This document shows positions 1 through 64,000 of a DNA stretch of 64,000 bases, in pieces; position 1 is the stretch's first letter; every line of letters starts with the position of its first letter. The position numbers were made by a program, and so were the translations under genes. The DNA is from Guyparkeria halophila (GTDB lineage Bacteria; Pseudomonadota; Gammaproteobacteria; Halothiobacillales; Halothiobacillaceae). The notes beneath the pieces were generated by a model. The model was not told the DNA's origin. It searched no databases and saw nothing but the letters and a program-made list of their open reading frames with translations. The stretch lies in NCBI RefSeq assembly GCF_034479635.1, contig NZ_CP140153.1, positions 999,501-1,063,500 on the forward strand. The letters run 5' to 3'.

Positions 1-2
1 AG

Positions 3-662
3 GGCATGAAGGGGGTGCACCGTGGCCACCTGCGGGTCAGCGTCGCGAGTACGGCCAACTACTTCGTCGCGCGCTTGCTGGCCGACTTTTCCAAGCGCTA
101 CCCGGGGGTCTCGATCAGCCTGGACGTGACCAACCGGCAGAGCCTGCTTCGGCAACTGGCACACAACGAGACCGACATCGTGATCATGGGCGAGCCACCC
201 ATCGATGCCGATCTGCATTCCGAGGCGTTTCTGGAAAACCCGCTGGTAGCGATCGCCGCCGCGGATCATCCCCTGGCGGGACGAAAGTCGATTGCACTCG
301 AGGAGCTGGCGCAACACCGCTTCGTGCAGCGCGAATCTGCCTCGGGGACGCGGGCGGCGATCGAGCGGTTCTTCGAGGAACACGGCCTGGCGGTCAAGCC
401 GGGGCTGGAAATGCGCTCGAACGAGGCGATCAAACAGGCGATCGAGGCCGGCCTGGGGGTGGGGATCGTCTCGCAACACACCCTGGAGCTGGAACTGGAG
501 ACCGGCCGGCTGGTGATCCTGGACGTCGACGGCCTGCCGATCATCCGGCACTGGTACATGGTCCAGCGCCGGGGCAAGCGAGACACCCCCGTGATGCGCA
601 GCTTCCACGATCACGTGCTCGAGCAGGCCGAGCGGCAGGTGCGTCTTCCAAAGACGAAGTGA
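3..662 (+). CDS. LysR-type transcriptional regulator, C-terminal part (CbbR-like), cut by window edge
   Basis: The frame is open to the left edge, so the N-terminal winged helix-turn-helix lies outside the window and only the effector-binding domain is visible. The sequence GHLRVSVASTANYF followed by a periplasmic-binding-like fold and the block DIVIMGEPP resemble CbbR, the LysR activator of Calvin-cycle operons. The late segment EAIKQAIEAGLGVGIVS is the conserved second-lobe helix of LysR effector domains. CbbR proteins usually sense NADPH or phosphorylated intermediates and sit next to RuBisCO genes, but the neighbouring genes to the left cannot be seen. Family assignment as LysR is secure. 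The CbbR subtype is likely but rests on recalled similarity only. Confidence 0.85.
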   Translation, partial: GMKGVHRGHLRVSVASTANYFVARLLADFSKRYPGVSISLDVTNRQSLLRQLAHNETDIVIMGEPPIDADLHSEAFLENPLVAIAAADHPLAGRKSIALEELAQHRFVQRESASGTRAAIERFFEEHGLAVKPGLEMRSNEAIKQAIEAGLGVGIVSQHTLELELETGRLVILDVDGLPIIRHWYMVQRRGKRDTPVMRSFHDHVLEQAERQVRLPKTK

Positions 663-664
663 TC

Positions 665-1123
665 TCAGCGTTGCTGGCGCTCTTCCTCGCGCACCAAAGG
701 TGCCCAAAACTCGCGCAGCGCGCCGATCGGCACCGGCTCGCGTGCATTAAGAAACGGCTCGGCGGTGGTGGCCAGCACGGGGTGGCGCTCGGTCATCTGC
801 TGCATCCAGTGGATGTCGCGGTAGGAGAGGTAGTCGCGGCTGAAATGCGCCGGCAGGGCAACCCACTTGGCGATGGTTGCTGCCGGCGCGAGTGCCAGCC
901 AGACGGCCATGGCGATCAGTGGCACGCCCACCCAGGGGTGCCCGTATTGCGCCGTGTCCGCCAGCAGGGACCATTGCAGCATGAAGAATGCGCCGGTCAG
1001 GGCGATCACGCTGGCATAGATCCAGCGATGGTTGAGAGCAATGTCGTAGACGTCGACCAGGCGGGCAATCAGCTCCGGCTGGTAGTCGAATTCGTCGCGC
1101 AGATCGAGTGACGGCTGGGTCAT
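665..1123 (-). CDS. Hypothetical membrane protein (152 aa)
   Basis: I do not recognise the family. The protein starts MTQPSLDLRDEFDYQPE and has two clear hydrophobic stretches, about residues 33-52 (WIYASVIALTGAFFMLQW) and 61-85, which suggests two membrane helices with a charged C-terminal tail rich in Arg and Glu. An upstream in-frame GTG would add 15 residues, but the ATG at 1123 has a good GGAG ribosome-binding site seven bases before it, so I prefer it. The gene converges on the LysR gene, with only two bases between the stop codons. It lies downstream of folA on the same strand, with about 115 bases between them, and may be co-transcribed with it. Confidence 0.65.
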   Translation of the reverse strand: MTQPSLDLRDEFDYQPELIARLVDVYDIALNHRWIYASVIALTGAFFMLQWSLLADTAQYGHPWVGVPLIAMAVWLALAPAATIAKWVALPAHFSRDYLSYRDIHWMQQMTERHPVLATTAEPFLNAREPVPIGALREFWAPLVREEERQQR

Positions 1124-1238
1124 CACGGACTCCGGGTTGCATGTTCCGGCGGGGTGGGCATTCGCCACCCCGCAGAATTCGGGAATCCCTTCACCGGATG
1201 ATAGTTGATGTTGTGGGTCGGGTCAGACTGCCCGAGGT

Positions 1239-1742
1239 TCAGCTCGGGACGCGGTCGAACACCAGGTACTGGTAGGCGTAGGGGTTCTTCTCGTCCGGCT
1301 CGTGGCGCGTGGCCTCGGTCAGTTCCCACTCGTCGGGGACGTACACCGGGAAATGGGCATCACCGGCGACCTCCACTTCCACCAGCGTCAGGTACATGCG
1401 GTCGGCACGAGGCAGGTACTGGTAATAGATGTTCGCCCCGCCCATCACCATCGCCTCCTCGCTCTCGTCGAGGTGCGCCTCGGCCTCGGCCAGGGCGGCA
1501 TTGAGCGAATGCACCACGATCACGCCCTCGGCGGTAAAGCCTTCGTCGCGGGTGACCACGATGTTGGTCCGTCCGGGAAGCGGCTTGCCGATCGACTCAA
1601 AGGTCTTGCGGCCCATGATCAGGGGCTTGCCCATGGTCAGCTGCTTGAAATGCTTGAGATCGGCCGGCAGCCGCCAGGGGAGCTGGTTGTTGCGACCGAT
1701 GACCTGGTTGCGGGCCATCGCGGCGATGAGACTGACGCGCAT
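1239..1742 (-). CDS. folA: Dihydrofolate reductase
   Basis: This enzyme reduces dihydrofolate to tetrahydrofolate with NADPH in the cytoplasm, recycling the dihydrofolate made by thymidylate synthase. The 167-residue length is normal. Family landmarks are visible: the substrate loop IGRNNQLPW at residues 15-23, the catalytic acid at D28 in LPADLKHFK, the NADPH-binding GRKTFESIG around residue 44, and the second glycine-rich segment MVMGGANIY near residue 97. The ATG has AGGAA upstream. It follows thyA and lgt on the same strand, a common grouping in gammaproteobacteria. Confidence 0.97.
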   Translation of the reverse strand: MRVSLIAAMARNQVIGRNNQLPWRLPADLKHFKQLTMGKPLIMGRKTFESIGKPLPGRTNIVVTRDEGFTAEGVIVVHSLNAALAEAEAHLDESEEAMVMGGANIYYQYLPRADRMYLTLVEVEVAGDAHFPVYVPDEWELTEATRHEPDEKNPYAYQYLVFDRVPS

Positions 1743-1852
1743 GGGGATTCCTGCCTAGCGGCATGATGATTGGCAATGGGTTAACCGATCAGTCTAGCCC
1801 AACCGTTTGGATCGGTCACCTGATTTTGCCTGCCTCGGCCAGCGCATTCGAG

Positions 1853-2647
1853 CTAGACCGCTACCTTGGCCTTGATGTGCGGGTGGGGATCGTAGTCGAC
1901 CAGCTCGAAGTCCTCGAAGACGAAGTCGTCGATCGTGCGCCGTTCCGGGTTGATGCGCATCGTCGGCAGCGGGCGTGGCTCGCGACCGAGTTGCTCGCGC
2001 GCCTGCTCAAGATGATTGTGATAAAGATGCGCGTCGCCGAGCGTGTGGACGAACTCGCCCGGCTCGAGATCGCAGACCTGCGCGATCATCATGGTCAGCA
2101 GGGCGTAGCTGGCGATATTGAACGGCACGCCCAGGAAGATATCGGCGCTGCGCTGGTAGAGCTGGCAGGAAAGCTTGCCGTTGGCGACGTAGAACTGGAA
2201 CAGCAGGTGGCAGGGCGGCAGGGCCATTTCGGGCACGTCGGCCGGGTTCCAGGCGGTGACGATCAAGCGTCGCGATTCGGGGTTGGCCTTGATCTGCTCG
2301 ATCACGCCGCCGAGCTGGTCGATGGTGCCGCCGTCGCGGTCGGGCCAGGAGCGCCACTGCGCGCCGTAGACCGGGCCGAGGTCACCGTTCTCGTCGGCCC
2401 ACTCGTTCCAGATGCGCACCCCGTTGTCCTGCAGGTAGCGCACATTGGTGTCGCCACTGACGAACCACAGCAGTTCGTGGATGATCGAGCGCAGGTGCAG
2501 CTTCTTGGTGGTCAGGGCCGGGAAGCCCTCGCCGAGGTCGAAGCGCATCTGGTAGCCGAAGACGCTGCGCGTGCCGGTGCCGGTGCGGTCGTCACGGTCG
2601 ACGCCGTGATCGAGGACGTGCTGCATCAGGTCGAGATAGGCCTTCAT
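1853..2647 (-). CDS. thyA: Thymidylate synthase
   Basis: This enzyme methylates dUMP to dTMP using methylenetetrahydrofolate, producing dihydrofolate that the neighbouring folA product reduces. At 264 residues it has exactly the length of the Escherichia coli enzyme. The catalytic cysteine is at position 146 in [12 protein letters not shown], and the phosphate-binding arginine region (DRTGTGT, residues 20-26) and the C-terminal folate-closing residues are intact. The start codon overlaps the lgt stop by four bases, so translational coupling of lgt and thyA is likely. Confidence 0.98.
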
Positions 2648-3465
2648 TCGGACGTGCTTCCAGCTTGGAGGTTAGCGGGGCGGTCCATGATAGCGCGCCG
2701 ATAGGCCCAGATCAGCAGGGCGATACCGGCCAGGATCATGGGGGCGGACAGGACGTGACCCATGGTCACCCAGCCACCGGCGAGATAGCCGATGTGGGCA
2801 TCCGGCTCGCGCACGAACTCCACTGCGAAGCGGAACGTGCCGTAACCGGCGAGGAACAGCCCGGAGACGGCCATGCGCGGGCGGGGTTTCATCGAGAACA
2901 CCCACAGCAGGATGAACAGCACCAGCCCTTCCAGGGCCGCCTCATAGAGCATGGAGGGATGGCGCGGCTCGGGGCCGCCACCGGGGAATACCATGCCCCA
3001 GGGCAGGGTGGTGGGGCTGCCCCAGAGCTCGGCGTTGATGAAATTGCCGATCCGGCCAAAGAACAGGCCAATGGGCACCAGCGGGGCGATGAAATCGGTG
3101 ACCGTGAAGAACGCCAGTCCTTGCCGCCGGGCGTACAGGGCCATGGCCACCAGCACGCCCAGCAGCCCGCCATGGAAGCTCATGCCGCCGTCCCAGATCG
3201 CGAACAGGCTCAGTGGCGAGTCGATCAGCATGCCCGGCTGGTAGAACAGCATGTAGCCGACCCGCCCGCCGAGAATCACGCCCAGCGCTGAGTAGAAGAG
3301 CAGGTCGTCGACCTGCACGGCGTTGATGGGCCAGTCGGGGCGGCGGGCGCGCAGGCGGGCCAGGGCCCAGGCACCGGCAAAGCCGAACAGGTACATCAGC
3401 CCGTACCAGTGAATGGCCAGCGGGCCGATCTGCAGGGCAATGGGGTCGATGGCGGGGTAGTCCAT
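2644..3465 (-). CDS. lgt: Prolipoprotein diacylglyceryl transferase
   Basis: This inner-membrane enzyme transfers a diacylglyceryl group from phosphatidylglycerol to the lipobox cysteine of prolipoproteins, the first step of lipoprotein maturation. The 273-residue protein has about seven hydrophobic segments. The Lgt signature [13 protein letters not shown] lies in the middle, and the early motif [12 protein letters not shown] is typical of the family. The gene overlaps thyA by four bases. The genome encodes lipoproteins to act on, for example the one at 63216-63536. Confidence 0.97.
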
Positions 3466-3551
3466 TTAGGGAGCCGGTGGCCTGTTTGTGAAACAGCACG
3501 GAGTCTACCAGTATCCAGGGGCAACCGAATCAAGAGCCAGGGGCGCCAACC

Positions 3552-5603
<2,052 letters not shown>

Positions 5604-5630
5604 GGAACCTCTGCTTGCAGAGGTTCCCTA
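5604..5630. repeat. Collapsed copy of the dispersed palindromic element
   Basis: GGAACCTCTGC at 5604-5614 and its exact inverse GCAGAGGTTCC at 5617-5627 are separated by two bases. These eleven bases are the terminal repeat sequence of the 267-269-bp elements described at 61613 and 57356. This looks like a deletion product in which the two ends were joined. Placed right after the stop codon of the DUF255 gene, the hairpin might also act in termination, although no T-run follows. Confidence 0.75.
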
Positions 5631-5729
5631 CTTGTCATCCGGTCATCGGATCGACATCGACGTGTCACGACCCTGCCAACTCGTCTCGCCACCCTGCGAG
5701 CAGGTATCAACCGCCAGGGGAGACGATCC

Positions 5730-6527
5730 ATGCAGCGAGACGAGCCAAGCCGGCGGGGCCGGCTGAACGAATCGGGTGGACTGAGTGTGGCCTTTGCCAC
5801 CACCAGCACCGAGCGAGAGGCCTGCTACCGACTGCGTTACCGGGTGTTCGTCGAAGAGATGGGCGCGCAGGTTCCGCCGGGACACGGCGGGCTCGAGCGA
5901 GATGGTTTCGACCCGCACTGTCATCACTTGATGGTGCGGGACAGCCGAGGGGCACTGGTTGCGTGCACGCGCGTGCTGACCGACACCCAGGCCTGCCTGA
6001 CCGGCGGGTTCTATTCCGAGCAGGAATTCGATCTTGCCGGGGTTCGCCGACTGCCCGGTCGGGTGATGGAGATCGGTCGGACCTGCGTGCATCCCGACTG
6101 GCGCCGCGGCGGCACGATCGCCGCCCTTTGGGCGGGCCTCGCCCGGTTCATGGCGGACAACCGCTTCGGCTACCTGATCGGCTGCGCCTCGATCCCGATG
6201 GACGATGGCGGTGCCACGGCCCGGGCAATTGCCGACAGGCTGCTCGCTTGCCACCTGGCCCCCGTCGAACGGCGGGTGCGGCCCCGTCGTCCGTTGCCGG
6301 CTGTGGATGGGGCGATCAGCGTCTCATCGACGCGCCTGCCCCCATTGTTGAAGGCCTACATGCGCTTGGGGGCGACGATCGGAGGTGAGCCGTGCTGGGA
6401 CCCGGCGTTCGGCTGTGCCGACCTGTTCATCCTGCTGGAGAGTGCGGACCTGCAGGCCCGCTACCTGCGCCACTTCGTCGAACGCCGCCGGGAGGCCGAG
6501 CCGCGCCGGGCCCATATCGCGGCCTGA
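5730..6527 (+). CDS. OlsB-like N-acyltransferase (GNAT family), ornithine-lipid type
   Basis: The 265-residue protein has the acyl-acyl-carrier-protein-dependent GNAT fold seen in OlsB, which N-acylates ornithine as the first step of ornithine-lipid synthesis, and in related autoinducer synthase-like enzymes. Supporting segments are CYRLRYRVFVEEMGAQ near residue 32, GRVMEIGRTCVHPDWRRGG near residue 109, and IGCASIPMDDGG near residue 151, all in the expected order. The ATG has an AGGGGAGA ribosome-binding site. No olsA is adjacent, so the lipid product is inferred from family only. A related haemolysin-like acyltransferase role cannot be excluded. Confidence 0.8.
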   Translation: MQRDEPSRRGRLNESGGLSVAFATTSTEREACYRLRYRVFVEEMGAQVPPGHGGLERDGFDPHCHHLMVRDSRGALVACTRVLTDTQACLTGGFYSEQEFDLAGVRRLPGRVMEIGRTCVHPDWRRGGTIAALWAGLARFMADNRFGYLIGCASIPMDDGGATARAIADRLLACHLAPVERRVRPRRPLPAVDGAISVSSTRLPPLLKAYMRLGATIGGEPCWDPAFGCADLFILLESADLQARYLRHFVERRREAEPRRAHIAA

Positions 6528-6530
6528 GGG

Positions 6531-6545
6531 GCAGAGGTTCCCTAG
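6531..6545. repeat. Terminal fragment of the dispersed palindromic element
   Basis: GCAGAGGTTCCCTAG matches the right end of the element at 61613-61881 base for base. No partner end is seen nearby. On the minus strand the CTA within it supplies the TAG stop codon of the merR-type gene, so the insertion appears to set the C-terminus of that protein. Confidence 0.6.
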
Positions 6546-7096
6546 TCGTCGTCGGGACGGGTCTCGGCGCAGTAGGGGGCGAGCTCGTCGGCCAGGGCCT
6601 CGAGGCCGAGTCGGATCTCGCGCAGGTCGAGCTGCCGGCCGCTGGGAAGGGGGGCTTCGGGGGGCGTTGTGACGGGCGTGGTTTCGTTGTCTGGCCTGGC
6701 TTCCCCTTGCCTGGTTTCCCCCTGGGGGTCGAGTGCCAGCAGGTTGCCGCCGCTCTGGCTGATGCGCTCGCGCATCTCGCGCACTGCCTCGAGCGCGCTG
6801 GAGGACTCGCGCGAGGAGGCCTTGGGCAGGGCGGCGAGTTGCTGGCGGGCGCCGGCGATGGTGAAGCCCTGATCGTAGAGCAGGGTGCGGATCAGGCGGA
6901 TCAGCTCGATGTCGTGGCGTTGGTAGTAGCGGCGGTTGCCGCGGCGCTTGATCGGCTTGAGCGGTTCGAATTCCTGCTCCCAGTAACGCAGCACGTGCGA
7001 CTTGACGTCACACAGCTGGCCGACTTCCCCGATGGTGAAATACCGCTTGCTGGGGATCGGCGGGAAGGTGAATTCAGTCTTGCTCTGGGCCGTCAT
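6542..7096 (-). CDS. MerR-family transcriptional regulator
   Basis: A 184-residue cytoplasmic DNA-binding protein. The N-terminal MerR winged helix is clear: [27 protein letters not shown] at about residues 19-45 followed by [30 protein letters not shown]. The C-terminal part is Pro- and Thr-rich with no metal-binding cysteines, so it is not a mercury or copper sensor. A MerR gene directly after pheT-ihfA is a conserved arrangement in gammaproteobacteria, though its target is generally unknown. The start overlaps the end of ihfA by 23 bases. The stop codon falls in a fragment of the dispersed repeat. Confidence 0.92.
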
Positions 7097-7376
7097 AGGC
7101 TTCCACCAGCGACTTGAGTTTCTGGCCGGCGCGGAAGGTCACCACCCGGCGGGCGGTGACGGGAATCATCTCCCCGGTGCGCGGGTTGCGCCCGGGGCGT
7201 TCGTTCTTGTCCCGCAACTGGAAATTGCCGAAACCGGAGAGCTTGATGTCCTCGCCCGATTCCAGCACCTGCCGCATCTCCTCGAAGAAGAGATCGACGA
7301 AGTCCTTCGCCTCGCGCTTGTTGAGGCCAAGTTCGTTGTGCAGCGTTTCTACCAGATCCGCTTTCGTAAGAGCCAT
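7074..7376 (-). CDS. ihfA: Integration host factor subunit alpha
   Basis: IHF-alpha pairs with IHF-beta to bend DNA at specific sites in recombination, replication and sigma-54 transcription. The 100-residue protein begins [34 protein letters not shown] and has the beta-arm tip GRNPRTGE with the intercalating proline, plus the alpha-specific FGNFQLRDK. It lies 23 bases after pheT and overlaps the merR-type gene, reproducing the common pheS-pheT-ihfA order. Confidence 0.97.
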
Positions 7377-7399
7377 GTAAATCGGTTCCCGGGTTCAAG

Positions 7400-9775
7400 T
7401 CAACCGCGCAGCTCGACATCGTGCTGGCGGAGGTTCTCGAGTATGTGATTGATTGTATCGGTAATTTCGTCGTCGGTGAGGGTGCGCTCGTCATTCTGGA
7501 ACACCAGCTTCACCGCCAGCGACTGGTGGCCCTCGGCCACCCCCTCGCCCACGTAGCGGTCGAAGGGCTCGACATCGCGCAGGAAGTCGCCCCCGGCGGC
7601 ATGGATGGTGGCCGCCAGTTCACTGAAGCCCAGCGTGGTCGGGGTGACCAGTGCCAGATCGCGGCGGATGCGCGGGAACTTCGATAGCGGCGCACTCTGT
7701 GGCAACGGCCGGGCGTCGATACCGGCGAGCGACAGGCGTGCCGCGAACACCGGCCCCTTAAGGTCGAAGGTCTTGAGTGTCTCCGGGTGCAGGGCGCCGA
7801 TTTCGCCCACCGCCTCGCCGTCGATCAGCACCTCGGCGGACTGGCCGGGGTGCAGCGCCGGGTGCTCGCAGCCACGGAAGGCGAGCGCCTCGCCCAGGCC
7901 GAGTCCCTCGAGCAGATCCTCGAGATCGCCCTTGAGGTCGTAGAAGTCGACCGGACGGGTGGCCTGGCCCCATTGTTCGGGTGCGGCATGCCCGGCGGCA
8001 ACGACGGCCAGCTCGCCGCTTTCGCGCGCGGCCCCCGCGGTCGAGCCGGCGAAGCGGTGGCCGGTCTCGAACAGGCGGATGGCCGGCTGCTGGCGCTTCT
8101 GGTTGTGGGCGACCGCCTCGAGCAGGCCCGGCCAGAGGCTCTGGCGCATCACCGCCATCTGCGAGGCGATCGGGTTGGCCAGCTCGATCGGGCTGCTGTC
8201 TGGGGTGATCACGGCATCGAGCTCGCGGTCGACGAAGCTGTAGGTGATCGCCTCGAAGTAGCCGCGGTCGGCCAGCAGATCGCCAATGCGCGTGGTGGTG
8301 TTGTCGGTGGCCGCCGGCAGGCCGATTTCCGGAGTCATGCGCGTGATCGGGGCACGGAAGTTGTCGTAACCGATCAGTCGCGCCAGCTCCTCGAGGAGAT
8401 CCTCGGGGATGGCCAGATCGAAGCGGCGGGTCGGCGGCACCACGGTGAGCACGTCGGCCTCACGCGTGACCGCGCAGCCCAGCCGGGTGAGCAGATCGGC
8501 GGCGCGCTCGGTGGCCACCGGCAGGCCCAGGCGGCGCTCGGCCCAGTCCATGTCCAGCCGGATCGCCGCCGGGGCGGGCAGATCGCGCCCGCCGGCTGCC
8601 TCGACCACCGGGCCGGCCTTACCGCCGAGCAGCTCGGTGATCAACTGGGCGGCCCGATCGATCGCCTGGCGGGGTAGGCTCGGGTCGACGCCGCGCTCGA
8701 AGCGGAAAGCGGCATCGGTGGTCAGGCCGAAACGGCGTGCCCGGCCGGCGACCGCCTCGGGGGTGAAGTGGGCGGATTCCAGCACGATGCGCCGTGTCTC
8801 GCCGGAGACGCCGGATGGCTGGCTGCCGATAATGCCGGCCAGCGCGATCGGGTTGGTGGCATCGGCCACCACCAGGCAGTCGTCCTCGAGGGTCAACTCC
8901 TGCTCGTTGAGACCCACCATGGTCTCGCCGGCCTTGGCCCAGCGCACGCGGATGTCGCCGTCGAGCCGGTCGCCGTCGAAGGCGTGCATCGGCTGGCCGG
9001 TCTCGAGCATCACGTAGTTCAAGAGATCGACGATCGGCTCGACGGTCGAGACCCCGGCGCGGCGCAGGCGCTCGGCGATCAGCATGTCGGTGTCGCCGCG
9101 GGCCGGGATGTCCTCGATGACTTGCGTGAGGTAGACCGGGCAGGCATCCGCTGCCTCGATGGTCGCGTCACGGCGGGCATCAAGGCTGGCCTCGGGGGCG
9201 CGGGTCTCCGGCGCCTCGAGTTTGGCCTCGAACAGCGCGCTGCATTCCTGGGCCAGGCCGGCGATCGAGAGCACATCGCCGCGGTTGGGGGTGATGCCCA
9301 GCTCGATTACGGCGTCATCCAGGTCCAGCCACTCGCGCAGGTCCTTGCCCACCGGTGCATCGTCCGGTAGCTCCAGCAACCCGTCGCGGACGCTGGCCAA
9401 GCCAATCTCGTCGCCGCCGCAGAGCATGCCGTGCGACGGCTCGCCGCGCAGTTTGGCCTTTTTGATCTTCATGCCGTTCGGCAGGGTGGCGCCGCCCCGG
9501 GCCAGCGGGGCCTTGAGACCTTCGCGGACGTTGGGCGCGCCGCAGACGACCTGCCAGGTGGTCTCGCCGTCGAAGACCTCGGTGACGCGCAGCTTGTCGG
9601 CGTCCGGGTGCGGGCGGACGGTCTTGACCTCGCCGACGACGACATTGTCGAAGGCCGGGGCGGCGGGCTCGATGGCATCGACCTCGAGGCCGGCCATGGT
9701 CAGGCGGTGGGCCAGCTCCTCGGTGTCGACCTGCGGGTCAATCCAGGTTCTCAGCCAGTTCTCGGAAAAAAGCAT
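7400..9775 (-). CDS. pheT: Phenylalanyl-tRNA synthetase beta subunit
   Basis: The beta subunit of the heterotetrameric class II synthetase that charges tRNA-Phe. At 791 residues it has the usual bacterial length. Domains visible in order are the tRNA-binding OB-fold at about residues 40-150 (VVVGEVKTVRPHPDADKLRV), the B3/B4 editing domain at 200-400, the B5 domain, the catalytic-like core with GYFEAITYSFVD, and the C-terminal anticodon-binding ferredoxin fold ending in TLTDDEITDTINHILENLRQ. It follows pheS after a 104-base gap and precedes ihfA. Confidence 0.98.
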   Translation of the reverse strand: MLFSENWLRTWIDPQVDTEELAHRLTMAGLEVDAIEPAAPAFDNVVVGEVKTVRPHPDADKLRVTEVFDGETTWQVVCGAPNVREGLKAPLARGGATLPNGMKIKKAKLRGEPSHGMLCGGDEIGLASVRDGLLELPDDAPVGKDLREWLDLDDAVIELGITPNRGDVLSIAGLAQECSALFEAKLEAPETRAPEASLDARRDATIEAADACPVYLTQVIEDIPARGDTDMLIAERLRRAGVSTVEPIVDLLNYVMLETGQPMHAFDGDRLDGDIRVRWAKAGETMVGLNEQELTLEDDCLVVADATNPIALAGIIGSQPSGVSGETRRIVLESAHFTPEAVAGRARRFGLTTDAAFRFERGVDPSLPRQAIDRAAQLITELLGGKAGPVVEAAGGRDLPAPAAIRLDMDWAERRLGLPVATERAADLLTRLGCAVTREADVLTVVPPTRRFDLAIPEDLLEELARLIGYDNFRAPITRMTPEIGLPAATDNTTTRIGDLLADRGYFEAITYSFVDRELDAVITPDSSPIELANPIASQMAVMRQSLWPGLLEAVAHNQKRQQPAIRLFETGHRFAGSTAGAARESGELAVVAAGHAAPEQWGQATRPVDFYDLKGDLEDLLEGLGLGEALAFRGCEHPALHPGQSAEVLIDGEAVGEIGALHPETLKTFDLKGPVFAARLSLAGIDARPLPQSAPLSKFPRIRRDLALVTPTTLGFSELAATIHAAGGDFLRDVEPFDRYVGEGVAEGHQSLAVKLVFQNDERTLTDDEITDTINHILENLRQHDVELRG

Positions 9776-9879
9776 CGGGTGTCAGGTCCTCGGGCCTTGG
9801 TCCGGTCGGCCGCCGCTATGGTGCGGCCGGGCATAAATCGGTTGGTCGGTCGGCCATGCCGGCTCGACGGGAATGGGGT

Positions 9880-10905
<1,026 letters not shown>

Positions 10906-10933
10906 TTAAACGCTCCTTCCAGTTGCTTAGCCA

Positions 10934-10974
10934 CCCTTCGCCGGATGCCGTGGGAACCGGCATCCGGCGAAGGG
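10934..10974 (-). promoter_or_regulatory. Long perfect hairpin in the pheS leader
   Basis: Bases 10934-10949 and 10959-10974 form a perfect 16-bp inverted repeat with a 9-base loop (GGATGCC/GGCATCC core). It ends 24 bases before the pheS ribosome-binding region and has no run of T on either side, so it is not a typical intrinsic terminator. pheST operons in enteric bacteria are controlled by leader attenuation, which makes a regulatory role plausible, but no Phe-rich leader peptide was seen. Confidence 0.6.
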
Positions 10975-10978
10975 CGTT

Positions 10979-11010
10979 ATTGTGGCGTAAAGCCCAATAA
11001 AATCAATGCC
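10979..11010 (-). promoter_or_regulatory. Possible pheS promoter
   Basis: On the minus strand TTGATT is followed after 16 bases by CACAAT, just downstream of the rplT terminator and upstream of the pheS leader hairpin. The match to sigma-70 boxes is modest, and the call rests mainly on position: transcription must restart here if the rplT terminator works. Confidence 0.3.
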
Positions 11011-11017
11011 TTCAACG

Positions 11018-11042
11018 AAAAAAGGCGCCGTGAGGCGCCTTT
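11018..11042 (-). terminator. Intrinsic terminator after rplT
   Basis: The minus strand reads AAAGGCGCC, a four-base loop, then GGCGCC and a run of six T. The stem is nine base pairs including the A/T pairs. It lies about 55 bases after the rplT stop codon and separates the ribosomal-protein genes from pheST. Confidence 0.85.
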
Positions 11043-11095
11043 CGGGAATCCGGGCGGACGACCGGCGGTCGTCCGTGATCCGTGATCGGTCCGGA

Positions 11096-11455
11096 TCAGC
11101 CTGCCAGGGCAGCCTTCGCCTTTTCAGCGAGGGCGGCAAAGCCCGGCTTGTCGTGCACCGCGATGTCGGCGAGGACCTTGCGGTCGACCTCGACGTTGGC
11201 CTTGTTCAGGCCATCCATCATGCGGCTGTAGGACAGGCCGTTGTTGCGTGCCTCGGCGTTGATGCGGGTGATCCACAGGCCGCGGAACACGCGCTTCTTC
11301 GCGCGACGGTCACGATAGGCGTACTGACCGGCCTTGATGACCGCCTGCTTCGCAGAGCGGTAGGTGCGCGAACGGGCACCGTAGTAACCCTTCGCTTTGT
11401 TCAGGACTTTCTTGTGCTTGGCATGGGCGGTAACGCCACGCTTGACTCGTGCCAT
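11096..11455 (-). CDS. rplT: 50S ribosomal protein L20
   Basis: The 119-residue basic protein begins [23 protein letters not shown] and contains [21 protein letters not shown], both diagnostic of L20, an early assembly protein of the large subunit. In enteric bacteria L20 represses its own operon by binding the rpmI leader. It follows rpmI by 11 bases in the usual order. Confidence 0.99.
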
Positions 11456-11466
11456 GGTCTATCTCC

Positions 11467-11667
11467 TCACTTCTTGCCGTAGGGCATCATGCGCTCGACG
11501 AGCTGGACATCGGCCTCGTGAACGTAGGCCGGCGAACCGAGCTGACGCTTCCGCTTCGACGATTTCTTCGTGAGGATGTGACGCAGGTGCGACTGACGAC
11601 GCTTGACGCCGCCCGCGGTAATCTTGAACCGCTTGGCGGCCCCGCGATTAGTCTTGATCTTGGGCAT
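11467..11667 (-). CDS. rpmI: 50S ribosomal protein L35
   Basis: The 66-residue protein [20 protein letters not shown] is L35. I start at the ATG at 11667, the family-consistent start, rather than six bases upstream; GGAG lies ahead of it. Unusually, infC is not next upstream: a plus-strand deacetylase-family gene lies between, and infC ends in its own terminator. rpmI-rplT therefore need a promoter in the 11674-12031 interval, which I cannot pinpoint. Confidence 0.98.
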
Positions 11668-11673
11668 GATCAA

Positions 11674-12031
11674 CTCCAGTTCAGGTTTGTTTTTGGATAT
11701 CCGGCCACGTCGGAGTGTTTAACGTGCGCGGACGATTTCACCGTTGCCTGCCCTCGAGGGTTCCCGGGGCGGCGAAACGGCGCATGAGAATACCGGAGAG
11801 CTGCCGTGATCGCAATCCTTCCATCAAAACCACCCGGTTTGCCGTGGCCCCGTCAGAGCGGGCGGGCGATGCCGCGACGGCGCACCGGTCACCCCGGTGG
11901 GCGTTAAACCGAGGGCAAAGGGCTATGCTTGACTGCCAACTTGGTTGGGGTTGTGCAGCACCTTGGGGTGTTCCGGCTTGGTGCCGAGCGACCGGGGTGG
12001 CACAAAGCCATCTTCTTGCGGAGTGGTTGCG
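11674..12031. other. Intergenic region between rpmI and the divergent deacetylase-family gene
   Basis: This 358-base divergent interval must carry the start of rpmI-rplT transcription (minus strand) and of the deacetylase gene (plus strand). On the plus strand TTGACT near 11929 is followed 17 bases later by the weak box TGTGCA. No strong promoter is evident for rpmI. I see no further gene here. Confidence 0.5.
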
Positions 12032-13189
12032 ATGAAGAAGGCCGTGCTGATCTTTTACGACGCGCGCATGCTTGGTCACGAGCCGTCTGGCTGGGACACC
12101 CAGCACCCGGAATGGAGCGATGCCGTCAAGGCGATGATCGCCCATCAGTATCCCGAAGCCAGCCTGGAGACTTACGCCTACCCGGAGCGTCCGGAGCGGT
12201 TGACGGCGATTGTCGAACGGCTGAAGGCCGAACCCGTCGACGGCCAAGGCTGGCGGGTCCCGATGCCGGTGACGCATGCTCAGCTCCAGCGAGTCCACTC
12301 GGTCGAGTATTTGGCCTATATCGAATCGCTGGTCGGTGCCTCGGGCTGGCTGGCACAGGACACGACGGCGGTTTCCCCCGAAAGTGTGGTCGCGGCGAGG
12401 CTGGCTGCCGGCGCCGGCATCAGCGCCATCGAGGCAATTGCCAGCGGGGAAGGGCGCCACACCTTCTGTATCGTGCGCCCGCCGGGTCACCACGCCTCGA
12501 CCGACGATGCGAGAGGCTTCTGCCTATACAACAACATCGCCGTGGCCGCCATGCATGCGCGGGAGGTACTAGGCTTTCGGCGCGTGATGATTTGGGACTG
12601 GGACATGCACCACGGCAACGGCACCCAGGACATCTTCTACGACCGGCCCGACGTGCTGGTGGTCGACAGCCACTGCGAGGCCCCGTTCTATCCCGGAACC
12701 GGCAAGCTGACTGAAACCGGCACCGGGGCCGGGGTGGGCTACCACCTCAACGTGCCCTTTCCCCGGGGAAGCGGCAACGCGGCGCTGCTCGATGTGCTCG
12801 AGCAGGTGGTGCGCCCCGCGGCCCGGGCGTTCCGGCCCGAACTCATCCTGATTTCCGCCGGGTTTGACTGCCACTATCTGGATCAGACCTGCGCCATGGA
12901 CGAAACCGGGTTTGCGGCGCTGACGCAGCACATGTGCGCCCTGGCACAGGAGGTTTGCGACGATCGGCTGGTGGTGATGCTTGAGGGCGGCTACAACGCC
13001 CAGGCGCTGTCGGATAGCGCGCATGCCACCGTCCGGGCGCTTGCCGGCGAGACGATTACGGATATCAATGTGCTGCCGGTGGACGAGGGCCGTGCCGCGG
13101 TGGCCGAGGCGGCGCGCTTCCATGCCGATACCATTGCCGCGCTTGGGCGGCCATCGGCGCCGCCGGACCGGACCAGCGGTTCACGATAG
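12032..13189 (+). CDS. Histone deacetylase family protein (acetylpolyamine/acetoin-type amidohydrolase)
   Basis: A 385-residue zinc-dependent deacetylase of the HDAC/AcuC/AphA superfamily. The signature elements are all present: RPPGHHA near residue 151, the zinc-binding block DWDMHHGNGTQ near residue 189 (Asp and His ligands), and ISAGFDCHYLD near residue 274 (third ligand). The bacterial class II type often acts on acetylated polyamines or small amides, so the substrate is not certain. The ATG at 12032 begins MKKAVLIFYDARMLGH; a longer in-frame extension upstream has no good ribosome-binding site. It lies on the opposite strand inside the normally contiguous infC-rpmI-rplT group. Confidence 0.93.
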   Translation: MKKAVLIFYDARMLGHEPSGWDTQHPEWSDAVKAMIAHQYPEASLETYAYPERPERLTAIVERLKAEPVDGQGWRVPMPVTHAQLQRVHSVEYLAYIESLVGASGWLAQDTTAVSPESVVAARLAAGAGISAIEAIASGEGRHTFCIVRPPGHHASTDDARGFCLYNNIAVAAMHAREVLGFRRVMIWDWDMHHGNGTQDIFYDRPDVLVVDSHCEAPFYPGTGKLTETGTGAGVGYHLNVPFPRGSGNAALLDVLEQVVRPAARAFRPELILISAGFDCHYLDQTCAMDETGFAALTQHMCALAQEVCDDRLVVMLEGGYNAQALSDSAHATVRALAGETITDINVLPVDEGRAAVAEAARFHADTIAALGRPSAPPDRTSGSR

Positions 13190-13245
13190 GAAAGGCCGGG
13201 TGAGGTTCCCAGGATCCAGGCCCGTCGATCGTCTCGGACAAACGA

Positions 13246-13270
13246 AAAACCCGCCGAAGAGGCGGGTTTT
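13246..13270 (-). terminator. Intrinsic terminator after infC
   Basis: A ten-base stem AAAACCCGCC/GGCGGGTTTT with a five-base loop. On the minus strand it is followed by TTTTTCGTTT, so it should stop infC transcription. It can also serve the converging deacetylase gene on the plus strand. Confidence 0.88.
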
Positions 13271-13295
13271 GGGAATCACACCGAACGATTGTCGT

Positions 13296-13844
13296 TCAGG
13301 TCTTGGTCGGGCGTGGTGCCATCACCATGGTGGCCTGTCGGCCTTCCATGCGAGGCTTTTGCTCGACGGTGGCCAGGTTCGACAGGTCTTCCTCGATGCG
13401 AGAAAGCAATTCGGCACCCAGGTCCCGGTGGGCCATCTCTCGACCGCGGAAGCGCAGGGTGATCTTCACCTTGTCGCCGGCCTCGAGGAAGCGAGTCGCA
13501 TTACGCAGCTTGACCTGGTAGTCGTGATCTTCCGTGCCGGGACGGAATTTCACCTCCTTGATCTCGATATGCTTCTGCTTCTTCTTGGCCTCGGCCGCCT
13601 TCTTGCTCTGCTGATACTTGAACTTGCCGAAGTCCATGATCTTGCAGACAGGCGGCTTGGCTGTAGGCGAGACCTCGACCAGGTCCATCCCGGCCGTGAC
13701 GGCGCGTTCCCTTGCCTCGTCGGTGTCGACAACACCCACCTGCTCGCCGTTTTCGTCGACGAGCCGGACTTCCCGGATGGTGATCTGGTCGTTGATCCGT
13801 GGGTCGTCGCTTTTGGCTGGACCCTTTCCGCGTTGTTGAGCGAT
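13296..13844 (-). CDS. infC: Translation initiation factor IF-3, probable AUC start
   Basis: IF-3 binds the 30S subunit and discriminates start codons. The N-terminal domain [20 protein letters not shown], the lysine-rich linker around [15 protein letters not shown], and the C-terminal [16 protein letters not shown] are typical. No ATG fits the expected N-terminus. A TTG at 13859 opens a longer frame, but it lies directly at the ribosome-binding sequence GGAGGG, whereas an ATC codon at 13844 is placed eight bases after GGAGG and gives a normal 182-residue protein (start read as Met, then AQQRGKG). infC of enteric bacteria starts with the rare AUU, which makes the gene subject to IF-3 autorepression, so AUC here is plausible. 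Confidence 0.95.
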
Positions 13845-13929
13845 GTTCGTACCCTCCAATCAGGTTTGGACGAGAATAGTAACCCAGAGCGACCGGCTCC
13901 GGGAGAATTGGCGAAAAATTAGCATATAA

Positions 13930-14196
13930 GGGAAGGTCTGCACGAATCCGATGCCACTCTGGCCTGGCGAGTCGTTCGTGATCAAGGCGCGATGTCGCCG
14001 GCGTGCCGGCGGCACGTCAAGACATCGCAACGCGGAGCACGGGCGACTCGCCAGGCCCCGCCGGGCGCCCCTTGAGCCGGGCATCTGCTGCGTTGTCGTC
14101 CTTGGAAAGGGAACCACCCTTCCGCGGCGGACGAACGCCTTGCATCTGCCCGGCTCAAGGCGCGCAGAGTGGTATCGGATTCGTGCAGACCTTCCC
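13930..14196. repeat. Full-length dispersed palindromic element A (267 bp)
   Basis: The ends 13930-13961 and 14165-14196 are 32-base inverted repeats with one mismatch (GGGAAGGTCTGCACGAATCC type). Inside are two further hairpins: a perfect 14-bp stem pairing 13961-13974 with 14044-14057, and a 12-bp stem pairing 14071-14082 with 14148-14159. The whole can fold as a three-way junction. It lies between thrS and infC. Its inner sequence differs from the copies at 57356 and 61613, but its architecture and length match. No open reading frame of note is inside. Confidence 0.85.
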
Positions 14197-14197
14197 G

Positions 14198-14223
14198 AGC
14201 CGCGGTGGTTGCCAACCGCGGCT
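14198..14223. repeat. Hairpin next to element A, downstream of thrS
   Basis: AGCCGCGGT and ACCGCGGCT form a nine-base stem with an eight-base loop directly after the thrS stop and abutting element A. No T-run follows on the minus strand, so read-through into infC is possible. Confidence 0.5.
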
Positions 14224-14258
14224 GGTTGTCCCGTGCCTGTGCCTGGTCTTAGCGATTC

Positions 14259-16166
14259 TTAGCGATGCTCGGCGATCTCGCCCTTGAGGCGTTCGATCAA
14301 CTCGTCGACCTTGACCGAGCCAAGATCCTCGCCCGAACGGGTGCGCACGGAAACCGAATCGGCATCGATCTCGCGGTCGCCCGCGACCAGCAGGTAGGGC
14401 ACGCGCTCGAGGGTGTGCTCGCGGATCTTGAAGCCGACCTTCTCGTTGCGCAGGTCGGCCTCTGCCCGCAGGCCGGCCGCCTTGAGGCGTTCGGCGACCG
14501 CATCGACGTATTCGGCGTGCTTGTCGGTGATGCCCATGGTCACGGCCTGGGTCGGGGCGAGCCACAGCGGCATCTGGCCGGCGTGGTGCTCGATCAGGAT
14601 GCCGATGAAGCGTTCCATCGAGCCGACGATCGCGCGGTGCAGCATGACCGGGTGCTTGCGCTCGCTGTGCTCGTCGACGTAGGTCGCGCCCAGGCGCTCG
14701 GGCATCATGAAGTCCACCTGGATGGTGCCCAACTGCCAGGTCCGGCCGATGGCATCCGACAGGTGATATTCGATCTTCGGCCCATAGAAGGCACCTTCGC
14801 CCGGCAGTTCTTCCCATGCGACGTTCGCCGCACGTAACGCGCTGCGCAGGGCTTCTTCGGCCTCGTCCCAGACCTCGTCCGCGCCCATGCGCTTGTCCGG
14901 GCGGGTGGCGATCTTCACCTGCACATCCGAGAAGCCGAAGGTCTCGTAGACCTCGAGCGCTTGGCCGTGGAAGGCGCGCACCTCGGGCTCGATCTGCTTT
15001 TCGGTGCAGAAGATGTGGCCGTCGTCCTGGGTAAACCCGCGCACGCGCAGGATGCCGTGCAGTGCGCCCGAGGGCTCGTTGCGGTGGCAGGAGCCGAACT
15101 CGCCGTAGCGGATCGGCAGGTCACGGTAGGAATGCAGGCCGTGGTTGAACACCTGGACGTGGCCCGGGCAGTTCATCGGCTTGACCGCGTAGGTGCGCTT
15201 CTCCGACTCGGTGAAGAACATGTTCTCCTGGTAGTTGTCCCAGTGGCCGGACTTCTTCCACAGGGACACGTCCAGGATCTGCGGGCACTTGATCTCCGCG
15301 TAGCCCGAGCGCTTGTAAACATCGCGCATGTAGGACTCGATCACCTGCCAGATCGCCCAGCCGCGCGGGTGCCAGAACACCAGGCCCGGCGCCTCGTCCT
15401 GGAAATGGAACAGGTCGAGCTGCTTGCCCAGGCGACGGTGGTCGCGCTTCTCGGCTTCCTCGCGCTGCTTGAGGTAGCGCTTGAGTTCCTTGTCGGAGGC
15501 GAAGGCGGTGCCGTAGACGCGGGTAAGCATCTCGTTGTCGGAATCCCCACGCCAGTAGGCGCCGGCCACCTTCAGGAGCTTGAAGGCCTTGAGCTTGTTG
15601 GTGTGCGGCACGTGCGGGCCGCGGCAGAGATCGGTGAAGTCGCCCTGGGTGTAGATGGAGAGCTCCTGCTCACCCGGGATGTCCTTGATGATCTCGACCT
15701 TGTAGTCCTCGCCCAGGTCCTTGAAGAAACGCACCGCATCGTCGCGTTCCATCACGCGGCGTTCGAGCTCGTCGCCCTCGGTGGCCAGCTCGCGCATGCG
15801 GGTCTCGATCTTCTCCAGGTCCTCGTCGTTGAAGGGCCGGTCGAAGGCGAAGTCGTAGTAGAAGCCCTGGTCGATGACCGGGCCGATGGTGACCTGCGCT
15901 TCCGGGTAGAGCTGCTTGACCGCCTGGGCCATCAGGTGCGCGGTGGAGTGGCGGATGATCTCGACGCCCTCCTGGTCCTTCGCCGTGACGATGGCGATGT
16001 CCGCGTCCTTCTCGACCGTGCGCGACAGATCGACCAGTGTGCCGTCGATCTTGCCGGCCACGGCGGCCTTGGCCAGGCCCGGTCCGATGTCGGATGCGAT
16101 CTCGGCGAGTGAGACGGGGTGATCGAACGTGCGCTGACTGCCGTCGGGTAGCGTGATAGTCGGCAT
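14259..16166 (-). CDS. thrS: Threonyl-tRNA synthetase
   Basis: A 635-residue class II synthetase with the full bacterial domain set: TGS domain at residues 1-60 ([20 protein letters not shown]), editing domain with [16 protein letters not shown] near residue 73, catalytic core with zinc ligands ([13 protein letters not shown] and later [19 protein letters not shown]), and C-terminal anticodon-binding domain. An in-frame GTG upstream would add 34 residues, but the ATG at 16166 has GGAGGG in front and matches the family start. In enteric bacteria thrS represses itself through a tRNA-like leader, which I could not identify here. Confidence 0.98.
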
Positions 16167-16282
16167 GTGCCCTCCTGAGCTGGGATGCCAGTGGCGGGCC
16201 CTACCAAAGCCCGCGTTTGCATCCGTGTGGGTCGAAGGGTGCGGACAGCCGGAACCGTCGTGGCGCACCCGCCATGGTTTTA

Positions 16283-16343
16283 GGGAAACTCTGCACGAAT
16301 ACCAAGCCCCGCCGGGCGGTATGGCATTCGTGCAGCGTTTCCC
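16283..16343. repeat. Short copy of the dispersed palindromic element (61 bp)
   Basis: GGGAAACTCTGCACGAATACC at the left and an imperfect inverse ending GCAGCGTTTCCC at the right leave only about 20 bases between the arms. It appears to be an internally deleted copy of the larger elements. It lies upstream of thrS. Confidence 0.7.
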
Positions 16344-17006
16344 CAGAAGAGCGCGGATGATATCAAAGCCATCTGATCGCGTGGAGTCGACTTTTGGCGG
16401 GATGCGTCATTTGCCCGCGCGTCTCGGCAGTCGCCGGCGTGCCGGTTGCTCGCCTGTGCGAATGCCGCCGAGGGTCCGGATTTTCGTAGGCATCCTCGGT
16501 TGCCGCCATGAGTGGTGCTGGATCGTGGTCTGATTCGGGACGCCACACGGCGCGCGAGTGCCTGCGCCTTTCGCTTGGGGTTCTCGCAAGTGGTTGACGA
16601 TCTGGCAATAATTTCCTGTTCCTTTTTGTTCCTGTTGTGCCGAAGGCGTGTCGGGATAAGCTCCAAGCGAGAATCGGCGGCCTCCATGGGCACGTGAAGG
16701 CCATGCGGGGTTCAAGCGCGTCACCCGCCTGTGAGTGGCGCGCCTGCGAGGCGCCGGTTCGGGCATGGGGGCCTCTGTGTCGTGCTCGGCCTGACCCGAA
16801 ATCGAACCACAGCTGGCTACCCGTCGAGTCTCGAGTTGCAAGGTATTTGGCTCCGAATCGGAAGGTTGAGCCGCTTGATGCCGCCAATGGACTGGGCAGG
16901 GGATTTGGAGTCTTTAAGTCAATCGAAGGCCGGACGTAGCTGGATGGCTACGTGCCGGTTGTTGGCCAATCGAGGTTATCCACCGAATGGCTAAAGGGAT
17001 AGGACG
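16344..17006. other. Gene-free region upstream of the TolC-type gene
   Basis: About 660 bases with no convincing coding sequence. The open frames here have odd composition and no good ribosome-binding sites. The interval should hold the promoter of the lap-type secretion operon to the right. AT-richer sequence around 16600-16630 (ATAATTTCCTGTTCC) is the most promoter-like part, but I cannot define boxes. Confidence 0.4.
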
Positions 17007-18425
17007 ATGAAAACAATAAAGCAGAAAACGTTGTCAACGCTGGTGGCTGCCGGGTTGATGGGGGCGCCGATGACCGTGCTGGCGCAGTCAGAGCAACCGG
17101 ATGACCTGGCCACGGTCGTCCAGCAGGCGATCGAGTCCAATCCGGACGTGCAGTCGAACTGGCATGCGTTTGTCTCGTCGGGACACGATATCGACGTGGC
17201 TCGCGGGGGCTACCTGCCCACCGTCGACGCGGTCGCCAGTGTCGGCCAGGAGTCCCGCAACTACGGGGTGAACGAGGACTATTCCGTTGCCGCGGCGGAA
17301 ATCTCGCTCACGCAGATGCTTTACGACGGCTTTTTCACCCGCTCCGAGGTCGAGCGCCTCGACAACGCTCAACTCGTCCGCTACTACGAATTGCTGGGTA
17401 GCGCTGAAGACATCGCGCTGGAGGCACTGACCGCCTACCAGGACGTGCTTCGCCGTCGCGAACTGGTGGACCTGGCGCAGGAAAGCTACCAGGAACATCT
17501 CGACGTCAAGGCCCAGATCGAGGAAAGCTCGCAGGCCGGCGTGGCACGCGGGGCGGACCTTGAGCAGATCAACGCCCGCGTGTCGTTGTCCGAGTCCAAC
17601 TTGGTCACCGAGATCTCCAACCTGCACGACGTGACGGCCCGTTACTTGCGCATCGTCGGTGAGCGACCGGCCGATCGGCTCGCGCCGATCTCCCTGGATG
17701 ATTCGACCCTGGCCCCCGATGTGGCAGAGGCCTTGAAATTGGCCTACGAGGGCAACCCGTCGTTCCGCGCCGCCCTGCGGGACATCGAATCCTCGCGCGC
17801 CGCGGTCCAGAGAGAGCGAGCGTCCTATCAACCGCGACTGAACCTCAATGCCAGCTACGGTGTCGACAATCGCGATGATTTTGGCGTACGCGAGAATCAG
17901 CGCGATGCCCGCGTCGGCCTCGAACTGCGCATGAACCTTTATAACGGGGGCAGCGATCGCGCCGCGATCAAGAGTGCCGCCGAGCAGTTGAACGTGGCCA
18001 AGAGCCAGCGAGACCGCGCCTGCGTGAACATGCGGCAGACGCTGCAAATTGCCTACAACGATGTGCGCAAGCTCTCCGAGCAGGTGGAGACGCTCAACAA
18101 CTATCGTCTTTCCGCCGACCGGGTGCGGGTGGCGTATCGCAACCAGTTCCAGATCGGCCAGCGCACGCTGCTGGATGTACTCGACTCGGAAAACGAGTTC
18201 TTCCAGGCCAGCCGTTCCTACGTCAACGCCGAGGCCGATCGCCGGGTGGCTATTGCCCGAGCGCTTGCAGCCAGCGGGCGTCTGCTCGAGTCGCTGGACG
18301 TCCGCCGCGACGGCCTGCCCAGCCTTGCCGATCTGGGAGCCGAGCGCCTGCCGGTCGACACGGATTCTGCCTGCCCGAGCGTCGACGTCGCGATGAACCT
18401 CCCCGAGGTGCCCCGCACGCAATGA
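17007..18425 (+). CDS. TolC-family outer membrane protein of a type I secretion system (LapE-like)
   Basis: The 472-residue protein has a signal peptide (MKTIKQKTLSTLVAAGLMGA, cleavage probably after VLAQ) and the two-repeat outer-membrane-factor architecture: long amphipathic helices around residues 50-220 and 260-430, with the recurring segment QMLYDGFFTRSEVERLDN. It should form the trimeric outer-membrane channel of a tripartite exporter. It is first in a plus-strand operon with an ABC exporter, a fusion protein, a LuxR-type protein and a small protein. With LapA, LapD and LapG homologues facing it, the likely cargo is the adhesin. It may also serve the RTX system at 47.6-51.2 kb, which has no TolC gene. 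Confidence 0.93.
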   Translation: MKTIKQKTLSTLVAAGLMGAPMTVLAQSEQPDDLATVVQQAIESNPDVQSNWHAFVSSGHDIDVARGGYLPTVDAVASVGQESRNYGVNEDYSVAAAEISLTQMLYDGFFTRSEVERLDNAQLVRYYELLGSAEDIALEALTAYQDVLRRRELVDLAQESYQEHLDVKAQIEESSQAGVARGADLEQINARVSLSESNLVTEISNLHDVTARYLRIVGERPADRLAPISLDDSTLAPDVAEALKLAYEGNPSFRAALRDIESSRAAVQRERASYQPRLNLNASYGVDNRDDFGVRENQRDARVGLELRMNLYNGGSDRAAIKSAAEQLNVAKSQRDRACVNMRQTLQIAYNDVRKLSEQVETLNNYRLSADRVRVAYRNQFQIGQRTLLDVLDSENEFFQASRSYVNAEADRRVAIARALAASGRLLESLDVRRDGLPSLADLGAERLPVDTDSACPSVDVAMNLPEVPRTQ

Positions 18426-18575
18426 TTGACGGACACCGCTCTCATGGTGAATCGTTCCCTCTGCATCGGGAGCGGCGGGATGCCTGTGCCGTGTGCTCCG
18501 GGCTGGTGGCGTTGATCCTGTCGGCCACCCGTGCAACGGATTCTCGTTTCTGGACAGGCATGGCGCGGGGGTGGA

Positions 18576-20789
18576 ATGCCGAACGAACGGGTTGAGCGAC
18601 GCCAAGTTGGTCATGACGGCCAGGATGAGGGGGAAAGCCGGGATGACCAGGCAAGTCGCGAGGGCGGATCAAGCCGCGATGCACTGACCGATTGCCTGAT
18701 GTTCCTGTGCCGATACCACGGCAAACCCATGTCCCGCGAATCACTGGTCGCCGGGCTGCCGCTCGAGCGGGGTCGGTTGGCACCGCCCGAGTTCGAGCGG
18801 GCGAGCAAGCGGGCAGGCCTGTCGAGTCAGTTGGTTTCCGGCAAGCTGACGGCGGTGAATCCGGCTCTCCTGCCGGCCGTTCTCCTGTGCCAGGACGACA
18901 GCGCCTGCGTGCTGACTGGCATCGATCGCAAGGCGGGTATCGCCACGGTGGTCTATCCGGAGCTCAACGATGCCGAGGTCGAGGTTGACCTCGAATCCCT
19001 CCGGGCCGAGTTCAGCGGCTGGTTCATCTACGTCCAGCCACGCTTTTCGTTCGATGAGCGCGCCGGCAACCTGAAACCGAAGCGTGACCAGCACTGGTTC
19101 TGGGGCGTGATTCGCGAGAACCGCAGCCTGTACCGCGACGTGCTCGTGGCGGCGGTGATGATCAACCTGTTCGCCGTGGCGATGCCGTTGTTCATCATGA
19201 ACGTCTACGACCGGGTGGTGCCGAACGCCGCGACCGAGACGCTCTGGGTGCTGGCGGCAGGGGTGTTGCTCGCGATCAGCGCCGACCTGGCGCTGCGGAT
19301 CATGCGCAGCCGCTTCGTCGATCTGGCCGCGAGCCGAGCGGACGTGAAGCTCTCCTCGTCGATCATGGAACGCGTGCTGGGCATGCGCATGGCCAACCGT
19401 CCCACCTCCACGGGCTCGTTCGCCAACACCGTGCATGCCTTCGAGTCGGTGCGCACGTTCATCGGCTCGATGAGCGTGGTCGCCCTGGTCGATCTACCTT
19501 TTGTCCTGCTCTTTGCCGGCATCGTCGCCCTGATCGGCTGGCAGCTCGTGATACCGATCGTGGTGGGCGCGCTGGGTGTGCTGCTGTACGCCTTGAGTGC
19601 CCAATCGCGATTGCAGCGGTTGTCCGAGGAAGCCATGCGCGCTGGCGCGATGCGCAACGCGACGCTGGTCGAGGGGCTGACCGACATCGAGACGGTCAAG
19701 GCCTTCGGCGTGGAAAGCCGTATCCAGGCGGACTGGGAAAAGACCTCGGTTTTTCTCGCGCAGAACGCGGCACGGATGCGATTGCTGTCCGCCTCGGTGG
19801 TCAGCGGGGCGCAATGGGCCCAGCACGCGGTGGGCATCACGATCATCGTGGTGGGCGTTTACCTGATCATGGAAGGTGAATTGAGCCTCGGCGGAATGAT
19901 CGCCGCCTACCTGCTGTCATCGAGGGCCATGGCGCCAATCGGCCAGGCGGCGGGATTGGTGATGCAGTATCACCAGTCGGCGGCGGCACTGGACTCGCTC
20001 GACGAGGTGATGGAACAACCGGTCGAGCGCCCGCCGGGCAAGTCCTGGATCAGCCGGCCCGGCCTGAAGGGCGAGATCGAGTTTCGTGGCGTAAGCTTTT
20101 CCTACCCGCAGACCGGCGGGGTGGTGCTCGACGACGTGAGTTTCCGCATTGGTGCCGGCGAGCACGTCGCTGTGTTGGGACGAAACGGGTCGGGCAAGAG
20201 CACCATCGAGAAACTGATCCTCGGCCTCTACGAGCCGGATGCCGGCGCGGTACTGATCGACGGCGTCGATGCCCGTCAGATCGATCCGGCGGAATTGCGT
20301 CGGGCGATCGGGTACGTGCCCCAGGACATCTCCCTGTTCCATGGCTCGCTGCAGGACAACCTGACCCTCGGGGCGCCGGGCGTCGACGATGCGCGGATTC
20401 TCGAGGTCGCCAAACTCAGCGGTCTCGCGCCCATGATCAACCGCCATCCGGAAGGCTTCGACATGCCGATGGGCGAGCGCGGCCAGTTCGTCTCCGGTGG
20501 CCAGCGCCAGTCGATCGCCATCGCCCGTGCGTTGCTGCATGACCCGCCTATGCTGGTCCTCGACGAGCCCACCGGCGCGCTGGATCATTCCAGCGAGGCG
20601 TCGATCAAGCGCAACCTCCAACAGGTGGCCGGGCATAAAACCCTGCTGGTCAACACCCATCGCAGCTCGATGCTGGAGCTGGTGGATCGCATCCTGGTGC
20701 TCGATGCCGGCAAGCTGGTCGCCGACGGACCCAAGCAGGAGGTCATCGAGGCACTGCGCCAGGGACGGATCTCGGGGGCCGAGCGATGA
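18576..20789 (+). CDS. lapB: Type I secretion ABC transporter (LapB-like)
   Basis: A 737-residue inner-membrane exporter. The N-terminal C39-like domain (about residues 35-160, beginning LTDCLMFLCRYHGKPMSRESL) lacks the complete cysteine-protease motif, so it is a chaperone-like domain that should not cleave cargo, as in exporters of RTX adhesins. Six membrane helices at about 180-450 are followed by the nucleotide-binding domain with Walker A GRNGSGKST, signature VSGGQRQS and Walker B MLVLDEPTG. I prefer the ATG at 18576 over one 45 bases upstream, because a G-rich ribosome-binding region precedes it. It overlaps the next gene by four bases. Confidence 0.93.
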   Translation: MPNERVERRQVGHDGQDEGESRDDQASREGGSSRDALTDCLMFLCRYHGKPMSRESLVAGLPLERGRLAPPEFERASKRAGLSSQLVSGKLTAVNPALLPAVLLCQDDSACVLTGIDRKAGIATVVYPELNDAEVEVDLESLRAEFSGWFIYVQPRFSFDERAGNLKPKRDQHWFWGVIRENRSLYRDVLVAAVMINLFAVAMPLFIMNVYDRVVPNAATETLWVLAAGVLLAISADLALRIMRSRFVDLAASRADVKLSSSIMERVLGMRMANRPTSTGSFANTVHAFESVRTFIGSMSVVALVDLPFVLLFAGIVALIGWQLVIPIVVGALGVLLYALSAQSRLQRLSEEAMRAGAMRNATLVEGLTDIETVKAFGVESRIQADWEKTSVFLAQNAARMRLLSASVVSGAQWAQHAVGITIIVVGVYLIMEGELSLGGMIAAYLLSSRAMAPIGQAAGLVMQYHQSAAALDSLDEVMEQPVERPPGKSWISRPGLKGEIEFRGVSFSYPQTGGVVLDDVSFRIGAGEHVAVLGRNGSGKSTIEKLILGLYEPDAGAVLIDGVDARQIDPAELRRAIGYVPQDISLFHGSLQDNLTLGAPGVDDARILEVAKLSGLAPMINRHPEGFDMPMGERGQFVSGGQRQSIAIARALLHDPPMLVLDEPTGALDHSSEASIKRNLQQVAGHKTLLVNTHRSSMLELVDRILVLDAGKLVADGPKQEVIEALRQGRISGAER

Positions 20790-22201
20790 CCGAAAAGCGG
20801 CGCAAGACATTGGAGGAACGGGGCTTCGAGGGGGTTGGACGGCTGACCGGCACGCGGCGCGAGTCGACGGAGCAACCCCGCCCGGATCGATCCTCTCGTG
20901 ACGATCGCCCCGGCAGTTGGGCCGCCCAGGCCGGTTGGGCGCAGTTGCAGCAGAGCCCGGTGCGTGCCAGGGCCTTGCTTTACGTGATGTTTCTCGTCCT
21001 GATCGCCCTGATTGTCTGGGCCGGTTTTGCGGAGCTTGACGAGGTGACGCGCGGTCAGGGCAAGGTGATCCCGTCGCAGAAAACCCAGTTGGTGCAATCG
21101 CTCGACGGGGGCACGGTGCGCGAAATCCTGGTGAGCGAGGGTGACACCGTCGAGCAGGGTGACCTGCTGGTCAAGATCGACCAGACCCGCTCCATGTCGA
21201 GCTTGCGCGAGAATCAGGCCAAGCGCCAGGCCCTTCGGGCCGAGGTGGCGCGCCTCGACGCTCTGACTGGCCAGGAGTCCCTGACCTTTCCGCCGGATCT
21301 TGAACGTGAGGCCCCCGCCGTCGTTGCCCATGAGCGTCGCCTGTTCGAGTCCAGCCGCCGGGAGCTCGAGGAGCAGATATCAATTCACCGTGAGAAGCTC
21401 GAGCAGCGTCGTCAGGACCTGCGTGAGGCCGAGGCGGCACGCACCCAGCATGCCCGCGCGCTCAGCCTCATTCGTCAAGAGCTGAAGGTCACCCGTCCGC
21501 TGCTCAACTCCGGTGCGGTATCCGATATCGACATCATCCGGCTTGAGCGCGATGAGGCGAACAGTCTGGGCGAGTTGGCGCGGGCCGAGGCGGCCATCAC
21601 GCGGGCGAAATCCGCCATCGAGGAGGCAACCGGTCGCATCGAGGAAGTGCGCCTGAATGCCTTCAATCGCTGGCGTACCGAGTTGTCCGATGCCAGTGCC
21701 CGGCTTGAAGCACTGGGTGAGGCCGCGGTCGGTCTCGTCGACAGGGTGGAGCAAACCGAAGTCAGGGCGCCGATGGACGGCACCGTGCAGCGGCTGTTCA
21801 TCAACACCACCGGCGGGGTGGTCGGGCCTGGACGCGAGATTCTCGAGATCACGCCGTCGAACGACCAGTTGCTGGTCGAGGCGCGTATCAATCCAAAGGA
21901 TATCGCCTTCCTGCGGCCCGGCCTGCCGGCCAAGGTGAAATTCAGTGCCTATGACTTCACCCAGTACGGCGGGCTGGACGCAACGGTTACCCACATCAGC
22001 TCGGACACCATTACCGACGATGACGACAACACGTTCTACCTCGTGCGCCTGGAAACCGAGGCGGCGGGCTTCTCGCCGGAGCAGCCCATTCTGCCGGGCA
22101 TGATGGCCGAGGTGGATATCCTCACCGGCAAGAAGACGGTGCTGGAATACCTCCTCAAGCCCGTGCTGCGCGCCTTTTCCCAATCGATGTCCGAACGATG
22201 A
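20786..22201 (+). CDS. lapC: Type I secretion membrane fusion protein, HlyD family (LapC-like)
   Basis: A 471-residue periplasmic adaptor anchored by one membrane helix at about residues 61-82 (LLYVMFLVLIALIVWAGF). It is followed by the lipoyl half-motifs (GQGKVIPSQKTQLVQSLDGG), a long coiled coil at about 150-300 and the C-terminal beta-barrel with the HlyD signature region ending in the helix EYLLKPVLRAF. It links the ABC exporter to the TolC channel. Start and stop codons overlap the neighbours by four bases (ATGA) on both sides, indicating tight translational coupling. Confidence 0.94.
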   Translation: MTEKRRKTLEERGFEGVGRLTGTRRESTEQPRPDRSSRDDRPGSWAAQAGWAQLQQSPVRARALLYVMFLVLIALIVWAGFAELDEVTRGQGKVIPSQKTQLVQSLDGGTVREILVSEGDTVEQGDLLVKIDQTRSMSSLRENQAKRQALRAEVARLDALTGQESLTFPPDLEREAPAVVAHERRLFESSRRELEEQISIHREKLEQRRQDLREAEAARTQHARALSLIRQELKVTRPLLNSGAVSDIDIIRLERDEANSLGELARAEAAITRAKSAIEEATGRIEEVRLNAFNRWRTELSDASARLEALGEAAVGLVDRVEQTEVRAPMDGTVQRLFINTTGGVVGPGREILEITPSNDQLLVEARINPKDIAFLRPGLPAKVKFSAYDFTQYGGLDATVTHISSDTITDDDDNTFYLVRLETEAAGFSPEQPILPGMMAEVDILTGKKTVLEYLLKPVLRAFSQSMSER

Positions 22202-22854
22202 ATGCCCCGACACATGTCTTCCTGACCGAACCCGGATTCCATACCTCGCGATGGCAGAGTGCCTTCCCCGAGGCGTCGGTGGTCGATTCGACCCAGTCGC
22301 TCGGCGGACTGATCCAAAGCGAGCCAGCCGCGGGCCTCACCGTCGCCTGGGTGCTGACGGGCCTGCCGGCCTGGGAACGGGTGATCGAAGGCCTGGTGGA
22401 CCAAAGGGCGAGCGTGATTGCGATGAGCCGTCAGCCCGATATGAACGAGTTCCGTACCGCGCTTGGCCATGGTGCCCGCGGCTATGTGCACGCCGTGTCG
22501 CCACCGGACCTGCTAACCCAGGCTGCCCAAGCGGTACTGTCCGGCGGCATGTGGCTGCCCGCGGAGGTCGTCAATGGGGTGGTCCGGGTGCTGTCGACGT
22601 CATTGGATGGCGACGCGGACGTCACGCGGGCCGGCGATACGCTGCTGGCCAGTCTGACGGAACGGGAATCCGCAGTGGCCGAGGCCGTCGCCTCCGGGTT
22701 GAGCAACAAGGAGGTTGCCCGCCGGCTCGAGATTACCGAGCGGACGGTCAAGGCCCACCTGGGCTCAGCCTTTCGCAAGCTCGGTGTCCGTGATCGAATG
22801 CAGTTGATGGTCCGATTGCGGATGGCAACGGAGGGGAAACGCGATGTGGGCTGA
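22198..22854 (+). CDS. LuxR-type DNA-binding protein with degenerate receiver domain
   Basis: The C-terminal 65 residues form a NarL/LuxR helix-turn-helix: LTERESAVAEAVASGLSNKEVARRLEITERTVKAHLGSAFRKLGV. The N-terminal 130 residues resemble a response-regulator receiver fold, but the position normally holding the phosphorylated Asp falls in VAWVLTGLP and has no acidic residue, so phosphorylation is unlikely. The gene is translationally coupled to the LapC-like gene (four-base overlap), suggesting a regulator of adhesin or exporter expression. No ligand can be inferred. Confidence 0.85.
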   Translation: MNAPTHVFLTEPGFHTSRWQSAFPEASVVDSTQSLGGLIQSEPAAGLTVAWVLTGLPAWERVIEGLVDQRASVIAMSRQPDMNEFRTALGHGARGYVHAVSPPDLLTQAAQAVLSGGMWLPAEVVNGVVRVLSTSLDGDADVTRAGDTLLASLTERESAVAEAVASGLSNKEVARRLEITERTVKAHLGSAFRKLGVRDRMQLMVRLRMATEGKRDVG

Positions 22855-22872
22855 TCGCCCCAGGGGTGGCTA

Positions 22873-23238
22873 ATGGGCAGTGTCTACGTCAGACGCGACG
22901 AGAGCGGGGAAATCCTCAAGCTGGGACGGGAGCCGGAACCGGACATGACCGAGACGCTGCCCGCCGATGACCCCGCCGTGCAGCGATTCATCCATCTGTC
23001 GCACGGGGCCGATCCGGCCGCGGTCGCCGAGGCCCTGCAGCGCTCGGACGCCGAGCTCGTCCGCGTGGTCGAGGACCTGACCAACTTGTTGATCGAGAAG
23101 GGTGTTATTCGGTTCACCGAACTGCCCACGGCCGCCCAGCGCAAGCTCCTCGATCGGCGCCAGTTGCGTCGTGATCGCAAGGCGCTGGACCTGATCGCTG
23201 GGTCGGACGACAACGGCGACGATCGCTTCATGCCCTAA
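22873..23238 (+). CDS. Small conserved-looking hypothetical protein (121 aa)
   Basis: A soluble, charged protein starting MGSVYVRRDESGEILKLG after an AGGGGTGG ribosome-binding site, 18 bases after the LuxR-type gene. The centre has the helical segment VVEDLTNLLIEKGVIRFTELP and the tail is Asp-rich. Similar short proteins are sometimes labelled tryptophan synthase subunit beta-like, a name that carries no functional meaning. Its place at the end of the secretion operon suggests a link to adhesin export or its regulation, but that is inference. Confidence 0.7.
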   Translation: MGSVYVRRDESGEILKLGREPEPDMTETLPADDPAVQRFIHLSHGADPAAVAEALQRSDAELVRVVEDLTNLLIEKGVIRFTELPTAAQRKLLDRRQLRRDRKALDLIAGSDDNGDDRFMP

Positions 23239-23290
23239 GCGCTGTCGCGGCGTTATCTCTCCGTCCGCCGTTCTCGGCCGCCCGAGTCAT

Positions 23291-23325
23291 CCGGCCCGTA
23301 TCGGGCCAGCACCGTATCGGGCCGG
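23291..23325. terminator. Hairpin between the convergent secretion operon and lapD-like gene
   Basis: CCGGCCCG at 23291-23298 pairs with CGGGCCGG at 23318-23325, and an alternative inner hairpin GGCCCG/CGGGCC uses 23293-23307. Both are GC-rich but lack a T-run. Position between convergent genes supports a bidirectional terminator role. Confidence 0.45.
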
Positions 23326-23334
23326 GGCTTCGTG

Positions 23335-25278
23335 TCAGTCCGGGAGGCCGGGACCACTTGCCCCGTCGATCCCCAGGTCGCCCAGCCCTGCCAATTCCTC
23401 TGTCGAGCGCACGCCATCGGCAATGACGGTCAGGCCGACGGCGTGGGCCATGCCGGTAATCCCGCGTAGGTAATTGCGGTTCGATTCGTTGTCGCGCAGG
23501 TCGGTTGTCAGCGACCGATCGAGTTTGATGTAGACCAGGCCAAGCTCGTGCAGGGCATCAATGTCGATCAGGCGGTGGCCGGCTTTCTCGATGCCGACGC
23601 GGTATCCCAGCGGAGCGGCGGCCTCGCAGAATTCGCGAAATGCGACCGGATGGTCGATCACCGACCGTTCCGCCACCTCGAGCGAGACCTGATCGGCCAG
23701 ATTGCTCCGTAACGCCAGCAAACCGATCAGGCGGTGGCGAGCTACATCATCCAGCAGCGTTTCGATAGAGAGGTTCAGGGCGATGGGCTCCCGGTCATCC
23801 TGGTTGGCCAGGCGCTCGAGTTCGCCCTCGACCACGGCCAGATCGAGCTGCGGCAGCAGACCGAGACGGCGTGCCCAGGGGAGGAATTGGCCGGCGGTCC
23901 AGGTGTTGCGGTCCTCGTCGAGTCGCAACATGGCTTCGCGATGGATCAGGCGGCCATCGAGGCGCCGGGTGGAAAAGTGGACGGCATGGATATCCCCACC
24001 CTCGATGGCGGCGCCGAGGATCTCGCGCCAGTCGTCGCTGCCATGCAGTTGTTCGGCCTGATCGATGGCCCGCGCCCGTTCCAGACAGGTGGTCTGACGA
24101 TGTTCGGCACGCGCCAGCCCGTCATCCAGACGGGTCAGGATCGCCGAGCGATCGTCTCTCGAGCCGAACGAGTCCGCGGCGAGGGCGAATTGCAGCGGCG
24201 CGGCGTCGGAATGGCGTTCGGCCAGTTGGCGCATGCCCGCTTCGAGTTGGTTCGCAATCGGTTCGATATCCAGCAGATCGGTGAGCACGAGCGCGAAATC
24301 GCTGCCGTTGAGGCGCGCGATGTGGTCGTCGGTGAACTGGTCCCGGTGGCGGCGCGCGATCTCTTCGATACGTGCCGTGACCTCGCAGATCAGGGTGTCG
24401 GTGTCCTGGTGGCCCAGCCTTCGATTGATCTCCGCCAGGTTCACCAGCCGGACCAGGAAAATCCCGTGGTGGCAGTTGGGGTCATCATCGGCAAGCAGGG
24501 CGGTCATCACGTCATCGAATCGGGCGCGGTTGCCGACCCCGGTGAGCGCGTCGCTCTGTAGCCGTTGCCGCATTTCCTCGAGTCGGGCACGCTCCTCGCC
24601 CAGCATCTGTCGCACGCGCCCGGTGAGAATGTTCATGGCCCGGACGACCCGGCGGAATTCCAGGGTGCGCGGTTCGCTCGTGGTGACAAAGCGCTGGCTG
24701 CCAATGGCCTCGGCTTGCCGGACGACGTCGACCAGCGGGCGAGTGAGCGACTTGAGCACCAGTGACCCGATCAGGCCGAGTACGGCCGCGATCGCGAAGA
24801 ACCAGTAGAACAGCTCGACGGTGGTATCCCAGAGGGCCTCGAGGGCAAAGCCGCTGAGGCTTTCGACGTACAAGGTGCCGTACTGTTGCCAGCCGTCCGG
24901 GATCTGCGCAACACCGGGATCGACCCGCAATTCGGCAAGCTCGGCGAACCAGTCGGGCACGTCGCCCAAACCGGCGTCGTCGCGGGTGCGCGACGCGATG
25001 GGATCGCCTTCCGGATCGATGATTTCCAGTCGCTGGTAGTGCCCGGTGTCGAACTGCGCGGCAAGCATCAGGTCGATCAACACCGGGTCCTTCTCCACCT
25101 GCGAGAGCGACAGGGCCAGGGTGTTGGCATTGTCGATATTCTTGAGGCGCAACTGCTCCTCGAAATAGCCGCGCGCGCTCTGGAAACTGATCACGAGGCT
25201 GCTGACGAACGCGATGATCATCACCGAGGCGATCGCGATCCAGAGTTGTCTGTTCAATGCCATGGCGGGGTCACTCAT
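23335..25278 (-). CDS. lapD: LapD-like c-di-GMP receptor with degenerate GGDEF and EAL domains
   Basis: LapD is an inner-membrane receptor that, when bound to cyclic-di-GMP, sequesters the periplasmic protease LapG and so keeps the adhesin on the cell surface. This 647-residue protein has the matching layout: membrane helix at about 10-30, periplasmic sensor domain at 35-155, second helix near 160-178, HAMP, then GGDEF and EAL domains. The GGDEF signature is replaced by NGSDF (in IARLNGSDFALVL) and the EAL motif reads EAM in HREAMLRLDE, both pointing to loss of catalysis and a binding role. The start overlaps the end of lapG by eight bases; a second ATG at 25263 is possible. Confidence 0.92.
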   Translation of the reverse strand: MSDPAMALNRQLWIAIASVMIIAFVSSLVISFQSARGYFEEQLRLKNIDNANTLALSLSQVEKDPVLIDLMLAAQFDTGHYQRLEIIDPEGDPIASRTRDDAGLGDVPDWFAELAELRVDPGVAQIPDGWQQYGTLYVESLSGFALEALWDTTVELFYWFFAIAAVLGLIGSLVLKSLTRPLVDVVRQAEAIGSQRFVTTSEPRTLEFRRVVRAMNILTGRVRQMLGEERARLEEMRQRLQSDALTGVGNRARFDDVMTALLADDDPNCHHGIFLVRLVNLAEINRRLGHQDTDTLICEVTARIEEIARRHRDQFTDDHIARLNGSDFALVLTDLLDIEPIANQLEAGMRQLAERHSDAAPLQFALAADSFGSRDDRSAILTRLDDGLARAEHRQTTCLERARAIDQAEQLHGSDDWREILGAAIEGGDIHAVHFSTRRLDGRLIHREAMLRLDEDRNTWTAGQFLPWARRLGLLPQLDLAVVEGELERLANQDDREPIALNLSIETLLDDVARHRLIGLLALRSNLADQVSLEVAERSVIDHPVAFREFCEAAAPLGYRVGIEKAGHRLIDIDALHELGLVYIKLDRSLTTDLRDNESNRNYLRGITGMAHAVGLTVIADGVRSTEELAGLGDLGIDGASGPGLPD

Positions 25279-25993
25279 TCTGCCTTGTCGAGGTGTCGCT
25301 GGAAGCCGTGGGCGCGGGGAGGCGGATGCCTTCCGCCTGGGTGCGCTCGAGCACGTCGCGCCAGCGGGAAAGACGGTCGGTCGCCCGGTCGGCTTGGCGT
25401 TCCTGGCCGCCGACCCACAGGCCTTCGCTATTGAAGCTGAATACGGGGGTGAGATCCGGGCGACGGCTGGCCGGCGCGACCAGACGCACGAGGCTGTCGA
25501 GGATCAGGGGTTCGGCCTGCGGTTCCGGGTAATAGCCCAGCACCATGTGCGCGCGGCTACCGCCGCCCATCCGGGCGCGAACATAGATAAGACGCAGCTG
25601 GCGGTTGTCGATGCCCGCCTCGAGGAGCACGAGGTACTTTGCGATGGCAAAGTCTTCGCAATCGCCCGCACCGTGGCCGATCGTCTCCACCGGCGAGGCC
25701 CAGTAATCGGACTGGCCCCAGAGCTGAGTGTCTTCGACGTAGCGGATCTGACGGTTGAAGAAGGCGTTGACGCGTTCAACCCGCTCGTTTGGCGCGAAAT
25801 GGCTGATCTCGTCGAGCAGTTCCTCGAGTCCGTCGACTACCGGTAGCCGATCTGGCCCGAAACGGTCCTCGACCTCGGCCTTGAGCGTGCCGAAATCCAC
25901 GCGCACCTCGGCCAGCCCGAAACCGTGCATCGACGCGGCAAGAAGGAGGGCGATCGCGGCAGCGACGAGTCGGATTGTCCCAGATGCCGGCAT
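25271..25993 (-). CDS. lapG: LapG-like periplasmic cysteine protease (transglutaminase-like, BTLCP)
   Basis: LapG cleaves the N-terminal region of the LapA adhesin at a di-alanine site when LapD is not bound by cyclic-di-GMP, releasing the adhesin. The 240-residue protein has an N-terminal hydrophobic export signal and the full catalytic triad: Cys112 in GHGAGDCEDFAIAKY, His149 in SRAHMVLGYY, and Asp166 in PLILDSL. A GTG six bases upstream is an alternative start. It lies between the adhesin gene and lapD on the same strand, the expected partners. Confidence 0.93.
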   Translation of the reverse strand: MPASGTIRLVAAAIALLLAASMHGFGLAEVRVDFGTLKAEVEDRFGPDRLPVVDGLEELLDEISHFAPNERVERVNAFFNRQIRYVEDTQLWGQSDYWASPVETIGHGAGDCEDFAIAKYLVLLEAGIDNRQLRLIYVRARMGGGSRAHMVLGYYPEPQAEPLILDSLVRLVAPASRRPDLTPVFSFNSEGLWVGGQERQADRATDRLSRWRDVLERTQAEGIRLPAPTASSDTSTRQNE

Positions 25994-26116
25994 CCACACC
26001 GTCCCGTGAGGTCAAGTTCCACGGTTCGCATCGAGCAGGGCGCTCAAGCGAGGCTGCCTACGGATCGCTCCGTCGGCAGCCATCCCCTCTAACGGCGGGG
26101 CGAACCGGAAACGTAG

Positions 26117-26138
26117 CACGGCGCCGCCGGGCGCCGTG
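26117..26138. repeat. GC-rich hairpin between the adhesin gene and lapG
   Basis: CACGGCGCC and GGCGCCGTG form a nine-base stem with a four-base loop. It lies 65 bases after the adhesin stop codon on the minus strand. No T-run follows, so it could be a weak terminator or an mRNA-stabilising structure that separates adhesin and lapG expression. Confidence 0.4.
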
Positions 26139-26202
26139 GTCGAGTCATGACACGATCCTACCCCACTTCGCGACGGCCTACACCGTCCGGGGCGCACCCG
26201 GA

Positions 26203-29200
26203 TCAGGTGTCGATCTTCAATTGACCGCTGTCGAGCATGTTCTGGATAAGCTCATCCGAGTTGGTCGCGCCATTAAAGTCGCTGAACGACTTGCCTTCCA
26301 TCCGGATCGTCTGGGTTTGCCCGCTGGTGCCGCCATCGTGGCTGACCTGGAACACGAGGTCACTGCCGTCTTCCGTAACGGAAAGGAAGTCGGCGACCGG
26401 CTGCTCGGCCTCGTCAACCAGCAGGTCACGCAGGTCGAGCACGTCGTTGCCGGTGCCGAAGTCGGTGATCACGTCGTTGGCCGGGCTGGTAGCATTCCCT
26501 TGGTCATTCAGCTCCCACTTGAATACGTCGTCGCCAAGCCCGCCAGTGAGGGTGTCGTCCCCCTTGCCGCCGATCAGCACGTCGTCACCGGCATTACCAA
26601 CGAGCTCATCATTTCCCAGTCCGCCGAAGAGGACATCGTCGTTCGCGCTGCCGCTAAGCGCGTCGTTGCCCGTTCCACCAAGGGTATAGGTGGTGGCGTC
26701 GCTGGTGACGTTGCCGTCGGAGTCGGTGGCAACGGCGGTAAGTGCGCCGGTGGCGCCGCTCGCCGGGGAGATGGTCGTGTTCCACGCTCCATCGCCATCA
26801 GCCGTCACGCTATCGACCACTGAGCCGTTGCCATCCGTGATTTCGACCGTTGCTCCTGCCTCGGCACTGCCACTGATTTCGGTTTCGCGAAACCCAACAG
26901 TCGTGTCATCTTGATCGTTGACCGCATAACTTGGGTTGTTGAACCAGCCTCCTTGCTCGATCCCGGTGGAGTCGATGACCAACACCTTCTCCTCTCCATC
27001 GACTGACCCGCGGAAAACCACCAGGTCTCGGCCATCCGGTTGAAGTGAAACCTCGTCGGAGCGCTCGACGGTGCCGAGCATTGTTCTGGTTTCACTGCCA
27101 ATCGGGAATCCCCAGAAGTAAGTGTCTTCAGTCCAGGAGATCTGATATTCGCTGCCGACATCAAATTCGAAGGTGTAACTGCTGTTTTCTGTGGCTTGGA
27201 TAGCAATGTCCCGCGTATTGGAAGTATCCAAACGGTTGCTTCGGATGAACCCACCGGAAACATCGTCTGCGTCTCCAACACCGAAGCTTTCGGTGCCCAA
27301 ACCACCGTCCCAGACTTTTTCGATCACATCATCGGCATCACCGCCGATCTTCCAGGTGATCGATTCAATAGCCACACCCGAGGTGTCGAGCGCGGCGGTA
27401 TCGGTGGCCGTGGCGTCGTTGCCGGCCTGGTCACTCACGGTGGCGGTTACCTCGAGATTGCCGTCGTCGAGGCCACTCAAGTCAGCGGTGGTGCCGTAGC
27501 TGCCATCCGTATCGACGGTAGCGGTGGCGTTGACGGTATCGGTGCCATCGGTGATCGCCAGGGAGACCGCCTGTCCCGCTTCGACGTCGGTGGTGTTGCC
27601 AAAGATCGGCGCGTTGGTGGCATTCGCGGCATCGACGTCGTCGAGGGTGACGGTGATGCCGGCGAGGGTATCGGCCGGCAATGCGGTGGCGGTGGCCTCA
27701 CCGGAGGTGTTGCCTGCCTCGTCTGACAATGAGGCGGTGATGGTGGCCTCGGGTTCGAGGGCGACGGTGATGCCATTGTCGATGTCGTCCTGGCTCAGGA
27801 CGACCGTCTGCTCGGTGCCACCAGTGACCTGGTAGGTGAGGGTGTCACCGACCTCGGAGCCGGCCACCGCGATGGTGGCATTGACCGTCCCGTCTTCACC
27901 GAGCTCGTCGGCGTTGTAGATGCCATCGTCATTGGCATCGGCCGCCTCGATGGCGATGGTCGGGGTGGCGATCTGCGTGTCACGCAGGGCATCGGCCGAG
28001 CCCTCGTCGGAGGTATTGCCGGCCTGATCGGTAATCGTCGCAGTAACTTCCAAGCTTTCGCCTTCGTCGGGTGCCGTCAGTTCGGTGACCACCTCGTCGG
28101 CATTGACCTGTTGCTCGGACAGCGTGATGTCATTGCCATTGACCGTCAGGGTGTCACCCGCCACGGCGTTGGTTTCGCTGAGCCCGATCGTCACGGAGAC
28201 ATTGCCGCCTTCGCTGATTTCATCAGCCGTGATGAATGCGTCACCGTCGGCGATGGTCACGCTCGGGGCATTCGGCGCAGTGGTGTCGAAGGATGCCGGC
28301 ACGGCCGTGTCCGTTTGCGGGGCATCGATCGTGACGGTCACCGACTCGCTTTGCTCGCCCTGGCCATCAGTCACGCTGTAGGTGAACTCGGCCGGGCTGA
28401 AGGTCTTGTAGTCGATGCTGTCGACAAAGTACTCGCTGCTGTCGTTGGACGACCCGCTTGCCTGGTAGCCGTCAGCGTACTCGGTGGCGGTGAAGCGCAG
28501 TTGATCGAAGACGATGCCTTCGGGCAGGCTGAAGCTGCCGTTGTCTCCGCCCGTATTGAAGTCGACCGGCTCACCATTGAGGGCCGCCCCGTCCACGCCA
28601 CTGAAGGTCCAGGCGCCGACCTGCTCACCGTCGAGATAGGCCTCGACCTTGCCTACCTCGCCTTCGTTCTTGATCAGGCGACTGACCCCAACCTCGGCGC
28701 CATGCGCCGGCTCGTCGAAATCCATGACCAGGGTCTGGGACTGGCCATCCCGGTAACCGAGCTGATTGGGGACCTGCTGCTGGAGGTTGTTGTCGCTGTC
28801 GTCACTGACGCCGACACCGTTCCCCTGGAAATTCAGCAGCGTGTTGTCCTGCTCGCCGTCGTAGCCGTAGGCATACAGAGACAGCCCCGAATCAGCGCTC
28901 GGCGCCTGGCTCAAGTCGACGGTGACCTCGGCACTGGCCGTTCCGTCGTCCATCCAGTAGAACGTGGAGGCATCGGAAAACTCGTTCCCTTGCTGTGCCG
29001 GCGCGAAGGTGCCGTCGCCGTCAACGTCGATGAAGAGCGTTCCGATGACGGGAACCGAGTCCAGCGTAAAGTTCAGTTCGTCGAGGGGCGTTTCTGCATC
29101 ATTGCCTCCCAGCGTGGCTGACGGTTCTGCGTTATCGCCATCGACCGTGCCGTCCACCGAAAACTGTTTGAACAGCAACGGGTTCCCGGACACGCTCTCC

Positions 29201-30690
29201 GGGAGCACGCTTTCCGCCCCGAAGATCTCCGCTGACGTCGATACGGGATCGGCGACAGGGGGAGTGTTCACTGCATACTCGCGCTCGGCCTCGGCAGAGA
29301 ACGGATTGCCGGCCTCGTCGGTGCCGGAAACACTGGCATCGACTTGGCTGTTGTCGGCGAGCAAGCTGCCCGGGACGTCGATGGCGTAGTTGCCGTCGCC
29401 GTCGACCTCGCCGGTTCGGGTCTCGCTGCCGATGGTCAGGGTGACGGTGTCGCCCTCGGTGGCATCACCACCGACCGAGCCGGTGATGGTGATGTTGCCG
29501 TCGGCTTCCTCGCCGTTGATCACGTCGTCACCGGCGATGGTGTCGATGCTGATGGTGGCGCCGGCCTCGGTGTCGACGCCGTATTCCCGGTCGGTGTCGG
29601 CAGAGAACGGATTGCCGGCCTCGTCGGTGCCGGAAACACTGGCATCGACTTGGCTGTTGTCAGTGAGCACGCTGCCCGGGACGTCGATGGCGTAGTTGCC
29701 GTCGCCGTCGACCTCGCCGGTTCGGGTCTCGCTGCCGATGGTCAGGGTGACGGTGTCGCCCTCGGTGGCATCACCACCGACCGAGCCGGTGATGGTGATG
29801 TTGCCGTCGGCTTCCTCGCCGTTGATCACGTCGTCACCAGCGATGGTGTCGATGCTGATCTCGGCGCCCGCGAAGGTGTCGACCTGGTAGGGGCGGGTGG
29901 CAGAAGCGCTGTAGGGGTTGCCGGCATCGTCGCTACCGGAAACGGACGCCTGCACCAGACCGCCTTCCGGTACGGGCAGTGGGAAATCGCCGTTGCCAAA
30001 GTCAGGGTTCTGGCCTTCCCGGAAATCCGGGTTCTGAAACTCGGGCGGCAAGTCGATGAATCCGCCGCTGGCCAGGAGGCTGCCCGGTACGTCGATTGCG
30101 TAGTTGTTGTCGCCGTCGACAGTGCCGCTGAAGGACTGCCCCCAGATGGTCAGGGTGACGGTGTCACCTTCGCTGGCGTCGCCGCCGACGGAACCGGTGA
30201 TAGTGATGGTCTCGCCGGATTCCTCTTCATTGATCACGTCATCGCCCGCAATGGTATCGATGGTGATCGTGGCCTCGGCCTGGGTGTCGAGGATGGCCGT
30301 GTCGGTGTCGGTCGCCTGGTTGCCGGCTTCGTCGCTCACGGTGGCCGTGGCGGTGAGCTCCCCGTCGGAAAGCGAGCTCAGGTCCTCGACGACCTGGTAG
30401 CTGCCGTCGGCTTGAACGATGGCGCTGGTGCTGACGGTGCTCTCGCCGTCGCTCACCTCGATGGAGACGGTCTGGCCGGCAGCGACGTTGGTCGTGCTGC
30501 CGGAAATCAGACTTTCGGTGACGCTCAGGCCATTCTGGTCGTCCAGGTTGACGGTGATGGCCGGGGTGGTCTCGGTCTGTTCGGCGGCGAGGCCGTTCAC
30601 GCCCGGGATCGGCTCGTTCGGTTCACGCGCGGGGCCGGCGAAGTCGAATGCCAACGGGTCGATCTGCTCGACGATCCGGCTGACTTCCAC
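26203..30690 (-). CDS. LapA-like RTX adhesin, main body (frame-shifted from its N-terminus)
   Basis: A 1495-residue frame opening at a GTG (VEVSRIVEQIDPLAFDFAG). It carries a string of Ig-like or cadherin-like repeats of about 90-102 residues; two adjacent copies are nearly identical with a 306-base period at 29295-29900. After these come a VCBS-like central part and a C-terminal RTX block (GGLGNDELVGNAGDDVLIGG) that ends in a typical type I secretion tail. The protein is very acidic. The region just upstream in another frame (30597-31064) holds the retention module that belongs at its N-terminus, so this frame is almost certainly the continuation of that gene after a one-base deletion near 30698-30706. 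Family: large surface adhesins exported by LapBCE and cut by LapG. Confidence 0.9.
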   Translation of the reverse strand: MEVSRIVEQIDPLAFDFAGPAREPNEPIPGVNGLAAEQTETTPAITVNLDDQNGLSVTESLISGSTTNVAAGQTVSIEVSDGESTVSTSAIVQADGSYQVVEDLSSLSDGELTATATVSDEAGNQATDTDTAILDTQAEATITIDTIAGDDVINEEESGETITITGSVGGDASEGDTVTLTIWGQSFSGTVDGDNNYAIDVPGSLLASGGFIDLPPEFQNPDFREGQNPDFGNGDFPLPVPEGGLVQASVSGSDDAGNPYSASATRPYQVDTFAGAEISIDTIAGDDVINGEEADGNITITGSVGGDATEGDTVTLTIGSETRTGEVDGDGNYAIDVPGSVLTDNSQVDASVSGTDEAGNPFSADTDREYGVDTEAGATISIDTIAGDDVINGEEADGNITITGSVGGDATEGDTVTLTIGSETRTGEVDGDGNYAIDVPGSLLADNSQVDASVSGTDEAGNPFSAEAEREYAVNTPPVADPVSTSAEIFGAESVLPESVSGNPLLFKQFSVDGTVDGDNAEPSATLGGNDAETPLDELNFTLDSVPVIGTLFIDVDGDGTFAPAQQGNEFSDASTFYWMDDGTASAEVTVDLSQAPSADSGLSLYAYGYDGEQDNTLLNFQGNGVGVSDDSDNNLQQQVPNQLGYRDGQSQTLVMDFDEPAHGAEVGVSRLIKNEGEVGKVEAYLDGEQVGAWTFSGVDGAALNGEPVDFNTGGDNGSFSLPEGIVFDQLRFTATEYADGYQASGSSNDSSEYFVDSIDYKTFSPAEFTYSVTDGQGEQSESVTVTIDAPQTDTAVPASFDTTAPNAPSVTIADGDAFITADEISEGGNVSVTIGLSETNAVAGDTLTVNGNDITLSEQQVNADEVVTELTAPDEGESLEVTATITDQAGNTSDEGSADALRDTQIATPTIAIEAADANDDGIYNADELGEDGTVNATIAVAGSEVGDTLTYQVTGGTEQTVVLSQDDIDNGITVALEPEATITASLSDEAGNTSGEATATALPADTLAGITVTLDDVDAANATNAPIFGNTTDVEAGQAVSLAITDGTDTVNATATVDTDGSYGTTADLSGLDDGNLEVTATVSDQAGNDATATDTAALDTSGVAIESITWKIGGDADDVIEKVWDGGLGTESFGVGDADDVSGGFIRSNRLDTSNTRDIAIQATENSSYTFEFDVGSEYQISWTEDTYFWGFPIGSETRTMLGTVERSDEVSLQPDGRDLVVFRGSVDGEEKVLVIDSTGIEQGGWFNNPSYAVNDQDDTTVGFRETEISGSAEAGATVEITDGNGSVVDSVTADGDGAWNTTISPASGATGALTAVATDSDGNVTSDATTYTLGGTGNDALSGSANDDVLFGGLGNDELVGNAGDDVLIGGKGDDTLTGGLGDDVFKWELNDQGNATSPANDVITDFGTGNDVLDLRDLLVDEAEQPVADFLSVTEDGSDLVFQVSHDGGTSGQTQTIRMEGKSFSDFNGATNSDELIQNMLDSGQLKIDT

Positions 30691-31064
30691 CAGCGTCCGG
30701 CACCACCGGCGTCACCACCGCCGGTGGTGCCGGCCGCGGGGTCTTCCAGTTGTTCGAGGATGTCACCGTCGCCCTCGAGGAGCGCGAGAACTTCTTCGAC
30801 GCCTGCGTCGGTCACTGTTTGCTCGTCACTGCTCGATTGCGCGTCGGCGAGCATCTCGTCGGACATCAGCAGGAACTGACCGCTGGCCAATTGGACGGTC
30901 TCGCCGCTGCCCAGGTCAAGGCTGACCCGAGCATTCTGCGCAGTGACCACTGTCTCGCCGACATAAACGGCGTCGCCCTCCTGGAGCAGACGCATCTCGC
31001 CATCCGCCGAGCGCGCCCAGACATCCCCGTCAACTTTCAGAACAACCGCGATTGCTTCAGCCAT
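30597..31064 (-). CDS. LapA-like adhesin N-terminal retention module, broken by frameshift
   Basis: Residues 1-110 match the retention module of LapA-type adhesins (MAEAIAVVLKVDGDVWARSA, then EGDAVYVGETVVTAQNARVSL and a GETVQLASGQ strand), which plugs the TolC channel to hold the adhesin at the surface. The motif PAAG, with the two alanines at positions 110-111, followed by a glycine-rich linker, is the expected LapG cleavage site. After about residue 123 the frame turns into a low-information tail (RWWKSAGSSSR) and stops, while the correct continuation TLVEVSRIVEQIDP lies in the neighbouring frame. The ATG at 31064 has GGAG eight bases upstream; one at 31070 is too close. Confidence 0.88.
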   Translation of the reverse strand: MAEAIAVVLKVDGDVWARSADGEMRLLQEGDAVYVGETVVTAQNARVSLDLGSGETVQLASGQFLLMSDEMLADAQSSSDEQTVTDAGVEEVLALLEGDGDILEQLEDPAAGTTGGGDAGGAGRWWKSAGSSSRSTRWHSTSPAPRVNRTSRSRA

Positions 31065-31210
31065 GACCATCTCTCCGTTATCGGTCGACGCGCGTTACGG
31101 CAATGGCCGGCGGGTCGACATGTCTGCTTGTATACGGAGTCTCGGCGGCAACGCGGGGCATGTCTATTGGCCAAAGGTACAACCCCGGGGCGAGCCACCC
31201 GGTCGACGGG

Positions 31211-33958
31211 CTATCGCGGCAGCATGCGCTCGAAATGCTCGATGCGGCGGCGCAGCGCGTCGCGGTCGGTGTCGGAATCGAGGTGCTCGAACACGAACCG
31301 TGCGGTACGCACCACCACGCCCCAGCGTGGTCGCTTGGGGAGTGTGTCGGGGTTGAGGTAGCGGTCGAGCGTGCGGGTCTTTCTGGCCGAACCGTCGAGG
31401 GTCACGGTCCACAAGCGGCTTTTTTCGGCCAGCTCGGCGCGACCCGTGCCGGTCTGCGCCTGCCAGAGGGTGACGGCACATTCGAGCAGCTTGACCAGCA
31501 GGACCCTGGGATCGTCGTGGTTGTTGTCGGCCGGCGAGACGCCTGTCTCCCGAAGCGCCCAGCGCATTTGCTCGTTTTCGTGCACGCGCAGATGGGCCTC
31601 GACCCGCGCGAGCATCTCGCGGCGCCAGAATGGCTTGGCCAGGTGATCGTTGGCGCCGGCCTCCAGGCCTTCGACGACATCCTCGGGGCGGGTGCGTGCG
31701 GTAACCAGGATGATGGGCAGTGTGATGGCGTCGTATTCCTCGCGCAGGAGGCGGCAGACGGTCAGGCCGCTCATGTCCGGCATCATCACGTCCAGCAGCA
31801 TCAGCTCGATGCGATTTCGAGCGACCAGCTCCAGTGCCTCGTTGCCCGAATGGGCGACCAGTGTGCGGTAGCCGGCCTGATGGAGCTGTTCCTGGAGTAC
31901 GACGGCGGCGGTGGGGTCGTCGTCGACGATCAGGATGGTCGTCACCTTGCCGTTGGCACTGGCGACCTCCCCATGCGGGTCTTGGCGGGCCGGCCATTCC
32001 GCCAGCGCGGTCCCCGTCATGGGAGTGGCGGCGACGTCTTTTTCCTTGGCAGCCGGCAGGCAAAAGCGGATTCTCGTGCCGGCGCCGCGTTGGCTATGGA
32101 GTTCCAGTTCGCTGTCGTGCCGTTCCAGCAGGGCGCGACTGATGGCCAGCCCCAGGCCGAACCCACCGCGACCGTCGAGACTCGAGTCGTGGCCCTGCTC
32201 GTAGGGACGCTGCATGCGATCCAGCTCGTCGCTCGCGATCCCGATGCCGGTGTCTTCCACGGAAAAGCTCACCTGCTTGCCATCGCGGCGGGCGGCAATG
32301 CGGATCCGTCCTTCGTCGGTGAACTTGATGGCGTTGCCGATCACGTTGAACAGCACCTGGTGCAGGCGATCCGGGTCAGCCAGGACGGGCGGCAGGTTTT
32401 CCTCCACCTCGGATTCCAGCATCAGGGGGCGCGAGCCGAGCAGCGGCTGGCAGGTGGCCATGACGCGTTCGATCATGGGGGCAACCGCGGTGGATTGCCG
32501 CCGGATGGGCAGCTCGCCGTGCTTGAGCTGGGTGAACGAGATGGTGTCATCCACCAATCGCGCCAGTCGCCGCCCGCTCTGGATGATCAGGTCGAGCCCC
32601 TGACGCGTTTTCGAATCCTCGCGGGGCAGGGATTCGGCCAGGCCGATCATGGCATGCAACGGCGTGCGCAGTTCGTGCGAGGTGTTCGCCAGGAACTCGT
32701 CTTTCAAGCGGTTGGCGCGCCGCAATGCGGTCTCCAGACGCTGACTGCGTTCGAAGGCCCGCGCGTTGCGTCGGGCCAGTGCAAGGCTATGCAGGCTCAT
32801 GGCCGCCAGGACGCCCACGCCGGCCACCGCATCGCGAACGCCCGCCTCGTTGAACCAGTAAATCTGCAAGGCGGCCGTGAACGCGACGATCGCGCTGCCC
32901 AGCAGGATCAGGCCCGCATCGGGACGATTGCGTCGGACCGCCTGCAAGAGGGCGAGCAGGGCAAGGCCCAGCAGGGCGACCACGAGATAGAGCAGCCAGC
33001 CGATGGTCACGCTGCGGGTGAGGCCCGGGTCGGCGATGGCGATGAGCAGGTAGACAATGATCGGCAGGGCGGCCCAGCGCGTGAGGCGCGGCGGCAGTTC
33101 GCGCGGGAACAGCGCGGACAGGAACCACAGATAGCTGATGCCGGCGGCGAGTGCCGACAAGCCGTCGAGCGGTCGGGCCAGCTGGATCGGGATATGCAGC
33201 CCCATCGCCTCGAGCAACTGGGCCGACAAGGTGGTCTGGATCGACCAGAAGATCACTGTCAGGCCGAAGAACAGGTAGGCGGGCTCACGGCGGCGGATCA
33301 CGAACAGGATCAGTTGCGACAGACCGATCAGCATCAATCCGCCGGCCAAGGCACTGGTGCTGATCAATTCGATCGCCCACAGGCCCTGGACGGCCTCGGG
33401 CGTGCCGATTTCGATGGGACGAGGAATGCTGGCGATGCGTGCGCTGAAGTTGCTCACATGGAGCAGGATGTCGATCGTCTCTCCTGGTTGGTCGATCCAC
33501 ACGGTTCGTTGCCCGTAGTCGGGTCGGGCCTCGGCCTCGGTGGTGGCCGGTACGCCAACATGGGCGACTTCCTTGCCATCGACGTACAACCGGTAGGCCG
33601 AGTAGACCAGCGGCACTCGCAGCAGCAGCGCCTCGGGGCGATCGTCACCCAGTTCGAGGCGCAACCGGTAGCTGGCATGACCCTGGGGTGGCAGGTGGCT
33701 GCCGTCGACCTCGAGTTGCGTCCAGCTGCTGGGCAGTCGAACGGTTGCCTCGGCTGTCGGGTTGCGCGGGTCCGTGGGTGAAAGAAAGGTTTGCCAATGG
33801 AATTCCCATGGGCCGTCCAGCGACAGCGGGGCGCGTGGATCGATCGGCAGTTCGGCGGCGAGGGTCGCGCCCCCCGGTAGTGCCAGTGCATGGGCACACA
33901 GCAACAGGCAGACGGTGATTACGTGTCGGACCGAACGGGCCACGCGCATGGATGGCAT
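31211..33958 (-). CDS. Hybrid sensor histidine kinase/response regulator with 7TM-DISM sensor
   Basis: A 915-residue membrane protein. After a signal-like N-terminus comes a periplasmic jelly-roll domain (about residues 40-190) resembling the 7TMR-DISM extracellular module, then seven hydrophobic helices at about 200-390. These are followed by a HisKA domain with the phospho-acceptor His in ANTSHELRTPLHAMIG, a HATPase domain with GFGLGLAISRALLERH, a receiver domain with the phospho-acceptor Asp in LMLLDVMMPDMSG, and about 140 further residues. It lies upstream of the adhesin gene on the same strand, with 146 bases between. A role in adhesion control is likely from context only. Confidence 0.92.
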   Translation of the reverse strand: MPSMRVARSVRHVITVCLLLCAHALALPGGATLAAELPIDPRAPLSLDGPWEFHWQTFLSPTDPRNPTAEATVRLPSSWTQLEVDGSHLPPQGHASYRLRLELGDDRPEALLLRVPLVYSAYRLYVDGKEVAHVGVPATTEAEARPDYGQRTVWIDQPGETIDILLHVSNFSARIASIPRPIEIGTPEAVQGLWAIELISTSALAGGLMLIGLSQLILFVIRRREPAYLFFGLTVIFWSIQTTLSAQLLEAMGLHIPIQLARPLDGLSALAAGISYLWFLSALFPRELPPRLTRWAALPIIVYLLIAIADPGLTRSVTIGWLLYLVVALLGLALLALLQAVRRNRPDAGLILLGSAIVAFTAALQIYWFNEAGVRDAVAGVGVLAAMSLHSLALARRNARAFERSQRLETALRRANRLKDEFLANTSHELRTPLHAMIGLAESLPREDSKTRQGLDLIIQSGRRLARLVDDTISFTQLKHGELPIRRQSTAVAPMIERVMATCQPLLGSRPLMLESEVEENLPPVLADPDRLHQVLFNVIGNAIKFTDEGRIRIAARRDGKQVSFSVEDTGIGIASDELDRMQRPYEQGHDSSLDGRGGFGLGLAISRALLERHDSELELHSQRGAGTRIRFCLPAAKEKDVAATPMTGTALAEWPARQDPHGEVASANGKVTTILIVDDDPTAAVVLQEQLHQAGYRTLVAHSGNEALELVARNRIELMLLDVMMPDMSGLTVCRLLREEYDAITLPIILVTARTRPEDVVEGLEAGANDHLAKPFWRREMLARVEAHLRVHENEQMRWALRETGVSPADNNHDDPRVLLVKLLECAVTLWQAQTGTGRAELAEKSRLWTVTLDGSARKTRTLDRYLNPDTLPKRPRWGVVVRTARFVFEHLDSDTDRDALRRRIEHFERMLPR

Positions 33959-33993
33959 CCCTGTCGATTGGAAGAAAGATCGTCGAGTCGACT

Positions 33994-34022
33994 TTTATAC
34001 GGTGAACCGTGTCTATGGTCCA
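33994..34022 (-). promoter_or_regulatory. Possible sigma-70 promoter of the hybrid kinase gene
   Basis: On the minus strand TGGACC and TATAAA are separated by exactly 17 bases, 36 bases ahead of the kinase start codon. The -10 box is good and the -35 box fair. Confidence 0.45.
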
Positions 34023-34335
34023 GCAATGGCGGGCAATGGCAATACACCGTGATGGTGCCCCCGGGCTATGGCCGTCACGTTGCTGGCCGAGGGAAAAGCC
34101 GGGTCAGGCACGAGGCGGGAGAAGCGTCACGTCGGCGTCCGGTCATCGGAACCGGACTGAGCCCGACGGCCGCCGTATTGCCTGTTCCGGATATGTGCAT
34201 ATCGTAATGGAATGGTCATAACGAGTGCAGCAATGGAGCGGGGCGGGTGACAAGAGATTGGTTTGAGGTGGGCAAGCGGTCGGTGCCTGGATGGCCGGCG
34301 TTGCCGCGCACCGTGATGTCACCGCAGGGGACGAA
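34023..34335. other. Gene-free interval upstream of the kinase gene
   Basis: About 310 bases with no coding sequence I can support and no clear repeat. It separates the kinase gene from the small plus-strand membrane-protein candidate. Confidence 0.4.
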
Positions 34336-34440
34336 GTGAGCCTCGGGTCCCGTTTTATCTGGATTGCGGTCGGTCTGGTGCTGGGCACGGCCTTCGCGAT
34401 CTGGCAGGTGCGGGTCTGTCTTCATTCGGAGACCCGCTGA
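34336..34440 (+). CDS. Possible small membrane protein (34 aa)
   Basis: A GTG start preceded by AGGGGA opens a 34-residue frame reading SLGSRFIWIAVGLVLGTAFA and then IWQVRVCLHSETR, that is one clean membrane helix with a charged tail. An in-frame ATG at 34291 would extend it to 49 residues. It is too short for family recognition. The hydrophobic pattern and ribosome-binding site favour a real gene, but chance cannot be excluded. Confidence 0.4.
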   Translation: MSLGSRFIWIAVGLVLGTAFAIWQVRVCLHSETR

Positions 34441-34548
34441 GCGGTTTGGGTGGCATCGTCGTCTCGCGTGGCCGGATCGACCGGACGACCGCGCGGCCGG
34501 CCGCTGGCAGCGGCAAGGCGGGTTCTTGCTTCAGTCCCCGTGTCGTTT

Positions 34549-34980
34549 TCAGCCGGTCATGGCCAGCAGCAGCGAAACAATCGCCACGGCACTCAGCGTC
34601 AGGCGAAGCCGGAAGAACCATTCGCGGATGACATCCTGCCGCCGGGCGGCCCGGTCCAGCAGTAACATCAAGGCAAAGCCGCCCGCGAGCATGACGGTGC
34701 CGGCGAAGGTTGGTAGCAGCAGTGCCGGCCAGGCCCAGAGCGATGGCAGCACGCTCAGCCAGAACCATCCCACCACCTGGCGGCTCATGGCCACCCCCCA
34801 GTAGATCCCACCGAGAAAACTCAGGATCAGCGCGGCGTAGGCGTGTTGCGCCGCGATCGCCGCCTCGGCATGGCCCGGTTCAAACCAGACGACCAGCAGC
34901 GGGATCACGAACGGGATCAGCCCGGCGTAGCCGGCCAGGCGGGCATGAAAGGCAGAGGTCTGTTCAAGGCTTCGGGCCAT
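34549..34980 (-). CDS. DUF3429-type membrane protein
   Basis: The 143-residue protein MARSLEQTSAFHARLAGYAG has four to five hydrophobic helices and the segment LSFLGGIYWGVAM, which is characteristic of DUF3429 proteins of unknown function. An in-frame extension to 35163 runs back through the terminator and tRNA region and is not credible. The ATG at 34980 has GAGGAG in front. Confidence 0.85.
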   Translation of the reverse strand: MARSLEQTSAFHARLAGYAGLIPFVIPLLVVWFEPGHAEAAIAAQHAYAALILSFLGGIYWGVAMSRQVVGWFWLSVLPSLWAWPALLLPTFAGTVMLAGGFALMLLLDRAARRQDVIREWFFRLRLTLSAVAIVSLLLAMTG

Positions 34981-35077
34981 GGCGGCTCCTCGTGACGTTC
35001 GGTTAACGCCATGAAAGCCTAGACCGTGGGAACCGGATCGTGGGGACAGGAGTCGGCCGTTTGCCAATCCCAAGCAC

Positions 35078-35112
35078 GAAAAAGCCCGGCGAGCATGATG
35101 CTGCCGGGCTTT
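35078..35112 (-). terminator. Intrinsic terminator after tRNA-Val
   Basis: On the minus strand AGCCCGGC pairs with GCCGGGCT across a 12-base loop and is followed by TTTTTCG. It lies seven bases beyond the CCA end of the tRNA. Confidence 0.85.
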
Positions 35113-35118
35113 CGATGT

Positions 35119-35195
35119 TGGTAGGCGCGATTGGATTCGAACCAACGACCCCCACCATGTCAAGGTGGTGCTCTAACCAACTGAGCTACGCGCCT
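35119..35195 (-). tRNA. tRNA-Val (GAC anticodon)
   Basis: A 77-base cloverleaf with acceptor stem AGGCGCG/CGCGCCT, D-loop AGCTCAGTTGGTTAGAGC, anticodon loop CTTGACA with anticodon GAC, T-arm GGTTCGAATCC and an encoded CCA end. GAC reads the Val codons GUC and GUU. The body of the sequence closely follows the known enterobacterial Val(GAC) tRNA. Confidence 0.96.
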
Positions 35196-35363
35196 GTCGT
35201 CGAACGGATGCGAATTCTACCGGGTCGCGGCGGGCTGTCAAGCGGGATTTGGTGTTCTCCTCTTGCACCTAGTTGCTGGTTCGGAAGTGTGCAGTCGGAT
35301 GCCTGATGGGTCTGGGTGTCTGCGCTACGCTCACGCGTCATGTCTCTCGCCAAAGGAAAGTTC

Positions 35364-35662
35364 AGATCCACACAAAGTATGAACAGTGAACCAAGAACAT
35401 GGCCACGCGCCTAGATTTGCCTGCGTCCCTTGTCGTTGAACGTAAGGTCGATCGCTGCTGACATCTACCGCGGCACGTGTCGCGTCAATTTCGATGAGCC
35501 AGGCTTCTGTGTGCTCAATCTCGGGCAGGAGATCGATTCCGTCGCGTTCCGACAATTGATGGTGGACCTCAAGCGTGCAATGGCCGCGATTCCCGAATCC
35601 ACCACCGGCAATACGCTGGCGTATCGTTCTGCCACACGCTTCGATCAACAAGAAACAACTGA
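35364..35662 (+). pseudogene. Truncated 5' copy of the unknown gene at 54247-54969
   Basis: This stretch aligns base for base with roughly 54231-54540 at high identity. In the frame starting at the ATG matching 54247, a TAG stop appears at codon 12, though a shared TTG codon later (35430) restores an open frame through FDQQETT. After 35662 the similarity ends abruptly and the rest of the gene is missing. The right flank of the fragment is the transposase unit at 35683, which probably removed the 3' part. Confidence 0.8.
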
Positions 35663-35693
35663 TTGTGGCGGAGTATTGCGACGGGGTCGGACC

Positions 35694-36415
35694 AGTCTAA
35701 CCCTGTCTAACCTAATGTATACGTGAGAATTTCGGTGAGACATCCGGAGCTGAACGTCCTTAGAGCACCTGTTTCTCCCCCGTAAATGAAGCTCTAGTAA
35801 AGGAGGGGGATAAACCGTTTCCGTGTACCCGGGGCGAAGTAGAAGGGCGCATCCGTGGTTCCGCGGCAAGCCCCGAGCTTGCGTTGACAGTTCCTTAGGT
35901 CACTTATTCCATCAAAGGAATTGGTCCTCTAAGGCGAATGTGGGCGGGTTTTAATGGCAGTTATGCAGTAATATCAGTTGGTTGCGTGGGTCCGACCGCC
36001 GTTGGCTCCCTGGTGGTTGGATTGTTTGACTCGCCAAGAAAAGGGTGGTCAACTCCAGCATATTCTAATGGACTGATAGTTGAGGTTGTCACGGATGGAC
36101 GACGCACTCACACGGGGCGCACTCGCGCCCTCCCGTGGGATTTCTCTGATCTCTATCTTCTTGATATGGCTGCCCAAAGACCATTCGGCTGCGTGGCATT
36201 GTCGCCATGCGCGGCGCGTTCGCCGCCCGGTGTGCGTTGGATCTCAGCAAAGCCGCGCGCCGATCATCGACGTGATGCAACCGGATGGTTCGCGAACCCC
36301 CTTTAGAAGCGCAAGCATCGTGAGCCGTCGCATACCTTATTGCACGGTTGGGAGGTGGTTATCCGCCTCAAGCCGGCTGTTTCGTCCCTGTAATTGACGC
36401 TCCAGGGAGGAGCTC
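35694..36415. other. Gene-free left part of the transposase unit
   Basis: About 720 bases of lower-GC sequence. An open frame at 35938-36306 starts plausibly (MWAGFNGSYAVISVGCVG) but degenerates in composition and has no ribosome-binding site, so I do not call it. It may be debris of an earlier gene or the non-coding end of the element. Confidence 0.4.
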
Positions 36416-37153
36416 ATGCCGCGCTCGCGCCGTTTCCAGATACCAGGGCAGGTCTGGCACATCACCCACCGATGCCATCGTCAGCAGTTTCTGCTGAAGT
36501 TCGCTCGTGATCGACGTTTGTGGCGTTATTGGCTGTTCGAGGCCCGTAAACGTTACGGGCTTTGTGTCCTCAACTACATCGTCACGTCGAATCACATTCA
36601 TTTGCTCGTGCGCGACCAAGGCAAGGGCGAGATCGCCCAGTCGATGCAGCTGGTTGCGGGCCGGGTGGCACAGGCTTACAACCGACGAAAGCAGCGCAAA
36701 GGGGCATTTTGGGAGGATCGCTACCACGCGACCGCGGTGGAAAAGGGTGACCACCTGGCTCGTTGCCTTGTGTATATCGATCTCAACATGGTCCGTGCGG
36801 GCCAAGTCACCCATCCCGCGAATTGGGAAACCAGTGGCTACCGAGAGATTCAGTCGCCACCACGTCGATATCGGATTATCGATTTGAATGCACTGCAACA
36901 AACGCTGGGCATGGAGGGCACTAGCCAGTTCCGCACGATTCATCGGGAATGGGTCGAGCAGGCTTTGGCGGACGACCGAATGCAACGAGATCCTCGCTGG
37001 TCCGGCAGCCTGGCGGTGGGCAGCAAGCCGTTCATGGAAGAAGTCCGGAGGCAGATGGGCCCACAAGTGTATACAAGACGAACTGAATCGGATCGCGAGA
37101 CGACATCGTTACACGATTCGTCCGGCACCTACATGCCCAATTCCAACTCGTAA
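36416..37153 (+). CDS. REP-associated tyrosine transposase (Y1_Tnp, IS200-like)
   Basis: A 245-residue HUH-type single-strand transposase. The metal-binding motif is visible in VTSNHIHLLVRD (His-Ile-His) and the catalytic tyrosine probably lies in RVAQAYNRRKQRKGAFWEDRYHA, the arrangement typical of RAYT proteins. Such enzymes act on REP palindromes rather than long inverted repeats. AGGGAGGAG precedes the ATG. The C-terminal 50 residues are less conserved-looking. Confidence 0.9.
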   Translation: MPRSRRFQIPGQVWHITHRCHRQQFLLKFARDRRLWRYWLFEARKRYGLCVLNYIVTSNHIHLLVRDQGKGEIAQSMQLVAGRVAQAYNRRKQRKGAFWEDRYHATAVEKGDHLARCLVYIDLNMVRAGQVTHPANWETSGYREIQSPPRRYRIIDLNALQQTLGMEGTSQFRTIHREWVEQALADDRMQRDPRWSGSLAVGSKPFMEEVRRQMGPQVYTRRTESDRETTSLHDSSGTYMPNSNS

Positions 37154-37448
37154 ATCGGCTGTCTAAGGAAGAATAACTGATGTTCTCTTTGTGTTTTTCT
37201 TTATATCTCAGTGAGATGATCAGGTCCGACCCCTTGAGTGTCACTGTGCTGCCAGACCCGCCGGTCGCGATATCTGGCAGCAGACGTCATGTCTCTTTCT
37301 GCGCGCACATCGAGCATTCATTGCGCGTGGCGTGGGACGCAGCCCGTTTCGGTGGCTGCAAGCGGGGCCGCGTCATGCCTCATTTCTCGGCACCTTCTTC
37401 TTCTCGTCGCCTAGTTAGGGCGGAATGTGCTCGGTATGGATTAATCCG

Positions 37449-38027
37449 ATGAGTGGGCTGTATGCACTTGCACTGATCGGTGGCTGGCTGGCAGTCAGCT
37501 GGTTTCTGGTTTGGTCATGGAAGATAACGCGGCCGTTCACGACCTGGCCTCGGCGCATTCATCTCGTTTTTGGCTTTCTGGTGTTGGGCAGCTGGTTTGC
37601 CTGGAGCTTCTGGGAGGCAGAGGGGCGGAAGTTGTACTGGGATTATCAGGTTTGGCAGATGTGTCAGGAAGATGGCGGAGTTAAGGTTTTCGAGAAGGTG
37701 GCCTTGGAGCCTGCTGATTATGATCGATATGAAGATAACGGCTGGTTTTTCCCTAATAAGGAAAATATGAATCCCGGAGAGAGATTTTATACGGAAGTTC
37801 GTGTTAATTATTATCGAAAAAAAATCCCCAAAGTATCTCGGCAAACATATCTTATCCTTGCTGAGCGAAATGGTTCCAGAAAGGTTTTGGGGGAATATGT
37901 GAGTTATGCGAGGAGTGGTGGGGGTGTATCGGGACCTTGGCATGAGTCAACGTTCCACTGTCCTCCGTTGATGAGGTCGGGGCCTGGATTGGCTGGCGCG
38001 ATATTTAGAAAAGGAGATTCGAAATGA
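37449..38027 (+). CDS. Two-helix membrane protein of unknown function, coupled to the RTX lipase gene
   Basis: A 192-residue protein, family not recognised. Two membrane helices are evident at about residues 3-20 (GLYALALIGGWLAVSWFL) and 37-56, followed by a hydrophilic domain of about 130 residues rich in Trp and Tyr (WQMCQEDGGVKVFEKVAL, FYTEVRVNYYRKKIPKV). The topology would leave the C-terminal domain on one side of the inner membrane. Its stop overlaps the RTX gene start by four bases (ATGA), which strongly suggests joint function, for example in cargo protection or export. The GC content of the second half is clearly lower than in neighbouring chromosomal genes. Confidence 0.75.
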   Translation: MSGLYALALIGGWLAVSWFLVWSWKITRPFTTWPRRIHLVFGFLVLGSWFAWSFWEAEGRKLYWDYQVWQMCQEDGGVKVFEKVALEPADYDRYEDNGWFFPNKENMNPGERFYTEVRVNYYRKKIPKVSRQTYLILAERNGSRKVLGEYVSYARSGGGVSGPWHESTFHCPPLMRSGPGLAGAIFRKGDSK

Positions 38028-41000
38028 CTGAGTTTGACGAGCTGTACCTGAAGTCTGAGATGAGTTTGGCCGCGTATGCCACTTTTAGTATAGATATGTC
38101 GCCAGAAGACTATATCAGGTCATTGGAAAACGGGGGCGAAGGCCTGTCTACTACTCAGGCAGTAGAATTCGCTTCACGGTGGAAAGTGGCGGCACAGTTT
38201 AACGATGAGTTAACAGCGGGGCAGCTGGAATTAGGACTGGGAACTGGCTTGTCGGTCACAATATTCGAGGACCGGCAGACCGGTGAGCAGGTGTTGGCGA
38301 TCCGGGGGACGGATGATCTCCAGGACGTGTTTACCGACCTGGTGGATGTTTCGTTACTAGGCAGCGGGGCACTCATGCCTCAGTACGAAGCATTGACCGA
38401 TAAAGTGCAGGATTGGCTGGATGCCGGAATTCTGCAACCCGGTTTTTCGGTGACCGGCCATTCGCTGGGCGGCTTTCTTGCTCAACTGTTAACCGTCGAC
38501 CGTTCGGACGTTGTCTCCGGAGCCGATACGTTTAATGCACCGGGTGTAGGCGGAACTGTTGATGAGCTCTTGGAGCAGTTCGGCCGTACTCAGGACTCGG
38601 TTGATTTGTCCCTGATCCGAAATCATCAGGCTGCTCCGGGCTACGAGCTGACGAGCGGGCTGGGGACGATGCTTGGCGAGGTTGACCCGATATTCGTTGA
38701 GGAATCGGAAAGTCCTTGGGAAAACCATTCAATGAGTCGAATTTCCGATTCGCTTGCCGTGCAAAAAGTGTTCGCAATAGTGGATCCAAGCGCATCGATG
38801 GACGAGATATCTGAGGTGCTTTTGGCAAGTGCGCCCGCGGCAAATGCGCGTTTGGAATCGGCGGTTGCATCGCTGGGTCGGCTATTCGGTGAGTCGTTTT
38901 CATCCGAAACGCAAGGGCGGGATTCCTTGTACGAAAATCTCGACGCCTTGAGCTCTGATTTGGAGGGTCGATCCGGACCTTCCCTGTCATTGGTTTCATT
39001 TGCCGGCAATAGTGCTGGTGAGTTGCTGTCACTGGCTTCTGGTGATATTGCCTACCGGTATGCCCTCGCAAACGGTGATGCTTTCGCAGTGCTTGGCGAC
39101 GACAGCCTTTTTGCCATGCACAACATGTCCGGTGAACTGGATATGTATGACGCCGCGACGGGCGAGGGGCGGCTCACTGATGACTGGCTTTCGGACCGGG
39201 CGGCTTTCGTGGAGGCCCGTACCGAAACCGCTAACGGGAACACCCCGGTAGGGGACGAGCGGATCGAATACCACGATCTTGGCTTGGGGCAGTTGGCGTT
39301 TGTGGATAAGGCGGGAGCTGGTGCCTCTCGACGGATCGTGTTTGGCAGCGAAGGCGCCGATCTCTTGGATCAGGGCGGAGCGGCTGTCGATCACCTGTAT
39401 GGCGGTGACGGCAACGACCTGCTCGAAGGCGCCGGCGGCGCCGACCGGCTGGAGGGCGGCCACGGTTACGACACCTACCTGGCCGGTGCCGACGACACCA
39501 TCCTCGACACCGACCGGGACGGCCGGGTGCGTTTCAGCGACCGGATCTTAAGCGGCGGACGTCGACAGGACGACGGCAGCTACATCAGCGCCGACGGCCA
39601 GATCGTCTACGAGTGGTCCACGGCCGACTCGACTCTTGCCGTCACGGGGCCGGAGGGCAGTCTGATCATCGAGAACTTTCGCGACTCCGGTGATCTGGGC
39701 ATCGTGCTTGACGAGGCACCGGCCGACCCCGGCGAACCGGGCAGCGAATCGAACGTGATTCTCGGCGATTTCGCTCCCATGGTGGATGCCAACGGCAATC
39801 CGGAATATGACCAATGGGGGAATATCGTTCCTGATGGTCCGGAACCGGGGCGTGAAGACACCATCTACGACACCCCGGACGAGGATCTGATCGATTCCGG
39901 GGGAGGGGATGACTGGCTGGCTCGGCTTCACGGGGGTGACGACGTCGTGAAACTGGGCGATGGTGATGACGAGATCCGTACGAACGTCGGCGTCTCCGGC
40001 ACCCTGCACGCCGAGGGTGGCGCTGGAAGGGACTACATCGGAGCCTGGACCGCAGATGACGTGCTGATTGGCGGCGCGGATGGCGATGGCCTTTACGGAG
40101 CGTCGGGGGATGACTGGCTCTTTGGCGACGAGCGCCCTGCCGGTGGTGTCGTCGACTGGATCGCGGCCGGGGCCGAGGAAGAGGGCTCCGGGGAGAAAGG
40201 TGACTGGTTCGACGCGGAAGATGGCAATGACCACGTTCTTGGTGGGCCGGGCGACGATCTGGCGGCGGGTGGCAATGGCAACGACACCATTGTGCTTGGC
40301 GGCGGGGACGACTGGGCGCACGGCGACCTGAACACCTATTTCGAGGGCGGTGATCCTTGGAGGGACTGGCGGGTCAACGAGACCATCGTCGACGCGGGTG
40401 GGTTGACGCAGTATCAGTGGTCTCTGGAAAACATCCGCATTCAAGGTGATCCGGGCGTCGGCAACGATACGATTTACATGGGCGCGGGAGACGACGTCGC
40501 GATCGGCGGCAAGGGCGACGATTACATCGATCTCGGAACCGGAAACGATCGGGGCTTCGGCGAGGGGGGGCATGATGTCTTGATCGGCGGTGCCGGTGAT
40601 GACCGATTGATCGGCGACATGAAAGATGACGCGTCGGATGCGAGTGGTCATGGCAACGACATTCTCGATGGCGGTGCCGGCGACGATCGTCTTCAGGGTG
40701 ATGGTGGCCACGATATTCTTCTGGGCGGCTCAGGCAATGACATCCTGGCTGGAGACACCACGGAAGAACATTTCGGAGACGACCAGCTCGACGGCGGATT
40801 GGGCGACGACGAACTCTACGGGGGTGGCGGCAATGACGTCCTGAGTGGTGGAGATGGTGCCGATAGCCTATGGGGTGACGGTGCGATGGCCTCGGATGAT
40901 CACCAGGGAGATGATCACCTTGACGGTGGTGAAGGCAACGACCTTCTGGTCGGTGGTGGCGGTTCCGATGCGCTGCTCGGGGGCGATGGCGACGATGAGC

Positions 41001-44000
41001 TATACGGAGAGGCGGGTGACACACCCGCATCCGCGCAGGGCGACGACCGCCTCGAAGGCGGAGAAGGCAACGATCTGCTGGTCGGCGGTGGTGGCGACGA
41101 TTACCTCCTGGGGGGTGAAGGCGACGATCAACTCGGCGGTGATATGAACGATACGCCGGTCGACGCCTTGGGCGACGACTACCTCGATGGCGGTGCCGGC
41201 AACGATGTGCTTAACGGTGTTGGGGGCAACGACACCCTCGTCGGGGGGCTGGGTGCCGACCAGCTGTTTGGGGATGCCGGTGATCTCGATGGCTCCCTGC
41301 ATGGCGCTGACTGGCTGGAAGGTGGCGAAGGAAACGACACGCTGGTCGGCATGGGCGGACAGGATGTGTTGTATGGCGACGCCGGCGACGACATTCTTCT
41401 GGGTGATCATGACAGCGTCGATCCCGCCTATTACGGCAATGACACGCTTCACGGCGGCGATGGCAATGACCAAATGCAGGGTGGTGGCCTTGACGACACG
41501 CTATATGGCGAAGCCGGTGATGACTTTATTGAGGGCGACAGTGGTGGCATAACTGGCGCCGAACACGGCAATGACCAGTTGTATGGTGGAGCGGGGAACG
41601 ACCAGCTGATTGGCGAAGGGGGAGACGATCACCTCGTGGGAGGAGCGGGGAACGACCTGCTCGGTGGCGACGCTGACAACATGGCCCCGTCGTTTCATGG
41701 CAACGACATCCTCGAAGGTGGGGCCGGCGACGATCACCTTAAGGGACAAGGAGGCGATGATCGCCTGTTCGGCGGAATCGGTAACGACCAGTTGTTCGGC
41801 GGTGCAGGTGATGACGTCCTGACTGGTGGTGATGGTGTCAATTACCTGAATGGCGGGGTCGGCGACGACTTCCTTGAGGGTGGATCTGGTGACGACGAGC
41901 TTCATGGCAATGCCGGTGCGGACCAACTTGAAGGGGGTGCTGGGAACGACCACTTGTCTGGTGGTGCCGGTGATGACCGATTGGTTGGAGGGGGTGGCGA
42001 CGACCACTATGTGTATTTCAGCGGCCAGGGCGCTGACGTCATCGACAATGCCGATGGCGGCTTCGACCGTTTGGATTTTGGCGACATCACCCTGGATCGT
42101 CTGAGCTTTAGCCAGGAGGGCGACGATCTGCTGGTTCTCGTGGACGGCGACTCGGGTCAGTCAGTACGCGTGCTGAATCATTTCCTTGGTGGTGACGCGG
42201 CGATCGATTCCATCCAGGTGGGCGATGGAGAAGCGCTTGATACGCAGCGCGTCAACGCGATGGCAGCTGCTGCGGCCCTGGATGGTTTCACTGCCGCGTT
42301 GGCGGGCGCATCGGGAGACGATATCCTGACCGGGTACGAAACGACCGATCTGCTTCATGGGCTAGGTGGTGATGACGAGCTACACGGGCTGGCCGGATCG
42401 GATCAGCTCGAAGGTGGGGTAGGGCATGACCGACTGCACGGCGGTGAGGGCGACGACCGGTTGATCGGTGGTTCAGGTGACGACAGCTACGCATATGCCA
42501 GTGGGCAAGGTGTCGATGTTATCGACAACGTCGGTGGCGGCTTCGACCGTTTGGATTTTGGCGACATCACCCTGGATCGTCTGAGCTTTAGCCAGGAGGG
42601 CGACGATCTGCTGGTTCTCGTGGACGGCGACTCGGGTCAGTCAGTACGCGTGCTGAATCATTTCCTTGGTGGTGACGCGGCGATCGATTCCATCCAGGTG
42701 GGCGATGGAGAAGCGCTTGATACGCAGCGCGTCAACGCGATGGCAGCTGCTGCGGCCCTGGATGGTTTCACTGCCGCGTTGGCGGGCGCATCGGGAGACG
42801 ACATCCTGACCGGGTACGAAACGACCGATCTGCTTCATGGGCTAGGTGGTGATGACGAGCTACACGGGCTGGCCGGATCGGATCAGCTCGAAGGTGGGGT
42901 AGGGCATGACCGACTGCACGGCGGTGAGGGCGACGACCGGTTGATCGGTGGTTCAGGTGACGACAGCTACGCATATGCCAGTGGGCAAGGTGTCGATGTT
43001 ATCGACAACGTCGGTGGCGGCTTCGACCGTTTGGATTTTGGCGACATCACCCTGGATCGTCTGAGCTTTAGCCAGGAGGACGACGATCTGCTGGTTCTCG
43101 TGGACGGCGACTCGGGTCAGTCAGTACGCGTGCTGAATCATTTCCTTGGTGGTGACGCGGCGATCGATTCCATCCAGGTAGGCGATGGAGAAGCGCTTGA
43201 TACGCAGCGCGTCAACGCGATGGCAGCTGCTGCGGCCCTGGATGGTTTCACTGCCGCGTTGGCGGGCGCATCGGGAGACGACATCCTGACCGGGTACGAA
43301 ACGACCGATCTGCTTCATGGGCTAGGTGGTGATGACGAGCTACACGGGCTGGCCGGATCGGATCAGCTCGAAGGTGGGGTAGGGCATGACCGACTGCACG
43401 GCGGTGAGGGCGACGACCGGTTGATCGGTGGTTCAGGTGACGACAGCTACGCATATGCCAGTGGGCAAGGTGTCGATGTTATCGACAACGTCGGTGGCGG
43501 CTTCGACCGTTTGGATTTTGGCGACATCACCCTGGATCGTCTGAGCTTTAGCCAGGAGGACGACGATCTGCTGGTTCTCGTGGACGGCGACTCGGGTCAG
43601 TCAGTACGCGTGCTGAATCATTTCCTTGGTGGTGACGCGGCGATCGATTCCATCCAGGTAGGCGATGGAGAAGCGCTTGATACGCAGCGCGTCAACGCGA
43701 TGGCGGTGGCACCGGATGAATTCGATGCTGTCTTGATCGGTACGTCGAGCGACGATGTTTTGAACGGATATAGCACGTCGGATCTGCTTCAAGGCGGTGA
43801 AGGCGACGACACTATTTCTGGGCACTCTGGCGCGGACAAGCTTCAAGGCGGTGCTGGAAATGATTCCCTGCATGGGGGTGATGACGGCGATCAACTCTAC
43901 GGTGGCGCGGGAGATGATCAGTTACATGGCGATGCTGGTAATGATGACCTGTATGGGGAAGCTGGTGCGGACGTCCTGTTCGGTGGAGCGGGCAATGATC

Positions 44001-47000
44001 GCTTTTTTAGTTATGACGGAAAGGACCTTGCCTATGGTGGTGAGGGTGATGATAGTTATTACACAGTTACGGCACATGAAAGTGCTGGCGAAGGAATAGA
44101 CAGCATCTACAGTGGGCATTTGCGTTCGCTTCCGGATAACGTTGAGAATTTATATATGAATTATGGGGATCGGTACAATCCGATCTACTCCTATACAGTT
44201 CAAGGGAATGATCTTGATAACATCATAGGAACTTCAGGTCGTGGGATAGTTGGAGATGTCTTTGATCCTGGCGGGGGTGCAGATAAGATTATCGTGAATG
44301 GTCTTGATGAGCCGGTGGTCTATGTGGACAATCCCGGTGATCAAATCGTCGGTGATTTTCACGAAGTTCGTAGTGAGTTGGATTATCATCTTCCTGATGA
44401 CCGGTTTTATTCCCGCGTAAATAATCGGCTGACTCTTGTTGGTTCTGATCCAATATCTGGATGGGGTAATTCTGGAGATAACGTAATAAAAAGCCATCGG
44501 AATTATGCGAACAACGTGCTCTTTGGGGGCGATGGAGATGACACGTATGTGGTTGGTCTTAGCGACCAGGTTGTTGAGTCAGAGAATTCCGGTTTCGATA
44601 AGGCTTACGTGATGTTGGATGTCGGTCCAAACAAGACCGAGAGCTATGACATAAGCTTGGCTGATTTGAATTTCCAGGGTGTTGAGGCGATTGGCTTCGC
44701 AACGGTTATTACATATGGTGTCTTCACATCTTCTGATGTTGAATTTACATTCAGGGGTGGGGGTGACGATGACATTATACTCCTAAATGAGTTGAACGTC
44801 CTTGCTCCTGGAAATCAGGACTTCAACCCGCCAACACATGTATACGCAGGCGATGGCGATGATCGCATCACAGGAAGTCGAGGCTTGGATATTATTGATG
44901 GCGGTGAAGGGGCCGACTATATGTATGGAGGGGCGCACTCTGATACCTACTATGTCGATGATGTTGGTGATCAGGTTGTCGAAAGTGTATCTGTAACGGA
45001 CCCCCTCTCCAGGGTTTGGGATTACAATCGTCGTCTTGGATCTAGTCTTTCTGGCGGATATGATCGGATACATTCTACAGTCGATTATGAGCTTCCCGAT
45101 AATGTGGAGGAGCTCATATTGAGTGGTTCGGATGAAATCAGTGGTGTAGGAAATGATCAAGACAATGTGTTGACGGGTAATTCGGCTAATAACCTTTTGA
45201 AGGGCGGTCTTGGTGACGACACGTACGTCTACCAGGAGGCTGGAGGCGAAGACACGGTTGATAACCGTGATGGCGGATCGGGAAAGTTGATTTTAGAAGA
45301 AATATCCTTGAATCGTGTCGATTTGGGTCGGGATGGAAACGATTTAGTGATCGTTGTTGATGGTTCGAGTCAGCTCAATCAGTCGGTACGGGTTCTCGAT
45401 CATTTCCTGGGCGATGATGCCATGATCGATATCTTCAAGTTTGGCCACTCGACGATCGATGCAGAGCACGTCGCCGCCATTGTCGCGGCCAACGAATATC
45501 CAGGGGAGTTCTCCACAGTCGTTGTGGGCACAGAAGAGGATGATTCCCTGACCGCTTACCAAACCAGTGATCTGCTGCAGGGGTTGGATGGGAACGACGC
45601 GCTTTGGGGATCCGCTGGTTCCGACCGCCTTGAAGGCGGCTCTGGCGACGACACACTTTATGGTGGCGACGGGCTTGACCGCGGGTCGGGCTCCGATGTG
45701 TTGTTCGGTGGTCTCGGTAACGATGAATTGTACGGCGAGGACGGTGACGACGCGTTGGCCGGGGGTGCCGGTAACGACGACTATTACTATTCCGCCAACG
45801 GTGGTGTCGACGTCATCGATAACACTGGTGGCGGCACGGATACGGTCTTCTTCCTCGGCGGCATCGATCGTTCGCGGATCACGTTCCATCAGGATGGCGA
45901 CGATCTCGTGATGCTTCTGGACGACGACCTGGGCCAGCAGGTGCGCGTCACGAACCATTTCCTCGGCGGTGACGCGGCGATCAGCTATGTCCAGCCCACT
46001 GACTGTGGCAACGCCATCGCTGCGGGGGACATCGCCAGCCAGCTGACGGCGCTCCCGGGGAGTTCGGGCGGTGATTCGGGTGGCGATGCCGGCGGTGGTG
46101 ACACGACCACTCCGCCCCCGGGCGATGGTGGTGACACCCCGCCGACCGCCGAGACGGGCGGCGCGGATACCGTGGTCGGCACCTCAGGTAACGATGTTCT
46201 GCTGGGTGGTGCCGATAACGACACGCTCGACGGCCAGGGAGGCGACGATTTGCTCCGTGGCGGGGTCGGTGACGACACCTACCGCTTTGGTGGCGGCGGG
46301 CAGGCTGTGTTGCAGGAAGCCGACGGGAACGACACCTTGCTGTTCACCGACGGGATTGGCTTCAACAGTGTTTCCTCCGGCTTGATGAAGTCGGGTGATG
46401 ATCTGGTGCTGAAAGTCGATGGTGGTCCGGATCAGGTGACGCTCTCGGGCTTTTTCCGTGGTGGCAGCGACGTGGTCGAGACCATCAGCTTCGAGAGCGG
46501 CGGTTCGCTGACGTCGGATCAGATCTTCGGTGCTTTCGGCCTGCCGGTGCCTGATGGTTCGTCGCCTTATGCCGGTACCGTTGAAGGGACCAACGGTGAT
46601 GATGCATCGGTGCAGGGAACGGCCGATGCCGATCGCCTGGTCGGGCTTAACGGCAACGACACGCTCGAAGGCGGCGCTGGCAATGATCTGTTGATCGGTG
46701 GCCGCGGCGATGACACCTACGTGTTCAATGCGGGCGATGGGCAGGACCGGATCGACAACACCGGGGGCGGTTCGGATACGTTGCAATTCGCCGATGCCGG
46801 CTTCAACGACGTTGCCAGCGGCCTGATGAAGTCCGGGGATGATCTCGTTCTCCAGGTCGGCTCGGGTGGCGACAAGGTGACCATCGGCGCGTTCTTCCAG
46901 GGCGGAGATCATGCGATCGATTCGTTGGCGTTTGCCGATGGTTCACAGCTGAGCAAGGCACAGATCTTCGGGGCCTTCGGGCTGACCGATCCCGACCCGG

Positions 47001-47557
47001 ACGGGTCGCCCGATTACACGGGCCTTCCGGACGAGCGAGCCTACGGCACCGTGCAGTCGGCGCGTTCTGGCAGCGAGACGATCATCGGTTCGTCCGATGC
47101 CGATCTGATCGATGGTGGCGCTGGTAACGATGTGTTGGACGGCGGTCTGGGTGATGACTGGCTGATCGGCGGTCGTGGCGACGACCAGTTCCTGCAGACG
47201 CGGGGCGGTGGCGCCGATTCGATTACGGCTTACGATCCCACGGCCGGCAAGACGGATGTGCTCAGTTTCGGACCCGACGTTGCGCACGATCAGCTCTGGT
47301 TCGAGCAGAGCGGGGATGATCTCGCCGTGGGAATTATTGGCACCGACGACAGTGCGACCATCAGCGGTTGGTATCTGGGTGAGGCGCATCACGTCGAGCA
47401 GATCCAGACGGCGGACGGATACACCTTGCTCGACTCGCAGGTCGACAACCTCGTGTCCGCAATGGCGTCGTTTGCCCCGCCCTCCGCTGGCGAGACGGTA
47501 CTTTCTACCGCTTACCGGGATGCCTTGCAGCCGACGATCAGTGCCAGCTGGCAGTAA
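38024..47557 (+). CDS. Giant RTX protein with N-terminal lipase-like domain (3177 aa)
   Basis: The first ~260 residues form a class 3 lipase-like alpha/beta hydrolase: the nucleophile elbow is GHSLGG with Ser147, an oxyanion-type segment LAIRGTDD sits near residue 91, and the later ENHSMSRIS may supply the His. From about residue 440 onward there are many RTX nonapeptides (GGxGNDxL type) that bind calcium outside the cell. Residues about 1346-1892 consist of three near-identical 160-residue repeats plus a partial fourth. Residues about 1893-2510 are encoded by lower-GC DNA with a different repeat style (DDTYYVDDVGDQVVES). The last ~150 residues form a type I secretion tail. There is no signal peptide. 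The following ABC and HlyD genes are its evident exporter. It may be a secreted lipase or phospholipase, or a surface adhesin. Confidence 0.92.
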   Translation: MTEFDELYLKSEMSLAAYATFSIDMSPEDYIRSLENGGEGLSTTQAVEFASRWKVAAQFNDELTAGQLELGLGTGLSVTIFEDRQTGEQVLAIRGTDDLQDVFTDLVDVSLLGSGALMPQYEALTDKVQDWLDAGILQPGFSVTGHSLGGFLAQLLTVDRSDVVSGADTFNAPGVGGTVDELLEQFGRTQDSVDLSLIRNHQAAPGYELTSGLGTMLGEVDPIFVEESESPWENHSMSRISDSLAVQKVFAIVDPSASMDEISEVLLASAPAANARLESAVASLGRLFGESFSSETQGRDSLYENLDALSSDLEGRSGPSLSLVSFAGNSAGELLSLASGDIAYRYALANGDAFAVLGDDSLFAMHNMSGELDMYDAATGEGRLTDDWLSDRAAFVEARTETANGNTPVGDERIEYHDLGLGQLAFVDKAGAGASRRIVFGSEGADLLDQGGAAVDHLYGGDGNDLLEGAGGADRLEGGHGYDTYLAGADDTILDTDRDGRVRFSDRILSGGRRQDDGSYISADGQIVYEWSTADSTLAVTGPEGSLIIENFRDSGDLGIVLDEAPADPGEPGSESNVILGDFAPMVDANGNPEYDQWGNIVPDGPEPGREDTIYDTPDEDLIDSGGGDDWLARLHGGDDVVKLGDGDDEIRTNVGVSGTLHAEGGAGRDYIGAWTADDVLIGGADGDGLYGASGDDWLFGDERPAGGVVDWIAAGAEEEGSGEKGDWFDAEDGNDHVLGGPGDDLAAGGNGNDTIVLGGGDDWAHGDLNTYFEGGDPWRDWRVNETIVDAGGLTQYQWSLENIRIQGDPGVGNDTIYMGAGDDVAIGGKGDDYIDLGTGNDRGFGEGGHDVLIGGAGDDRLIGDMKDDASDASGHGNDILDGGAGDDRLQGDGGHDILLGGSGNDILAGDTTEEHFGDDQLDGGLGDDELYGGGGNDVLSGGDGADSLWGDGAMASDDHQGDDHLDGGEGNDLLVGGGGSDALLGGDGDDELYGEAGDTPASAQGDDRLEGGEGNDLLVGGGGDDYLLGGEGDDQLGGDMNDTPVDALGDDYLDGGAGNDVLNGVGGNDTLVGGLGADQLFGDAGDLDGSLHGADWLEGGEGNDTLVGMGGQDVLYGDAGDDILLGDHDSVDPAYYGNDTLHGGDGNDQMQGGGLDDTLYGEAGDDFIEGDSGGITGAEHGNDQLYGGAGNDQLIGEGGDDHLVGGAGNDLLGGDADNMAPSFHGNDILEGGAGDDHLKGQGGDDRLFGGIGNDQLFGGAGDDVLTGGDGVNYLNGGVGDDFLEGGSGDDELHGNAGADQLEGGAGNDHLSGGAGDDRLVGGGGDDHYVYFSGQGADVIDNADGGFDRLDFGDITLDRLSFSQEGDDLLVLVDGDSGQSVRVLNHFLGGDAAIDSIQVGDGEALDTQRVNAMAAAAALDGFTAALAGASGDDILTGYETTDLLHGLGGDDELHGLAGSDQLEGGVGHDRLHGGEGDDRLIGGSGDDSYAYASGQGVDVIDNVGGGFDRLDFGDITLDRLSFSQEGDDLLVLVDGDSGQSVRVLNHFLGGDAAIDSIQVGDGEALDTQRVNAMAAAAALDGFTAALAGASGDDILTGYETTDLLHGLGGDDELHGLAGSDQLEGGVGHDRLHGGEGDDRLIGGSGDDSYAYASGQGVDVIDNVGGGFDRLDFGDITLDRLSFSQEDDDLLVLVDGDSGQSVRVLNHFLGGDAAIDSIQVGDGEALDTQRVNAMAAAAALDGFTAALAGASGDDILTGYETTDLLHGLGGDDELHGLAGSDQLEGGVGHDRLHGGEGDDRLIGGSGDDSYAYASGQGVDVIDNVGGGFDRLDFGDITLDRLSFSQEDDDLLVLVDGDSGQSVRVLNHFLGGDAAIDSIQVGDGEALDTQRVNAMAVAPDEFDAVLIGTSSDDVLNGYSTSDLLQGGEGDDTISGHSGADKLQGGAGNDSLHGGDDGDQLYGGAGDDQLHGDAGNDDLYGEAGADVLFGGAGNDRFFSYDGKDLAYGGEGDDSYYTVTAHESAGEGIDSIYSGHLRSLPDNVENLYMNYGDRYNPIYSYTVQGNDLDNIIGTSGRGIVGDVFDPGGGADKIIVNGLDEPVVYVDNPGDQIVGDFHEVRSELDYHLPDDRFYSRVNNRLTLVGSDPISGWGNSGDNVIKSHRNYANNVLFGGDGDDTYVVGLSDQVVESENSGFDKAYVMLDVGPNKTESYDISLADLNFQGVEAIGFATVITYGVFTSSDVEFTFRGGGDDDIILLNELNVLAPGNQDFNPPTHVYAGDGDDRITGSRGLDIIDGGEGADYMYGGAHSDTYYVDDVGDQVVESVSVTDPLSRVWDYNRRLGSSLSGGYDRIHSTVDYELPDNVEELILSGSDEISGVGNDQDNVLTGNSANNLLKGGLGDDTYVYQEAGGEDTVDNRDGGSGKLILEEISLNRVDLGRDGNDLVIVVDGSSQLNQSVRVLDHFLGDDAMIDIFKFGHSTIDAEHVAAIVAANEYPGEFSTVVVGTEEDDSLTAYQTSDLLQGLDGNDALWGSAGSDRLEGGSGDDTLYGGDGLDRGSGSDVLFGGLGNDELYGEDGDDALAGGAGNDDYYYSANGGVDVIDNTGGGTDTVFFLGGIDRSRITFHQDGDDLVMLLDDDLGQQVRVTNHFLGGDAAISYVQPTDCGNAIAAGDIASQLTALPGSSGGDSGGDAGGGDTTTPPPGDGGDTPPTAETGGADTVVGTSGNDVLLGGADNDTLDGQGGDDLLRGGVGDDTYRFGGGGQAVLQEADGNDTLLFTDGIGFNSVSSGLMKSGDDLVLKVDGGPDQVTLSGFFRGGSDVVETISFESGGSLTSDQIFGAFGLPVPDGSSPYAGTVEGTNGDDASVQGTADADRLVGLNGNDTLEGGAGNDLLIGGRGDDTYVFNAGDGQDRIDNTGGGSDTLQFADAGFNDVASGLMKSGDDLVLQVGSGGDKVTIGAFFQGGDHAIDSLAFADGSQLSKAQIFGAFGLTDPDPDGSPDYTGLPDERAYGTVQSARSGSETIIGSSDADLIDGGAGNDVLDGGLGDDWLIGGRGDDQFLQTRGGGADSITAYDPTAGKTDVLSFGPDVAHDQLWFEQSGDDLAVGIIGTDDSATISGWYLGEAHHVEQIQTADGYTLLDSQVDNLVSAMASFAPPSAGETVLSTAYRDALQPTISASWQ
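42061..43703 (+). repeat. Tandem 480-bp coding repeats inside the RTX gene
   Basis: Copies run 42061-42540, 42541-43020 and 43021-43500, followed by a partial copy to about 43703. The period is exactly 480 bases (160 codons). I see only a few substitutions between copies, for example GGG/GGA at 42600/43080 and GTG/GTA at 42699/43179. The encoded unit begins FDRLDFGDITLDRLSF and ends in a GSGDDSYAYASGQGVDVIDN block. Confidence 0.95.
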
Positions 47558-47593
47558 CGCCAGTAACGCCGAGTAATCACATCACAGGGAATG

Positions 47594-47627
47594 CCGCCCC
47601 CACCGGGCTCAGGTCCGGTGGGGGCGG
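47594..47627 (+). terminator. Strong hairpin between the RTX gene and its ABC exporter gene
   Basis: CCGCCCCCACCGG and CCGGTGGGGGCGG form a perfect 13-bp stem with an eight-base loop, 36 bases after the RTX stop and 15 bases before the exporter ATG. No T-run follows, so it may only reduce transcription or protect the upstream mRNA 3' end, giving less exporter than cargo. Confidence 0.6.
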
Positions 47628-47642
47628 TGGAGTGTCTAGTCA

Positions 47643-49778
47643 ATGAAAGAAGAACGTTCTGAAGAGTCCGGTCCGGCCCCGGACTCGGGGTTGTTGTCGC
47701 TGGTGTTGTTGGCCCGGTTTCACGGCGTGGCCGCCGATCCGGATCAGTTGCGGCACGAGTTTGCCGTTGACGGACACAGCTTCGGTCGTGACGAGATCCT
47801 GTTCGGGGCTCGACGACTGGGGCTGAAGGCAAAACGGGTCCGGACCAAAACGGATCGTCTGGACCAAACACCGTTGCCGGCGATCGCCCAAGACTCGGAG
47901 GGGCGATTTTTCATCGTGGCTCGAGTCGAGGGTGACCAGGCGCTGATCCAGGATCCTGGTGACCGCCCGAAGAAGTGCAGCCTCGCGGAGCTGGATGAAC
48001 GCTGGAACGGGATGCTGATCCTGTTCACGTCCCGTGCGTCCCTCGCCGCCGAGTTGGGCAAATTCGATTTTAGTTGGTTCGTTCCGGCGCTGGTCAAGCA
48101 CCGCAAACTGCTGGGCGAGGTGTTGATCGCCTCGTTCTTCATTCAGTTGTTCGCCTTGCTGACCCCGCTGTTCTTCCAGGTCGTCATGGACAAGGTGCTG
48201 GTTCACCAGGGGCTGACCACGCTTGATGTGTTGGCGATCGGTCTTCTCGCCGTGATGGTCTTCGAGGTGTTGCTTTCCGGGCTACGGAGCTATGTTCTAG
48301 CGCACACGGCCAGCCGCATCGACGTGGAGTTGGGCGCGCGTCTGTTCCGGCATCTGATCAGCCTGCCGATGGGGTACTTCGAATCCCGTCGTGTCGGGGA
48401 TTCGGTTGCCCGAGTGCGCGAACTGGAGAACATCCGCCAGTTTCTGACCGGCAACGCGCTGACGTTGGTGCTCGACCTGTTGTTCTCGGTCCTCTTCATT
48501 GCGGTCATGCTGTTCTACAGCGGTTGGCTGACGTTGATCGTGTTGGCCTCTCTGCCGCTCTATGTGCTGATCTCCGTTCTTGTCACGCCGGCGTTGCGGG
48601 CTCGGTTGAGCGAGAAATTCAATCGGGGGGCGGAGAATCAGGCGTTCCTGGTGGAGAGCATCAATGGCATCGACACCTTGAAGTCGATGGCCGTCGAGCC
48701 GCAGGCCACCAAGAAGTGGGACGAGCAGTTGGCGGGGTACGTTCATGCAGGATTGCGAACGACCAAGCTTTCCACCGTCGCCCAGGAGATGATTTCGTTG
48801 GTGGGCAAGCTTGTGACGGTCGGCACCCTGTGGTTAGGGGCCCGGTTGGTGATCGAGGGGCAGTTGAGCGTCGGTCAGCTGATCGCGTTCAACATGCTCG
48901 CCGCCCGGGTCGCCCAGCCGATCATGCGGCTGGCGAACCTGTGGACGGACTTCCAGCAGGTCGGCATTTCCATGCAGCGGCTGGGAGATATTCTCGATTC
49001 GCCCAGTGAAAGGTCCTCGACCAGCCGCAGTAGCATGCCGCGGCTGCAAGGGCGGATCGAGTTCGACCAGGTCCATTTCCGATATCGCCCCGATGGGCCG
49101 GAAGTCCTGCGCGGAGTGAGTCTGTCGATCGAGCCGGGCGAGGTCATCGGGGTTGTCGGGCGATCGGGGTCGGGCAAGAGCACGTTGGCCAAGTTGATCG
49201 GCCGGATGTACGTGCCGGAACGCGGTCGGGTGTTGGTGGATGGGACCGATCTCGCGGTGGCCGAAGTGAGCTCGCTCAGGCGTCAGATCGGGGTGGTGCA
49301 GCAGGAGAACATGCTGTTCAACCGCAGCATCCGCGAGAACATCGCGCTGGCCAACCCCGGCGCGCCGTTGGACCGTGTCATGGCGGCCGCGCGCCTGGCG
49401 GGCGCACACGAGTTCATCCTGGAAACGCCGGAAGGTTACGACACCATGGTCGGGGAGCATGGGGCGAGCCTGTCCGGCGGACAGCGGCAACGCATCGCGA
49501 TCGCGCGGGCATTGATCAACGATCCACGCATCCTGGTTTTCGACGAGGCCACCAGTGCACTGGATTACGAATCCGAACGGGCGATCCAGGACAACATGCG
49601 TCAGATCGCGCGAGGACGAACGGTCATCATCATCGCGCACCGCCTGACGGCCGTCCGGCTTGCCGACCGGATCATCGCGCTCGAGCGCGGCCAGATCGTC
49701 GAGTCGGGCACGCATCAGGCCCTTGCCAACCGCGAAGACGGCTTTTATGCCGGGCTTCTGCGCATGCAGCAGGGGTAA
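47643..49778 (+). CDS. Type I secretion ABC transporter (HlyB-like)
   Basis: A 711-residue exporter with an N-terminal C39-like domain (about 15-140; LLSLVLLARFHGVAADPDQL) that lacks the catalytic cysteine, six membrane helices at about 155-440, and a nucleotide-binding domain with Walker A GRSGSGKST, signature LSGGQRQR, Walker B ILVFDEATS and switch histidine in IIAHRL. It is closer in appearance to HlyB than the LapB-like gene at 18576 is. It should export the RTX protein encoded just before it. The HlyD gene follows after five bases. Confidence 0.95.
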   Translation: MKEERSEESGPAPDSGLLSLVLLARFHGVAADPDQLRHEFAVDGHSFGRDEILFGARRLGLKAKRVRTKTDRLDQTPLPAIAQDSEGRFFIVARVEGDQALIQDPGDRPKKCSLAELDERWNGMLILFTSRASLAAELGKFDFSWFVPALVKHRKLLGEVLIASFFIQLFALLTPLFFQVVMDKVLVHQGLTTLDVLAIGLLAVMVFEVLLSGLRSYVLAHTASRIDVELGARLFRHLISLPMGYFESRRVGDSVARVRELENIRQFLTGNALTLVLDLLFSVLFIAVMLFYSGWLTLIVLASLPLYVLISVLVTPALRARLSEKFNRGAENQAFLVESINGIDTLKSMAVEPQATKKWDEQLAGYVHAGLRTTKLSTVAQEMISLVGKLVTVGTLWLGARLVIEGQLSVGQLIAFNMLAARVAQPIMRLANLWTDFQQVGISMQRLGDILDSPSERSSTSRSSMPRLQGRIEFDQVHFRYRPDGPEVLRGVSLSIEPGEVIGVVGRSGSGKSTLAKLIGRMYVPERGRVLVDGTDLAVAEVSSLRRQIGVVQQENMLFNRSIRENIALANPGAPLDRVMAAARLAGAHEFILETPEGYDTMVGEHGASLSGGQRQRIAIARALINDPRILVFDEATSALDYESERAIQDNMRQIARGRTVIIIAHRLTAVRLADRIIALERGQIVESGTHQALANREDGFYAGLLRMQQG

Positions 49779-49783
49779 GCCGG

Positions 49784-51208
49784 ATGGGAATGCGATGGAC
49801 CGCATGGAAAGACGTTTTGGGGCGCTATCGGCGCGTCTTCGCCCATGCTTGGGCAAGCCGACGCGAGACGGATCCGCCTCGTCGAGAGCCACATGAACAC
49901 GAGTTCCTGCCGGCAGCCCTCTCGTTGCAGGAGACGCCCGTGCACCCACTGCCAAGAGTGGTGGTGGGTGTGATCATCCTGTTTGCCGTCCTGGCCCTCA
50001 TATGGGCGCTCTTGGGCCGGATGGACATCGTGGCAGTCGCCGATGGCAAGGTCGTGCCCGACAGCCGGACCAAGACTATCCAGGCCATGGAGACGGCAAG
50101 TGTCAAAGCGATTCACGTTGAGGACGGTCAGCGGGTCGAAGTCGGGGACGTGCTCATCGAGTTGGATTCCACGATATCCAATGCCGATGTATCCCGTTTG
50201 CGTCAGGAACAGCGTGTCGCTCAACTGGTGGCCAGTCGGTCCGAGGCCTTCCTTGTCGCACTGGAAGACGATGAGATGGCGCCAAAGCTGATCAGTGACA
50301 CCGTCGTCCCTTCCAGGAGCCTCGATCTCGAACAGCGGGTGCTGGAGGGGCATGTGATGCGGCATCGCGCTCGTCAGCGGCAAATGAAAGCAGAAATCTC
50401 GCGTCGCGCACAGGAGATGTCTGCGATACGTGCGACCGCGGCCAGCCTGGAAGAGACGTTGCCGATCATTCGTCGCCGGAGCGAGGATCTGAAGGGGCTT
50501 GCCGACAAGGGGATGGCGGCGCAGCACGAGTACCTTGAGCTTGAGCAGAAGCGTATCGAAACCGCCCAGGAGTTGCTGGCTCAAAAGGCGCGCCTTGCCG
50601 AGGCCAAAGCGGCTTTGCACGAGTCGAAAGAGGAGCTGTCTGCCTTCAAGGCGCAGAGCCGAAGCGATGCCTTGGACGCCATGCATGGGGCGTATTCGAA
50701 GGCCGATTCGTTGCACCAGGAGTTGGTGAAGGCAAGGAAGCGGGATGAGTTGATGAGGCTTCGAGCGCCGGTCACCGGAACGGTGGAGCAACTCGCCGTG
50801 CATACGGTCGGCGGGGTGGTCAAGCCGGCGCAGCCCTTGATGACGATTGTGCCCGAGGGCGGTGGTGTCGAGGTCGAGGCGACGTTGCCCAACAAGGATG
50901 TCGGGTTCGTTCAGGCCGGGCAGACCGCGAAAGTAAAGCTACAGACCTTTCCGTTCACCAAGTACGGCACGGTGCCGGCGATTGTGACCGATGTGTCACA
51001 GGATGCCGTTCAGGATGAAAAGCGCGGGCTGGTGTTTGTCGTACGTGTCCGACTGGAGCGGGCGGTGGTGAACGTCCATGGCAAGCCGGTCAAAATTGCG
51101 CCGGGCATGGCGGCGACCGTCGAGGTGAAGACGGGGTATCGGCGAATCATCGAATATTTCCTCGCGCCCTTGCTGCAGTACACATCTGAAAGCTTGCACG
51201 AGAGATAG
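49784..51208 (+). CDS. Type I secretion membrane fusion protein (HlyD family)
   Basis: A 474-residue adaptor with a cytoplasmic N-terminus, a membrane helix at about residues 58-78 (VVVGVIILFAVLALIWALLG), the lipoyl half VPDSRTKTIQAMETASVKAI, a long periplasmic coiled coil at about 120-310, and a C-terminal beta-barrel followed by the family-typical TGYRRIIEYFLAPLLQY. It pairs with the ABC gene five bases upstream. No outer-membrane channel gene follows, so the TolC-type protein at 17007 or another one must complete the exporter. Confidence 0.95.
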   Translation: MGMRWTAWKDVLGRYRRVFAHAWASRRETDPPRREPHEHEFLPAALSLQETPVHPLPRVVVGVIILFAVLALIWALLGRMDIVAVADGKVVPDSRTKTIQAMETASVKAIHVEDGQRVEVGDVLIELDSTISNADVSRLRQEQRVAQLVASRSEAFLVALEDDEMAPKLISDTVVPSRSLDLEQRVLEGHVMRHRARQRQMKAEISRRAQEMSAIRATAASLEETLPIIRRRSEDLKGLADKGMAAQHEYLELEQKRIETAQELLAQKARLAEAKAALHESKEELSAFKAQSRSDALDAMHGAYSKADSLHQELVKARKRDELMRLRAPVTGTVEQLAVHTVGGVVKPAQPLMTIVPEGGGVEVEATLPNKDVGFVQAGQTAKVKLQTFPFTKYGTVPAIVTDVSQDAVQDEKRGLVFVVRVRLERAVVNVHGKPVKIAPGMAATVEVKTGYRRIIEYFLAPLLQYTSESLHER

Positions 51209-51380
51209 TGATGGGCAGACTCTGAGAATTAATGAGTCAACCTCGCCGAACAGTGTTTTTCACTTGGTGTCGCTCCCTTCTCGCCCTGACACGAATGCCC
51301 TCCAAGCTTGGTTTGCTTCTCTTGGCATCAGCCTTCCAACCATCTTGCCAAGGTGTTTAATGGTGGTGGCTATGCTTAAG

Positions 51381-51399
51381 CCGCGCTTACCAAGCGCGG
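51381..51399. repeat. Short hairpin downstream of the hlyD-type gene
   Basis: CCGCGCTT and AAGCGCGG form an eight-base stem with a three-base loop in the gap between the secretion operon and the next gene. No T-run follows. Confidence 0.4.
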
Positions 51400-51438
51400 C
51401 CGGGTCAATTGTTACCGCCCACGCAAACAGGATGCCCA

Positions 51439-52701
51439 ATGCCAAACTTGAACTATTTCGTCGTGACGAAAGCGTTCCCCGTCAATATCGAATTGACGGC
51501 CCCGCCCCTCGATGCCACGGGAAAGGAAACCTTCTGCGTCCGGTCTGAAAAGATGGCGGAGGAGCTGGTGTTCGCCCGAGCACCCTTGGAAAGCTTCACC
51601 TTCAACGACGTGTTCGCCCTGCAGGCGGAGTGCGAGCTGCGGCATCCCGTTACTGACCAGACATGCAACCTGGTGTTTCAACTGCTTCCTGTCGGAACAC
51701 TGGTGCTACACATCGTTCACCCCGCTCCGGTGAGCGCAAGTTGTACCAGTGCCACCGAACTGAGGAAATTTGGCACCGACCACTACAGGGCTGACGATTA
51801 CTGGTCCGAACCCGTTTATGAGATTCTTGCGGATCTGGAACGGCAGGAAGTCATCAGTTACTGCCCCGTGGCGCCGTTCGACATCCTGCAAGGCCAGGGG
51901 AGATCAAAGCACCAAAAACAGGTTAGTCCCGAAATGTTCCGCCGCGAAATGGCTTGGCGTGCCTGGGCCTCCGGCAGCTACGTCAGCTTAGGTGATCAAT
52001 CCGATAGCGAAGCGACCGACTGGCAGGCCTGCACCGAATGCCCCGAGCGGCCGCCACAGCCGACCAAGCGGGGTCAGGTTAGGACACTCTGGACCAATTA
52101 TTTTGGATGGAGCATTCAGCGTCTCCAGGAAGACGGGGATCGCTCTGACGCTGCCGTTCTGGCGAACGAGCTGGAGCCTGTTGCCTACATGATCTCCCGG
52201 CGAAGCCAGTGCGCCAGCGGCTTTCACAATGTGCGCCAGCTGGCCAAGCTGATTGCCTCGGATGAACACAATGGGTTCAACAACCATGATATGCGGGTCT
52301 ACCTCAGTAGCACTCGACTAGCGTTGCTGGCGCCCAAGGAGTTTGAAGAGTCAACGGCCACGACGAGCCGCAATATCTACCGCCAGGCCTGTGACGATCT
52401 CGAGATTGAGAAGCATACGAGTGATTTCTATGATGGCATCAACGCCCTGGTCGAGGACATCAAGGGGGTGAATGCCGAGAGGGAGGAAAGGGCCGAACGG
52501 CGGCTGAACCACCTTGTCATGTTTCTTTCGGTGGTTCTGTCCATAACGTTCATCACCGACATTGCCGATTTCCTGATCGGGGAGTCGAAGGGCTTTTCAT
52601 TTGCAGACCGTTTGGAAATCCTGATATCCGGAAGTGCCATTTTTCTCCCACTGGTCATCCTGCTGTTCATCGTGTCGCAGCTGACCGCCCGCCGCCGGTA
52701 A
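51439..52701 (+). CDS. Unknown protein with C-terminal membrane anchor (420 aa)
   Basis: Family not recognised. The N-terminal ~340 residues look soluble, with several cysteines including a CTECPERPPQP segment. A charged helix follows (NALVEDIKGVNAEREERAERR), likely a coiled coil. The last 60 residues contain two hydrophobic helices, HLVMFLSVVLSITFITDIAD and ILISGSAIFLPLVILLFIVS. The helix-then-two-TM C-terminus superficially recalls CorA- or RMD1-type proteins, but no signature motif is present. The start MPNLNYFVVTKAF at 51439 is preferred over an upstream non-ATG extension. Confidence 0.75.
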   Translation: MPNLNYFVVTKAFPVNIELTAPPLDATGKETFCVRSEKMAEELVFARAPLESFTFNDVFALQAECELRHPVTDQTCNLVFQLLPVGTLVLHIVHPAPVSASCTSATELRKFGTDHYRADDYWSEPVYEILADLERQEVISYCPVAPFDILQGQGRSKHQKQVSPEMFRREMAWRAWASGSYVSLGDQSDSEATDWQACTECPERPPQPTKRGQVRTLWTNYFGWSIQRLQEDGDRSDAAVLANELEPVAYMISRRSQCASGFHNVRQLAKLIASDEHNGFNNHDMRVYLSSTRLALLAPKEFEESTATTSRNIYRQACDDLEIEKHTSDFYDGINALVEDIKGVNAEREERAERRLNHLVMFLSVVLSITFITDIADFLIGESKGFSFADRLEILISGSAIFLPLVILLFIVSQLTARRR

Positions 52702-52719
52702 GCAACGGGGCGGTTACTC

Positions 52720-53562
52720 ATGTCAGAACTTATTGGCACCGGACTTATTCTGCTCGCGGCCTCCTTTGCCGCCTTCCAGAGGTTGTTCGTCAAGACCTCG
52801 AACGACCGCGTCGCGTTCCTGGTTGGCGTCAACCTCGTCTCGCTCATCGTGGCCGCCATTGCCATGCCGCTGGTTCCGGCGCTTCCTCTGTCGCTCTGGC
52901 CCTATCTTCTCCTGTCGAGCCTTTTCTACAGCCTTGCTATGTATTTCCTCGCCCGCGCCTATCGCACGGGTGATTTCGGCATCATTACGCCAGCCCAAGG
53001 CGCCTTCAAAGCCACCCTGATTGCGGTCCTGGCCATTCTGATTCTCGGGGAAACAGCCAACCCCTATCACTTCGTGGCCATACTGCTGTTGGCGGTGGGG
53101 TTCCTGATTCAGGTCCCTTGGACCCGGACCGTCAAGGACGATCATTTCCGCAGCCTTGGATTTTCCCTGCTTATTGCAGGCGCCAGTGCAGCGCAATACA
53201 CGGTCGACATTTTTGCCGTCCGGGCGACTGACTTCCCCCTCAGCTATATCGTCTGGAACCTGCTCATCGGGTCACCGATCGTGCTCGTCGGATTCTGGCT
53301 CAGAGGTCGACGCCTGTGGTCCCAGCTCGCCGAGAATGGGAAGGACATTGCATGGGGTTCCGGTCTGGATATTATCGGCTACGGCATCGTCCTGTTCGTG
53401 GCCAAGTACCTGTCACTGCTGTCCCTGATTCCCCTGCTTAATCTGGACATCGTGATCGCGGTGCTCATCGGGATCTTCGTCCTGCGGGAACCCTTCCCAC
53501 GCCAGCGCCTGATTGCCAGCTTTTTCCTAGCCATGGCGGCGATTACGGTAACCCTGTATTAG
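52720..53562 (+). CDS. EamA/DMT-family transporter
   Basis: A 280-residue inner-membrane protein with ten hydrophobic helices arranged as two five-helix EamA repeats. Landmarks are the AYRTGDFGIITPAQGAFKAT segment near residue 85 and the matching second-repeat end NLDIVIAVLIGIFVLREPF near residue 240. Members export or import small metabolites such as amino acids or nucleotides, and the substrate cannot be told from sequence. It follows the unknown membrane-anchored gene by 18 bases and may be co-transcribed. Confidence 0.88.
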   Translation: MSELIGTGLILLAASFAAFQRLFVKTSNDRVAFLVGVNLVSLIVAAIAMPLVPALPLSLWPYLLLSSLFYSLAMYFLARAYRTGDFGIITPAQGAFKATLIAVLAILILGETANPYHFVAILLLAVGFLIQVPWTRTVKDDHFRSLGFSLLIAGASAAQYTVDIFAVRATDFPLSYIVWNLLIGSPIVLVGFWLRGRRLWSQLAENGKDIAWGSGLDIIGYGIVLFVAKYLSLLSLIPLLNLDIVIAVLIGIFVLREPFPRQRLIASFFLAMAAITVTLY

Positions 53563-54246
53563 AGCACTCGAGGGTTGGGAGGCAATCTGGGAACCTCAGA
53601 TGACTCTCGCCCTTCCAATCGTCCGACAATGTTGTGGATCCCCCGGTTTTCTAGGCACTCGCTAGCCGGCCGACATGGCGCTGACCGAAGTCTGGCGGCG
53701 GCAACCCGGTGACGTCGTTACCCCGGTTGTCTGCCTTGTTCAGACGACCAAGTCAGGATGAGCCGCTGTAATGAGACACGCCACCGACATTGAGCGGCGA
53801 TGACGGCTTGAGGCGGTAGTGTTCTTCCTCCGCCTCTTTTCATTGCTCGGCGTATGGCTTGGTCATCACGTCCTGCCGTTCTCTGATCTGCGCCAAATCG
53901 CCGGCCTCGGGCTGGCTAGACCGCACCGGATCGGGCCAGTCATCCTGCACCACGACGGTCGCGGCAAGCTTGTCGTGCCAACCCGGGGTGCGTCGGCCGA
54001 TGGCCCCACAAATCAGTCTCAGCCCCAGCGTGAGGATGGAGACAAAGCAGCCGAGATAGCGGACTAGCCGGTGATGGGCTTTTCTCCGGTTTCCGCGTCC
54101 ACGATCTTGGCCTTGACAGCCATCTTTTCGATCTTGCCAGGCGCGGCCTGAATGACCGATTGAACGCGACTACGCTCAACTCGAATCCATGACTCGCCGC
54201 GCGCCTGATCTGCCGGTGAGCTTCTCGTTAGCTGTGTGAAACTCGT
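53563..54246. other. Interval of gene debris between the EamA gene and the unknown gene
   Basis: About 680 bases without an intact gene. It contains a detached selO 3' fragment (53755-53905) and, on the minus strand at about 54064-54200, a short frame ending KMAVKAKIVDAETGEKPITG that has protein-like composition and may be the C-terminal remnant of another lost gene. The rest shows nothing recognisable. Confidence 0.5.
53755..53905 (-). pseudogene. Detached 3' fragment of selO
   Basis: This segment aligns with the last ~150 bases of the selO gene at 55034-55183: both share GGCTTGAGGCGGTAGT and CGTATGGCTTGGTCATCACG in the same order and spacing. The copy has many substitutions. It lacks the rest of the gene and is therefore a remnant of a duplication or recombination event. 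Confidence 0.75.
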
Positions 54247-54969
54247 ATGAACGGTGAACCAAGAACGTGGCCACGCTCCTCGATTTGCCTGCGTCCGTTG
54301 TCGTTGGATGTCAGGTCGATCGCTGCTGAGATCTACCGCCGCACGTGTCGCCTCAATTTCGACGAGCCGGGTTTCTGTGTGCTCAATCTCGGTCACGAGA
54401 TCGATTCCGTCGCGTTCCGACAATTGATGGTGGACCTCAAGCGTGCAATGGCCGCGATTCACGAATCCACCACCGGCAAGACCCTGGCGTATCGTTCGGC
54501 CGCACGCTTCGACCAGCAAGAGACGACACGGCCGCATCTGGATGGCGGGCCGGGTGAGTCCTTGCTGATGCTCGGCTACGAGCCTTCGGAAATCGATGCC
54601 GAGCTCGAGATATCTGACTACGCGAAATGCGCGTTTGATCGTGGACTCTCACCCAAGGAGTTCATGGCTGAATACAACCCCATGTTCCAGCCCGGTTATG
54701 AGATGTTGCGGCCCTATACAACGCGCGTTCCTTGCTTTTCCAAAACCGACTATCAAATCGTTTGCATCAACAACTCGTGTGCGAGCTACTCCGAGTCGCA
54801 ACCGGCATGGCAGGGCACGCTGCATACCGCGACGATTCTGACGCCTGACGACTCGGCGTCCCGTATGATCAACTCCACGATGCTCGCTTCCGTGCCTGCG
54901 GGCACGGCGGACAAGGTCGGTGCCGAGGAGCTAAACGACTTCGTTTCCACTTCCGTGATCAGTCGCTAA
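54247..54969 (+). CDS. Unknown protein, intact copy of a gene truncated at 35.4 kb
   Basis: Family not recognised. The 240-residue protein has a well-formed core: RSIAAEIYRRTCRLNFDEPG, then VDLKRAMAAIHESTTGKTLA, then RPHLDGGPGESLLMLGYEPS. The HLDGGP segment contains a His-x-Asp pair that would suit a metal-binding oxygenase, but this is speculation. The first 20 residues are Arg-rich and poorly supported; the real start may be the TTG at about 54298, shared with the truncated copy. It converges on selO, whose stop lies 60 bases away. Confidence 0.65.
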   Translation: MNGEPRTWPRSSICLRPLSLDVRSIAAEIYRRTCRLNFDEPGFCVLNLGHEIDSVAFRQLMVDLKRAMAAIHESTTGKTLAYRSAARFDQQETTRPHLDGGPGESLLMLGYEPSEIDAELEISDYAKCAFDRGLSPKEFMAEYNPMFQPGYEMLRPYTTRVPCFSKTDYQIVCINNSCASYSESQPAWQGTLHTATILTPDDSASRMINSTMLASVPAGTADKVGAEELNDFVSTSVISR

Positions 54970-55029
54970 GGTGGCGGCCACCGACACGTCAAAAAGGGCG
55001 CATCACCGTGGCATCAACGCCCACCCCCG

Positions 55030-56817
55030 TCACGATGAGCAGCTGTAATGGGAGACCCCGCCGACATTGAACAGCGATGATGGCTTGAGGCGGTAGTATT
55101 TTTCCTCCACCTCGTTTGACTGCTCGTCGTATGGCTTGGTCATCACGTCCTGCAGTTCTCTGATCTGCGAATAATCGCCGGCCGCCGCTTGTCGATACGC
55201 GGGCACGAGAAACCACTCTCGCAACGTGTATTTCGGGTTGACCCGTTTCATGGCCGTCGAGATCTCGTCGCGCGTTTGGGCCAGCTCGGTTGCCGACTTG
55301 GTGGCATCGTCGACACCTACGAGTGCTCGCCACTTGGCCAGCCACTCCGACCAGCGCTCGTCGGTTGCCTGGGTGTTTTTCGCAGAGGGGTTGCTTGTAA
55401 CGGTTGGGGCCTCGAGATCGGCATAGAAGCTCTTCTTGAGCGGCTCGATGCTGTTGGGAACCGCCGAAAGCTCACGGAAGAAGAGGGTGTAGTCGACCGG
55501 GGTCGTTGTCATCAGTGTTTGCAGTTCGACAAACAACTCGGCGTCGACCGCCGCCAGGCCCAGTTTGCTTGCCCACATCCGTTCCAGTTTCTCGCCCATC
55601 ACCTTGGCAAATGCGCCCTGAATCGCGTTGAGCTGCTGGTTGGCTTCCTGATCGTCATCCAGCAGCGGGCGCAGTGCCGTGCAGAACGTGCGGAAATTGC
55701 GTTCCGCGGCGGCAGGCTGGTTGGAAAAACAAAAATGACGCCCGCCCCCGGTCCATGGTTGATAGTGCAGGTCGAAGACCTCGCAAAACCCGAACGGACC
55801 ATAGTCGAGCGTAAAGCCCCCGGCCGCGCAGTTGTCGCTGTTGAAGTTGCCCTGGCAGTAGCCGACGCGAATCCAGTCGGCGACCAGGGAGGTGAGCCGA
55901 TCTCGGAAGGCGAGCGCGAGCGAAATGATTTGCTCGTGGAGGCCCGTCTGTTGGTCAACCTCATCGGCATATTCCCGCTCGATCAGGTGCGCGACGAGCG
56001 TTTCGAGTTCTTCCCGGGCTTTCGAGTGAGCCTGCTTGCGAACGCGCCGACTGAAGAGTTCCAGCTGGCCGACCCGGATGAACGAAGGCGCCACACGGGT
56101 GGAGATGGCGACGGGTTCCCTCACCAGCGTGTCGGGGTTCATGGACTCGCTGCCATCCGAGTACCAGGGCCGATCGACGGTTTCGGTTTTGGATACATAC
56201 AGGCTCAATGAGCGCGATGTGGGTACCCCAAGGGCGCGCATGTGCTCCTGAGCGAGGAATTCGCGAACGCTGGAGCGCAAGACCGCTCGTCCATCCGCGC
56301 CCCGGCAATAGGGCGTGCGACCCGCCCCTTTCAGTTGCATCTCCCATCGTTGGCCGCGGGTCACGACCTCGAGTACGGAGATGGCGCGACCATCGCCGTA
56401 GCCGTTGCCGGTCTGAAACGGGCATTGGCGGTCGAATTCCGTGCCATAGATGGAAAGGGCGTAGCCAGAGGCCCAACCGACATGGCTCATCGTCTCGGGG
56501 ACGACCGAGAGGTCGCCGGAAAACAGGCGGACGAACCCGTCCGACTGAGCCAGATGCTCGTCGAAGCCCAGGTCACGGAAAAGCTGTCGGCCGTGGGCGA
56601 CGTATTCCGGATTTTCGATCGGCGTCGGCTTGACGGGGACGTAATGCCCGGAGAACACCTGTCGCGGTGCGTGGTCGATGCCGTCGCTCGTGGCATCCGG
56701 ATCGCGTTTCAGCGTTCTCAACAGGGAGTAGTCGGCGACGCCGGCGAGCTCCTCAAGGCTTGAGATGCCAGTGGGCTTTTCAGACAGGTATTCCTGGGTC
56801 ATGTGTTCCTGGGTCAT
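55030..56817 (-). CDS. selO: SelO/YdiU-family protein adenylyltransferase
   Basis: A 595-residue pseudokinase-fold enzyme that transfers AMP from ATP to Ser, Thr or Tyr of proteins, reported to act in redox stress. Family blocks are intact: [20 protein letters not shown], the inverted-ATP-site region [33 protein letters not shown], and the metal-binding [25 protein letters not shown] cut across several segments. The C-terminus ends in Cys-Ser-Ser, the region where some family members carry a redox-active cysteine or selenocysteine. I start at the ATG at 56817 with GGAG upstream rather than the longer frame. Confidence 0.93.
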
Positions 56818-56935
56818 GCGGTCTCCGGGTGTGCCTGGTGACGAACGGCGCAGTGGTGCGGCCGAGTGGTATGGCCGAGTGGTGTGGCCTGGCCGGTCGG
56901 GTTCGCGGGTTGCCTTATCGAGCGACAGGCAATCG

Positions 56936-57259
56936 TCAATAGGTGGGCATGTTGCTATCGACTTGCGTCGCCCAGGCATCCACGCCGCCCGTGAGGTTTA
57001 TGACGTGGGCGAATCCGTGCTGTTCCAGGAACAAGGCGACTTGCATGCTGCGCATGCCATGGTGGCAAATGCACACGATTGGCTTGTCCTTGTCCAACTG
57101 CCCGACATTGGCGGGAACGGTGCTCATCGGCACGCTCGATGAGCCGTCGATATGACAGAGCTGGTACTCCCACGGCTCTCGTACGTCGAGTAACAGCGGG
57201 CTGGGACTGGCTTCGTCGTCGAGCCAGGCGGCCAACGCTTTTGCGTTCATGTTTTGCAT
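56936..57259 (-). CDS. Rhodanese-domain protein
   Basis: A 107-residue single-domain sulfurtransferase-like protein. The family blocks are [19 protein letters not shown] and the active-site loop [19 protein letters not shown], where the catalytic cysteine precedes HHGMRS, followed by GGVDAWA. It could carry persulfide sulfur, in keeping with a sulfur-metabolising organism. Starts at 57259 or 57250 are both possible. The palindromic element B lies directly upstream. Confidence 0.92.
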
Positions 57260-57355
57260 GGGTTCAATCTCGGTTTCTCGATGGGTCGCCGTGTCCTTTC
57301 GGCAACCCTGGTGCGCTATTTGACGTGAGAAGGTGGCCAGCAAGCCCATTTGCTG

Positions 57356-57623
57356 GGGAAACTCTGCACGAGTCGATAGCGTCTCTGCGGAACCGCCAAG
57401 GGTCCAGATGCAAGGCGCCGTTCACCGTGAAGGACCGTCGCCCTTTACAAGGACGGCAATGCCGCAGATGGGCCCTTGGCGGCCCGCCCGAATCGGGCTT
57501 GCGGGTTTGCCCGCACTCGGCGTTGCCGTCCCTTGACGGGCAATGAGCCCGCCTTCGGTCCGGCGCCTTGGTTGCGGACAAACCCGCAAGCCAGAGATGC
57601 TATCGAATCGTGCAGAGTTTCCC
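57356..57623. repeat. Full-length dispersed palindromic element B (268 bp)
   Basis: The ends 57356-57387 and 57592-57623 are 32-base inverted repeats with two mismatches. Internal hairpins are a 10-bp stem (57393-57402 with 57473-57482) and a perfect 13-bp stem GCTTGCGGGTTTG/CAAACCCGCAAGC (57497-57509 with 57579-57591). The interior is clearly related to element C at 61613. It lies between the rhodanese and ferredoxin genes. Confidence 0.9.
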
Positions 57624-57726
57624 TGGGGGCCGATTCGATCCGAGCGCCCCGACGCCGCCGGTTAAAAGTCAGTCACTCCCCGTCATGGCGAACCCAGAGC
57701 GCCGAACGGGCGCATCGGTAAGGCGA

Positions 57727-58047
57727 TCACTCCAGATAGGAGCGCTTGCCGGGTACGCCGTCCCACTGCTCGGCGTCGGCCGGCGGGTCTTTCATCTCCG
57801 AGATCGTGGGCCATTGTTCGGCCAGCCGGCTGTTGAGTTCGATGAAATCGGCCTGGTCCTCGGGGACGTCGTGTTCGTCGAAGATTGCCCCGGCCGGGCA
57901 TTCGGCGACGCAGACGTCGCAATCGATACAGACCTCCGGGTCGATCACCAGCATCTCGGGCCCCTCGCAAAAGGCATCGACGGGGCACACGGAGACACAG
58001 TCCGTGTATTTGCACTTGATGCAGTTCTCGGTCACGACGTACGTCAT
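57727..58047 (-). CDS. fdxA: 7Fe-8S ferredoxin (FdI type)
   Basis: A 106-residue electron carrier. The N-terminal cluster region [18 protein letters not shown] and the second [17 protein letters not shown] supply ligands for a [3Fe-4S] and a [4Fe-4S] cluster. The acidic C-terminal tail ([20 protein letters not shown]) closely follows Azotobacter FdI. The ATG at 58047 has GGAGGAG in front; an in-frame extension is not supported. Confidence 0.96.
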
Positions 58048-58419
58048 TCGTTTCTCCTCCAGCGCTTCAATCCAAGGGCAATGGCTGGTGGTGCCCCATG
58101 CGGGTCCCACATCCCCGAGCCGCGCGACCCGGTCCGGGGCAGAAAGCCCGAGTCTATCACTTGGTATTTCCCGATCGACCCGACGCCCGCCGAGGTGTTG
58201 GCCATTTCGTGGCGCCCTTCTCTAAGGCTGGCGGCTGGCCCGGTTCCGTCGCTTGCCGAAGGGGCGCCGCGGCGATTGGCTGTTCGCGGTGGTGTCGAAC
58301 TTGCTTAATGAGGGGAGCAAGGCGGCTTCGTCGCCCGGTCGAGCGAATGCTATTACCGCGAGCGCACACAAGGTTTTACCTATTGAAAACGGGGTGGCAA
58401 CCAGCTTTGGCGTGTGGAT

Positions 58420-59352
58420 TCATCCGTTTTCAGGCGACGGTCCTCGCTTGAGTGGCGCGAGGGCCGCGATGTGCTCCGGCGACAGGCCGCAACAGCCACC
58501 CAGGATCTGCGCGCCGTCTTCAACCCATTCTTCGGCGTACCGGCGCAGCTCATGGGGTTCGATCACGTCCTCAAATTGCCAGTGAGGGGATTTGAAGTAC
58601 CCGGAATCGGGGTAGGCCATGAGTGGGCCGGCAAAGGATGGGCGCAGAATGGTCAGGGCATCGGAGACCACGTTGGCGGGCGTGTGCATGATGCCGGCCG
58701 CGTCGACTGGCCAATCGTCCAGGATCGAGACGATTTCGGCGAACGGGACATCCGCGCCGGGCCCGAACCCGAGCACCTCGCCTTTATCGCCGCGCCGGGC
58801 CGAGAACCCGGCCCAGACCGGCAGGCCGCTCTCCGCGGCCGCGGCAAAGACCAGCGGCATACGTTCCGGGTCGTACAGCATTTCCAGCAGGAGCAGGTCG
58901 CAGCCCTCATCGCGGAGCAGTCGAGCCTGTTCGCGCAGGGCGCGGGCCATCTTTTCGAGGCCGATGGCCGCGCCGCTGTTGGGCCGGGCCGAGCCTGTAG
59001 CGATCGGACCACGGTGGGACAACGAGCCGTCGACGAGTACGTCCGGGCGATTGGACTTGTCCCGGGCCCGCTGGGCGGCGTGAACCGCGGAGCGGTTGAT
59101 CGTTTCGAACTGGTCGCCCAGGCCGTCCATCTCGAGTAGGGCGCGCGAGGTGGCGTAGGTGTTCGCCGTGATGATGTCGGCCCCGGCATCGATGTAGTCC
59201 CGGTGGATCTGTTCCAGGACATCGGCATGGTCCAGGGCGGCCGGGCCACTCCACGCGCCTGAACTCATCGGCACGCCGCGTTTTTCAAGCTCGGTGCCGG
59301 TCGCGCCGTCGAGCAGCCTTACCTCGCCTTTTCGCAACGCTGTGTACGTCAT
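58420..59352 (-). CDS. Homocysteine S-methyltransferase family protein
   Basis: A 310-residue TIM-barrel protein related to MmuM and the N-terminal domain of MetH, which transfer methyl groups to homocysteine through a zinc-bound thiolate. LLDGATGTELEKRG, ITANTYATSR and the C-terminal GGCCGLSPEHIAAL motif with two zinc-ligand cysteines are present. The third ligand position, usually Cys in GxNC, reads GIMHTP, so a histidine may replace it. This could mark a different substrate or a distinct subfamily. The start is either 59352 or 59382; neither has a strong ribosome-binding site. Confidence 0.88.
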   Translation of the reverse strand: MTYTALRKGEVRLLDGATGTELEKRGVPMSSGAWSGPAALDHADVLEQIHRDYIDAGADIITANTYATSRALLEMDGLGDQFETINRSAVHAAQRARDKSNRPDVLVDGSLSHRGPIATGSARPNSGAAIGLEKMARALREQARLLRDEGCDLLLLEMLYDPERMPLVFAAAAESGLPVWAGFSARRGDKGEVLGFGPGADVPFAEIVSILDDWPVDAAGIMHTPANVVSDALTILRPSFAGPLMAYPDSGYFKSPHWQFEDVIEPHELRRYAEEWVEDGAQILGGCCGLSPEHIAALAPLKRGPSPENG

Positions 59353-59382
59353 TGTCGTGCCATCCCGAGTCGATGCGTTCAT

Positions 59383-59852
59383 CTTGGCAATTGTGGCAGA
59401 CACGGTCGCTTTTCATGTGGCTCGCCCGGGGCCAGTCTCTCGCACTGGGCCAGCCTGAAGGGCTGACGTGGTTTGTGGAGCTTGGTCGCCCAGGGCGGTG
59501 GCCACTTGCCACCGATCCACACGAGGTGTGCCTCCCTCGGGGCGACGCAACTCGAGCATTGTCAGTGGCCACATCAGTCATGGCGGTCGGGCAAACGGAT
59601 CTGTTGCCCATGAAGTGGAGGATGCACCATCGACTCCCCCGTTTCGGCGGGGTGCCGGACTGCTCTCAACCAGATGCCCACGTGAAATCGGCCCACGCCA
59701 GCCCGACCTAGGCATGTCCATCAGCCACGATGGCGGGTAGCATAAGAGGGATCTATTGCGCGCGCCAGGGCATGTCCAGGTCACGATCAGGCCGATGACC
59801 GCCGGTGGTTCGCACTCGCTCTGGGTGTTCTTGCAGACAACGAGGTGTTTCG
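59383..59852. other. Gene-free region upstream of the cytochrome-like gene
   Basis: About 470 bases between divergent genes. Open frames here have no ribosome-binding sites and poor composition. It should contain the promoters of the methyltransferase-family gene and the cytochrome-like gene, but I could not define boxes. Confidence 0.4.
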
Positions 59853-61544
59853 ATGAGCCTTTCTCGCCCGATTTCCGTGATCCTTCTTGCCAGTCTGGCC
59901 AGCTTGGCCGGCTTGTCGCTTGCGGCCCATGCCGACGACGATGTGAAAGGCCTGTCGCTTAAAGGCGTCGAAAACCACGAGGCCTTGATCCCGCCCCAGT
60001 GCTACACGCGCACCGACGGGCGCTTCAACCCCTGCTTTACCTGCCACCAGAGCTACCAGGACACGAACCGTCCGAACTTCATGCAGGACGCCAGGCTCCA
60101 GGCCGAATACGACTTCTCGGATTTCGCCATGACCAACCGCTGGTCGAACCTGTTCACGGATCGCTCCGATGAGGTCGCCGCGATCAGCGACGAGGAGATC
60201 CGCGACTACATCGCCGAAGACAACTACTCCGCGTTGGCCGGCCGGCTTAAGTCCATGGGCTGGGAAGGGTTTGTCCCCGACCTCGACGACTTGCAGCTCG
60301 CCGACGGGGCATTCGACGAGCACGGTTTCGCGCGCGACGGCAGTGGCTGGGTCGCGTTCAACTACAAACCGTTGCCCAGCACCTTCTGGCCGACCAACGG
60401 CTCGACCGATGACGTCATGCTGCGCCTGCCGGAGGCATTCCGTCAGGCTGAAGACTGCCGGGGCGAGGGCGGCTACTCCGTCGATGCCTACCGCGCCAAC
60501 CTCGCCATCCTGGAGGCGGCGATCAAGGACCTCCCCGAGATCGAGAGCCTGCCGGTGGACGAGAACGCCATCTGCACCGACCTCAACGGTGACGGCGAGC
60601 GCAGCGTGGTGACGAGCCTCCTGCGTCCCGATCATTACGTCGGCGATGCCAGCGACGTGCCGGTGGCGACCATGCTCTATCCCGAGGGCATCCAGTTCCT
60701 GCACACGGTGCGTTATGTGGGCGTCACCGATGACGGCGAGATCACGCACACCCCACGCATGAAGGAAGTGCGGTACATGAAAAAGCTTGCCTTCCATGAT
60801 CGCGAGGAGCTGCGCGAGATCTACGGGGGAGGGGACGAGCACGATGACCACGGCGACGAAGGGCGCGACGGCGAGGATCATGACGAGGAGCATGGCCACG
60901 AGCACGAGGGTGATGTGATCGCGGGCTTTGCCGATACCGGTCACGGACTGAAAAACGAGTTCGGCTGGCTGGTGCTCGGCTTCATCGAGGACAAGCAGGG
61001 CGAGCTGCGGCCGCAGACCAAGGAGGAGCAGCTCTTCTGCATGGGCTGCCACAGCACCATCGGTGCCACCCTCGACCAGACCTTCGCCTTCCCGCGCAAA
61101 GTCACCGGCACCGAGGGCTGGGGCTACCTTGATCTCAAGGGCATGGCGGACGCGCCCAACGTCGGCGAGATCGACGGCGAGATCCTGACCTACTTCGAGC
61201 GCGTCGGTGGTGGCAGCGAATTCCGCAACAACCCGGAAATGCAGGCCCGCTGGTTCACCGACGAGGGCGAGGTCGACCGCGAGAAGGTCGAGGCCGCCGA
61301 CGTCCACACCCTGATCACCCCGTCACCCGAGCGCGCGCTGCGCCTGAACAAGGCCTACCGGGTGATCGTCGACGAGCAGAGCTTCATCCACGGACGCGAT
61401 GCGACGGTGACACCGCCGGAAAACGTCTACGAGGAAGTGGACCCCAGCCTGTCACCGCTGGACGAGGAGTACCGCTACGACTGGGACATCCGGCTCGACT
61501 GGTCGCGAGGGCAGGGTGGCGCCGGCGTGGCGTCGGGGACGTAG
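59853..61544 (+). CDS. Periplasmic di-heme c-type cytochrome-like protein with His/Asp-rich segment
   Basis: A 563-residue exported protein with a signal peptide (MSLSRPISVILLASLASLAG, cleavage near AHA). Two heme-binding CxxCH motifs are present, CFTCH at 61-65 and CMGCH at 396-400, far apart. Between them residues about 326-355 are a His/Asp/Glu-rich stretch (EDHDEEHGHEHEG) that could bind metal ions, and GDGERSVV near 247 resembles a calcium loop. I do not recognise the exact family. The spacing would suit a large redox enzyme of periplasmic electron transport. The ATG has CGAGGTG upstream. Confidence 0.82.
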   Translation: MSLSRPISVILLASLASLAGLSLAAHADDDVKGLSLKGVENHEALIPPQCYTRTDGRFNPCFTCHQSYQDTNRPNFMQDARLQAEYDFSDFAMTNRWSNLFTDRSDEVAAISDEEIRDYIAEDNYSALAGRLKSMGWEGFVPDLDDLQLADGAFDEHGFARDGSGWVAFNYKPLPSTFWPTNGSTDDVMLRLPEAFRQAEDCRGEGGYSVDAYRANLAILEAAIKDLPEIESLPVDENAICTDLNGDGERSVVTSLLRPDHYVGDASDVPVATMLYPEGIQFLHTVRYVGVTDDGEITHTPRMKEVRYMKKLAFHDREELREIYGGGDEHDDHGDEGRDGEDHDEEHGHEHEGDVIAGFADTGHGLKNEFGWLVLGFIEDKQGELRPQTKEEQLFCMGCHSTIGATLDQTFAFPRKVTGTEGWGYLDLKGMADAPNVGEIDGEILTYFERVGGGSEFRNNPEMQARWFTDEGEVDREKVEAADVHTLITPSPERALRLNKAYRVIVDEQSFIHGRDATVTPPENVYEEVDPSLSPLDEEYRYDWDIRLDWSRGQGGAGVASGT

Positions 61545-61612
61545 GTCGCGATTGCCACCCGGGCAGGAATGTCAGCCGGCGAACGACCTGCCGGGCTGGA
61601 TGACCTTGCCTA

Positions 61613-61881
61613 GGGAACCTCTGCACGATTCGATAGTGCCTCTGCGGGACCGCCAAGGGCCCAGTTGCAAGGCGCAGTCCGCCGTGAATGGCGGGGCTCC
61701 TTCACAAGGACTGCAACGCCGCAAACGGGTCCTTGTCGGCCCGCCCGGACGGGGCTGGCGGGTTTGCCCGCACTCGGCGTTGCCGTCCCTCGCCGGGCAA
61801 TGAAGCCCACCTTCGGCACGGCGCCTTGATTGCGAACAAACCCGCCAGCCAGAGGCGCCATCGAATCGTGCAGAGGTTCCC
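61613..61881. repeat. Full-length dispersed palindromic element C (269 bp)
   Basis: The ends 61613-61644 and 61850-61881 are 32-base inverted repeats with two mismatches. The inner hairpin GCTGGCGGGTTTG/CAAACCCGCCAGC (61754-61766 with 61837-61849) is a perfect 13-bp stem that differs from the one in element B by a paired change on both arms. It lies between convergent genes. Confidence 0.9.
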
Positions 61882-61893
61882 TAGCTCATGATT

Positions 61894-62823
61894 TCAACGG
61901 GTTGGCGTCGATGGACGCCCTGTTGCTGCCCTCCGATCCGTGCTTTCCCGGCAGGCAACCGCCTGCTCGAGAAAGTCGTGCAGGGTCGAGAAGTGGGTTT
62001 CGAGGTGTTCACTGAGGTCGTGTTGTCCGGGTAGCAGGCGCAGTGTCGTTGGCGTGGTGCCGCGATGGGCATGGAGACGCTCGGCATCGGCTGCCGGGAT
62101 GACCGGGTCGTCCCGCCCGTGCACGAGCAGCACCGGACACCGGATGCGAGGGAGGGTGTGGATCGGCGCGATGGCGTCGAAGCGATGGCCGATGACCCGC
62201 TCGACGTAGCGCAGCACGTACCAGCCGACGGGAAAGAAGGGCAGTTTCTTCCACTTGAGCCACCGGCGCATCATGTCCGCCGGATGGGCGAAAGTGGAGA
62301 GGCTCACCACCGCGGCGATGTCGTCGCGTCGGGAAGCGGCCAGAAGCGCGGCGGCCCCGCCGACCGAGTGGCCCAGCAGTCCCACCGGTTGGTCGGCGTG
62401 TCCCGGCTGGGCGCGGATCCAGTCCACCGCCGCCTCGATGTCCTCGGCAAACCGTGGCATGGAAGAAAAGTCATCGCCGTCGCTTTCGCCGTGATTGCGC
62501 ATGTCGAAGAGCAGGACATTCCAGCCTTCGGCTTGCAGTGGACGTGCCAGCGGCAACATCACTTCCCGGTTCGTGCCCCAGCCGTGCGCGATCACGATCG
62601 AGCCGCCAGCGGCGTGACCCGGCAGCCACCAGCCTGTCAGCTGGCGGCTTTTGCGGGTCGAAATACGCACGGTCTTCCCGGTCAGACCGTGGTCACCGAG
62701 CGACCCCCGCAACGGCTCCCGAGGCGCGGCGAGGCTTCGGTGCAGATATCGGTTTAACCCGGCCAGCAGGCCCACCATGAGCAAGGAGGCAATCAATGCC
62801 GCCGTGGCGATGGTCGTGATCAA
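61894..62823 (-). CDS. Alpha/beta hydrolase with N-terminal membrane anchor
   Basis: The hydrolase core shows HGWGTNREVMLPLA (oxyanion), the nucleophile elbow GHSVGG in VGLLGHSVGGAAALLA, LVHGRDDPVIP with the catalytic Asp, and the catalytic His in PGQHDLSEH. A hydrophobic helix at the N-terminus (ITTIATAALIASLLMVGLLA) should anchor it in the membrane. The start is uncertain: no in-frame ATG lies before the helix. I chose the TTG at 62823; the open frame reaches 63045, but that part has poor composition. Confidence 0.8.
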   Translation of the reverse strand: MITTIATAALIASLLMVGLLAGLNRYLHRSLAAPREPLRGSLGDHGLTGKTVRISTRKSRQLTGWWLPGHAAGGSIVIAHGWGTNREVMLPLARPLQAEGWNVLLFDMRNHGESDGDDFSSMPRFAEDIEAAVDWIRAQPGHADQPVGLLGHSVGGAAALLAASRRDDIAAVVSLSTFAHPADMMRRWLKWKKLPFFPVGWYVLRYVERVIGHRFDAIAPIHTLPRIRCPVLLVHGRDDPVIPAADAERLHAHRGTTPTTLRLLPGQHDLSEHLETHFSTLHDFLEQAVACRESTDRRAATGRPSTPTR

Positions 62824-63215
62824 GCCCAGGGTTTCGGTCCTCGAGAGGGTCCTGAGACCGCCGGGGGTCCATCGGGGTGGACTCGGTCCGGGGGCATCGG
62901 CCCGGTGGTGGGAATTAAGGGGCTCGAGTCTAGTGCATGAGGGAGACTCACTCCGCCCTTGCAACCACCCGTTCGCCGCGCAGGAAGGTCGCCGGCGGGT
63001 GACGCAGGCGCCGCCCATGGCTGCCGTGTCAACACATCGGGTCACAGGTCGGGCGCTGTCGAATCGGGCAGAGTTTCCCTAGATCGCGACCGGTCCCCAT
63101 TGCCGGGAATCCAGCGGCCCGCCGAGCAGCAACTTGTCCAGATTTCATGTCGCGAAGCCGCGGGTCGAGGCCATGGACAAGCCTGCCAGGGGCAGGCGTG
63201 TGGCCGGGTGGATGA
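62824..63215. other. Interval between the hydrolase and lipoprotein genes
   Basis: About 390 bases with no gene I can support. It contains one orphan end of the dispersed palindromic element at 63053-63079. Confidence 0.5.
63053..63079. repeat. Orphan right end of the dispersed palindromic element
   Basis: GCGCTGTCGAATCGGGCAGA and the following GTTTCCC match the right terminal repeat of element B with a few differences. The left partner is not visible nearby, so this is a decayed or partial copy. Confidence 0.6.
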
Positions 63216-63536
63216 TCATTCCCTCCGGTTCGGTGCGAGGACATCCGGCACGCAGCGGTCGGCATGCATCACGAACCGATCGTCGGCCGTGCGGTACCAG
63301 ATGCCCGTATCCACGAATGTGCCCTCGCGCAGGGGTTTCTTGGTGTACAGGGTGCAGTCGTGGTCGTTGACGCCCACGGGGACGAACAGGATCGGTGCGT
63401 CCGCAGCGAGCACGCCGTTGAGATGGCCATAGGGCCGGTCGGTGGCGGGGGCGCCGTAGACGGTGCAGGCCGCCAGGGTGAGTGGTGCGGCCAGCATGGC
63501 CAGCATGGCCAGGAGGCGGGATGGCGTGATGCGCAT
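63216..63536 (-). CDS. Small lipoprotein (106 aa)
   Basis: The N-terminus MRITPSRLLAMLAMLAAP is a lipoprotein signal peptide ending in the lipobox LAAC at about residues 21-24, so the mature protein should be lipidated by Lgt and begin at Cys24. The mature part is about 80 residues with two further cysteines (DHDCTLYTKK and ADRCVPD), which could form a disulfide in the periplasm. I do not recognise the family. A longer overlapping frame on the same strand has poor composition. Confidence 0.8.
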   Translation of the reverse strand: MRITPSRLLAMLAMLAAPLTLAACTVYGAPATDRPYGHLNGVLAADAPILFVPVGVNDHDCTLYTKKPLREGTFVDTGIWYRTADDRFVMHADRCVPDVLAPNRRE

Positions 63537-63774
63537 GACGAATCTCCGTTTCCCATTGGCCCGGTAGGCCGCTGTGTCGGCTTGCGGGCCGAGTCGCCCA
63601 GCGGTGACGGGCGACTGGCACGTGGTGTCGGCTTCTCCCCCTGAGTTCTAGTTCATCGCGTCGCGTGATGTCACGTCCGGCGTCGGGAATGCCCGGGGAG
63701 GCATGACCTGCTCGTCGTCCCGCAGTGGCGGTCGTTGTCCTGCTATACGGGGGCGTTATTCGGAGCGCTGGCGG

Positions 63775-64000
63775 TTAGGGGCGTGCGACGTGCACGCGAT
63801 TGCGTCCGGCATCCTTGGCCTCGTAGAGGGCCTGGTCGGCACGGGCCTCCAGCGTCTTGGTGGTCAAGCCGTCGCGCATCTCGGCGACGCCGATGCTCAC
63901 GGTGACCTCGCCCACGTCGGGGAAGGGCGAGTCGCCGATGGTCGCGCGGATGCGGTCGGCCAGCTTCATCGCGCCGTTGATCGGCGTGTGGGTGGCGATG
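63775..64000 (-). CDS. GGDEF-domain protein, C-terminal part, cut by window edge
   Basis: The visible 75 residues are the end of a diguanylate cyclase domain: INGAMKLADRIRATIG, then VTVSIGVAEMRDG and ADQALYEAKDAGRNRV, the conserved C-terminal segment of GGDEF domains. The frame is open to the right edge, so the catalytic GGDEF motif is not in view and activity cannot be judged. Cyclic-di-GMP from such enzymes would be the signal read by the LapD-like protein in this window. Confidence 0.9.
   Translation of the reverse strand, partial: IATHTPINGAMKLADRIRATIGDSPFPDVGEVTVSIGVAEMRDGLTTKTLEARADQALYEAKDAGRNRVHVARP

Follow-up and report, generated by a model that had tools for sequence, protein, structure and literature searches.

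The three repeats A, B and C of the window are likely to be non-autonomous MITEs of IS5-group type, which insert at YTAR-like sites with a 4-bp duplication; their mobilisation by a transposase of that group is inferred. Each carries, inside its ends, two inverted copies of an arm of about 92 nt, and the arm defines a superfamily of MITEs with unrelated terminal inverted repeats (TIRs) in Gammaproteobacteria (Burkholderiales and Neisseriales among them) and in one or more other classes of Pseudomonadota. The stems of the arm covary and its mispairs are asymmetric between the strands, while what the arms do is inferred. Taken as a whole, the explanation we consider likely is that of IS5-type MITEs with a superfamily arm acting as a single-strand fold, a role as RNA being the main alternative.

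Elements A, B and C and their family in Guyparkeria

The window is a 64-kb stretch (G000:C1:999501-1063500) of a complete 2.45-Mb Guyparkeria genome, G000. A, B and C were confirmed as real repeats of 265-267 bp (the 4-bp target left out) with 32-bp inverted ends and two inner hairpins. Element A (13931-14195, minus strand) is a two-arm element of subfamily 2 with an ortholog in locus L158, and is flanked by the 4-mers TAAG and CGAG, an imperfect duplication. Its left and right TIRs (13930-13961 on the plus strand and 14165-14196 on the minus strand, 32 nt each) are 97% complementary. Arm 1 of A (13963-14054) is motif-forward on the plus strand and arm 2 (14069-14162) on the minus strand; they scored 75.3 bits (E 7e-19) and 67.3 bits (E 1.4e-16), respectively, with the covariance model R1 described below. 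A sits in the gap between thrS (14259-16268) and infC (13296-13859), both on the minus strand.

Element B (57357-57622, plus strand), also two-armed, has an ortholog (L282) in genome G002 and a perfect 4-bp duplication, CTGG (57353-57356 and 57623-57626); its neighbours are a gene for a rhodanese-domain protein on one side and fdxA on the other. The TIRs of B (57356-57387 and 57592-57623) are 94% complementary, and its arms lie at 57391-57483 (plus strand; 65.6 bits, E 4e-16) and 57499-57590 (minus strand; 67.7 bits, E 1e-16). The two-arm element C (61614-61880, plus strand) is bounded by a perfect CTAG duplication (61610-61613 and 61881-61884), with TIRs of 35 nt (61610-61644 and 61850-61884; 94% complementary) and arms at 61648-61740 (plus strand; 71 bits, E 1e-17) and 61756-61848 (minus strand; 66 bits, E 3e-16). 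Two smaller pieces of the family were also found in the window: a 59-bp zero-arm form consisting of two TIRs back to back (16284-16342), flanked by TTAG and CCAG, and a solo TIR remnant (63055-63080, minus strand) terminating in CTAG.

Folded as DNA, the elements gave z-scores of -13.2 (A), -12.1 (B) and -10.4 (C), and none of 200 shuffles folded equally well. The original prediction, made from sequence alone, had described three structured repeats with 32-base inverted ends and two internal hairpins that can fold as three-way junctions. The repeats, with their sequences and positions, the inverted ends and the hairpins all held; the three-way junction is the minimum-energy fold of A and C, whereas the fold of B rearranges; the covariance model places two arms in each of the three. 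The compensated differences it had pointed out (GCTTGCGGG versus GCTGGCGGG, and the end arms GG/AA-C/CC) are present in the sequence, and the variable TIR dinucleotide agrees between both ends in 97 of 112 full-length copies. Its statement that A has a different interior had to be corrected: A aligns end to end with B and C at about 66-76%, and is the same structure in reverse orientation, belonging to a second subfamily. A search of Rfam 15 at gathering and permissive thresholds gave no match above gathering and nothing convincing; an origin from a 4.5S RNA-like sequence was without Rfam support.

About 40 recognisable copies of the family are present in G000 (64 matches with C as query, 63 with A). 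Many of the matches span the full length (262-276 bp), and the family also includes forms with one arm (about 160-200 bp) and forms reduced to the ends (57-94 bp). The TIR end pattern occurs 55 times in G000 and 7-109 times in nine of ten other Guyparkeria genomes, the only one without it being a 64%-complete genome, and was not found in the reversed control. The family is thus short, without coding capacity, bounded by terminal inverted repeats and dispersed in many copies, as is expected of MITEs. Non-orthologous copies within one genome are at most 95-98% identical; therefore, the last movements were not very recent, and recent movement is not shown here.

Target sites, empty sites and the IS5 group

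The option that these repeats are MITEs is supported by copy number, 4-bp YTAR duplications, empty sites and IS5-type elements with matching ends elsewhere; family membership, target duplications and empty sites are all shown. The 4-mers on either side of 183 extracted elements give the consensus YTAR, most often as CTAG, and left and right are identical in 46, compared with 15 in shuffles (maximum 24). Joining the flanks of an element gave sequences that occur without interruption in sister species, the 4-bp target being present once (for example L298/L180, L092/L226, L249/L235 and L268, L303 and L305/L238). Some of these alignments are noisy (the L007/L092 flank is itself repetitive) and only gap-free junctions were relied on. 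A synteny-wide comparison of 264 kb with 200 kb was uninformative as gene order differs, and joined flanks within loci were used instead.

A transposase with matching ends was found outside the genus. Acidovorax (L124) and Xylophilus (L100) carry insertion sequences of 1.18 kb which have the same TIR and encode a DUF772 + DDE_Tnp_1 transposase, and that in L124 has CTAG on either side. The 16-bp TIR core GGGAANNTCTGCACGA and the CTAG target are thus common to the A-C family and these insertion sequences; the ends, the target and the transposase together define the IS5 group. No match to PF01609 or PF05598 was found in G000 (other DDE families were not covered), so that an IS5-type helper was not identified there, and the ten other genomes of the genus yielded only one PF01609 gene and one DUF772 fragment, neither with the family ends. 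The PF01609 gene of G002 (L217) was rejected as helper because its ends differ (GGCGCTAAGTTAAGC), as was the DUF772 sequence, only a fragment, in G004. In our proposal A, B and C would be mobilised in trans, the transposase genes responsible being absent from G000 or since lost from it. The autonomous Acidovorax and Xylophilus elements carry no arm, as judged by a search with the arm model; therefore, the arm is not required for IS5 transposition as such.

A covarying arm in MITEs with unrelated ends

Scale, a common arm module and a link to Correia elements go beyond what the original prediction had seen. Comparison of the elements with a 163-bp element of Acidovorax (L062, L085, L108 and others) and a 284-bp element of Thiomicrorhabdus (L075) revealed that each hairpin is a conserved module, CAAGGCG-N36..41-GCAACGCNG (the second motif also written GCAACGC), whose spacing from the end of the element is constant. 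The exact pattern CAAGGCGN{36,41}GCAACGCNG was found in 115 of the 369 genomes of Gammaproteobacteria, a single genome having as many as 90 copies; by our count, 60 have at least three, and the reversed control never exceeded two. Outside this class, two genomes of a different class of Pseudomonadota (family f190) have 16-26 occurrences. In the other lineages, too, the arm belongs to elements with either one arm (about 160-170 bp) or two (about 263-281 bp), the ends of which differ completely (CTAGGGCCTGTTAACAC, CTAGTACTCTATCAAGG, TAGTGTAGTGTTTCA, TATACCCGTCACGG, TTAACCCGGCAAC and others), and genome G377 has the arm inside two different end types. Near a relative of the IS5 element in G035 (transposase 47% identical) lies GGAACCTCTGATTAAT, the end type of the element in L347, which suggests that ends follow local transposases. 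A MITE is usually pictured as a deleted insertion sequence with free filler; here, conversely, one component is conserved and the ends to which the transposase binds change.

Individual loci gave further detail. The two elements of G377 (L496:381-540 and 1158-1420) have differing ends and the same arm type and lie 0.6 kb apart, the second apparently within a transporter-like reading frame. Besides its 163-bp one-arm family, Acidovorax has a two-arm element with another end type, TAGTGCAGTGGTTCACG (L085:4653-4849).

Covariation was assessed in 53 arms from lineages other than Guyparkeria and Neisseria, aligned by sequence only. The arm consists of an outer stem, a GCG/CGC clamp and two inner stems. 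Paired cells amount to 85.3%, compared with 54.5% in shuffles; two-sided changes number 664 versus 229, and the covariation score is 0.744 versus 0.193 in shuffles and 0.13-0.19 when the structure was slid. Since the arms had been preselected for a complementary outer stem, the unbiased evidence is that of the two inner stems, which are paired at 80% and 85%. R1, the covariance model built from these 53 arms, picked out all six arms of A, B and C in the 64-kb window and nothing else (about 66-75 bits, E 4e-16 to 7e-19), and 185 arms in 98 Guyparkeria loci; arms of Correia elements, Acidovorax and Thiomicrorhabdus were also found. Its highest score in viral contigs chosen because they contain the motif by chance (479 kb) was 17.5 bits. 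The motif had been learned from Guyparkeria, so that the motif match is circular; the stem pairing is not. Covariation of the arm stems is therefore shown, and the claim that structure is maintained is supported by its strength across genera. The prediction would have failed had the arm matches arisen only by inversion-type gene conversion without conserved interior hairpins. This was tested and fails for the inner hairpins: they are conserved and covary across dozens of genera, and inversion cannot explain them.

The mispairs tell which form of the arm is selected. Read in the motif direction, the 53 arms have 153 G.T versus 52 A.C, 115 G.A versus 41 C.T and 44 G.G versus 13 C.C mispairs, and tandem G.A pairs are found at the base of the conserved internal loop. 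The Guyparkeria arms gave 360 G.T versus 108 A.C, 319 G.A versus 34 C.T and 71 G.G versus 6 C.C; these events are not independent and the alignment was fitted to the model, so that the set of 53 is the better evidence. As a control, the TIRs of the same elements are symmetric (G.T 114 versus A.C 124). Strand asymmetry of the arm mispairs is thus shown and, as it is confined to the arms, we conclude that selection acts on one single strand, ssDNA or RNA. A symmetric double-stranded DNA cruciform, with which the two counts of each such pair should be equal, was rejected as the selected form of the arms by the G.T/A.C asymmetry and the TIR control. The original choice between DNA for transposition and RNA is accordingly supported overall, with the selected form being an ssDNA or RNA strand.

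Motif-pattern matches in viral contigs were due to chance, except for one 107-bp one-arm element (L396), which matches at least 40 places in an N. gonorrhoeae chromosome and led to Correia elements. Since the 1980s Correia elements have counted as an orphan Neisseria repeat that lacks known relatives. They have been reported only from Neisseria, with the mobilising mechanism undetermined (PMC2649163). The published Correia search patterns (TATAG[CT]GGATTAAATTTAAATCAGGAC and similar; PMC2649163) are present at the ends of the 107-bp element, and R1, built without Neisseria, matches this element in N. gonorrhoeae (L546:20008-20101) with 47 bits (E 1.7e-10). Further matches are 22 bits for another of these arms and 28 bits in Conchiformibius, and the exact arm occurs 8 times in G482. 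PLSDB lists L546 (NZ_CP119140), a complete chromosome of N. gonorrhoeae, as a plasmid. Searches of plasmids and phages with C and a Correia-like element returned only Neisseriaceae records.

Correia elements (CREE / NEMIS) are thus one-arm members of the arm superfamily, the module being their core; they share inverted ends, zero-arm-like forms of 69-73 bp and an unknown mobiliser (PMC2649163) with the A-C family. They differ from it in a TA target instead of the 4-bp YTAR, a different TIR, an arm stem continuous with the TIR, the presence of one arm only, and a long form extended by about 50 bp and an IHF site. A-C have neither the Correia ends TATAG[CT]GGATT nor the TA target, having ends GGGAANNTCTGCACGA and a 4-bp target, and are therefore relatives and not members. 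With the Correia core in a superfamily present in at least 60 of 369 sampled Gammaproteobacteria genomes, their origin, spread and mechanism become testable in harmless hosts. No description of the superfamily was found in the open-licence literature searched. MITEs as a kind are known; the superfamily, the single-strand arm and the placing of Correia elements are new as far as could be checked.

Evolution in place, role of the arm and comparison with known systems

Orthologous copies with both flanks in common exist in several species, and the element is inverted relative to its flanks in 4 of 12 orthologous groups. Inversion in place is thus shown, and has also been reported for Correia elements (reference in PMC10969869). 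It is explained by recombination or strand switching between the TIRs, which may also explain the matched ends, and of the features predicted could account for those ends only. The loci inverted with unchanged flanks are L005 versus L214/L291, L212 versus L007/L092/L259, L089 versus L249/L288, and L200 versus L202.

Among changed pairs in orthologous arms, 34 are broken, 24 are kept by one change and only 4 are compensated. Settled copies therefore mostly decay, and moving copies must be the source of the strong covariation between families. Elements diverge by about 6% between orthologs and their 300-bp flanks mostly by about 8-19%, a few by less; simple neutral decay does not explain this low divergence, to which detection bias possibly contributes. 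Stems and loops both diverge by 6.3% with the consensus structure (6.4% versus 10.7% with the arm model), and a slower change of stems than loops in place, seen when the structure was derived from one of the sequences under comparison, was an artefact of that choice. At one orthologous site in four genomes the element measures 176 bp (L012), 165 bp (L309), 337 bp (L155) and 336 bp (L317), and whole arms seem to have been gained or lost there in place.

We infer that the arm functions while folded as a single strand in the element's own life cycle, and that it serves the element and not the host. Its most likely form would be ssDNA hairpins exposed during replication or transposition. A protein would bind the conserved CAAGGCG/GCAACGC internal loop; such a factor, if any, should be identifiable biochemically by its binding of this loop as single strand. 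With two inverted arms, whichever strand is exposed would have one correctly oriented arm on it. As autonomous IS5 elements lack the arm, it would be an advantage for non-autonomous copies, which might use it to attract a factor of replication or repair or to present their ends, and because settled copies decay, selection would act mainly on copies that move. A bolder reading, which we hold to be a little more doubtful than probable, is that the arm is an unrecognised structured module, ssDNA or RNA, read by an unknown, widely conserved factor; it would have been acquired or kept by MITEs with unrelated ends and different transposases in at least two classes of Pseudomonadota, and would be the core of Correia elements and of dozens of unnamed families.

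It remains possible, though less likely, that the arms act as RNA, the arm folding in a transcript that enters the element and controlling RNase III processing, polarity or termination, so that insertions in operons would be less costly. In favour of this, only one strand tolerates G.T and tandem G.A pairs, transcription into a two-arm element encounters a motif-forward arm first whichever side it comes from, the site of A is within the thrS-infC gene pair, and Correia RNA is bound or cut by RNase III (PMC2649163). Against this, the orientation of one-arm elements is not biased towards the sense strand of the genes beside them (for Correia, 3 sense, 4 antisense and 7 mixed; for Acidovorax, 1 sense and 3 antisense). 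This test, which was small and based on rough gene calls, gave no support to a cis-acting or anti-polarity role on host transcripts. Moreover, two-arm elements lie between co-directional genes less often than expected (68 of 131, versus 33 of 44 gene pairs in the window), 40 of them lie in divergent pairs, Correia RNase III cutting is at the end repeats and not shown at the arm, and pairing is not kept in settled copies.

Two other explanations account for part of the data. Were the paired changes a functionless by-product of mutation, template switching in an imperfect palindrome, or TIR inversion, would copy one half onto the other. Template switching is known for quasipalindromes, and the inversion at 4 of 12 orthologous sites and the TIR dinucleotide matched in 97 of 112 copies agree with such a process. 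However, it cannot yield a conserved non-complementary motif at fixed spacing across many genera, nor strand-asymmetric mispairs, and broken pairs exceed compensated ones 34 to 4 in settled copies; we regard it as very unlikely for the arms, and still a good account of the matched TIRs. Less remote, but also unlikely, is a mobile or recombinogenic hairpin like a REP unit or attC site, entering different MITEs via a tyrosine-type or other ssDNA recombinase. It would fit the occurrence of one arm type alongside many unrelated TIRs, two kinds of which can be present in a single genome (L496), the zero-, one- and two-arm forms in one family, orthologs differing in size (L012/L155/L309/L317) and the ssDNA-type mispair asymmetry. 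However, no arm was noticed outside TIR-bounded elements, the arm stands at a fixed distance from the element end, and no enzyme was identified.

Among known systems, IS5-group insertion sequences and their MITEs (YTAR/CTAG target) share the TIR core GGGAANNTCTGCACGA and CTAG with A-C through the Acidovorax and Xylophilus elements, but the autonomous elements are armless and other lineages of the superfamily have other TIRs. REP/REPIN sequences with RAYT are likewise short intergenic palindromic repeats with a conserved ssDNA-like hairpin motif; REPs are shorter, without long TIRs or target duplication, and have a GTAG-type motif. CIR of Caulobacter and Brucella and other two-arm intergenic repeats also have two stem-loop arms (PMC2229807), but CIR is described without end-to-end pairing, whereas in A-C a 32-bp TIR stem closes a three-way junction.

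The window also contains repeats of other kinds. A gene at 38024-47557 (plus strand) encodes a 3177-aa protein with 30 RTX calcium-binding repeat stretches (PF00353) and has near-identical 480-bp internal repeats at 42346, 42826 and 43306; another at 26203-30690 (minus strand) encodes a 1495-aa protein with bacterial Ig-like domains and RTX repeats and has 306-bp tandem repeats (29264 and 29570). Two repeat pairs unrelated to the arm elements were found at 35377-35659 and 54245-54527 (283 nt, 91% identity) and at 53752-53921 and 55029-55198 (170 nt, 84% identity).
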